The notes beneath the pieces were generated by a model, which worked only from the letters and a program-made list of their open reading frames with translations, made no database searches and was not told the origin of the DNA. A DNA stretch of 36,700 nt from Phycisphaerae bacterium (GTDB taxonomy: Bacteria; Planctomycetota; Phycisphaerae; UBA1845): contig JAJDDT010000060.1 in assembly GCA_029260165.1 (NCBI GenBank), positions 1-36,700 of the forward strand, read 5' to 3'. The position numbers were made by a program, and so were the translations under genes. Position 1 is the stretch's first letter; each line of letters begins with the position of its first letter. Shown here in pieces: positions 1 through 36,700 of the stretch.

Positions 1-1491
1 CCAGTTCGGACCCGCCTCCGCTCCCCGACGAAGAACACCGTCACCCGTCGTCAACGACGAGGACGTACCACCGAATTGACCCTGACCGCCGCCAACCAGG
101 ACGGACGTCTGAGCTGAAGCTGCGTTCGGACCTCCCGCGACTCCTGCGGGCAACTCCCCGAGCGTCCAGCTCGTGGCTCCGTTTCCGTTGTTCGTCAGTG
201 TAACCTGAATCGTGTTCACAGAACCCGGGGGCGCGACAAAATCCACCGCCACCGGATTTACCGAAAGCATTGGTATTCCGGCAGTCGCGAAGCTCCAAAC
301 CGGACCTGCCGTTTCGCCACAGCAGTCGCGTTTGACAATCTGCCAAAAGTAGGTCGTCGCCTCCGCCAGAGGTGCCGGCGAGAAGCTCGGGGTTGCAAGG
401 TCGCCGGCGACGAGGGTGACCGGCGGGTTGGCTGTGTCCAGATAAACATCGAACACCCGCGCACAAGGGACGTTTGGCGGTCCACCGTCCCACGTCATCG
501 TGGGAGTGAGCACAACCTCGAAGGCACCGTCCATCGGATCGGGCGTTGCCACCCCATCCGGCGGACCAACCGGGAGGTGGTCACAGGAGTCGGTCGCCTC
601 GTTGCATGTGTCGGTCGTGCAGTCATCAAGATCACTGCAGTTCACAGGCGTCGTCGTATGACACCCGAAATTCACATTGCAAGCCTCAACACCGTTACAG
701 AATATACCATCGTTACAATCGACGGCCGGATGATCGCATACATCGGTCAGTTCATTGCAAACGTCGTCCGTGCAAAAGTTGAAATCGTTGCAATTAACGG
801 GTGTGCCAACCTGGCATCCACCTGCGACGCAGGTTTCAGTGCCGTTGCAGAAACTGCCATCGTTACACTCGGCGTCACCGGTACAACCCTGACCGGTGAC
901 TGTGATGCTCACATAATCCGTAAACAAACCGGCGTTGGCATCGCTGTAACTGACGAGGATGGTGACTTGATTGTTGGCATCGACGAAGTCCGCCGCATTG
1001 GCCGCAATCGTTCCAGAGACCACGCCATCGCCCGACCCCTCACCAACGCGAACGTCTTCCTGGCTTCCGCCGAATACATACGAGCCTGTGGTCGCGTTCC
1101 ATAACCAGACTGTCTGGACCTTGTCCTCGTCGGCTGCACCTTCCCACTGCCAGTCAATTTGCGAGACTGTGGATCGCGGCTCATCGACAGTGAAAACGAA
1201 TCGCATAGCCGCAATGAGGCTTCTGTCAGGCGTCTCGACCACGCCGGTCAGAAAGTGCACGTCGTCCGAAGCCGCCAGCGACGAGTACCCCGAGTTGAAT
1301 ACCCGTGATGCCGGGGTGCCGTTGTCGAGAGGCGGATTCGGTGTCGTCGGTATTGAATTCCAGTAGGCGACGTGGCTTGAACCCGCGCCGGAACTGAAAT
1401 CATACGTCGTCCCAAAGGCAACCCCGCCCGGTATGGCGAAAGTGCTAAACAATACGACCGTGAGCGATCTGGCTCGCCAATCTCTGCCCAT
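1..1491 (-). CDS. Secreted Cys-rich protein with FN3/BACON-like regions (partial, 3' end outside window)
   Basis: This frame is open without a stop from the start to the window edge, giving at least 497 residues; the C-terminus lies outside. Two ATGs stand together at 1494 and 1491. A GGAGG at 1499-1503 sits 4 nt from the first and 7 nt from the second, so the second is preferred. The N-terminus is a signal peptide (RARSLTVVLFSTFAIPGGVAFG). Residues about 30-200 form an unassigned beta-rich domain. Residues about 205-320 hold two tandem Cys-rich units of the pattern CNDGxFCNGxExC followed by Cys pairs, probably disulfide-bonded. An FN3-like segment follows, ending in TYFWQIVKRDCCGETAGPVWSF, then a BACON-like stretch starting LSVNPVAVDFVAPPGS. 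Related Cys units occur in the cupredoxin protein at 31810-33402. It is probably exported and structural or adhesive; no enzymatic motif is seen. Confidence 0.85.
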   Translation of the reverse strand, partial: MGRDWRARSLTVVLFSTFAIPGGVAFGTTYDFSSGAGSSHVAYWNSIPTTPNPPLDNGTPASRVFNSGYSSLAASDDVHFLTGVVETPDRSLIAAMRFVFTVDEPRSTVSQIDWQWEGAADEDKVQTVWLWNATTGSYVFGGSQEDVRVGEGSGDGVVSGTIAANAADFVDANNQVTILVSYSDANAGLFTDYVSITVTGQGCTGDAECNDGSFCNGTETCVAGGCQVGTPVNCNDFNFCTDDVCNELTDVCDHPAVDCNDGIFCNGVEACNVNFGCHTTTPVNCSDLDDCTTDTCNEATDSCDHLPVGPPDGVATPDPMDGAFEVVLTPTMTWDGGPPNVPCARVFDVYLDTANPPVTLVAGDLATPSFSPAPLAEATTYFWQIVKRDCCGETAGPVWSFATAGIPMLSVNPVAVDFVAPPGSVNTIQVTLTNNGNGATSWTLGELPAGVAGGPNAASAQTSVLVGGGQGQFGGTSSSLTTGDGVLRRGAEAGPNW

Positions 1492-1494
1492 CAT

Positions 1495-1834
1495 GTGTCC
1501 TCCAGTTGTTCGATAAGAAGCCTCTGCGCGATGAAGTGAATACGACATCATCCACATCGCCATGGTCAAACCGACTAAGCGGAGTATTGACGGACCCCGG
1601 CGCAGAAAAAAGAATGTTTAGAAAATTCTAAGTAAGGGTTCTAAAAGAAACCACGCGTATTAGAAAACACCAACGTGCTGCATTGTCACGAAATGTGTCT
1701 GCCGTCGAAAAAGGCGGCTTCTGCCGTTCCTGGAGAAATGGAAACGCGATGGAATTTTTTCGGTTCACAGCTTTGCCAAAATGTGCTGACCGCCTTGTTG
1801 GGGAACGAATGGGATGGCTGACCAGGGCGTCGTT
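1495..1834. other. Intergenic region with AT-rich patch and short inverted repeat
   Basis: No credible gene is seen in these 340 bases. They contain the upstream region of the leftward secreted protein and the downstream region of the leftward phosphate permease. An AT-rich patch at about 1605-1665 stands out from the GC-rich surroundings. It contains a perfect 6-bp inverted repeat TTAGAA-AA-TTCTAA (1618-1631) and a further TTCTAA about 8 nt beyond, which could be an operator or an UP-like promoter element. No convincing -35/-10 pair was found. Confidence 0.4.
1708..1726 (-). terminator. Possible weak intrinsic terminator of the phosphate operon
   Basis: On the minus strand a short CGGC-AGAA-GCCG hairpin is followed by CC and a run of five T, about 110 nt past the stop of the PiT permease. 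The stem is only 4 bp, so this is a weak call. Confidence 0.25.
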
Positions 1835-3394
1835 TTAGGCATTGGCTTCGTCTTCCAGGGCGAAGGCTTCGGGATGGGTGCGTTCGAAGGTGGCGTCCTC
1901 TACCTGTCTTTCCTGAATGTCCGCTCTTCGCGCCGCATAACGCCGAACGAGGAAATTCACAACCAGACACGCACCGATCCCCCAAACCTCAAGGTGGTAG
2001 ATGGTTCGCGCGACAAGTCCCGCAGCCACGGCAGCAACGATGGCGGAAATGAACCAACCCGACACGACCCAGATCGATCGACCGAGCTTCAAACTCGCAT
2101 CACCGCGTTGGAAAATCCGGTCAGCCACTCCGGTCGCGACGACGGCAGAGAATGCCACATAGGTTGTTGACACGGGAAGTCCCAGGCTGCTGGCGGTTGC
2201 GATCACACTGGCAGCCACCGAGGTGATGACACTGGCGCGCAGGGCATCGTAGTGCATGGTCTTGCCGGTCTCGGTGATGTTGTTGCGCGGTGCGAGTGCC
2301 GGACCTTCTGTTCGAAACGAGAGAATCCAGCGTGCGATCTGAAGGCACCACTCAGGTGCCCACAATGCCACGCGATTGCCCATTGATCCCGTGCTGACCT
2401 GCGCCCGCGTCACGCGATCCGCATTCTTCGTGCTCATCCCGATGACGAGCAACAGGCCGCAGACAAACAGGAAACCTCGCTCAATGTCTACCTCGGTTCC
2501 AATCTCAATGCTCTGCGTTTCGAGCAGTGCATAGGTCGAAAGCCCCGGCGAGGCGCAGTTGGCAAGGTCGTTCTGGCCGAACGCAAACGCCATCGCGAAC
2601 ATTCCCAGAACCGCCAATGTCGGAAAGAGCTTCTCAGCCGCTTTTTTTCCGAAGATGACCAACAGGGCGTGGATGACGATCGAGAATATGCCCCACAAGA
2701 AAACGATGACGACAACACTGCTGACCCCGGAGGATTCGAGCATGTCGTTAAGGCTGACCACAAATCCGACGTTTTTCATCCCCTTGAGCAGCAGGAAGTA
2801 GCACAAGCCTGCCGCGATTCCCCCGCCGACCCATCCGCCGTGCAACAGCAGCGCCTTGAGACTTTTCGATCGACCACCGATGGCCCCCCGGGCTGCCCGC
2901 TGGAGCAGGAACGCGGCGAAACCGGTCAGGATGATCGAGCAAACGATACCCGCGATGACCCTCCCCGCCTTGGGCCACATAACGGTGTTGGCCTGAATCG
3001 CCAGCGCAGCCCCCAGCAGTTCAAACACAAGACATGCGGTCGTGCTGACCGGCATACCGAAGGCGGAATAACTGTACAACAGAACGGTATCGACGATGTA
3101 GACGGAAACGTAGATGGCCAGGGCTTGTTCGAGCGAGGTCAAAGCCAAGGGATCGAAGATACCCTTTCGCGCGGTATCGATGACGTCGGAACTGAGCGTT
3201 GCCCCCGCGACCACCGCGATGCCCGCAAGAATGACAGCCGCCCGTCGCGACATGACCCGCGCGCCGAAAACAGTGTTGACCAGATTGGCAGCGTCGTTTC
3301 GCCCGACCTCGACGGTGTCCCAAATCAGCATGACCACCGCAACGATGAGGCAGGCCTTCTGAAAGGTGGTATCAAGTCCCAGGGGGAAGCTCAT
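1835..3394 (-). CDS. pit: PiT-family inorganic phosphate transporter
   Basis: This is a low-affinity phosphate (or metal-phosphate) permease of the inner membrane, family PF01384, driven by an ion gradient. The 519-residue protein carries the two inverted-repeat family signatures, GRNDAANLV at 31-39 and FGQNDLANC at 272-280. Each half also has a PVSTT motif (about 115-119 and about 405). About 10 or more hydrophobic helices are visible, with a hydrophilic linker at about 315-385. The ATG at 3394 begins a helix-rich N-terminus and has only a weak ribosome binding site. It lies 78 nt downstream of the DUF47/PhoU-like gene and is co-oriented, the usual pairing for PiT systems, where the PhoU-like partner is thought to regulate transport. 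The fold and family are clear; the exact ion coupling is not. Confidence 0.93.
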   Translation of the reverse strand: MSFPLGLDTTFQKACLIVAVVMLIWDTVEVGRNDAANLVNTVFGARVMSRRAAVILAGIAVVAGATLSSDVIDTARKGIFDPLALTSLEQALAIYVSVYIVDTVLLYSYSAFGMPVSTTACLVFELLGAALAIQANTVMWPKAGRVIAGIVCSIILTGFAAFLLQRAARGAIGGRSKSLKALLLHGGWVGGGIAAGLCYFLLLKGMKNVGFVVSLNDMLESSGVSSVVVIVFLWGIFSIVIHALLVIFGKKAAEKLFPTLAVLGMFAMAFAFGQNDLANCASPGLSTYALLETQSIEIGTEVDIERGFLFVCGLLLVIGMSTKNADRVTRAQVSTGSMGNRVALWAPEWCLQIARWILSFRTEGPALAPRNNITETGKTMHYDALRASVITSVAASVIATASSLGLPVSTTYVAFSAVVATGVADRIFQRGDASLKLGRSIWVVSGWFISAIVAAVAAGLVARTIYHLEVWGIGACLVVNFLVRRYAARRADIQERQVEDATFERTHPEAFALEDEANA

Positions 3395-3472
3395 GGTTGA
3401 CCGAAACCGCGATTATCCGAGTTCGTTCTTTCAGGGTCGCGTCGACGTGCAGCACCACCGCGACCCAACCAC

Positions 3473-4156
3473 TTAACCAACGCTGTTCGAGAGCATGCGT
3501 CGCAACCGATCGCCGCAATTTTCCGCGTAGTCCGCCAATCGACCCAGCTCACCAAAAACACGGAACAGAAGAATCAGGTCCGAGGTTTTCATCTCATCTT
3601 CCAATGAAAACAATTTCTGACTCAACTTGTAGGAAACACGGTCCGCTTCCCATTCCGCCCGGGATACGTCCTTAACCAACTGCAGTGCGTGCTCGGCGTT
3701 CGGGCCGACCATTTCCCCCTCGACGAGCGTGGGCAGATAATCCGCCACTGCCTGCGTCTTTTCGCAGACCTCGACCACCTTGTCCACCAGCGCGAGCATC
3801 GACTCGACCAGATCTTTCGGAATCGTGATTTGCTTGAGTGTCAGCAAAGCCGCCACATCCTCAACCGCGTCCGCCATATCATCCTGAAGCTTCAGATAAC
3901 CCAGAAGATCACCGCGAAAAACAGGCAACACGAACCGCGTCGGGATCACCTGCCTGATTTCATCCTTGATGAGGTCCGCCTCGTGCTCAAGCTTGAAGAC
4001 CCGGTCCGCCAACTCCTGAAGCCTGTCATACTTCCCGTCCCGACAGGATTCAAATATGGGCCTGACCAGCTCGACGCATTTCATCACCGCACCCATGTGG
4101 TGCCGCATCGGCTCAAACGGGGTTTTGCGAAACAACTCTACAATCATTGACGCCAT
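3473..4156 (-). CDS. DUF47 / PhoU-like phosphate transport regulator
   Basis: This is an all-helical cytoplasmic protein of the DUF47 (TIGR00153, PhoU_div) family, found beside PiT transporters and thought to regulate them. The 227 residues match the usual family length. The N-terminus MASMIVELFRKTPFEPMRHH is characteristic, followed by heptad-rich helices containing acidic metal-binding style motifs (KLEHEADLIKDEI, EWEADRVSYKL, YAENCGDRLRR). The frame stays open to a possible start at 4261, but the ATG at 4156 has GGAG 6 nt upstream and gives the family-typical N-terminus. It is the first gene of a two-gene operon with the PiT permease. A Pho-box-like direct repeat lies about 140 nt upstream (4298-4315). 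Confidence 0.9.
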   Translation of the reverse strand: MASMIVELFRKTPFEPMRHHMGAVMKCVELVRPIFESCRDGKYDRLQELADRVFKLEHEADLIKDEIRQVIPTRFVLPVFRGDLLGYLKLQDDMADAVEDVAALLTLKQITIPKDLVESMLALVDKVVEVCEKTQAVADYLPTLVEGEMVGPNAEHALQLVKDVSRAEWEADRVSYKLSQKLFSLEDEMKTSDLILLFRVFGELGRLADYAENCGDRLRRMLSNSVG

Positions 4157-4297
4157 GAAAAACTCCGCCTCCGCGATACTTCCATGATCGGAGTTCGGGA
4201 ATCCCGCTCCGCCGCGCAACATATCAGCTTTTTCCACCAACGCAAAGGCCCGCAGGTCCATCCCGGGGCGTGTCCGAGCTTGATTCCGCCCCCGTTC

Positions 4298-4315
4298 GTG
4301 ACATTCCCGTGACTT
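4298..4315 (-). promoter_or_regulatory. Pho-box-like direct repeat
   Basis: Two 7-nt units (minus strand AAGTCAC and ATGTCAC) are separated by 4 nt, so the repeat period is 11 nt, the same geometry as an enterobacterial PhoB box (CTGTCAT-N4-CTGTCAT). The core TGTCA is kept in one unit and GTCA in the other. It lies upstream of the phosphate operon. The spacer is GC-rich, unlike the classical box, so this is only a candidate. Confidence 0.35.
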
Positions 4316-4412
4316 TGCAACCTGTACCCCCTTTGGTTACCTTGTGTGCGGGTGCGCCGGACAGACGTTGCGATCCGACGCCACGAGAACAAACACCGCG
4401 GAATACAAAACC

Positions 4413-6164
4413 ATGATCACCAGGACCATCCTCTGCTCATTGATCGCGTGGACCCTTGTTGCACCTGACGGTTTCAGCCAGGAAACCAAGGCCTCCGATC
4501 CCCCAAAGACCGACACTGCAAAGAAGACCGACGATCCCGGTGAAAAACCAAAAACGGAAGCACCTCCCAAACCGGACCCCACGAAAAAGGTCATCCCCAT
4601 CGCCGCAAGATCCGACCTGCGTGTCCAGTTGCTGGCCACCGTTTTCCGGTTGGCGGACTGTCCCGAATACGCCGTCGCCGGTGAAGTCCTTCTTGCCGGG
4701 AACATCGACGAGTTCTTCAAAGACCACAAGGATCACCCCGCCATCAAGACCGCAAGGTCACTCTGGCAGAAAGACCGCGTCGGTTTCGACGACATCATGT
4801 ACCTCGCTGTCAACCTCGACACCGTTGATTCACTCCGTCGCCTTCCCCATCAAAACCGCGCGACCGCGCGTTTTGAAAGGAAATGGCCCAAAGCCAGAAC
4901 CGACGAATTCCTCAAACACCTCCGGGATTGGGTCGCCAAATCCGAGTTCAGGAAAAAACTGGCCCAGAGCAGGGACGCCCGCGGGAAAAGCACCGAAAAC
5001 CTGAAAAAGAAAATCGCCAAACAGACCTACGTCGCGTGGTTCCGCCATTTCTTCGGTATCGAGGACAGCGTCGATTACCACGCCGTTCCCGGACTTCTCA
5101 ACGGGCCTTACACCTACGTTGTTCCAAGCGCGCGCGACAATGGAAAAACAGACCTCTTCATTATTCCGGGTGTCCTCTTCGCCGACCGCAAAGGGGTAGC
5201 CATGTTTGAAGAGGATTTCGATCGCTCCGTCGTCGACGCGCTCTGCCTTTACGGGGCGAAATCCGCCATAACCAGACACATCGAAAAGATCGCCCCCAAC
5301 GGTCAGATACTGTTTGATCAGATCAAGGACAAGATGCACGCACTCGGCATTTACAACGGAAAAGCCATGGTCGAGGAGTCCATCGCCCGCGCTGCCTCGG
5401 TCCGCTACGTCGAAAATGTCGCAGGCAAAATGGCAGGCCAGTCCGAAATGTACCGCCATCAAGGCCTGGGTTTTTTCTGGATCGACGAACTCGCCCTGCT
5501 CCTTCGCGACTACGAATCCGACCGCAGGACATACCCCAACCTCGATGCCTTCGCACCGAAGATCGACAAGCTCTTCGCCGACTGGTCAAAAATGCACATC
5601 GCAGACGCAGACAGCATTGCGAAAGGACCCATCCTGCGCATGTTCAGTCGTCCGCAGGACCATGATGATCTCCTCATGGTGTCGCCGGACGTCTTCCCGG
5701 ACGCCGGCACCAGGCGAGGCGTGACGGACTATGTTGCGGGCGTGTGGGAAGCGCTGTTCAAGAACCAGTTCGTCTCAAGACCAACACCCGCCGGTGAAAT
5801 CACAAAGGATCAGAGGCGAACCAGTGCCATGATCCTCTTCGGCTCACCCTCCTCGAACGTCGTTCTCAGGGACGTTATGAAAAAATGCGACATGTCCATC
5901 ACACGCACGGAATTGAAAATCGGCGACAAAACCTACACAGGCCAAAACATCATCCTCATCACCATTTTCCCCAATCCATACAACAAGGAAAAACCCGTCC
6001 TCATCTACGCCGCCCACGATGACAACTACATCATCAATCTCAACACCTTCCTCCACGGACCAACCGACTACCTCATAGGCAGATGGGGACCACGCGATGA
6101 ACCCATCATCATCAGGGAAGGCGACTACACAAAACGACCCGACGGAACGTGGTCCATCAAATAG
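4413..6164 (+). CDS. Secreted DUF4932-like protein
   Basis: The protein has 583 residues with a signal peptide (MITRTILCSLIAWTLVAPDGFSQ). A Lys/Pro/Asp-rich low-complexity linker follows at about 25-65 and then a large alpha/beta domain. The segment LLATVFRLADCPEYAV, followed by HPAIKTARSLW and VGFDDIMYLAVNL, resembles DUF4932, a family of secreted proteins of unknown function. The frame extends up to a GTG at 4344, but the ATG at 4413 starts the signal peptide and is preferred even though its ribosome binding site is poor. Residues IARAASVRYVENVAGKM do not form a known catalytic motif, and no metalloprotease HExxH was found. It is monocistronic, divergent from the phosphate operon, and followed by a strong hairpin terminator. 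The function is unknown. Confidence 0.82.
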   Translation: MITRTILCSLIAWTLVAPDGFSQETKASDPPKTDTAKKTDDPGEKPKTEAPPKPDPTKKVIPIAARSDLRVQLLATVFRLADCPEYAVAGEVLLAGNIDEFFKDHKDHPAIKTARSLWQKDRVGFDDIMYLAVNLDTVDSLRRLPHQNRATARFERKWPKARTDEFLKHLRDWVAKSEFRKKLAQSRDARGKSTENLKKKIAKQTYVAWFRHFFGIEDSVDYHAVPGLLNGPYTYVVPSARDNGKTDLFIIPGVLFADRKGVAMFEEDFDRSVVDALCLYGAKSAITRHIEKIAPNGQILFDQIKDKMHALGIYNGKAMVEESIARAASVRYVENVAGKMAGQSEMYRHQGLGFFWIDELALLLRDYESDRRTYPNLDAFAPKIDKLFADWSKMHIADADSIAKGPILRMFSRPQDHDDLLMVSPDVFPDAGTRRGVTDYVAGVWEALFKNQFVSRPTPAGEITKDQRRTSAMILFGSPSSNVVLRDVMKKCDMSITRTELKIGDKTYTGQNIILITIFPNPYNKEKPVLIYAAHDDNYIINLNTFLHGPTDYLIGRWGPRDEPIIIREGDYTKRPDGTWSIK

Positions 6165-6205
6165 CCAAAAACCCGGAGATCACACCGCCGGTTTTCATTA
6201 CAGTG

Positions 6206-6234
6206 AAACCTCATACCCCGCGTATGAGGTTTTT
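6206..6234. terminator. Bidirectional intrinsic terminator
   Basis: A perfect 11-bp stem (AAACCTCATAC / GTATGAGGTTT) with a 5-nt loop is followed by five T on the plus strand and has an A run on the other side. It lies between the converging DUF4932-like gene and mobA and can serve both. Confidence 0.8.
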
Positions 6235-6239
6235 CCACA

Positions 6240-6809
6240 TCATAGGGACTGGTACTCGTCAGTCGTATTGATGTTCGTGAGCGCATGGGCGACAGCCGGG
6301 GTTGTCGGAACGAGGGTGTGGGGGTTGTCCAGGACAAGGCGGGTGAGAGAGAGACAGTCGGCACAGATAGCGGCGGCGATGGCTGGCAGGAGATTGGGGT
6401 GATAAAGCGCGGTGGTGGGGTGCAGGCGGTTGGCCGGTGGAGGATCGGCGAAAACCGTTGCATGCGTGTTTGGATCGGTGTTGTTCATCAGGAGGTCGAG
6501 GGTCTCTTTTGTTATCAGCGGCGTGTCGCATGGAAGCATGAGGGACCAACCGTTGGGAAAGTTCGTGAGCAGAGAGTGGAGGGCGGCGATCGGACCCTTG
6601 TTGGGTTGCTGATCGGGAAGCTGGGGGAGACGGTGGAGAGATTCGGGGATATCCGGGTGTTGACCCAGAAGGACGATGTTGCTCGTGAGCTGTTCGGCGA
6701 TTCGGACGATGGTTTCGACGAACGTCCTGCCTTCGTATTGCAGGAGGGATTTGTCCCGGCCCATACGTCTTGACTGACCACCGATGAGGATACCGATTCC
6801 CTGGATCAT
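6240..6809 (-). CDS. mobA: Molybdenum cofactor guanylyltransferase MobA
   Basis: MobA transfers GMP from GTP to molybdopterin, giving the guanine dinucleotide form of the cofactor used by DMSO-reductase-family enzymes. The 189-residue protein begins with the nucleotidyltransferase signature GGQSRRMGRDKSLL (10-23), the MobA form of the LxGGxSxRMGxDK motif. It also has the NKGPIAALHSLL loop and LPCDTPLITKETL, whose Asp is the expected metal ligand. The length is normal for the family. The ATG at 6809 has AGGA just upstream. It is monocistronic; no other molybdenum cofactor gene or molybdoenzyme is in the window. A REP/MITE-like element begins 12 nt upstream of the start codon and may carry or disrupt its promoter. 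Confidence 0.92.
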   Translation of the reverse strand: MIQGIGILIGGQSRRMGRDKSLLQYEGRTFVETIVRIAEQLTSNIVLLGQHPDIPESLHRLPQLPDQQPNKGPIAALHSLLTNFPNGWSLMLPCDTPLITKETLDLLMNNTDPNTHATVFADPPPANRLHPTTALYHPNLLPAIAAAICADCLSLTRLVLDNPHTLVPTTPAVAHALTNINTTDEYQSL

Positions 6810-6820
6810 GCGTCCTATTG

Positions 6821-6944
6821 TAGTGCGTCATGACGGATAGTTCGATGCATCATCAGCACATGGGTGGCCCACCTCTTTAGAGGTGGGGGACTCAATGGCA
6901 GGCTTGGATTCGAGTCCCCCACGGCTAAAGCCATGGGCCACCCA
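6821..6944. mobile_element. REP/MITE-like palindromic element, copy 1
   Basis: Two 33-nt arms (6861-6893 and 6912-6944) are inverted repeats of each other: they share TGGGTGGCCCA at the outer end and TGGGGGACTC at the inner end. Each arm also contains its own small hairpin: left CCACCTC-TTTA-GAGGTGG, right GGC-TAAA-GCC with flanking pairs. This double-hairpin design is typical of REP-like sequences mobilised by IS200/IS605-type or RAYT transposases. A related copy at 34682-34770 shares the right arm, the preceding GATTCGA and a 17-nt left flank (TAGTGCRTCRTGACGGA). No transposase is adjacent. Confidence 0.65.
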
Positions 6945-6950
6945 TCAAAC

Positions 6951-6978
6951 AACGAATAACGAATAACGAATAACGAAG
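6951..6978. repeat. Tandem 7-bp repeat
   Basis: Four head-to-tail copies of AACGAAT, the last ending in G, directly follow the REP/MITE-like element. They lie just downstream of the adenine methyltransferase stop codon. No coding role is seen. Confidence 0.8.
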
Positions 6979-7018
6979 CAGTGGGGCGGAATTGACTGAC
7001 TTGCATCGCGCGATTTTC

Positions 7019-8068
7019 CTATTGGGCAATGAGCAGAATTTCCCGCGAGCGTTTGTTCGTGGAAAGCGCATATTGGTAAGCGTCGTACTCGACCGCCTCG
7101 ACGTTTGATTTGACACATGCGAGCATCTGTCGAAGATCGTCGATCGTGGGGACGCCGTCGCTGCGATAGGAGACGACGATGGTGCAGTCGGCAAAATGAC
7201 GAAACAGCGCGTCAAATGCGTCACAGATAGACGCAGGGTCGATCCATGGGTTCGGACGGCGGAAAAGGCGGCGGTGTCTGGAACCCATTTCGACGCGGTC
7301 GCGCCAGTCGGGGTAGTCCGCCACACCCTCGAGAAAATGGTAAAAATCGCGGTAGTCGACGCCCTGACCGTTCGCGTTGATGTACGGCGGATCGATATAG
7401 ACGAGGTCGAACTCCGGTGTGACGGTGACAGCGTCCTGACAGAGGGCGACACAGGATTGACCATTGTCGAAGACGGCACGGTTCGCTTCTGTGGCGAGTT
7501 TGGCGAAATGGACGTCGAAGGGGGTATCCCAGGTGACCTTGTTGCCGAAGGAACGCTCGACATTGGCGGATCGCATGTAGAGATTTTTGCGGTGAAACAG
7601 GTTGTACGGTCGCTTGACCATCGCCGCCTGAAAAAGGGCGTGGTGCGCGAGGGCGGATTCATGGGGATGGGTCAACCGGCGGATTTGGTGGATGGCTGCG
7701 TCAAGCCAGCGATTCTCGTCATCGGTAAAGTAAATGCCCGCGAAGGTTGATTCGATAAGATTGTCGTGATTGGCGGTCGGGTCGGGATGGGCAATAGCCT
7801 GTATGGTATCAGCCTTCAGGCGGGTGGATTGATTTTCGATCAGCGCAGTGCCGATGATGTGGTTGAATCTGAGAAGGTCATTGTAGGTGACGGATTTTCC
7901 GCGGCGCTTGAGTTCGTAGGCAACCGATCCTGTCCCGCCAAATGCGTCGAGTACAGTCTGGAATTCGAGGTGATCGATTTGGTCGGCTATCCAACCCGCC
8001 AGCTTGCGCTTGCTGCCCTGGAAGCGGGTCCTGGGCATTCGGGGATTGGCGAACAGGTCGGATTGCAA
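7019..8068 (-). CDS. D12-class DNA N6-adenine methyltransferase (orphan)
   Basis: This is a Dam-like S-adenosylmethionine-dependent DNA adenine methyltransferase (PF02086). Of its 349 residues, TRFQGSKRKLAGWI (14-27) matches the N-terminal (Y/F)xGxK region, DAFGGTG at 41-47 is the SAM-binding motif I, and VYIDPPYI with DPPY at 226-229 is the catalytic motif IV. The start is TTG at 8068 with GGAG 8 nt upstream. An internal ATG at 8038 has no ribosome binding site and would remove residues before the conserved motif, so TTG is preferred. No restriction endonuclease or specificity subunit is near, so this is an orphan methylase, possibly of phage or mobile origin or with an epigenetic role. The recognition sequence cannot be read from the gene. 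It is divergent from the GNAT gene. Confidence 0.9.
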   Translation of the reverse strand: MQSDLFANPRMPRTRFQGSKRKLAGWIADQIDHLEFQTVLDAFGGTGSVAYELKRRGKSVTYNDLLRFNHIIGTALIENQSTRLKADTIQAIAHPDPTANHDNLIESTFAGIYFTDDENRWLDAAIHQIRRLTHPHESALAHHALFQAAMVKRPYNLFHRKNLYMRSANVERSFGNKVTWDTPFDVHFAKLATEANRAVFDNGQSCVALCQDAVTVTPEFDLVYIDPPYINANGQGVDYRDFYHFLEGVADYPDWRDRVEMGSRHRRLFRRPNPWIDPASICDAFDALFRHFADCTIVVSYRSDGVPTIDDLRQMLACVKSNVEAVEYDAYQYALSTNKRSREILLIAQ

Positions 8069-8153
8069 GAGTCGGACTCCGGTTTGGGATGACGGCAGGC
8101 TAGCAGTTGAAACACATTACCGCAACGATGACGGGCAACGGCGCGATGGAACA

Positions 8154-8720
8154 ATGACAATGATTGAAGGCGATAAACTTCCGACGTTGACGGGAACACG
8201 GGTGTTGTTGCGGTGGCTTGAAGACCGCGACGTCCCGGCATTGTTCGACGTTTTTTCGGATCAGAAGGTGATGCGCTTCTGGAGTTCTACACCGTGGACC
8301 GACCCCGCGGAGGGAATCAGCATGATCAAAGACCTGCGGCGATTCCTCGCAGATGGGTCGTTGTTTCAGTGGGGCGTCGCCCACAAAAGCGATGATCTTG
8401 TCATTGGTACCTGTACCCTGGCCCATATCGACGCGAAAAACCGCCGGGCGGAGATCGGATTCGCACTGCGGTCGGATCACTGGGGGCAGGGATACATGAC
8501 CGAAGCCACGTCCACATTGTTGGCGTTCGCGTTCGGAGAATTGAATCTCCATCGGATCGAAGCCGATGTGGACCCGCGCAACAAGGCCTCGATTCGACTG
8601 CTCGAGAAACTGGGGTTTCAGCGGGAGGGTTATCTGCGCGAGCGCTGGCTGGTGAACGCGGAGGTCTGCGATACGGTGTTTTTCGGGCTTTTACGACGTG
8701 ATTGGACGCCGTCGGCGTGA
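8154..8720 (+). CDS. GNAT-family N-acetyltransferase (RimJ/RimL-like)
   Basis: The protein transfers acetyl from acetyl-CoA to an amine, often a protein N-terminus or a small metabolite. Over 188 residues it follows the RimJ/RimL subgroup: an N-terminal LTGTRVLLRWLEDRDVPALF strand, NRRAEIGFALRSDHWGQGYMTEA (the acetyl-CoA binding RxxGxG/A region in its QGYMTEA form), NLHRIEADVDPRNKASIRLLEKLGF, and a final LRERWLVNAEVCDTVFFGLL. ATG codons at 8154 and 8160 are both possible; the second has the better spacing (9 nt) to GGA at 8148-8150. The longer frame back to 8004 overlaps the methyltransferase and is not needed. The substrate is unknown. Confidence 0.88.
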   Translation: MTMIEGDKLPTLTGTRVLLRWLEDRDVPALFDVFSDQKVMRFWSSTPWTDPAEGISMIKDLRRFLADGSLFQWGVAHKSDDLVIGTCTLAHIDAKNRRAEIGFALRSDHWGQGYMTEATSTLLAFAFGELNLHRIEADVDPRNKASIRLLEKLGFQREGYLRERWLVNAEVCDTVFFGLLRRDWTPSA

Positions 8721-8769
8721 ACCCCGGAGCCAGGGTCGAAAACGGGGACTGAAGCTGTTGATTTTGTGG

Positions 8770-8797
8770 GCGAGTCGGTAGAAAATGTGCGACTCGC
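8770..8797. other. Perfect 8-bp hairpin before tRNA-Thr
   Basis: GCGAGTCG and CGACTCGC pair across a 12-nt loop, 15 nt before the tRNA gene. There is no T run. It may stop transcription from the GNAT gene or form part of the tRNA leader; the role is open. Confidence 0.4.
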
Positions 8798-8811
8798 CTC
8801 TGTGGCGGTTG

Positions 8812-8883
8812 GCCGATGTAGCTCAATGGTAGAGCACAGCTTTCGTAAAGCTGAGGTTGTGGGTTCGATTCCCACCATCGGCT
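8812..8883 (+). tRNA. tRNA-Thr (anticodon CGT)
   Basis: A full cloverleaf is readable. The acceptor stem is GCCGATG/CATCGGC, the D arm GCTC-AATGGTA-GAGC and the anticodon arm CAGCT-TTCGTAA-AGCTG with anticodon CGT (reads ACG, Thr). The T arm is GTGGG-TTCGATT-CCCAC, with discriminator T at 8883. The 3' CCA is not encoded. Confidence 0.95.
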
Positions 8884-9026
8884 TTTCGGACGTTCCCTTC
8901 CGCATCATCCATCCTGAAACCAGCCGCCCGATGGTCCGATAAACGCGACTATTCCCCGCGTAACTCAATTCACCTTTCAAATCGTACGATGGTGACAGTG
9001 TAGACGCTTGCGCAGGAGGTTCACGC

Positions 9027-9647
9027 GTGCTTGAAGCAGTCGGATCCGGGTTCTCAGCCAGCAAAACCGCCAACGCGTTCATTTCCGCGTTGGGGCGTGG
9101 CCAAAAAGCGCGCGGACCGTCCGGCGCCCAGTCGATCCAACCAACGCGAGGCACCGACGAGCTGGGCGGCAAGAGCGAGCTGACCGAGGAGGAGCTTCGC
9201 GAGGTCGAAAAGCTCAAACAGCGCGACGCCGAGGTCCGCCGTCATGAGGCTGCCCATAAAGCGGCTGCGGGAAAATTCGCCCAGGGCGGTCCATCCTTCG
9301 AGTTTGAGACCGGTCCCGACGGGAGGAAATACGCCGTCGGCGGCGAGGTGCAGATTGACACCTCCGCGGTTGCGGACGATCCCCGGGCAACAATTCAAAA
9401 AATGCAGCAGGTTCGACGGGCAGCCGCAGCACCGGCTGAACCTTCCTCACAGGACCGTCAGGTCGCCGCCCAGGCTGCCCGCGCCGAAGCCAAGGCCCGC
9501 GCGGAGTTGGCTGAGGAAAACCCGGTGGGCAGCGTGGACGGTGAGGATGCCGAAGGCGGCGAATCTCCCGGAAATACCATCGCCGCAACCTACGCAAAAA
9601 CCGGACAATCCGAATCACCGGGTCGATTTGTAGACGTGGCTGCCTGA
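9027..9647 (+). CDS. SprA-related putative metalloprotease
   Basis: The 206-residue protein resembles the SprA-related family (PF12118, 'putative metalloprotease CJM1_0395 family'). The signature region at about residues 70-115 contains [12 protein letters not shown], a possible HExxH zinc site, followed by [21 protein letters not shown], the family hallmark. An acidic helix ([17 protein letters not shown]) precedes it and a long Ala/Arg/Glu-rich helix follows. The N-terminal 50 and C-terminal 45 residues look disordered. No signal peptide or membrane helix is seen. The start is GTG with AGGAGG about 8 nt upstream, a strong site. It stands alone. Proteolytic activity is inferred from the family name and the HEAAH motif only. 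Confidence 0.85.
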
Positions 9648-9699
9648 CAGCATCCGAACCCCGCTCACGCTCATTTTCACCTCCTGTTCCTTCCGACAT

Positions 9700-9728
9700 T
9701 TCTCCGGATTCCGCATATTTGATATAAT
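9700..9728 (+). promoter_or_regulatory. Candidate sigma-70 promoter for the PAD-like gene
   Basis: A consensus TATAAT at 9723-9728 lies 17 nt from TTCTCC (9700-9705), a weak -35. A second -10-like TATACT lies at 9769-9774. Either could drive the gene starting at 9870. Confidence 0.35.
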
Positions 9729-9869
9729 CGGACCTCCAAATAGTAGCGTGTCAAGTCCGGATTTCTGGTATACTTCGTGCCTGAGAAAACGTGGGGCCTG
9801 TTGTTTGCGCCCACTTCATAACGGAGATACGGCATGCGAGCCGATCTTTCCTTCCTGAAAGGAGGAGCC

Positions 9870-12128
9870 ATGTATTTCCAATCCTTCCGGCGACTGCTGA
9901 CGGTGGTCACCCTGCTCAGCGTCTCGGGACCTGCCCTTGCCGACGACGATCCCTACTACAGCGAACAATCGGTGTGGAACGAAGCTGTAAACGGTCCGAT
10001 GCCACACTGGCGCGAAGGGGGTCGCACCGACCCTGTGAGTGAATCGCTTCATCCATACACCTTGCCGAGTGCAGCCGACGGACCAACGTCCGGCCTGGTC
10101 ACGACCCCACCGGAATTTTCGCCGACCGATGGCGTCCTGTATCGATACAGTTCAGCCGCATGGGCGGTGCTTGTGACTGATCTCGTGGTGGCGTTGACAT
10201 CAGACCCAGCGCATGACGAAATCGCTTACGTTGTCGTCGCGAATTCGAGTCAGCGCAACATCGCCACGACGCAGTTCACTTCGGGGGGAGCCGACATGAG
10301 CAAGGTCGTGTTTATCATCGCCCCGAACAACTCGATCTGGATTCGCGATTATGGTCCGCACTTCGTTTTTCAGGGCGAAAACCGTGCGATCGTCGATAGT
10401 CACTATTACCCGGGTCGTTCTTTGGACAATTTTCTCCCAACGCTTCTCGGCGACGATTTTTTCGAGATGCCGACGTATGACATCGGTCTGTATTACTCCG
10501 GTGGAAATTATCAGGCCGACTCGAACCGAAATGGTTACATCACGTCACTAATCCACTCAGACAACCCCGGTTTCGGCGAGCCTTTCATCGCGGAGCTATA
10601 CAACAAATATCAGGGTGTCGACAATCTGACCGTGTTCCCGGCACTGCCCGGGTCCGTTGACGGCACGGGCCATATCGATATGTGGTTTTATCTGATTGAT
10701 GATGACACGGTGATCATTTCCGAGTTTATTCCGGGTTCGAATCCGACGGCCATCCAGATCACGAACAACGCAGCCAACTATATGGAAAACGTGTTGGGTT
10801 TTGAGGTATTCCGTGTACCCGACAGCAACGGATTTCACCCACAGGGCAACGGCAGTCACTTTACCTACGCGAACGCATTCCGCGTGAACGACCGCATCTT
10901 CATCCCCTCCTACGGACAGGGCAGCGCGACACACAACGCTCGCGATGCCCAGGCCCGCGCAACCTGGGAGCAGGCGGCTGGACCCGGCATCGAGATCGTC
11001 CCAATCAACTGTTACGATATTATTCCGGCCGCCGGTGCGATCCATTGCATCGTCATGCAGGTGCCACGCTATACAAACACCAACCCCGCCGCCCGAATTC
11101 TCAAACCCGACGGCGGAAACACGCTCGTCGGTGGAACTCAATATGACGTTGGCTGGACAACAGATGATGACGAGGGCGTTTCCTCCATCGACTTTGCCTG
11201 GTCGATTGATGGCGGTGACACATTCCAGGGCGTCGTGAACAACCAGGCAGACAACGGTGGCATTGGCTGGATCGTTCCCGAAATCGGGACATCAGAAGCA
11301 ATGGTCAAGGTGTCAGCCTACGACGATGACAACAACACCGCCGACGGTGTCAGCGATTCCCCCTTCCGCATCGTCAACGCTCAACGGAACCTCTACGACT
11401 TCTCCGCGGGCGCCGGTGTCGACAAATGGGCGTTTGGCTACCAGACGACGAGCTGGGGTTCGATCAACAGCAACCGTAGGCCTGCTTCGGCGGGTATTGA
11501 GATCGACACGCTTGATGCGAGCGCGTATTCGCGGTTGGCCACTTCCAACGCGAACGGTACTGATAATGATTTGAATCGATATCGCGCTCGAGTTCCGACG
11601 ACTGGCCGGGAATCAACACATATTTTCGAATTCATGATCTATGAGGAATTCGAGGACATTCTCGACATCGAAATCCTCTGGGAAGGGTACGCCGACGACT
11701 GCACACAGTCGGAGATATACCTATGGGACGATGTTGAAGGAAACTGGGGTGATACACAGGGCCTGTTCGGCGACAACCGCCACCTCGACAATCACGCAAC
11801 CAATCGTGACGAGGAACTGACTGGCCACATCACGTCGAATTTTGACCGCTATATCAACAGTGACGGATTGTTCACGCTATTGCACTACGCCGAGCGCAGT
11901 CGCTGGCGCACTTTTCATGACTATATTCTTGTCACCGTAACACATGCGCACAACGGCGACATGGATGATAACGGACAATGGAATCTCGATGATGTTGAGA
12001 TGTTCAACGACTGCATGACCGGACCGGGCGGCGGGATTCTTCCGGGTTGCGATCGCGCGGACACCGACGCCGACTACGACGTCGATTTCGCTGATTTCAA
12101 ACGTCTGCAGGACAAGATCGATGAGTAG
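9870..12128 (+). CDS. Secreted agmatine deiminase / peptidylarginine deiminase-like protein with dockerin-like tail
   Basis: The family (PAD_porph, PF04371) hydrolyses guanidino groups, such as agmatine to N-carbamoylputrescine or peptidyl-arginine to citrulline. The 752-residue protein starts with a signal peptide (RRLLTVVTLLSVSGPALA). Catalytic motifs are present: WIRDYGP (157-163, Asp160), GHIDMW (267-272, His268 and Asp270) and GAIHC with catalytic Cys393. After about residue 400 come an Ig-like domain (PAARILKPDGGNTLVGG) and a beta-rich region. A C-terminal dockerin-like EF-hand pair follows (GDMDDNGQWNLDDVEMFNDC and DTDADYDVDFADF). The ATG at 9870 has AGGAGGAG just before it; the longer frame from 9834 lacks such a site. 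Export and the tail point to an extracellular protein deiminase or a surface-attached arginine/agmatine catabolic enzyme. The substrate is unproven. Confidence 0.88.
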   Translation: MYFQSFRRLLTVVTLLSVSGPALADDDPYYSEQSVWNEAVNGPMPHWREGGRTDPVSESLHPYTLPSAADGPTSGLVTTPPEFSPTDGVLYRYSSAAWAVLVTDLVVALTSDPAHDEIAYVVVANSSQRNIATTQFTSGGADMSKVVFIIAPNNSIWIRDYGPHFVFQGENRAIVDSHYYPGRSLDNFLPTLLGDDFFEMPTYDIGLYYSGGNYQADSNRNGYITSLIHSDNPGFGEPFIAELYNKYQGVDNLTVFPALPGSVDGTGHIDMWFYLIDDDTVIISEFIPGSNPTAIQITNNAANYMENVLGFEVFRVPDSNGFHPQGNGSHFTYANAFRVNDRIFIPSYGQGSATHNARDAQARATWEQAAGPGIEIVPINCYDIIPAAGAIHCIVMQVPRYTNTNPAARILKPDGGNTLVGGTQYDVGWTTDDDEGVSSIDFAWSIDGGDTFQGVVNNQADNGGIGWIVPEIGTSEAMVKVSAYDDDNNTADGVSDSPFRIVNAQRNLYDFSAGAGVDKWAFGYQTTSWGSINSNRRPASAGIEIDTLDASAYSRLATSNANGTDNDLNRYRARVPTTGRESTHIFEFMIYEEFEDILDIEILWEGYADDCTQSEIYLWDDVEGNWGDTQGLFGDNRHLDNHATNRDEELTGHITSNFDRYINSDGLFTLLHYAERSRWRTFHDYILVTVTHAHNGDMDDNGQWNLDDVEMFNDCMTGPGGGILPGCDRADTDADYDVDFADFKRLQDKIDE

Positions 12129-12173
12129 CCGACCCCCGTACTGCGGGTGGCCGTGGAAAGCCCCCGTTTTGGA

Positions 12174-12193
12174 AAACCGGTTGCGTCCGGTTT
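12174..12193. terminator. Possible bidirectional hairpin terminator
   Basis: A 7-bp stem (AAACCGG / CCGGTTT) with a 6-nt loop lies between the converging PAD-like gene and cystathionine beta-synthase gene. The T run is short (three), so efficiency is doubtful. Confidence 0.4.
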
Positions 12194-12228
12194 GAGATCG
12201 AGGTCGCTCCGGTTGATTGTGCGTCGCC

Positions 12229-13608
12229 TCAATTCCTCGCGGCCAGGAATTCGATGAGGTCGATTTTTGTGATGATGCCGGTGATGTTGCTGCTGTCGTA
12301 GACGACGGCGACGTTGTTTTCGTCGAAAATCTCCTGGACCCTTGCGATGGGGGCGTCGATGGTGACCTCGCCCTGGAGACGGGTTGCGGCTTTGGAAACC
12401 GGGTCATCCTGGGTGCAGCGACCACCCGCCAGCGCCTTGAGCAGGTCGATCTCGTGGATCATGAGGTGGTGGCCGGTGCCGGCGGAGCGGACGGGCATTT
12501 GCGAATACCCCAGTTCGCTCATGCGGTGCGCGACCGTGCCGAGCGGCTCATCGTGCCTGGCGAACTCGACCTCGTGACCCTTGAATTGCAGCAGTTCGCG
12601 GACCGAACCGAGCCGTTGCTCAGGACCAAGATAGCCCATGTCCTTCATCCACTCGTCGTCGAAACACTTGCTGATGTAACGGGCACCGGTGTCGGGAATG
12701 ATCACGACGACGGTCTTTCCCGGTCCCAATCGCCTGGCCATCTCGAGCGCACCGTACATGGCTGTCCCCGCGGAACCGCCCCCGAAGATGCCCTCTTCGC
12801 GGACGAGACGCCGTGCGAGCAGGAATGTGTCGCGGTCTGACACCTGAATGATTTCGTCGATGACCGACATGTCGAGGGTTCCGACCATAAAATCGTGGCC
12901 TATGCCTTCAACGACGTAGACACCGGGTGGTTGAACCTCGCGTTTCATGAACACGTCGAGATAAATACTGCCTTCGGGATCGGGGCAGACGATTTTGATT
13001 TCACTGCCTGCTTCGGTTGCTTTTTCGCGGAGGTATTTGGCTGTTCCGGAGATCGTGCCGCCCGTGCCGATACCACCGACGAGGCAGTCGATTTTACCAT
13101 CGGTGTCGGCCCAGATTTCCGGCCCGGTCGTCAGGTAATGTGCGGCGGGGTTGTCCATGTTGTAATACTGATCGGTGTAGAACGCGTTGGGGATTTCGCG
13201 CGCGAGTCGTTTGGCGACCTGGACATAGCTGTCGGGATGATCGTGGTCGAGGTCGGTTTTGGTGACGTGAACTTCGGCGCCGTAGGCTTTGAGCGTGTCT
13301 ATTTTCTCTTTGCTCATTTTGTCGGGAATCGTGAAGACACAACGATAGCCCTTAACAGCCGCCGTCATGGCCAACCCCAGACCCGTGTTGCCCGATGTGC
13401 TCTCGATCAGGGTCGCACCGGGTTTGATAAGGCCTTTCTCTTCGGCGCAGTTGACCATGTGGACAGCCATCCGGTCCTTGACCGATCCGCCCGGGTTGAG
13501 CATTTCCATTTTGATGTACACGTCGGCCATGTCCGCATCGACCATGCGGGCGACTTTCACAAGCGGTGTGTGGCCTATCAGTTCGAGCACGTTGTTGTAG
13601 TACTTCAT
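12229..13608 (-). CDS. cbs: Cystathionine beta-synthase (PLP enzyme with CBS-domain pair)
   Basis: This enzyme condenses serine (or O-acetylserine) with homocysteine (or sulfide) in transsulfuration, in the cytoplasm. The 459-residue protein has the fold-type II PLP core: Lys44 in GGSVKDR, TSGNTG at 71-76, the phosphate loop GGIGTGGTISGTA (178-190), and GGGSAGTA near 277. VEGIGHDF (233-240) matches true cystathionine beta-synthases rather than CysK. Two CBS domains follow (about 340-395 and 397-459) and may bind an adenosyl ligand such as SAM. The ATG at 13608 has GAGG 5 nt upstream and begins at the conserved YYNNVLELIGHTPL. A sigma-70-like promoter lies 75-105 nt upstream. The frame stays open to another ATG at 13893 with a strong ribosome site (see findings). 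No cystathionine gamma-lyase is in the window. Confidence 0.92.
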   Translation of the reverse strand: MKYYNNVLELIGHTPLVKVARMVDADMADVYIKMEMLNPGGSVKDRMAVHMVNCAEEKGLIKPGATLIESTSGNTGLGLAMTAAVKGYRCVFTIPDKMSKEKIDTLKAYGAEVHVTKTDLDHDHPDSYVQVAKRLAREIPNAFYTDQYYNMDNPAAHYLTTGPEIWADTDGKIDCLVGGIGTGGTISGTAKYLREKATEAGSEIKIVCPDPEGSIYLDVFMKREVQPPGVYVVEGIGHDFMVGTLDMSVIDEIIQVSDRDTFLLARRLVREEGIFGGGSAGTAMYGALEMARRLGPGKTVVVIIPDTGARYISKCFDDEWMKDMGYLGPEQRLGSVRELLQFKGHEVEFARHDEPLGTVAHRMSELGYSQMPVRSAGTGHHLMIHEIDLLKALAGGRCTQDDPVSKAATRLQGEVTIDAPIARVQEIFDENNVAVVYDSSNITGIITKIDLIEFLAARN

Positions 13609-13682
13609 CTTTTCCTCGTTCGACTGTCCGGAGGTGGCAAAATCGACCCCGCAGGCGGTGTTCCAGCCCAATGCCCACAGGC

Positions 13683-13712
13683 ATGATATCACCGAGCAGG
13701 CAACAGATGCAA
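13683..13712 (-). promoter_or_regulatory. Candidate sigma-70 promoter of cbs
   Basis: On the minus strand, TTGCAT (13712-13707) and TATCAT (13688-13683) are 18 nt apart. Transcription would start near 13676, about 68 nt before the ATG at 13608, which supports that start. Confidence 0.5.
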
Positions 13713-13925
13713 GAGGGTATCGAACGATGTTCCTGGTGGGGCGCCTGACGATTGAATTATTCGCCCCGCAACCGTATGGGAAAGCTGTGACGGGTGGTTT
13801 TTTCGGACGGGTTCCGGCTGGCGAGGCGGCGGTCCGGTGGCGAGTGGTGATCGATGGTTCGGGCGGGTTGCGGACGATTGCGACGGGCGACATGGTGACG
13901 CCTCCTTTCTACCCATAAGAACGTT

Positions 13926-13963
13926 GCAGGCGATCGAAGAAAAATTTTTGTTCGATCACCTGC
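13926..13963. promoter_or_regulatory. 38-nt palindrome, possible operator or attenuator
   Basis: A 13-bp stem with one mismatch (GCAGGCGATCGAA against TTCGATCACCTGC) encloses GAAAAATTTTTG, which is itself self-complementary. It lies between two divergent genes. It could be an operator for a dimeric regulator or a hairpin in the leader RNA of either gene. Confidence 0.45.
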
Positions 13964-14017
13964 ATGCGCTCGGCCAAGGGGGGTGAGGCGAAGTGGTGCT
14001 TTAATTTGGTTGGCGAG

Positions 14018-14046
14018 TGGTTGTGGGGCGGGGTGGTTGATATACT
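14018..14046 (+). promoter_or_regulatory. Candidate promoter for the beta-helix protein gene
   Basis: TGGTTG (14018-14023) and TATACT (14041-14046) are separated by 17 nt, about 34 nt before the start codon at 14080. The -35 element is weak. Confidence 0.35.
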
Positions 14047-14079
14047 CATGGCGGTGTTTTTGTCTGTAAGGAGATCGGG

Positions 14080-15897
14080 ATGCGGTGGATGGTTTGTGTG
14101 CTGATATTGGTTGGGTTTGGGTCTGCAGGGGCTGCGCTGGGGGATGGGGTTTTGTTTGTGGATGACGATGCGCCGGCGGGTGGGGACGGGTTGAGCTGGG
14201 CGACGGCGTTTTCGGATTTGCACGATGCGTTGGCGGCGGCGCGGGAACCCCGGAGTGTGGCGTCTCAGATTCGCATGGGCCAGGGTGTCTATCAGGACGG
14301 TGGAGTTGACTACGAATTGGTTGCCGGCGTCTCAGTGATCGGCGGCTATGCGGGCATCGATGCTGAGGACCCGAATTTGCGTGACTTGTCTCAATTTGTC
14401 ACTGAGATTCGCTTGAGCGATATCGAAGGCACAGTGTCATCAGGTGATCAGGGCGACTTCGTGCTCAACGGATTACATATTGTGGCAGGGGAGCTTTTTG
14501 TGGCAGGGCATCTTTCGATCAACGGCGATTTTCCGGTTTTTGCGAAGCTTCGTGTGGTAGATGTGTCATTTACCGGTGCGCTAAGTGATAATGGTGCCGT
14601 ATTTCTCCTCCTTGTTGATGCCGTCTTTGAACGGTGCCACTTTGCCGATAATCATGCATTTGGTTATAATGGTAGTGGCGGCGCAATACATGCTCTTGCG
14701 AGCATTTTGGAAGTGAATTCGTGTAGCTTCATGCGAAACACGTGCAATCGGCTCGGCGGTGCCGTGCATCTTGACCGCTCGCGCGGCAAGTTCACCGACA
14801 CAGTTTTTGTCGAAAACGGTACGAGTAAGTCAATTGCGGGAGGTGCAATTGAGGCTCTGTCCGGGATTGATTCTGAACCTATCAACTCGCAATTGGTTAT
14901 TGAACGCTGTCGTTTTCTCCGAAATGGTGGGCCGCTGCTTGAATTTGGTGGTGCGGTCTCGGCCGTTGGGTACCCGACCATCATTAGAAATTGCGAATTC
15001 CGGTCGAATCAGGCTGATGGAATGTCGGCGGTTAAGATCGAACAGGCAACAGGCACGGTGGAGAATTGTGCGTTCTTTGAGAATCATTCCAGAAGATTTG
15101 GTGCCGTTTCCTTACCGAACTCAAGAGGACTGGTAAGTGGGTGCGTCTTTTCCGGTAACGTTGACGAGGGCGAGATCAGCGCTATCTATTTGCTTGGCTC
15201 CTGCTACTATTGCGACGTGGTTGTACGCGGTTCGACAATCGTCAACAACGAATCGGAGCATGGGGTAGCAATTGGGCAAATGGACTATGGCTTCGGGACA
15301 TATACCGGTATGCTTAGTGTGGAAAATTCAATCGTCTGGGGAAACCACAGTGTGGCTGGTGTGCCCGGGGAAATTCAAATCGATCCGCCGGTCTTCGAAC
15401 CTGTCGTTCGCTACTCGTGCGTTCAGAATCCTTCATCAAAGTGGGTGACCGAGAACCTCATCGATACTGATCCGTTGTTTCGTGATCCTCTGGGCGCGGA
15501 CGGGATTGAGGGGACGGAGGATGATGACTATCGGTTGCGGGCGGGTTCGCCATGTGTGGATGCGGGGGACAACACCGTGCTGAAACCCGGAAACAGTCCG
15601 GTATCGGGCACCACGAACCTGCTTGATCTGGATGGACGGGCGCGGCGGATTGATTCGCCGTTGAGTCCCGATGTGGGGAATGGGCTTGGGGCGATTGTGG
15701 ATATGGGGGCGTTTGAGTTTCAGGCGGGGGATGTGGATGATGATTTTGTGGTGAGCTTGGCGGATTTTGAAGGGTGGAAGGCGTGTGTGGCGGAGCCGGC
15801 TGATGTGGGGTGTTTGATGTTGGATTTTGATGGTGATGGGGACGTGGATCTTTTCGACTGGTCAGGGTTTCAGATCGCGTTCGATCGGGGGAGTTGA
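14080..15897 (+). CDS. Secreted right-handed beta-helix-like protein with dockerin-like tail
   Basis: The 605-residue protein has a signal peptide (MRWMVCVLILVGFGSAGAALG), then VLFVDDDAPAGGDGLSWATAFSDLHDAL. This N-terminal motif often precedes parallel beta-helix domains in planctomycete surface proteins. Residues about 100-480 contain irregular repeats of the beta-helix type, such as VERCHFADNHAFG, VNSCSFMRNTCN, IERCRFLRNGG, IRNCEFRSNQAD and VENCAFFENHS. A short segment DADGIEGTEDDDYRLRAGSPCVDAG follows, and a dockerin-like pair (GDVDDDFVVSLADFEGW and DFDGDGDVDLFDWSGFQ) ends the protein. The ATG at 14080 has AGGAG about 5 nt upstream. Related proteins are surface-exposed and may bind or cleave polysaccharide. 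No catalytic residues can be assigned. Confidence 0.88.
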   Translation: MRWMVCVLILVGFGSAGAALGDGVLFVDDDAPAGGDGLSWATAFSDLHDALAAAREPRSVASQIRMGQGVYQDGGVDYELVAGVSVIGGYAGIDAEDPNLRDLSQFVTEIRLSDIEGTVSSGDQGDFVLNGLHIVAGELFVAGHLSINGDFPVFAKLRVVDVSFTGALSDNGAVFLLLVDAVFERCHFADNHAFGYNGSGGAIHALASILEVNSCSFMRNTCNRLGGAVHLDRSRGKFTDTVFVENGTSKSIAGGAIEALSGIDSEPINSQLVIERCRFLRNGGPLLEFGGAVSAVGYPTIIRNCEFRSNQADGMSAVKIEQATGTVENCAFFENHSRRFGAVSLPNSRGLVSGCVFSGNVDEGEISAIYLLGSCYYCDVVVRGSTIVNNESEHGVAIGQMDYGFGTYTGMLSVENSIVWGNHSVAGVPGEIQIDPPVFEPVVRYSCVQNPSSKWVTENLIDTDPLFRDPLGADGIEGTEDDDYRLRAGSPCVDAGDNTVLKPGNSPVSGTTNLLDLDGRARRIDSPLSPDVGNGLGAIVDMGAFEFQAGDVDDDFVVSLADFEGWKACVAEPADVGCLMLDFDGDGDVDLFDWSGFQIAFDRGS

Positions 15898-16049
15898 GGT
15901 GGAGGACAATTATTACTTTGCCACGATTGGAATCGCAGAATGATTTGCTTTCAGTAACAGGCTGGATGGTGGTTTGTTTGCCTCAATTCGGAGTGGGTCG
16001 GTCCGTGGTAGTGCTGCCTTCGCGCCACCCACAAGGGGTGACGCTACAT

Positions 16050-17900
16050 TCATTCCTGAGTCAATTCCATTGTTTGGTCGGACTTTGCGTCTTTAATTGA
16101 TTGAGATGAACTGTCGGGCCAGGTGATTGTTAGGGACTCGACGGTCGCTGCGTCGCCCAAGCCGAAGGTGACGGTTTTTTCGGATTGGGAGAGGTAGCTT
16201 CTGGTGGGCATGACCTGGCGGATTTGTATGCCGGTGGCGGTGGTGATTTCGATTTGGGTGCCGATGGCGTCTCGATTGGGGGATTTTCCGACGAGTTTGA
16301 TGCGGAGCCAGTGGTTGCTTGTTTGTTGGTCGTTTCGCAGCAGGAGTGGTTTTCTTCCTGGTTGGGTGAAGACGACGTCGAGGTCGCCGTCGTTGTCGAT
16401 GTCTGCGTAGGCGGAGGCGCGGCCGACGATGGGTTTGGCGAGGTGGCCTGTGGTGTCAGGATTGACGGGGACGAAGCATCGTCGGTTTTCGGGTCCACTG
16501 TTCCAGAAGAGTTGGGCGGGTTGTTCGTAGTGTTGGCTTGGCTGGACCTTGTTGATTTCCTCTTCGAGGTGTCCATTGACCTGGAGGAGGTCGAGTCTGC
16601 CGTCGAGATCGTAGTCGAACAGGAAAAGTCCGAAGGTGAGCATGGATCGGCTTGTGGCACCGATGCCTTCGCCGATGGCCTGGTCGGCGAAGAGCGTGGG
16701 ATCGCCTTGTGAGACGTAGAGACTTGTCATTTCGTTGGCGAAGTTTCCGATGAAGAAGCCGAGGTCGTCGTTGTTTCGGTAGTGTCCTGCGTCGATGCCC
16801 ATGGCGCCGGTGGCGGATCCTTCGCGATCGTAGGCGAGGCCGAAGATGTCGGCGGATTCGGTGAAGGTGCCGTTCTTTTGATTGTGGAACAGGAAGTTCC
16901 GGACGGTATCGTTTGCGAGGAAGATGTCGAGGAATCCGTCGCGATCGATATCGATGGGTGCGAGGCCGAGGCCCTTGGCGACGGGTCCGCCGGTGGCGGG
17001 GTTTGTGATTTGGATGCCCGCGTCTCTGGAGACGTCTGTGAAGGTTCCGTCGCCGTTGTTCTTGTAGAGATATGGGAAGGTTCCCTGGAAATTGGTGGGT
17101 GGTCCGTAGGCTCGTCCGACGCCGAGGAGTTTGAAGTCGACGGCGAAGTCGATTTTGCGGGTCCACCGGATGTAGTTTGCGACGAAGAGGTCGAGGTGTC
17201 CGTCGTTGTTGTAGTCAAAAAATGCGGCGCTGGTTCCCCATTCGTCTGGATCGCCCGCGACGTTGGCTGTTGTTGTGACGTCGGTGAATTGACCATTGTT
17301 GTTTTTGAAGAGTTTGTTTTCGCCGACGGCGGAGATGAAGACGTCAGTCCAACCGTCTGCGTTGTAGTCTGCGACGGCGACGCCGCAACCGTAGAGGCTG
17401 ACGTTGAGTCCTGAATCTACGGTGACGTTTGTAAACGTTCCCGTGCCGTCGTTGGCGTAGAGGGCGAGGGTGGGATTGTCGGTTGCGTTGGATTCGGGCC
17501 AATGGGTTGCGTTGACGAAGAGGAGGTCTTGGTCTCCGTCGTTGTCGAAGTCGAAGAATGCGAGGCCGCTGCCCATGGTTTCGGGCATGAGTTTGTCGCC
17601 TGTGGCGCCGTTTTGGTGGACGAAGTCGATGCCGGCGGATTGGGTGATGTCGGTGAATGCGACGGTGGGTGGGATGGCTTGTGTTGTGACGATCTGCGGG
17701 GCGGCGATGGGGTCGATTTCGGTTGGGGGCGGTGCGTCTGGTTTTCGCAGCATCCAGATGGCTGTCGTGATGACGATGCCGATGACGGCGATGACGACGA
17801 GGGATCCATTGAATGCTTTTCCGACTACGGTGTCGTCAGCGGGTACAAATTCCTCGTCGGTCCCGGCGTGTTTGTCTTTGTCGGTCGGTTCGAGCGTCAT
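16050..17900 (-). CDS. CRTAC1-family protein: FG-GAP/VCBS propeller with ASPIC/UnbV domain
   Basis: The 616-residue protein has one N-terminal membrane anchor at about 29-50 (FNGSLVVIAVIGIVITTAIWML). From about residue 80 it has a seven-bladed beta-propeller built of FG-GAP/VCBS repeats with Ca-binding loops such as FFDFDNDGDQDLLFVN, VADYNADGWTDVF, FFDYNNDGHLDLFVANY and YADIDNDGDLDVVF. The C-terminus (NHWLRIKLVGKSPNRDAIGTQIEI through TVTFGLGDAATVESLTITWP) is the ASPIC/UnbV domain (PF07593). The exposed part is probably periplasmic. Its ATG overlaps the stop of the upstream pentaheme gene as ATGA (17897-17900), so the two are translationally coupled and likely work together. Its biochemical role is unknown; the propeller may bind protein or sugar. 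Confidence 0.92.
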   Translation of the reverse strand: MTLEPTDKDKHAGTDEEFVPADDTVVGKAFNGSLVVIAVIGIVITTAIWMLRKPDAPPPTEIDPIAAPQIVTTQAIPPTVAFTDITQSAGIDFVHQNGATGDKLMPETMGSGLAFFDFDNDGDQDLLFVNATHWPESNATDNPTLALYANDGTGTFTNVTVDSGLNVSLYGCGVAVADYNADGWTDVFISAVGENKLFKNNNGQFTDVTTTANVAGDPDEWGTSAAFFDYNNDGHLDLFVANYIRWTRKIDFAVDFKLLGVGRAYGPPTNFQGTFPYLYKNNGDGTFTDVSRDAGIQITNPATGGPVAKGLGLAPIDIDRDGFLDIFLANDTVRNFLFHNQKNGTFTESADIFGLAYDREGSATGAMGIDAGHYRNNDDLGFFIGNFANEMTSLYVSQGDPTLFADQAIGEGIGATSRSMLTFGLFLFDYDLDGRLDLLQVNGHLEEEINKVQPSQHYEQPAQLFWNSGPENRRCFVPVNPDTTGHLAKPIVGRASAYADIDNDGDLDVVFTQPGRKPLLLRNDQQTSNHWLRIKLVGKSPNRDAIGTQIEITTATGIQIRQVMPTRSYLSQSEKTVTFGLGDAATVESLTITWPDSSSQSIKDAKSDQTMELTQE

Positions 17901-20758
17901 TTCCTTGCGATCTCTTTTTCAAATGGTGGGAGTTCACAGGCGTTGGGTCGTTGAAGGTCGTGTATGACGATGGCGTCTGCGGCGTGGTTGGCTGCCTGGG
18001 ATTTAGTTCGGGCGAGGTTGATGGCGCGGTCGCGGGCGTTGTCATCGGGTTTGTATTTGGCGTGGAGATTGCGGTGGATGTTGGCTTGTTCGTGGTTGTC
18101 GAGTTGGGCGTAGAGCAGGCCGAGGTTGTGGTGGGCGGTGACGTTTTCGGGATCGAAGCTGAGTGATTGTTTGAACCACGCGACGGCTTCTCGCAGGAGT
18201 TTTTCGCGGGCAGGTTTGCTGGATGGGCCTCGCTCCTGTTTGGCGCGTTCGAAAATGGTCTGGCCCAGTTCGTTGAGAAGGCGGTAGTCCTGTGAGAAGT
18301 CGAAACCTCGTTCACGTGTCTCGGCTGTGTCGATGCTGACGATTGTTCGGAAATTGTTGATGGCTTCGTCGATGAATCCGTTCTGCTTGTTGACCAGCCC
18401 GGTGAACCACGCGACGGACCATGGTGGTGCGGGTGGGTCGAATTGTGTGGCGCGGGCGAGGGCGGTGACGGCGTCTTCGAGTCTGCCTTCCTTGAGATAG
18501 ACGCGTGCGCGGTTGAGCGGTCCGTCGGGTCGATTGAGGTTTTCGACGGTTGTGAAGGCGTGCTCAGCCTGTCGCAATTCGCCGCGGTTGGCACCGGAAT
18601 TGCCTTTGCGCAGCAATCCTATGCCATAATCGTTCCAGCGTTGCCAGGGGATGATCGGCGATTTTTCGTTGGAGACGGTGTGGTTTTGGTTTGCGATGGG
18701 GAACGTGACCGAGTCGACGGCGAGGGTCATGATGGGCAGGTCGTTGGTGTTGAATTCGTCGCCCTGGAAGTGTTTCATGTAAATGGTGTCGAATTTTCGG
18801 TATTGCAGTTTGACCGTGACGGTGATGGGTTGGGTGACGTGTGGCGGGACGGTGAGTTTGTAGTGAATGACGTCGGCAGCTCCGGGTGGGATTTGGTTAT
18901 TGTACAAGGCGATGAAGATGTTCTCTGCGTTGCGGCGGTCGATGCGGTTTCCGTCGCGGTCGATGACGTACGCGTTGACGAAATGGGACCAGGGATCGAC
19001 GGTGTTGTCGTTATCGCGCATGCCTCCGCTGCGACCGATGACGCGATCGCCCGATTTCACGGTGACGTCCATCCAGACCTCGTTGGAATCGGCGGTCCCC
19101 TGCGTGAAGAGGTGGCCCATCTTGACGGTGCGGATGATGGTTTCGAAGAGGTAGGTCTGTCCGGGTTGGAGCGTCGGAATTTCGGGTCGGATGGGTGCGG
19201 TGAGTGGGCTGTCGATGGTGCCGCCTTTTTTGATTCCGAAGATGTCAACGCGCATGACGCCGTCGTTGAATTTTCGGTGGGCAGTGATGACGTCGTCGGG
19301 CAGGTTGAGCAGGTAGGGGATGGCTGTGTTGGCGCTGGGAAACTGATGGTTGTGGACAGTGAGTGTGCCGGTGTCGTCGAAATCCTTCGCGGCGAAGTCG
19401 TCTGAGATGTCGAGTGGCATGTGACAGCCATTGCAGTTTTGCTCGGCTGTTTCGGGATAATAAAAACTGGTGACGCCGTGACCGGAGACGCCGCTGAGGT
19501 GATAGGCGTCGTAGTGATTTTGTCCCCGGAGGAATTTGTAGGCGTTGAGTTCGACGGGAAGGTGCACCTTGTGGCAGGTTCCGCAGAATTCCGGTGATTT
19601 GTGAAATTCCTTGAGAAACGTCTTTTTGTGAAATTCCGGTTTGGCTTTGATGAGCTGTCGGTTGACCCACTTGAGAAGTGTGTTGTCGCTGAAGGCGAAG
19701 GGGTAGTGCGTGGGTTCCTCGATGGTGTAGTCGGCGTTTCCGCGGACGGTGTTGACGTGTGTGATGGCGTGGCAGGCGGTGCAGGTGATGCCCGCCTGGG
19801 CCATGGAATCGCCGGCGAGGTCGTAGTTGGGGTCGTCGAATTTGGGGTCGTCGAACGCGCCGCTGAAGAATGGGACGACGTCGTGACATCCCGCGCAGAA
19901 TCTGGAACCGCGTGCGTTGCCGTCGCGTTTGTAGAGGGCTTTGCGCGTGTTGAGCACAGAGAAGAGATAGGCGGGGTTATTGAACGAGGCGAACTTGTGC
20001 ATGCTGCGCGACCATGAGTCGTGGACATCGGGGTGGCAGTCTTTGCAGTAGGCGTCGTTGTTGAGTGTGCGTTCGGGGATGAAATTTCCGTCGGCGGTGC
20101 GGGCGAGCGAGGGGAAGAAGTATTGTTCGCCCGAGGCGGGACCAGCCACGTTCCACTTGCGTGGGTCCTGCGAGTGCATGGCGACCATGGCCAATGCGAA
20201 CGCGCATGAGGCTGCTCCCCATGCGACACCGATTTTCCATTTCAGTCGTTTGCCGGCCAGGCGATGGAGAATGAACAGCCAGACGGCGACGAGCGGAGTG
20301 ATGACGTGCGCCCAATAAGAGATGGTTCGCGTTTGGGGATGGTTGATGGCGAGTTTGAAACCGAGCAGTTCGACGCGTGTCAGGACGATCCCGCTGGCGA
20401 GGAGGATCAGCGATGTTGCGAACAGGCCATAACCGACGCGCATGGCTCGTTTGTTGGATCGGTGTTTGGTGTTGGCGATGTGGGTCAGTCCAAAGATGAT
20501 GACCGGCAGAACGATCGCGACACCCAGAATGAGGTGGGCGAGGAACATGAACTGGTAGAAATAATTCTGGTAGGTCTGTTCGGTGGCCCATTCGAGGATT
20601 GTGATGCTTGACAGATAGACTGAGTTGACGCCGAGCAGTGCGAACAGCGTGAAAACGACGATTAGCAGTCTGTGAAGTCGCGGACCGATGGCGGGGACGT
20701 AGCGACGGCGTGTGCTCGTGGATTTGGGCTTTTCACCCACCTGTGGCGCTGAGGTCAT
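17897..20758 (-). CDS. Membrane-anchored pentaheme cytochrome c with TPR domain
   Basis: The 953-residue protein has three parts. Residues 31-195 form about five membrane helices. Their His placement (H75, H93 in helix 2; H151, H165 in helix 4) would suit one or two b hemes. Residues 230-450 hold five CxxCH c-heme sites: CKDCH 238, CAGCH 288, CTACH 326, CGTCH 392 and CNGCH 442. Residues about 450-720 are a beta-sandwich region containing VKMGHLFTQGTADSNEVWMDV, seen in other multiheme proteins. Residues about 735-935 are TPR helices (HHNLGLLYAQLDNHEQANIH). It is the first gene of an operon with the CRTAC1 protein. It may pass electrons from the quinone pool into the periplasm; this is inference. 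The ATG at 20758 has a weak ribosome site but no better in-frame start exists. Confidence 0.9.
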   Translation of the reverse strand: MTSAPQVGEKPKSTSTRRRYVPAIGPRLHRLLIVVFTLFALLGVNSVYLSSITILEWATEQTYQNYFYQFMFLAHLILGVAIVLPVIIFGLTHIANTKHRSNKRAMRVGYGLFATSLILLASGIVLTRVELLGFKLAINHPQTRTISYWAHVITPLVAVWLFILHRLAGKRLKWKIGVAWGAASCAFALAMVAMHSQDPRKWNVAGPASGEQYFFPSLARTADGNFIPERTLNNDAYCKDCHPDVHDSWSRSMHKFASFNNPAYLFSVLNTRKALYKRDGNARGSRFCAGCHDVVPFFSGAFDDPKFDDPNYDLAGDSMAQAGITCTACHAITHVNTVRGNADYTIEEPTHYPFAFSDNTLLKWVNRQLIKAKPEFHKKTFLKEFHKSPEFCGTCHKVHLPVELNAYKFLRGQNHYDAYHLSGVSGHGVTSFYYPETAEQNCNGCHMPLDISDDFAAKDFDDTGTLTVHNHQFPSANTAIPYLLNLPDDVITAHRKFNDGVMRVDIFGIKKGGTIDSPLTAPIRPEIPTLQPGQTYLFETIIRTVKMGHLFTQGTADSNEVWMDVTVKSGDRVIGRSGGMRDNDNTVDPWSHFVNAYVIDRDGNRIDRRNAENIFIALYNNQIPPGAADVIHYKLTVPPHVTQPITVTVKLQYRKFDTIYMKHFQGDEFNTNDLPIMTLAVDSVTFPIANQNHTVSNEKSPIIPWQRWNDYGIGLLRKGNSGANRGELRQAEHAFTTVENLNRPDGPLNRARVYLKEGRLEDAVTALARATQFDPPAPPWSVAWFTGLVNKQNGFIDEAINNFRTIVSIDTAETRERGFDFSQDYRLLNELGQTIFERAKQERGPSSKPAREKLLREAVAWFKQSLSFDPENVTAHHNLGLLYAQLDNHEQANIHRNLHAKYKPDDNARDRAINLARTKSQAANHAADAIVIHDLQRPNACELPPFEKEIARK

Positions 20759-20924
20759 TTCAGGTATCCCACAAAAGTCGTACGGTTGAGCGTATCTCCG
20801 ACCCGAATGCTAAGCCTTGAGTTTAGCCCCGAAACGTGTCGATTGATAGTCGAAAGACCGAATGCAGGCGGCGGTCTCTTTTCATACCGTTTGTTCCTGT
20901 TGTATGCTGTTCGGTGGGAGTTCG

Positions 20925-22898
20925 ATGGATATACAGACAAAAGCAGACACTGATGATCCCGGACGGAATGAGAACGCTTCGGTTGAAGCGGGCATCGTCG
21001 ATTCGGGGCGTTGGCGTCAGCGGCTGGGGTTTTTGGCGATTGTTCTCGTTGGCTGTGCGGTGCGGGTATCCATCTTGTCGCGGGGGAAGATCGGGTACGT
21101 TCAGGACATCGACCTTTTTCTGTTGTGGACGCGAAATCTGACCGAGCATGGTCTTGGCGGGTTTTTCGAGGCGACCGGATTCTGCGACTACCCGCCGTTG
21201 TACTTGCTGGTGATGTGGGGTGTCGGGACGACGACGATCGCACTGGGATGGGATATCGGTAACGACCAGCTTCTCGCGACACTGCTGAAAGTGCCACCCT
21301 GCATGGCGGATCTGGTCATCGTGTTTCTTCTGTATTTTTTCGGTCGAACGATTGTCGGTCGTCGTCGGGCGTTGGCTGCGTCGGCGTTGTACTTCCTGAA
21401 TCCGATCACGTTTTACAACTCAGCCTATTGGGGGCAGATCGACGCGGTTCATACGGCCCTCCTGTTGGCGGCGGTTGGTCTTGTGGGTCGGCGGATGGAT
21501 TTCTCAACCGGTGTTCTGGCAGGATTGGCGTTGCTGCAGAAATTTCAGAGCATCGCGCTTCTGCCCCTGCTGTTGTTCGATGCGTATCTGTTCCGCCGAT
21601 GGCGCGGCCTCGTCGTTATGGTCCTTGGCGCGTTGTTGTCAGCCATCTGCGTGCTGCTGCCGTTCATGACGCATGGTGTGGCTGGTACGGTTTGCGAGCG
21701 TGCCTACGTCAGTGTCGTCGGGCAGTACAATCAGCGGTCCGCAAGCGCGTTCAATGTCTGGTATTTGATTGGAAATGCGGGCGACACCGATACCACGATA
21801 CCCCGTTCGATCGTTGAATACGTCGCCAGGGGCCGCGACTCGGTATTGGCTGACGAGTCACCGTTGTTTGAAATAACGTGGCGGCGGGTGTCGTTGGTGG
21901 CATTTTCGATTCTCGTCGCGGTGGTGCTGTCGTTGTACGGGCGTTACCCGAGCGCGGTGCGTCGATACGCGACGGCGGGCCTGTTGGCGATGCTGTTCTT
22001 CCTGGTGCCGACCGAGATGCACGAGCGGTATGCGCATCCTGCTGTGGCACTGCTGGCGATTTGGGCGGTGACGGGCGTCTGGCGGGAGCGGGCGTATGTG
22101 ATGCTGTCGCTGCTGTTGCTGTTGAATTACACATACGTTCAGCCCATCGAACCGATCGCGCCGGAATTGGCTGGTTTGACCGTGTTGTTGCTGCTTGTGG
22201 TGATGGGTTCGCAATTCTTTCGACCGCGTGCACCATCCCCGCCTGACGACGTTCCCATGGAGGTGGTCGACGGGCCTCCGCCATCGCTGCTGGTACGAAC
22301 GTTCGGGTGGGCATCGACCCTGTCGCTGTGCGTGTTTGCGGCGTGCGGGGGATATCTTTTCATCGCGGTGCGGACGGAATGGCTGGCGAGCAGGTCGGTG
22401 GCGAACTCGTCAATCGTTGCCGAGGCGGCCCCAGGCAGATGTGTTGTGATGCTGGACGAGGTCGATCCGGTTTCGTCGTCGCAGAGTTGGCTCGAATTGC
22501 GTCGAGGCGCGACCGTTGACGGCGGCGTGATTCAACTGGACGACAGACTGTATCTTCGCGGAATCGGCGTGCATGCCGCCTCGGATGTGACGTACGATGT
22601 TCCGGCGGATTGCGCGACGTTTAACGCGCTGGCTGGGATTGACGCGGAGACCAGGGGTATGGGTTCGGCTGTGCTGGAGGTACTGCTTGACGGAAGTGTT
22701 GCGTTTCGCTCGGATGTCTTGATGGCGGACACCCCGCCTGTGTCGATTGCGATTCCTGTGGGCCAGGCGACTCGTCTACGTCTGCGAGCCCTTCCGACAC
22801 CGGATGGGATTTCGAATGATCATGTATCCTGGGCGCTGGCGCGGTTTGAGTGTCTTGTGCCTGGGGAACACGGTGACCGCCGATCACCGAGAGATTAG
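20925..22898 (+). CDS. GT-C type membrane glycosyltransferase with C-terminal NPCBM-like domain
   Basis: The 657-residue protein has about 10-12 membrane helices. An acidic motif in the first external loop (GYVQDIDLFLLWTRNL) is typical of polyprenyl-phosphate-sugar-dependent GT-C enzymes. CDYPPLYLLVMW, ALYFLNPITFYNSAYWGQIDAVH and LVPTEMHERYAHPAVALLA resemble the DUF2029/GT87 and PIG-M-like mannosyltransferase group. After a last helix near 475-495, residues about 515-650 form a soluble domain with LYLRGIGVHAASDVTYDV and CATFNALAGIDAE, matching NPCBM/NEW2 (PF08305), a galactose-type carbohydrate-binding fold. The ATG at 20925 has GGGAG 4 nt upstream; earlier in-frame starts at 20862 and 20904 lack a site. 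Its stop overlaps the stop of the convergent NHL gene. Donor and acceptor are unknown. Confidence 0.87.
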   Translation: MDIQTKADTDDPGRNENASVEAGIVDSGRWRQRLGFLAIVLVGCAVRVSILSRGKIGYVQDIDLFLLWTRNLTEHGLGGFFEATGFCDYPPLYLLVMWGVGTTTIALGWDIGNDQLLATLLKVPPCMADLVIVFLLYFFGRTIVGRRRALAASALYFLNPITFYNSAYWGQIDAVHTALLLAAVGLVGRRMDFSTGVLAGLALLQKFQSIALLPLLLFDAYLFRRWRGLVVMVLGALLSAICVLLPFMTHGVAGTVCERAYVSVVGQYNQRSASAFNVWYLIGNAGDTDTTIPRSIVEYVARGRDSVLADESPLFEITWRRVSLVAFSILVAVVLSLYGRYPSAVRRYATAGLLAMLFFLVPTEMHERYAHPAVALLAIWAVTGVWRERAYVMLSLLLLLNYTYVQPIEPIAPELAGLTVLLLLVVMGSQFFRPRAPSPPDDVPMEVVDGPPPSLLVRTFGWASTLSLCVFAACGGYLFIAVRTEWLASRSVANSSIVAEAAPGRCVVMLDEVDPVSSSQSWLELRRGATVDGGVIQLDDRLYLRGIGVHAASDVTYDVPADCATFNALAGIDAETRGMGSAVLEVLLDGSVAFRSDVLMADTPPVSIAIPVGQATRLRLRALPTPDGISNDHVSWALARFECLVPGEHGDRRSPRD

Positions 22899-23956
22899 CG
22901 GCGCTCGCCGACGGCGTAGAGACTGATGCGATGAAGGCCAACGGTGTTGCCGACGAAGACGTAGTAGTCGGGGTTGAAGTCGTCGGGCACGAGCGCTGTG
23001 ACGTTTTCCGGCAAGTCCCGTGCGACAGCAACGCCCATCGGCATCGGTGTGGCACCGGGTCGATCCCCGTCCTTGCCCAGGAGCATGAGAAGTCGTCCCT
23101 GTTTGTCGAAAAGGTGAAACCGGGCGAATTCCGCGTCGGCGATGATGGCCACGCCGTCCGGGGCGATGTCGAGGTGTTTGGGTTTTCCCATGTCGCCGTA
23201 GCGATTGCCGGGTCGACCAAACTGTCTGACGTGGTGGCCGGCGGTGTCGAATACCTGAACGCGGGAATTCATCATGTCCGCGACGAGGACGTGGTCGCTC
23301 GTGACGGCGACGCCTGACGGATAGTACAGCGCGTCGTCTGCGTCACCGGCCTTTGCGATTCTCGTCGTCCATGTCGCGGAGTTCACGTCGAATTCGTGAA
23401 TCGCGTGGGCTGCGATGTCGGTCGCCCAGAGACGTTGGCCTGAAACAGCGATGGCTGTCGGGCGAAACGCACCGTCGGTGGGCGATGGGAGCGACTGTCC
23501 CGCGCCCGACGAGTCGAATTGTACGATACCCCGCCTGCTCGTGTCGGCGACGAAGACGTTGCCCGAGTCATCCACGGCGACGTCGACCGGTTTTTGCAGG
23601 GTGGCTGACCCCGAGAGTCCGAGACGACGGGCGTCACCGGTGGCAAGGTTCCAGTCGTGCACGATGTTCCTGCCGGTGTCGCAGATGTAGAGATGGCTCG
23701 CGTGGTAATCGATGCCGGCGGGTCGAGCGACAAACGGGCTGACGGGTCCGCCCGTGAATGCGTTTGCCCACGAGTGCTCCGGTGACACGATGTCGTCGAG
23801 GGCGTTGAACGAAACGATGTGGACGACACGCGGTTGTGCGGATTCCTGCGGGAAGTAGACCCACTCCGGCTCGATCCGGGTCTGCGCGCACCCCGCCACG
23901 ACACAAATCAGGATCAGAGATGATGCGAGACCGACGCGAACTATTTTCGATGACAT
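22895..23956 (-). CDS. NHL-repeat beta-propeller lipoprotein (NHL2)
   Basis: The 353-residue protein has a lipoprotein signal (VRVGLASSLILICVVAGC, lipobox VAGC). NHL repeats follow, forming a six-bladed propeller: GIDYHASHLYICDTGRNIVHDW, PVDVAVDDSGNVFVADTSRRGIVQF, PTAIAVSGQRLWATDIAAHAIHEF, PSGVAVTSDHVLVADMMNSRVQVF and PKHLDIAPDGVAIIADAEFARFHLF. Such propellers often act as protein-binding scaffolds. It is the last gene of the five-gene porin-cytochrome operon. Its ATG (23956) lies inside the end of the tetraheme gene, a 16-nt overlap, and a TTG at 23965 is the alternative. It has no own ribosome site at the usual distance, so translation is probably coupled. It is paralogous to the NHL lipoprotein at 26318-27331. 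A surface or periplasmic role at the outer membrane is inferred from the lipobox and neighbours. Confidence 0.9.
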   Translation of the reverse strand: MSSKIVRVGLASSLILICVVAGCAQTRIEPEWVYFPQESAQPRVVHIVSFNALDDIVSPEHSWANAFTGGPVSPFVARPAGIDYHASHLYICDTGRNIVHDWNLATGDARRLGLSGSATLQKPVDVAVDDSGNVFVADTSRRGIVQFDSSGAGQSLPSPTDGAFRPTAIAVSGQRLWATDIAAHAIHEFDVNSATWTTRIAKAGDADDALYYPSGVAVTSDHVLVADMMNSRVQVFDTAGHHVRQFGRPGNRYGDMGKPKHLDIAPDGVAIIADAEFARFHLFDKQGRLLMLLGKDGDRPGATPMPMGVAVARDLPENVTALVPDDFNPDYYVFVGNTVGLHRISLYAVGERR

Positions 23957-24525
23957 GTCAAGCACAGTGCGCTCCGCTCGTTGCTCCTGACCAGCATGAA
24001 GGGTGCGCCAGCCGTATTGTGTGGATCATGACACGACACGCATTCGACGTTGCCGGCGGGTAATTTGACAACACCCTCCGCTTCCAACACACCTGCGGGC
24101 CGAAAACCGCGGTCAATATTGGGATAGGCAACGCCGACCGGGTGATCGGTGGTGCCATGACCGAGCGCGAAAATACCGTCGTGCTGGTGATTGGCAAATG
24201 AATTTCCGGAGACGCCGCTGATGGTGTCGCCCGCAATGGTGCCGTCATGACAGCGGAGGCACATCATCGTGCCCCGCTGCGGGTTGGCGTCACCACCGAC
24301 GGCGGTGCCAAACGTTTTGTTCAGGTCTGCGTCGGGTTCCCACAACGGACCCTGCGTCGGTGCGACACTGCGATGGGGGACGTGGCAGGCGGCGCACAGG
24401 TCCCCGCCGGTCCACTCCCTGCTGCTGAAATCGTGCTTGCTGTTTTCGATGCCCGCCCAACCTAGAAAAACGATTCCGGATATCGCGAGCATCAGCGATG
24501 TCGTCATCATCGATTTTCGATTCAT
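23941..24525 (-). CDS. Tetraheme cytochrome c (paired CxxCH)
   Basis: The 194-residue exported protein has an N-terminal hydrophobic signal (residues about 6-26) and four CxxCH sites: CAACH 44-48, CLRCH 89-93, CVSCH 162-166 and CLTCH 188-192. Extra His residues (for example VPH, DHP, DPH) could serve as distal ligands. The layout CxxCHxPH...GPLW...CLxCHDGT...DHPVGxxY...CVSCHDPHN matches the first four-heme section of the 12-heme protein encoded just upstream, so the two are paralogous. No lipobox is seen; it is probably periplasmic, or processed from a membrane-held signal. Its ATG overlaps the upstream stop as ATGA, with an AGGAAGGG site before it. It is the fourth gene of the operon and likely hands electrons to or from the 12-heme protein. 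Confidence 0.92.
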   Translation of the reverse strand: MNRKSMMTTSLMLAISGIVFLGWAGIENSKHDFSSREWTGGDLCAACHVPHRSVAPTQGPLWEPDADLNKTFGTAVGGDANPQRGTMMCLRCHDGTIAGDTISGVSGNSFANHQHDGIFALGHGTTDHPVGVAYPNIDRGFRPAGVLEAEGVVKLPAGNVECVSCHDPHNTAGAPFMLVRSNERSALCLTCHRK

Positions 24526-26321
24526 CTTCGTATTCCCTTCCTGGTCGCGCCGCGGGTATTGGTAGCCCCGCGTGCGGATGTTCCGGCGGCGCTGTTAGCG
24601 TACGGAAATTGGAGATGGGCTACCCCATGACAGGTCAGCGTGCAGTTGCCCGATATTCGACCCGTGTCGGTGTATTGCAGCATCGGGCCGAATGGGGTGT
24701 CGGCGGTCGTCACGACACTCGTGTCGAAATTGATCAGACTGCTGTGGTTTGTCGCGTTGCCCTGCCCGCGGTAGATTCCATGCGCATCGTGACAAATGCT
24801 GCAAGGTGCGCGAAGGTCGACGACGTGCAGCCGATGCAGCGTGAAACTCTCGTTGCCGAGGATGCTGTCGCGACTGTGGCAGCGGTAGCACAATGCGTAC
24901 GATTGGGCGCTTTCCATCGTGAAATCATCCGTTTCGTAGTTTGCAACCAATAGCGGATCGTAGATGGAACCGTGTGGACCGCTGGCACCGGTACCGCCTG
25001 CGAATCGCGAGCTGTCGCTGTTGTGGCAATCCGTGCAGGTGACGGTCGATCCGACGCGCAACGGCGATATCAGGCTGACCACGTCCGGGTTTCGTCGCGC
25101 ACCAGCCACCGGATGGAACGACGGATTGCCCGGTTGAAATTCGAGCCGTGTGTTGGTCTGACTGATCTGCCGAGTCGTGGTCAGCCGCGGACGTGCGGCG
25201 CTGTCGCCATGACATTTGAAACAGATTTCGTACCCAAACTGCGAATGATCAATCTCGCGACCCGTGATGGTGACCCCGCTGACGAACCGATTCGGTCCCT
25301 CGACAAACCGACCCTGCGTGCCGCGAACCGAACCGACAGGGTTGTGCGAGACGGCGTGGGGGTTGTGACAATCGACGCACTCGACGTGTCTGGCCATCGA
25401 GAATGGCAATTCAGCCGGGTCGTGGACGTTGGCTCGCAGCGATCCGTCGTGACCGGAGCGTTTGCGGATGTCGGCTGCGATGTTGAAACTGGCGACATCG
25501 CCACTGTGACAGTTCAGGCAGTTGTCCTCCTCGCGTTGATGGCGGAGCAATCGTTCATGATTTCGGGCGGAGTGCACCTTGTGGCAGTTTGTGCATCCGT
25601 TATCGCGAACCGTACCATAAGGCAGTCGTTCCCATTGATCGACGGTCCGACCCGTGACACGTTTGCCGCTGTTGGCGTGTGCGCTGCCCTGCCAACCCGC
25701 GAGGTCGTGACACGAGATGCAGATGGCGGACATCTGATCGGTGACGCGCAGGAAGTTGCCAAGCTCGTTGTTGTGCGGGTCGTGACAGGTTGTGCAGTGC
25801 ACCTCACCATGATCGCCCATCGGCAGCAGGTTTGAAACGACCTCGGGCGCTCGGATTTGCGCATCGGCGTTTGAGAGTGCCCGGTCGTATCGGAATCCGA
25901 TCGGGTGGTCGTCGCTCAGGTCCGTGGCCAGGTCGGCGTTTCCGGGTGGCATGGTGCGAAACGTCGTGACGACGGGCTCGCTCGCGGGTCGTGAAAACAC
26001 GTTGCCCAACGCAAGGGTGCCGTCATGACAGCTCAAACACATTTTCGACGGTCCACCAGGCTGATCGATACGCGCATCGGTTGTCGAGCTTTCGTAGATG
26101 CGGTAATGCGTCCGCCGGTTTTCGCGATTCCACAACGGGGTTTGCGGGGCGTTGTTGTGCGGTGCGTGGCAGAAGATGCAGATTTCGTTCTCGTGTACCG
26201 CGCGGACGGGGCCGACGCCACGGGCGGAAAGATCGTGCAACGAATTCACGACCGACTCGTCCGCAAGCGCGGTTGATACCAAAACGCAAGACGCCAAAAC
26301 CAATTGATTCAATCTGCTCAT
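24522..26321 (-). CDS. Dodecaheme cytochrome c (11 CxxCH plus one CxxxCH)
   Basis: The 599-residue exported protein has signal peptide NQLVLASCVLVSTALA. Eleven CxxCH sites start at residues 48, 95, 176, 201, 243, 268, 315, 367, 429, 478 and 507. One CxxxCH (CTLTCH) is at 560-565. Residues 48-205 repeat the layout of the neighbouring tetraheme protein; the remaining eight sites form an extension. The last 20 residues are basic (ARGATNTRGATRKGIRR). Twelve hemes is also the number in outer-surface cytochromes of some porin-cytochrome systems (Geobacter OmcB), but I see no specific alignment to it. It overlaps the NHL1 gene by ATGA (26318-26321), with GGAAGG before the ATG. No lipobox is present, so surface location must rest on the porin. 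It is the probable electron wire of the operon. Confidence 0.93.
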   Translation of the reverse strand: MSRLNQLVLASCVLVSTALADESVVNSLHDLSARGVGPVRAVHENEICIFCHAPHNNAPQTPLWNRENRRTHYRIYESSTTDARIDQPGGPSKMCLSCHDGTLALGNVFSRPASEPVVTTFRTMPPGNADLATDLSDDHPIGFRYDRALSNADAQIRAPEVVSNLLPMGDHGEVHCTTCHDPHNNELGNFLRVTDQMSAICISCHDLAGWQGSAHANSGKRVTGRTVDQWERLPYGTVRDNGCTNCHKVHSARNHERLLRHQREEDNCLNCHSGDVASFNIAADIRKRSGHDGSLRANVHDPAELPFSMARHVECVDCHNPHAVSHNPVGSVRGTQGRFVEGPNRFVSGVTITGREIDHSQFGYEICFKCHGDSAARPRLTTTRQISQTNTRLEFQPGNPSFHPVAGARRNPDVVSLISPLRVGSTVTCTDCHNSDSSRFAGGTGASGPHGSIYDPLLVANYETDDFTMESAQSYALCYRCHSRDSILGNESFTLHRLHVVDLRAPCSICHDAHGIYRGQGNATNHSSLINFDTSVVTTADTPFGPMLQYTDTGRISGNCTLTCHGVAHLQFPYANSAAGTSARGATNTRGATRKGIRR

Positions 26322-27331
26322 GATGCCTTCCGCAGGTATTGAAACACCTGTACGCGACGATTGCCACTATCCGCAATCCATACGCGGTCAAGATCGTCGA
26401 TCCAGATGCCCGCGGGAAGCCAGAATGAACCCAACCCGGTTCCCTCCTGACCAAACGCCATCAACAATCGTCCAGCCGGGTCGAACACCTGCACGTTTTC
26501 AAACTGCGCATCGCCGACAAAAACATGTCCGTCGCCGTCGAACGCGACCCCCTTCGGCAGCGACAGGTCGCCGGCAGCGTTACCTTTGTGCCCAAACATC
26601 GAAACAGGTGTTCCGTCGAGTTTCAGGATTTGCACCCTGGAATTCCCGCTGTCAGCCACAACCAACCGATCCTGACGACAACAAAGATGCGTCGGAAAAT
26701 TGAACTCACCCGGCCCGACACCACGTTTGCCAATCGTCCGCAGCAGGGTGCCGTCCAACGCGAATACCTTGATATCATGCGCCATACCATCCACCACAAA
26801 CAACCGGTCCCGGCATGAGGCTATTCCGACCGGTCTGCCAAGATGCTCGCTACCCAGGGTACCCCGCACGATCCCCGAACGCGACAACTCGATCACCTCG
26901 CCCCTGTCAGCATCGGTCACGAAAATCCGTTCGCCGACAAACGTGACCCCCAAAGGCACGCTGAACCGCTCGTCATCCCAGCCCGTCACGCGAATGTGAT
27001 CACGCCTGTCCAGATCGACAATATGCACCGCGCTACTCCCCGTGTCGGTCACCGCCAACAACGCGTTGTTCGCAATCGCCACCGCGTGTGGACTGACGAA
27101 TCGGATAGGCTGACGTCGTCCGCGAAACGCCTCAGCCATCGATTCCCATCCGGTGACGCCCGCATTCAAATCGTCACTGCCGGCGTACTGACCGATCAGC
27201 GACAAACGAGCGGCCGCGGGAGGCGGTGGCCAACGCATCGGCGAGTCCATCGCCGGAAACATCTCGCCCCGCGCTCGAGCGCAACCGGCTGGAACAACCG
27301 CCGCAGCGCACGCAATCACGAGCATGGTCAT
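26318..27331 (-). CDS. NHL-repeat beta-propeller lipoprotein (NHL1)
   Basis: The 337-residue protein has a short lipoprotein signal (MTMLVIACAAAVVPAGC, lipobox PAGC). NHL repeats follow, such as AVAIANNALLAVTDTGSSAVHI, VGIASCRDRLFVVDGMAHDIKVF, PTHLCCRQDRLVVADSGNSRVQIL, PKGVAFDGDGHVFVGDAQFENVQVF and PAGIWIDDLDRVWIADSGNRRVQVF, a propeller of about six blades. The ATG at 27331 is preferred because it starts the signal directly. An ATG at 27364 would add 11 residues and overlap the porin gene by 17 nt. It lies between the porin and the 12-heme gene, so it may hold the cytochrome at the barrel or cap it. It is paralogous to NHL2. Confidence 0.9.
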   Translation of the reverse strand: MTMLVIACAAAVVPAGCARARGEMFPAMDSPMRWPPPPAAARLSLIGQYAGSDDLNAGVTGWESMAEAFRGRRQPIRFVSPHAVAIANNALLAVTDTGSSAVHIVDLDRRDHIRVTGWDDERFSVPLGVTFVGERIFVTDADRGEVIELSRSGIVRGTLGSEHLGRPVGIASCRDRLFVVDGMAHDIKVFALDGTLLRTIGKRGVGPGEFNFPTHLCCRQDRLVVADSGNSRVQILKLDGTPVSMFGHKGNAAGDLSLPKGVAFDGDGHVFVGDAQFENVQVFDPAGRLLMAFGQEGTGLGSFWLPAGIWIDDLDRVWIADSGNRRVQVFQYLRKAS

Positions 27332-27347
27332 ACCGCGAAATATCCTG

Positions 27348-29417
27348 TCACCGTGCCAACACATTCGGAAAATCCCGTCGAAACCTCACGAACACACCAA
27401 AATTGTCTTCCTCGGACTCCGGCAGGTCCAACCGGTCATACTCCAACGTCAACGAGCAAAGCAAGTCTCCGATCGAATATTCCAGACCAGCCGTCACATC
27501 CCAACTGTGCGTCGTCCCGTCGACCGAATCATCCTCGAGACGGTATCCTAACCGCTCCACGGTCGACAATGCCTCGCTGATCCGCCATCTATGGTCCAAC
27601 TGCAAATCCAGCAGCGACACGTTACGATCGTCAAACTCACCATCGAAAAACAATCGCGACAACCGCGCCGTGGCTGACACGGTTTGGTCCGGGTCCCTCA
27701 ATAAATCAACCCGTCCGTCCAGGTGAAACCCGTGAAATCGTTCCACCGGATCGTCGTAGACCTCATACTCCGCCCCAAGCGAATACCGATCCCGATCGAA
27801 CACAACGCCGACTCGATGATGATCCGTCCGATCCGCCCGACGCAGAAACCCCTCCGACGTGTCGTCTTCCTGATTGCGATACGACAAACGATAGTAGGGA
27901 CGCAACCCGTTAGAAAACCGCTGCTCAAGACTGAAATCCACACGCATCGAGTCCAGTTGCCCGTTCTGAGGCGTCGCAACCTGATAATCCACCAGCACCG
28001 TGTCGCCGTTGACGATCAACCCACCAGGCAGTCGATCGATCAGCGTCGCGTTTCCCCGATGCAGGATCGCGTAATCAATCCCGGCACGCAAAACCCGTCG
28101 ATTCGTCGAATCGGTCACCACAACGCTGCTGCGAACCACGTTGGCATTCCGCAGTTCCACCGGCACCGGATCACGCAGCGCGATCGATTCGTCGAGCACG
28201 ATTCGCCTGCCGTCGTCACCGTCGATTTCCTCGGTATCGTAGGACAATGCCAGATTCGCATAAAAATGTCCCCACCGATTGCGACGGTTGTACTGCCAAT
28301 CCACCAGCGCCCCGTACTGCGTCGTGTTGATGTCGTCCTCGATGTCTTCATACAGTCCGAACACATCAAACGTCGTCGTCAGGTTTGAATACCATTGATG
28401 CACGATTTGAAAATCCGCCCGCTGCGTTTCAACGTCTAGCCCCTCGTACCGCTCGCGATTGAATTGATACTTGTAAAGCGTCTGCAGGCTGTCGGAGTGC
28501 TGAATAATCAGTTGCGGGCCGATCTCGAACAGGTCGCGTGCGAAATCGCCGCTTTCCTCCTGCCAGTGAACCAGCGTGCGAAACGTGTGTTGCCTGTCGT
28601 CGCCGAACTGCAATTCGTGGTCAACGCGGATCAGATCGCGCGTCGTTTCAAAATCGCGGTCCGCTCCCTGAAACGCCTGTTTGATGTTGCCGTGTTCGTA
28701 CGAAAAATCGACCTTGTGACCGTCGTCGATGTTCCACCCCTGCCGCACATGGAAAATGCTGTCGGTGTAGTGCTCGTCGTCAATTTCACGCACGTTGTTC
28801 GTGCGATCCGTTTCGCGATGGTCGTAGCGAAGTTCCATCGGGAATTTTTCGTCGGCATAATACAAACTGCCACCAAAAGCGGTCACGCGTTCGCGCAATG
28901 TCGGCTGAAACGCCCGATTGATTCGGTTGTCCACCCGCCGCCCATACACGCTTCCCGACAGCTTCTCGCCCGGGAAAAAATTCGCCCGCAGGTCGTATTC
29001 AGCCAGATACCCGCGATCCGTGTCCGTTCGATCCCCCGCAAATCCACGTTCCTCGAATCGGCTCTGCGACAACCCGAAGCTCAACGTTCCACCAAACGTG
29101 ATGGTCTTCGGATTGATCAGCGTTCCCGCAATCCGAAGCCCCAACTGCTCCTCAATCGTCCACTGCTCGTTTGATTGCGAGTTCTTACGCCGGAACAGAC
29201 GACCGCTTTCCGGAAGGGTCGATTCCACCTCGCGGTGAGAAAAATCCCCCTCAATCTCAAAAAATGCGTCCAGTTCGGTCAGCGAAAAAAGTGAAGGTCC
29301 TGGCCGATCGGGTTTGTCGTCTGCCAATGTCGACGCGCCCGCCACCCCCAACAGCGCAATGGCCATCACGCCACCCGTCAGCCGGTTTCTGCAGACTATG
29401 ACCGTGCCGCTCGCCAA
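27348..29417 (-). CDS. Outer-membrane beta-barrel (porin component of a porin-cytochrome conduit)
   Basis: After a signal peptide ([23 protein letters not shown]) the protein is nearly all alternating amphipathic strands with aromatic girdles and charged turns, for example [58 protein letters not shown] and [13 protein letters not shown]. It is about 690 residues, the size range of large decaheme-linked barrels such as MtrB, PioB or OmbB, though no family motif is recognised. The frame is open to a GTG at 29552, but a good sigma-70 promoter (29558-29586) would start transcription at about 29551. The TTG at 29417, with GAGGTGGAAG 4 nt upstream and a normal signal peptide, is therefore preferred; ATG 29366 is a further option. 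It is first in the operon and would let a multiheme wire cross the outer membrane. Confidence 0.85.
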
Positions 29418-29557
29418 TCGTCTTCCACCTCGGTCAGACACCGCTTCGGTCGACGACACCGCCCGCGCGAGCGCATTCGCCGATCGTGTTCCTACTGCGC
29501 AAACCCTGTTATCAAGCGACACCGCACCGGCCATCACGGTCCACTCAACCACCCCAC

Positions 29558-29586
29558 TCTATAGGCGATGTTTTCGACCTTCGCAA
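29558..29586 (-). promoter_or_regulatory. Sigma-70-like promoter of the porin-cytochrome operon
   Basis: On the minus strand TTGCGA (29586-29581) and TATAGA (29563-29558) are 17 nt apart, with 4 of 6 consensus matches each. The start of transcription would be near 29551. Confidence 0.5.
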
Positions 29587-29627
29587 CCAAATTCCGCGCA
29601 CAAACCGCGCCAACCCACGTCGGCGTA

Positions 29628-29655
29628 TTGAACTTCAGGTACAACGTGATACGTT
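29628..29655 (+). promoter_or_regulatory. Candidate promoter of the rightward redox operon
   Basis: TTGAAC (29628-29633) and TACGTT (29650-29655) are 16 nt apart, 35 nt before the pentaheme start codon. The -10 is weak. Confidence 0.3.
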
Positions 29656-29689
29656 ACCCTGCAAGGACGTTGGCGTTGGGAGTCGATCG

Positions 29690-30262
29690 ATGCGCGGATT
29701 TATATGCTTTTCCTGTCTGTTCCTGGCGGTCATGCTCGGATGCTCGCAGGAATCCACGAACCGGTTCATGCACTGGTTCTTCGAAATCCCCGACGAACCA
29801 ACTTCCCAGGCAACCGCCAACGAGCCATCACCCACCAACCGCGTGAATGATCGTTCCGCCACCGACACCACCCCCGTCTTCGCATCGCGTCATCCACCCT
29901 ACGTCGCCCAACAATGCACCCGATGTCACGATGCCTCGACAAGGATGGCTGTCCGGGAGGATTTTGCGGACGTGTGCACGACCTGTCACGCGATGTACTA
30001 CACCGAAAAGGTCGGACATGCACCAGCCGCCGAAGGAGATTGCCGCGTCTGCCACGAGATGCACCGAAGTCGTCAGCCCGCGCTGTTGAAGACCACCGTC
30101 CTGGAAACCTGCGCGGAGTGTCACGACTACCCCGAAGACCTCAGCCCCGAGGCGCACGGCGGTGACGACGCCGAAAACTGCATCAAATGTCACGATCCGC
30201 ATTTCGGCTCGGACATGTTCCTGCGCGAGTCCTATCACCGGTCGATCAAAAAAGGAGAGTAG
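29690..30262 (+). CDS. Pentaheme cytochrome c lipoprotein
   Basis: The 190-residue protein has a lipoprotein signal ([15 protein letters not shown], lipid Cys18) and a linker of about 50 residues rich in Thr, Asn and Pro. Five CxxCH sites follow: CTRCH 76, CTTCH 96, CRVCH 118, CAECH 141 and CIKCH 164. HEMH, HDP and HAP-type His residues are available for bis-His ligation. The ATG at 29690 has GGGAG about 7 nt upstream; the longer frame from 29486 would overlap the divergent promoter region and lacks a signal peptide. It is the first gene of the rightward operon, 2 nt before the next gene. The flexible lipid tether suggests a periplasmic electron shuttle held at a membrane, plausibly feeding the barrel-associated cytochrome encoded on the other strand. 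Confidence 0.9.
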
Positions 30263-30264
30263 CC

Positions 30265-30753
30265 ATGCGCCGCAACATCATGACGAGCGCCATGTTGACC
30301 GCCATCGCCCTTTGCGGCTGCGGCACGAATTTCGACGCCCTCCTGCTCCAGTCGCTCGCCGCTCGCGGGACGACGGTTCTCGACCTGATCATCACCGATG
30401 TTGTGGATCAGGTCGTCGACAACCTCGATCAAACCCCCGTCGATCAGCCCGGCGACAATGATGGTCCTGACAGCAGCGATGGTCCGGATAACAGCAACAT
30501 GGACCCACCCCCGGACGATCTCATGCCCGATACCGCGGCCGGTATGGCCTTCTATGCCGCCAATGGTTGCGGCGGATGCCACTGCGACGACGGATCCGGC
30601 GGGTGCGCCCTCAGCGCCCCACCTCTGTTCGACGTCAATGCAGAAACAACGGGTGCAATTCTTCGCGGGGAGCAATCCCATCCGATTGCCCCACTTGATA
30701 TTTCGCAGCAGGAATTGGCCGACCTGGAAAGCTTTTTCGCTTCTCTGCAATAA
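30265..30753 (+). CDS. Monoheme cytochrome c lipoprotein
   Basis: The 162-residue protein has a lipobox-like LCGC (lipid Cys19) and a disordered Asp/Asn/Pro linker (about 55-88). A short class I-type cytochrome c domain follows: GMAFYAANGCGGCHCDDGSGGC with CGGCH at 102-106. It ends in the typical C-terminal helix (ISQQELADLESFFASL). Two additional Cys close to the heme site (C108, C114) may form a disulfide. The ATG at 30265 has AGGAG 7-8 nt upstream, and only 2 nt separate it from the pentaheme gene. It is a membrane-tethered single-electron carrier by family; its partner is inferred from gene order. Confidence 0.87.
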   Translation: MRRNIMTSAMLTAIALCGCGTNFDALLLQSLAARGTTVLDLIITDVVDQVVDNLDQTPVDQPGDNDGPDSSDGPDNSNMDPPPDDLMPDTAAGMAFYAANGCGGCHCDDGSGGCALSAPPLFDVNAETTGAILRGEQSHPIAPLDISQQELADLESFFASLQ

Positions 30754-30885
30754 TTTCCCGCCCATTCACATTAGAATGGTAAGCGAGCGACCCCGGCGAC
30801 CACATGCGTCGATACCGGTGTTCGCGGGCGGCGTCGCGTGTGCGCGCCGGGGAGCCGGAAGCAACGAAATCGTCAGGAGTACCAG

Positions 30886-31755
30886 ATGAAGACATCATCT
30901 TTCATTGGCGCGATTCTCGCGCTGTTCAGCCTGGTTCAGACAGCCGGCGCACAGACCACCCACACCGTCAATCTCACCATCGCCAGCAGGTTTGACCCAG
31001 CCAACATCACCATCAACGTCGGCGATACCGTTCGCTGGGTGTGGACCGGTGGTTTTCACAACGTCGAGAGCGGTGTGGGCGGCGTCCACAACGGTGTTTT
31101 CAGATCGGGGAATCCGACCGCCGCGTCCGGCACAGAATTTGAAGTGACATTTAGCCAGGGTCTTCTCGACGCAGCTCCGGCACCAGATGGTATTTACAAC
31201 TACTACTGTATCGTGCACGTCGATTTCGGCATGACCGGTTCGGTCTCCGTCGAGGCAGCAGGACCCGCCGGTCCGGGCGATGGGGATGGTGACGGGGATG
31301 TTGATCTCGATGACTACGAAGCCTTTCAGGATTGCATGACCGATCCCCAGGCTGCCGGCGGCGCGACCACGCATGATGTGTCCCTCTCGTTCGCAAACCT
31401 GTTCACCCCACCCGACGTCACGATTGCGGTCGGCGACACCGTTCGCTGGACGTGGGGAGGTGGATTCCACAACGTCGAAAGCGGCGTGGGTGGCAGTCAT
31501 GATGGCAACTTCCGTTCCGGAAGTCCGACGGCGACGAGCGGAACCATGTTCAGTCAGACGTTTGACCAGGCCTATCTCGACGGCAATCCGATGCCGGACA
31601 ATCTCTACCCCTATTACTGCATCGTGCATGTCGATTTCGGCATGATCGGCAGCGTCGCCGTCGAAGGCGATTCATGTGCGACGTTCGATTTTGACAACGA
31701 CGGCGACGTCGATTTTGCCGATTTTGGCGGGTTTCAAAGGGTCTTTCAGCCCTAG
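30886..31755 (+). CDS. Secreted protein with two plastocyanin-like cupredoxin domains
   Basis: The 289-residue protein has a signal peptide (SFIGAILALFSLVQTAGA) and two type 1 copper domains. Domain 1 (about 24-124) has the ligand set His58, Cys108, His111, Met116. Domain 2 (about 162-260) has His195, Cys245, His248, Met253. Both carry the C-x2-H-x4-M ligand loop YYCIVHVDFGM of blue copper proteins. A dockerin-like EF segment lies between the domains (GDGDGDGDVDLDDYEAFQDC) and another ends the protein (FDFDNDGDVDFADFGGFQ). The ATG at 30886 has AGGAG 6 nt upstream. Cupredoxins pass single electrons; the tails suggest surface or matrix attachment. It follows the heme lipoproteins after 132 nt and probably shares their transcript. 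Confidence 0.9.
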   Translation: MKTSSFIGAILALFSLVQTAGAQTTHTVNLTIASRFDPANITINVGDTVRWVWTGGFHNVESGVGGVHNGVFRSGNPTAASGTEFEVTFSQGLLDAAPAPDGIYNYYCIVHVDFGMTGSVSVEAAGPAGPGDGDGDGDVDLDDYEAFQDCMTDPQAAGGATTHDVSLSFANLFTPPDVTIAVGDTVRWTWGGGFHNVESGVGGSHDGNFRSGSPTATSGTMFSQTFDQAYLDGNPMPDNLYPYYCIVHVDFGMIGSVAVEGDSCATFDFDNDGDVDFADFGGFQRVFQP

Positions 31756-31809
31756 GCAGACCACGCTGCGGCATGTTGTGACGGACGGTCTTTCAAGGAA
31801 TCAATCGAG

Positions 31810-33402
31810 ATGCGTTGTACGATGTCCATCATGATGGGTGCGGTGATGGGCGTGTTCGCCTCGAACACGTCGGCGCAAACCACGCACATGGTGACGCTCA
31901 CGTCACAGAACATGTTCGATCCATCCGACATTTCCATCAACGTTGGTGATACCGTGCGTTGGACGTGGGAAGCGGGTTTCCACAACGTCGAAAGCGGGTT
32001 GGGGGGTAACCACGACGGAAACTTCCGCTCCGGAGATCCAACAGCCACGAGCGGAACCATGTTCAGTCGGACGTTCGACCAGTCGTTTATCGACGGCAGT
32101 CCGATGCCGGGCAATATTTACCCTTATTACTGCATCGTGCACGTCGATTTCGGCATGATCGGATCGGTCACCGTCAACGGAATCTGCACGCCGGATTGTA
32201 CGGGTGCTGACTGCGGCGACGATGGTTGCGGCGGATCGTGTGGGGAATGCGACGATGGTGTTGGTTGCACGAACGACGTTTGCAATGGCAGCGTTTGTGT
32301 TTCAACCACCAACGACGCCAACTGTCCCAACGACAACCAGTTTTGCAATGGATCGGAATTCTGCGACCCGACCGGCGACTGCACGTCAACAGGGACCCCC
32401 TGTACGGGCAACGAAATCTGCGATGAATCGAATGAACGGTGCGTGCCGCTAAACGCCGGTGTTGTCGATGTTGACAACGACGGAATTGCCGACGCGTCGG
32501 ATAACTGCCCAAACGTGTCCAATGCAGACCAATTCGATACCGACGCAGACGGTATCGGCGACGCGTGTGACAGTACGCCCAACGGTGACGTCAATGATGA
32601 AGACAATGGCGACGAAAATGAAGTGACGCCGGATGACGATGATGTTCCGATGCGACCTGCCCCCAATCCGGGGACGGAAATCGTGGGGCAGTTTGGCATG
32701 GCGACGCTGGAGGCCTTCCAGCGTGACACGAATATCAAGGCGTCGGTCGTGGTATTGAGTGGTCAGCCCGACGAGCAGGTGGCAGCCGTCGTATTTGACA
32801 CCGGCGCGGAACCCGGGCTGACGGGCGCGACCACGTTGAACGGTTTTCTGGACGAGGCTGCGATTGGTGTGACGCTGGATGTCTGGACGTCGATGCAGCC
32901 TGGGTCGTTTCGGGCCGCCGTGCAGATGGACGTTCCGATGGCGGAATTGGACGACGTGGGGATTTCCGCGGAGAAAGCAGCCATTCATGTACTGGACGCG
33001 ACGGGAGATGAATTTTTCTGGATGGTGGCAGGTGACAAGTTTGTTGGAATGTCCGAGCCGACGTATTTCGTCGGTGATTATGGTTACGAGGCGGTCGGCG
33101 ACATCGTGAGATTCTGGGTGGTTCGCGATCGTTTCAGTGTGTTTGCAATTGGTGAAGTCAATCTGGATGGATTTCAACCGCGAGAAACTGCGGGAGATGA
33201 TTTTTCAAATATGGAGGATGATGAAGAGGTGTCCCCGGATGAGGATGCCAATAATATGGGTGATGACCCGGTGGCGGGTCAGGACGTGCCGATGGGTCCG
33301 CCGGGGATGACGGACGCGTGCGGGACGATGGGCGTGTTGTCGATGTCGGGCTTGATGGCGGGGATGGTGCCATTGACGCGCCGGCTTTGGTGGCGACGGT
33401 AG
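31810..33402 (+). CDS. Secreted cupredoxin with Cys-rich, TSP3-like regions and C-terminal anchor
   Basis: The 530-residue protein has a signal peptide (about 1-22) and one type 1 copper domain (24-124) with ligands His58, Cys108, His111, Met116. These are the same positions as in domain 1 of the preceding gene. A Cys-rich segment follows at 126-212, including CGDDGCGGSCGEC and FCNGSEFC units. A thrombospondin type 3-like Ca-binding repeat (VDVDNDGIADASDNCPN..DTDADGIGDACD) follows at 219-255, with an acidic linker after it. A beta-rich domain without a name spans about 285-455. A C-terminal hydrophobic stretch ends in a basic cluster (SGLMAGMVPLTRRLWWRR), like a sorting or anchor signal. The ATG at 31810 has AAGGA 11 nt upstream. 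It is likely displayed on the cell surface and redox-active through copper. Confidence 0.88.
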   Translation: MRCTMSIMMGAVMGVFASNTSAQTTHMVTLTSQNMFDPSDISINVGDTVRWTWEAGFHNVESGLGGNHDGNFRSGDPTATSGTMFSRTFDQSFIDGSPMPGNIYPYYCIVHVDFGMIGSVTVNGICTPDCTGADCGDDGCGGSCGECDDGVGCTNDVCNGSVCVSTTNDANCPNDNQFCNGSEFCDPTGDCTSTGTPCTGNEICDESNERCVPLNAGVVDVDNDGIADASDNCPNVSNADQFDTDADGIGDACDSTPNGDVNDEDNGDENEVTPDDDDVPMRPAPNPGTEIVGQFGMATLEAFQRDTNIKASVVVLSGQPDEQVAAVVFDTGAEPGLTGATTLNGFLDEAAIGVTLDVWTSMQPGSFRAAVQMDVPMAELDDVGISAEKAAIHVLDATGDEFFWMVAGDKFVGMSEPTYFVGDYGYEAVGDIVRFWVVRDRFSVFAIGEVNLDGFQPRETAGDDFSNMEDDEEVSPDEDANNMGDDPVAGQDVPMGPPGMTDACGTMGVLSMSGLMAGMVPLTRRLWWRR

Positions 33403-33442
33403 TTGCGATGTTCGGGCGGTTGGTGGGAAGGGGAGGACAGTC

Positions 33443-34126
33443 TTGAAATTCGCCTGCGGGTTGTTGGGGTGCGTGTTGGTTACCGTCGCGGTGTTTGGGG
33501 GGATCGGGGTTCGGGCGGAGGGTGACGACAAGTCTTCGACGGTGACGGCTGCGACTCCGGTGGCAGGGTTGGCTGATCGTCCTGTTCACGAATATGTGGG
33601 GACCAAGACGTGCCGCAAGTGTCACAGCAAGGTGCATCGCTCGATTCAGGAATCTCCAAAAGCCGACGTGTGGGAATTATTGCAGGCCGGGTCGCATGCG
33701 TCGGAGAAGCTGGCGGTCGGACTGAACCCGAAGATGGACTATTCGACGGATTCCCGATGTCTGCCCTGTCACACAGTGGGGTTTGGGCATTCGGGGGGAT
33801 ACGTCATTCCGCTGCCCGGTGATGACAAGGCTGAGCGCGATGCGCGGGTTCGACAAGGGGTTGGTTGCGAGTCGTGCCATGGTCCGGGGTCGTCGTTTAT
33901 CAAGGTGATGAAAAACGTGCGTCGTGAGAAGCGCGAGTATACGCGGGATGAGCTGTTCGCAGCCGGTTTGAGGCGGATTGATCAGCAGACGTGCAATGCC
34001 TGCCATAATGGCCGGGCGATGTGTGTGGTTGGGGGAGACGGCGGGGATTTGGGGAAGGCGCAGGTCGAGTTGAGTAACCGCGACGGTTATCACGCCGAAA
34101 CAACGTTGAAATATCGCAAGAGGTAG
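33443..34126 (+). CDS. Tetraheme cytochrome c554-like protein
   Basis: The 227-residue protein has a signal peptide (LLGCVLVTVAVFGGIGVRA) and four CxxCH sites: CRKCH 57, CLPCH 106, CESCH 142 and CNACH 184. The phrases YVGTKTCRKCHSKVHRS, CLPCHTVGFGHSGGY and GVGCESCHGPGS match the cytochrome c554/c' family (PF13435), known from the electron acceptor of hydroxylamine oxidoreductase in ammonia oxidisers and from many unassigned multiheme proteins. No hydroxylamine oxidoreductase is in this window, so the family match does not imply nitrogen metabolism. The start is TTG at 33443 with GGAGG 8 nt upstream. It is the fifth gene of the rightward operon, 40 nt after the cupredoxin gene. Confidence 0.88.
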   Translation: MKFACGLLGCVLVTVAVFGGIGVRAEGDDKSSTVTAATPVAGLADRPVHEYVGTKTCRKCHSKVHRSIQESPKADVWELLQAGSHASEKLAVGLNPKMDYSTDSRCLPCHTVGFGHSGGYVIPLPGDDKAERDARVRQGVGCESCHGPGSSFIKVMKNVRREKREYTRDELFAAGLRRIDQQTCNACHNGRAMCVVGGDGGDLGKAQVELSNRDGYHAETTLKYRKR

Positions 34127-34179
34127 AGTGGTTTGAACATCTGTTAAAGATGCGTTCAACTTTCCTGGAGGATTTACAG

Positions 34180-34680
34180 ATGTCTGGTGGTCGATTTTTC
34201 GGATTTGGGGTGTTGCTGGTCCTGGGGGGTTTGGTGGTGTCGTCGATGGACGTTGGCTGTACACCCGTGGTGCCGATGGTGCCGGATGATGATTCGGGCG
34301 ACGTAGCACCGATGGATGATGACATGTCGGGCGATGACGGTTCGATGGCGCGGGTTGTTTCCTTTTCGGGTGATATTCAGCCTTTGTTTGATCAGATATG
34401 TGCGATTTGTCACAGCGTGGGTGGTTTTGCGGATATTCAGGGGATTGATGTGAAGCTGACGTCTGACCGGTCATTTGGGACAACGGTGAATCAGCCAAGC
34501 GTTCAGGATCCAACGCTAACGGTGGTGGTTCCGGGTGATTTGGAGGGGAGTTTGTTGTTTCAGAAAATTTCGACGGACAACCCGCCGGTGGGATCGCGGA
34601 TGCCGCTTGGCGGGAGACTGAATCAGGGGCAGATCGACCTGATTCGCGACTGGATCGAGCAGGGTGCGTTGAACAATTAG
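34180..34680 (+). CDS. PSCyt1-like monoheme cytochrome c, probable lipoprotein
   Basis: The 166-residue protein has a hydrophobic N-terminus (FFGFGVLLVLGGLVVSSMDVGC) and may be lipidated at Cys27, although the residues before it are not a strict lipobox. A disordered Asp/Met-rich linker (about 34-56) precedes a planctomycete-type cytochrome c (PSCyt1-like). Its marks are VSFSGDIQPLFDQICAICHSVGG (CAICH 74-78), VVPGDLEGSLLFQKI, the distal ligand region SRMPLGG with Met141, and GQIDLIRDWIEQGA. The ATG at 34180 has GGAGG 8 nt upstream; an earlier in-frame start at 34150 is less likely. It is the last gene of the rightward operon. The shortened REP/MITE copy begins just 2 nt past its stop codon. 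Confidence 0.87.
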   Translation: MSGGRFFGFGVLLVLGGLVVSSMDVGCTPVVPMVPDDDSGDVAPMDDDMSGDDGSMARVVSFSGDIQPLFDQICAICHSVGGFADIQGIDVKLTSDRSFGTTVNQPSVQDPTLTVVVPGDLEGSLLFQKISTDNPPVGSRMPLGGRLNQGQIDLIRDWIEQGALNN

Positions 34681-34681
34681 T

Positions 34682-34770
34682 TAGTGCATCGTGACGGAAA
34701 TCCGACGCGTCAATCATCAAAAACGCCCGGGAGATTCGACTCCCCCACGGCGGAAGTTATGGGCCACCCA
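34682..34770. mobile_element. REP/MITE-like element, copy 2 (deleted left arm)
   Basis: The right arm (34738-34770) and the GATTCGA before it align with 6907-6944 of copy 1, with several substitutions in the hairpin. The left end TAGTGCATCGTGACGGA matches 6821-6837 at 15 of 17 positions. The left arm of the palindrome is missing, so this is a deletion derivative. Confidence 0.55.
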
Positions 34771-34853
34771 ACCTGCATGGCCGGGCAAGTGCGCAACAAA
34801 CCGCCCGCGTGGGCCGTTTGGGCAGCGCCACGCTGGCGGGGTTTGTTGAATTG

Positions 34854-34926
34854 GTCGCGGTAGGGACCGCCCTTTCGGGCGGCCCCCCGCACAGATCCGT
34901 ACGAGCGGAATTACCGCATACGGCTC
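34854..34926 (-). ncRNA. Group II intron domains V and VI
   Basis: Domain V (34926 to 34894) begins GAGCCGTATGCGG and ends CGTACGGATC, keeping the AGC catalytic triad and the bulge region. Domain VI follows as a GC-rich stem with a GAAA loop (GCCGCCC-GAAA-GGGCGGT) and a candidate branch-point A in CCCTACC. Confidence 0.7.
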
Positions 34927-36219
34927 CTACCTCGGGTGTTTGGCGTAGAATCGCGCGTTGGGATACGGGTGCAGTATCCGGGCACGGGGAATCCACTTGT
35001 CGGCGAGTAGGCCGAAACGCGTCCGCCACTGTTGTACCCACAGATCAAGGACGTAATGGAGATACACATTTGCAATGAGCGGCGAAATCACCGCCCCTTG
35101 CGGAACCCCCACAGTTGTCCTTGACCTCTTTCCGTCCTCGGACACTCCCGCTCTGAGCCATTTACGGATCGGACGGAGTATCCTCCGATCGGCGATGCGG
35201 TGCTCGAGAAACTTCATCATCCATTCGTGGCTGATGGCATCGAAAAAGCCGCGAATGTCTGCATCGAGCACCCAGTTCACTTTCTTGCCCATGATCCCCA
35301 TCCAGAGCGCGTCCAACGCATCGTGCGGACTGCGACCTGGTCGAAAACCATAGGAGAAGCCCAGGAAGTCTTCCTCGTAAACATGACTGAGTACCGTCAC
35401 CACCGCCTGCTGGACGACTTTGTCTTCCACGGACGCAATGCCCAGTGGTCGTTGCCGCCCATCGGCTTTGGGGATGTAGGTTCTCCTGGAGGGTAACGCC
35501 CGGTAGGCCCCGCGATGAACGCGTCCATGCAGGTCACCCAGGCGATCCTCCAGGTCGACTTCGTACTGCGTCCACGTCATGCCGTCCACGCCGGGCGATG
35601 CTTGACGCTTGAGTGCGTAGAAGCTCTCCCGGAGCAGATCGACCGTCACGTGGTGCAGCAAGGCAGTGAACCGTGCACGCTTATCCTCGCGTGCAACGCT
35701 ACGCACACCGGCCAGTCCGTTCGACGTGCGGGTCCGGCTCTGTGTCCGGGGCACGGCCGTCTGATCGATGTTTCCCTCAGTCAGGCCCCTTTCCTCCACC
35801 ACCTCCGCGGGTGCCACTCTCGCGGCACCTTTGTTCGACGGCTTCTTCGGTACTATGGGCCTGTCCGACTTCCCACCAACGTGCGTGCTGGACGTGCGGC
35901 TTGTAGCCTTCTCCAGCCGGCCCGCCGCGCCAACTTCGGCGGGCGTTGGTGGGATCTCCCGGTTCCCGCGCAAGGAGTGTCCACGCATACACAGGGTCTC
36001 CGACTGCGCAGGGCCCGTCGGCAGCTCGCCTTTTGCGCTGCCTCCGGTGTTGCCTTCCGCGTGAGTCAACGGCGTCGGCGCCCCGGACTGCTTGATTTCG
36101 CAGCTCGATACCTGGTCTGCGTTTTCCCCTGTCAACGCTTCAGCGCCGACCTTGCGATCGACGCCACATGACTCGGGGCCGGAATGGCTGGCTGGGCCTT
36201 TCCCGTGCGACTCTTTCAT
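34927..36219 (-). pseudogene. ltrA: Group II intron reverse transcriptase/maturase with internal deletion
   Basis: The open frame has 430 residues against about 550-600 for complete relatives. The start at 36219 gives the family N-terminus MKESHGKGPASHSGPESC, with AGGAG 6 nt upstream; the frame extends to 36273. Reverse transcriptase blocks 0-4 are present (SPGVDGMTWTQYE, RRTYIPKADGRQRPLGI, FLGFSYGFRPGRSPHDALDALW, WVLDADIRGFFDAISHEWM, GVPQGAVISPLIANVYLHYVLD). The sequence then jumps from WVQQW directly to KWIPRARILHPYPNARFYAKHPR, the normal C-terminus. The YADD catalytic block, the thumb and most of the maturase domain X are lost in frame. The product cannot be an active reverse transcriptase. 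Confidence 0.85.
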
Positions 36220-36276
36220 TCGCTTCTCCTTGCCGGTTTTGACCGGCGCATCTAACTCTTCAGCCACATGCAATAA

Positions 36277-36570
36277 TCAGGTGGGGAGAGGTGGGAGTTG
36301 GCTGGTGCTCGGGTAGGTTTTCAGGGCGTTGGCGATCGTCTTTGTGGGGTTCAAGCCACGCAAACGCAAGGTGCGGTACACGCTCATCAGAACAGCCTGC
36401 GTCGCGGCACCCTGCTCCGAACGATTCGATTGGCTGTTCTTTCGCAGGATCACAACCGGGCGGATTTGTCTTTCCGCAAAATTGTTTTCAAACGGCACAT
36501 TCTCATACTCCAGAAATGTGAATATATAATCCATGTGTCTGCGAAGCCGCATCGTCAGTCGGTAGCGACT
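36277..36570 (-). pseudogene. IS66-family transposase, C-terminal fragment
   Basis: About 95 residues match the end of IS66 (DDE_Tnp_IS66) transposases: FLEYENVPFENNFAERQIRP, LRKNSQSNRSEQGAATQAVL and MSVYRTLRLRGLNPTKTI. The catalytic Glu region ENN.AER is kept, but the first Asp residues and the rest of the protein are missing. Homology begins near 36565, next to the end of the IS110 fragment; the stop at 36277 lies at the junction with the intron remnant. It is non-functional. Confidence 0.82.
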
Positions 36571-36580
36571 GTCTTGCGTG

Positions 36581-36700
36581 TCAATTGCTCGTGGTTTCTT
36601 TTCTCCAGGGTTTTTGGTCTCGGATCATGGCGTTCAGAATCACAAGCAGCTTTCGCATGCCGGCGACCAATGCGATCCTTTTCTTCCTGCCGGAATTCAC
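36581..36700 (-). CDS. IS110-family transposase, C-terminal end (partial, 5' part outside window)
   Basis: The frame is open from the window edge to a TGA at 36581. It encodes 39 residues containing KKRIALVAGMRKLLVILNAM and IRDQKPW, the conserved C-terminal end of IS110/IS1111 transposases. Whether the rest of the gene is intact cannot be seen. It ends about 15 nt before the IS66 homology begins, so one element was probably inserted in or joined to the other. Confidence 0.75.
   Translation of the reverse strand: MNSGRKKRIALVAGMRKLLVILNAMIRDQKPWRKETTSN

Follow-up and report, generated by a model that had tools for sequence, protein, structure and literature searches.

The way in which cytochrome nanowires are attached to the cell and supplied with electrons is, to our knowledge, an open question. 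It is raised by a locus in a Phycisphaerae bacterium, in a stretch of 36,700 nt that is analysed here and called the window throughout, where six neighbouring genes encode an outer-membrane β-barrel, two NHL propellers, a 12-haem cytochrome, a tetrahaem cytochrome and a divergent pentahaem lipoprotein. We find that both the 12-haem and the tetrahaem cytochromes are relatives of OmcE, the tetrahaem nanowire subunit of Geobacter, and this is the new point of our analysis.

Six genes around a plugless barrel

Five of the genes lie on the minus strand, with overlaps of 4 to 25 nt between successive genes: the barrel (27348–29552), NHL lipoprotein 1 (26318–27364, 348 aa), the 12-haem cytochrome (24522–26321, 599 aa), the tetrahaem cytochrome (23941–24525, 194 aa) and NHL lipoprotein 2 (22895–23965, 356 aa), with propeller 1 adjoining the 12-haem gene and propeller 2 the tetrahaem gene. 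All five had been described in a first-pass annotation and are borne out as open reading frames (ORFs), and its two NHL lipoproteins also stand, with NHL repeats well over the Pfam cut-off and N termini that look lipobox-like by eye (VPAGC and VVAGC). What it overlooked is the sixth gene, on the plus strand (29690–30262, inside an ORF at 29486–30262). The 190-aa product has a lipobox (VMLGC, also read by eye) and five CxxCH motifs, where the decahaem cytochromes MtrA and DmsE have ten, and its haem stretch matches chain A of 6r2q, the MtrA of the Mtr complex, at 2.2e-9 in a sequence search.

The barrel ORF spans 734 aa; a likely start at 29366 gives 672 aa with a Sec-type leader. Its predicted model (pLDDT 87.1) has about 28 long strands, counted by hand from the DSSP listing, and a small β insert at residues ~449–526. 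The strands start at residue 89, directly after a low-confidence leader, with no N-terminal plug domain, and the modelled protein is a large plugless barrel, as MtrB and PioB porins are. In fold comparison with VIA the top match is MtrB (6r2q_B, Z 20.0), with TonB- and SusC-type barrels tied in Z, and by Foldseek E-value MtrB comes sixth, after chains of the TonB receptor Cir, an usher and LptD; as modelled, the barrel cannot be assigned to MtrB by its fold alone. PF11854 (MtrB/PioB) has no match in the barrel (E ≤ 1) or anywhere in the genome, in agreement with the earlier remark that the barrel has no recognisable MtrB motif. A search of the barrel profile against the PDB returns only two weak porin matches (E 0.025 and 0.045), which, with the absence of PF11854, rules out membership of the MtrB family by sequence. 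The Pfam family OMP_b-brl matches only under its cut-off.

Two relatives of a nanowire subunit

The 12 haem sites previously counted in the 599-aa protein are present, their composition now refined to 11 CxxCH and one C-terminal CxxxCH, as are the four CxxCH of the 194-aa protein; 1,000 composition shuffles of each protein yielded at most two CxxCH. In all 88 loci with a full-length 12-haem call, the series of haem motifs ends with this CxxxCH.

Sequence searches align OmcE (PDB 7tfs) with residues 8–205 of the 12-haem protein at E 1.6e-26, and 9yuq with residues 7–206 at 3.2e-26. In the predicted model (pLDDT 81.5), 7tfs is the only Foldseek match with E ≤ 0.001 (2.5e-8; TM 0.68 by OmcE length), and VIA gives Z 11.7 and rmsd 3.2 over 176 residues. 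The 12-haem protein is an OmcE-like 4-haem domain (residues ~28–206) fused to an 8-haem C-terminal half that ends in the CxxxCH. Weak VIA matches of this half to OcwA (Z 5.2) and to an S-layer undecahaem cytochrome (Z 4.8) were set aside, both values falling within the tool's range for a common arrangement.

The tetrahaem protein matches 9yuq at 5.5e-13 and 7tfs at 4.2e-8, and on this sequence evidence it is a relative of OmcE over its whole length. Both window proteins resemble OmcE in sequence, and the 12-haem protein, the one of the two that was modelled, resembles it in fold as well. As to the solved relatives, 7tfs is a filament and 9yuq a 16-chain entry. A simple pattern test finds the distal histidines of OmcE in the window 12-haem protein and 84 of 90 12-haem ORFs, and likewise in the window tetrahaem protein and 66 of 75 tetrahaem ORFs; OmcE itself passes the test for four distal histidines (bis-His haems). 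Conserved in 49/49, His29 of the 12-haem protein is a candidate inter-subunit histidine. Literature searches outside bioRxiv listed no paper whose title or opening abstract lines describe a 12-haem protein with an OmcE domain, and a search for 9YUQ or for OmcE-like, -family or -homolog wording found no paper.

Recurrence across genomes

Loci were picked by similarity to the 12-haem protein, both scan patterns falling in its OmcE-like half; they number 92 in all, 4 of which were dropped for want of a full 12-haem call. Of the 45 whose 12-haem gene is flanked by 6.5 kb on both sides, 43 have a barrel, 44 an NHL gene, 40 a tetrahaem gene, 37 a gene with 5–12 haems and 33 all four (8 are without the 5–12-haem gene, 5 without the tetrahaem and 2 without the barrel), where labels are the best HMM on mechanically called ORFs and those of short multihaem proteins are rough, haem motifs inflating the scores. 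Further sets were A1, the window and 8 relatives; A2, the window and 73 of 85 labelled barrels; and A3, the window and 48 of about 90 12-haem ORFs.

The gene set is conserved in relatives; the first-pass annotation had proposed to look for the five-gene order in other planctomycetes. Going by their titles, the loci that carry the set represent 12 phylum-level groups; many of these loci are contigs of metagenome-assembled genomes in which mis-binning is possible. In the window's own phylum the 12-haem protein occurs in 12 of 294 genomes and the barrel in 12 of 294, with 11 common to both. A few loci share one genome by title (L028/L053, L031/L061 and L054/L089), and the 90 12-haem ORFs include only two pairs at 90% or more identity.

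Neighbour distances, counted with ORFs less than 1,500 nt from a locus end excluded, put an NHL gene no more than 400 nt from the 12-haem gene in 61/68 cases and from the OmcE-like tetrahaem gene in 52/65. NHL genes also lie this close to 5–12-haem genes (40/56) and to barrels (52/68), and the propellers are therefore not exclusive neighbours of OmcE-like genes. The commonest gene beside the barrel is the 5–12-haem gene (48/56 within 400 nt), and 40 of 62 cytochromes upstream of barrels have a lipobox, their start sites being crude. Among control genes that encode 13 haems or more, 3/26 have an NHL gene within 400 nt and 7/26 a barrel.

Five Geobacter-like genomes encode the two halves of the 12-haem protein as separate adjacent genes, next to an NHL gene and with no barrel alongside, and three of the five (G300, G310 and G319) have no match at all to the window barrel family; the 12-haem module can therefore exist apart from the barrel. 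In one locus (L125) the split pair lies near PPIase and type II secretion genes. Eight Geobacter-like omcE loci, whose OmcE relatives are 45–64% identical, have NHL and 8-haem genes beside them and no 12-haem gene in the stretches searched. They also encode a 746–806-aa protein that looks barrel-like by eye; one such protein had no match in a Pfam scan, and no homology to the window barrel was detected (hhalign probability 7.6%).

A proposed conduit joined to a filament

What is observed is the order of the genes, the number of haems, the folds and the homologies; localisation, polymerisation, the adaptor role and the direction of electron flow are our inferences. We consider it somewhat probable that an outer-membrane conduit, made of barrel and pentahaem wire, is joined through the 12-haem adaptor to an OmcE-type extracellular filament, which it would feed or drain. 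The barrel would be a plugless sheath, and the MtrA-like pentahaem lipoprotein, which is likely the wire inside it, would thread it across the membrane. At the barrel mouth, the 8-haem half of the 12-haem protein would swap electrons with this wire, and its OmcE-like half would be the first filament subunit, onto which the tetrahaem protein would polymerise; the propellers may help the OmcE-like proteins in folding, docking or length control. A NapC/NirT-type quinol dehydrogenase was dropped as electron source, none being found in the genome. An electron conduit had been proposed in the first-pass annotation, and that idea is sustained by the plugless barrel, the MtrA-like partner and the conservation of the set. 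The parts had to be reassigned: the closest likeness to MtrA is in the gene it omitted, and both cytochromes it named carry the OmcE nanowire-subunit fold.

The same loci could reflect secretion or assembly, the barrel exporting the OmcE-like cytochrome with the propellers as chaperones and electrons crossing otherwise, as others have proposed for OscEFG and OscD of the Geobacter osc cluster; proteins of this cluster were reportedly termed channel-like and propeller-like by Shen in 2025. The NHL gene and barrel-like protein of the eight Geobacter-like omcE loci would fit such a machine, as would the secretion genes near the split pair in L125. A plain export channel, however, needs no multihaem neighbour of the kind that is commonest beside the barrel and MtrA-like in the window, and the window barrel is not detectably kin to the omcE-linked protein; we regard export as unlikely. 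That barrel, pentahaem and 12-haem proteins form a porin–cytochrome complex, with the tetrahaem protein a monomeric surface or shuttle cytochrome of OmcE fold, seems to us quite improbable. It would agree with the only moderate similarity to 7tfs and with the Uet (undecahaem electron transfer) report, which presents the tetrahaem UetA as a cytochrome outside the cell rather than a filament (PMC10734462), but the distal-His pattern is kept in the window protein and the relatives with structures are a filament and a 16-chain entry. The tie in fold scores, within error, between TonB-dependent receptors and MtrB might instead suggest an unrelated receptor beside cytochrome genes; the missing plug in the model rules out a TonB receptor despite that tie, and such a reading, largely refuted because the gene set is conserved across the 12 groups and in the 11 genomes with both barrel and 12-haem protein, is extremely improbable.

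We tentatively suggest, as a possibility short of an expectation, that the 12-haem protein serves specifically as the base of a filament. It would combine a nanowire subunit with a haem bridge and connect OmcE-type filaments directly to outer-membrane conduits. This part would be shared across the 12 phylum-level groups, and Geobacter-like bacteria would build the same join from two proteins. A conserved gene for a nanowire subunit and eight-haem bridge, usually near a propeller and with a barrel in the locus, is a testable candidate for the conduit–nanowire joint, and the cluster points to filaments of the OmcE type in planctomycetes as well as in many further groups.

Comparison with known systems

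The window and MtrCAB of Shewanella both set a large barrel without a plug next to an MtrA-like cytochrome; unlike MtrCAB, the window is without PF11854, its MtrA-like partner has five haems and not ten, and it adds propellers and OmcE-fold cytochromes. The omcE-type loci share the tetrahaem fold, the haem-ligand pattern, the NHL and 8-haem genes and possibly a barrel protein, but have no 12-haem gene, its halves occurring elsewhere as separate genes, and their large protein shows no detectable relation to the window barrel. In G. sulfurreducens, the omcS companion (osc) cluster likewise encodes proteins, reportedly channel-like and propeller-like, together with a nanowire cytochrome (PMC13194489), but that cytochrome, OmcS, has no sequence similarity to OmcE (PMC9473688).

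Porin–cytochrome clusters in Planctomycetota are already mentioned in print (PMC13264449), and the arrangement belongs to a kind already known: Uet-type complexes have been described in iron- and cathode-oxidising bacteria. That of Tenderiales, also found in Gallionella, combines a barrel (UetC), NHL proteins (UetHI), a tetrahaem (UetA) and an undecahaem (UetJ) cytochrome with a PPIase (UetB) and trihaems (UetDEG) (PMC10734462). Set against this description, the window has the barrel, the tetrahaem, two NHL proteins and a cytochrome with 11 CxxCH, as in UetJ, plus a 12th site, CxxxCH; one pentahaem lipoprotein stands where Uet has three trihaems. A Pfam scan of 22 window ORFs found no PPIase, and the 36.7-kb contig has no ORF of 80 aa or more with exactly three haem motifs; we therefore file the set as Uet-like, not Uet. 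The cluster ties together two literatures, that of Uet-type porin–cytochrome complexes and that of OmcE nanowires.

Gene cluster in the window

The window spans an entire contig (G000:C75). All five overlapping minus-strand genes described in the first-pass annotation are found, with neighbours sharing 4 to 25 nt: an outer-membrane barrel (27348–29552), an NHL propeller protein (26318–27364), a 12-haem cytochrome of 599 aa (24522–26321), a tetrahaem cytochrome of 194 aa (23941–24525) and a second NHL protein (22895–23965). Its haem counts also hold, as 11 CxxCH motifs plus one CxxxCH close to the C terminus in the 599-aa protein and four CxxCH in the 194-aa protein; 1,000 shuffles of each reached at most two CxxCH. 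A divergent gene on the plus strand (ORF 29486–30262, likely start 29690), encoding a 190-aa pentahaem lipoprotein with five CxxCH, is the sixth of the set, and a glycosyltransferase-like gene (20862–22898, plus strand), not counted as part, converges on the cluster from the other side.

Possible further electron carriers are encoded after the pentahaem gene: first a single-haem protein and two plastocyanin-like cupredoxins (30187–33402, plus strand), then a tetrahaem cytochrome c554-type protein (33443–34126, plus strand; four CxxCH, PF13435 E = 6.7e-15) that is not OmcE-like by Pfam. On the minus strand, 16050–20758 encodes a 953-aa protein with five haems and TPR repeats that overlaps a 616-aa FG-GAP/ASPIC-UnbV protein by 4 nt, perhaps a separate pair, and a reverse transcriptase domain protein (34927–36273) lies close to the contig end.

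Two cytochromes related to OmcE

Both minus-strand cytochromes are, by sequence, relatives of OmcE, the Geobacter nanowire subunit, and the 12-haem protein is so by predicted fold as well. In a sequence search of the PDB, its residues 8–205 match OmcE (7tfs, E = 1.6e-26) and residues 7–206 match 9yuq (3.2e-26), a 16-chain entry named ‘putative multiheme cytochrome c’; most of the tetrahaem protein matches the same entries (9yuq 5.5e-13, 7tfs 4.2e-8). When the 12-haem protein is modelled with AlphaFold2 from 49 aligned sequences (mean pLDDT 81.5, pTM 0.79), OmcE is the sole Foldseek match at E ≤ 0.001 (2.5e-8, TM 0.68 by OmcE length), and VIA-align superposes 176 residues (Z 11.7, rmsd 3.2). 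In the literature searched we found no statement that the 12-haem protein bears an OmcE domain.

Ligation of a haem by a histidine of the adjacent subunit is described as common to OmcE and OmcS filaments (PMC12954529, PMC9473688). Both window proteins have the distal histidines expected from OmcE, as do 66/75 tetrahaem and 84/90 12-haem ORFs, judged by simple pattern matching. The final CxxxCH of the 12-haem protein is conserved in 88/88 loci, and 16 histidines outside its haem motifs reach 90% conservation or more (49 sequences), enough to make bis-His ligation of all 12 haems feasible.

Conservation of the set

The first-pass reading hinged on the gene set recurring in relatives, and at 11 of 12 further loci other set members do lie beside the barrel gene; the remaining locus, on a contig of 7.4 kb, has only the barrel. 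Among 294 genomes of the same phylum, a single-sequence search with the barrel (E ≤ 0.001) and a 12-haem profile (E ≤ 1e-60) each match 12, with 11 in common. The barrel has two matches in its own genome, where a second, diverged copy of the set (G000:C46:6387–15839) encodes a 12-haem protein 45% and a barrel 26% identical.

Scanning named genomes with the 12-haem alignment gave at least 560 stretches encoding a relative, which may include plain OmcE-like genes because both scan patterns sit in the OmcE-like half. In each of the best 80 the match takes in the greater part of the 12-haem protein. By our grouping of record titles, a few of which read just ‘bacterium’, they span 12 phylum-level groups: Planctomycetota, Bacteroidota (including Ignavibacteriaceae), Nitrospirota, Nitrospinota, Desulfobacterota (including Desulfuromonadales), Verrucomicrobiota, Calditrichota, KSB1, Zixibacteria, Hydrogenedentes, Pseudomonadota and Myxococcales. 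A full 12-haem call was made in 88 of 92 loci examined; within the stretch fetched, 80 of these 88 have a barrel and 85 an NHL gene. Where at least 6.5 kb flanks the 12-haem gene on each side (45 loci), 43 have a barrel, 44 an NHL gene, 43 at least two NHL genes, 40 a tetrahaem gene, 37 a 5–12-haem gene and 33 all four kinds.

A 13–15-haem cytochrome gene, which may be a further partner, recurs next to the set in many loci (L015, L017, L023, L043, L054, L062 and others). The one adjoining the second copy (L015) has 13 haems and takes five matches to PF09699, the doubled-CxxCH family; 18 of the 20 such matches in the genome fall on the two set-bearing contigs.

Barrel–NHL–12-haem genes are contiguous in 59 of 82 entries. 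NHL genes lie within 400 nt of 61/68 12-haem and 52/65 tetrahaem genes, and barrels within 400 nt of 48/56 5–12-haem genes; for control genes with at least 13 haems, the figures are 3/26 (NHL) and 7/26 (barrel). NHL genes also occur within that distance of 5–12-haem genes (40/56) and barrels (52/68), so OmcE-like genes are not the only ones to have propeller neighbours. A gap of more than 2 kb separates the barrel and 12-haem genes in 14 entries (13 loci; seven titled Bacteroidota or Ignavibacteriaceae), usually with NHL and 12-haem genes in one block and tetrahaem, NHL, pentahaem-type and barrel genes in another, whereas in the window the tetrahaem–NHL pair stands apart from the pentahaem–barrel pair. 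From these rearrangements we infer that the set is built of three pairs: NHL with 12-haem, tetrahaem with NHL, and multihaem with barrel.

The barrel and its pentahaem neighbour

Structure prediction (74 sequences, pLDDT 87.1, pTM 0.75) agrees with the annotated barrel, giving 17 long strands, a small inserted beta domain at about residues 449–526 and 11 more strands, about 28 by our count, and no plug of the kind that would mark a TonB receptor. The annotation’s remark that no MtrB motif is recognisable stands, as PF11854 has no match in the protein or the whole genome. VIA-align ranks MtrB first (6r2q_B, Z 20.0, 421 residues, rmsd 8.9); TonB- and SusC-type barrels score to within 1 Z unit of it. 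By Foldseek E-value MtrB comes sixth, after chains of Cir (at least two entries), FimD and LptD, although none of the 50 matches listed exceeds its TM-scores (0.40/0.44). The fold thus tells only of a very large barrel. The inserted domain is conserved (SIVVTD..YxxGxDY..GxxTxIxR..GxIxDGxTVLVDY) and has a below-cut-off NCBIfam match to phage tail-tube. The pentahaem lipoprotein has a match in 6r2q, to chain A (E = 2.2e-9), which the sequence library names ‘Cystathionine beta-synthase’; entry 6R2Q is titled Mtr complex, and we take this 333-residue chain to be MtrA.

Related loci in Geobacter-like genomes

Among 146 genomes of one class, called Geobacter-like for their OmcE relatives and a nearby small PpcA-like triheme gene, the closest OmcE relatives are 59–64% identical (G329, G300, G310). 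In five of these genomes (G329, G300, G310, G312, G319) the halves of the 12-haem protein are adjacent separate genes immediately after an NHL gene (L125–L128, L130), encoding an OmcE-like 4-haem protein of 272–305 aa and an 8-haem protein of 366–383 aa, with CxxxCH as the final motif in 5/5. Such fusion or fission supports two functional modules acting together. A small 4-haem gene follows the pair in L125–L128, and L125, the sole split locus checked with Pfam, has PPIase, T2SSF and T2SSE (type II secretion) genes nearby. The barrel family has no match in G300, G310 or G319 and a weak one (3e-4) in G329; G312 additionally carries a full six-gene set (L129).

Eight other loci (L116–L123, OmcE relatives 45–64% identical) each contain an 8-haem gene, an NHL gene and an omcE relative, with a 10–11-haem gene in six and a 12-haem gene in none; they also encode a protein of 746–806 aa, barrel-like on visual inspection.

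Proposed electron path and its alternative

We lean towards a conduit of barrel and pentahaem protein that feeds or drains an OmcE-type filament through the 12-haem protein as adaptor. On this view the pentahaem protein would sit inside the barrel and carry electrons across the outer membrane, in either direction. The 12-haem protein would link it to a filament built of tetrahaem subunits, its 8-haem half exchanging electrons with the pentahaem protein and its OmcE-like half with the filament, and the propellers would help in assembly. The genome shows no quinol dehydrogenase of the NapC/NirT type that could favour one direction. That the 12-haem protein is a dedicated base linking OmcE-type filaments to outer-membrane conduits in general is a more tentative proposal, and one we would not yet bet on.

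The chief alternative, that the barrel instead exports the cytochromes, draws on analogy with OscE, OscF and OscG, described as proposed cytochrome exporters (PMC13194489). In view of the rank of MtrB in Foldseek, the NHL genes beside other set members and the Geobacter-like genomes that lack the barrel, we give it slightly more weight, and both the conduit–filament and filament-base readings slightly less; we still judge export rather improbable.

Comparison with known systems

The Uet complex is described as comprising undecahaem, tetrahaem and trihaem cytochromes, a barrel, NHL proteins and a PPIase (PMC10734462), and the 12-haem protein is likewise undecahaem if CxxCH alone is counted. No PPIase occurs among 22 ORFs of the contig scanned with Pfam, nor any 3-haem ORF in the contig, and we therefore call the set Uet-like rather than Uet. 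The literature already mentions porin–cytochrome clusters for Planctomycetota and, for Tenderiales and ‘Ca. Dechloromonas occultata’, clusters of the undecahaem type (PMC13264449).
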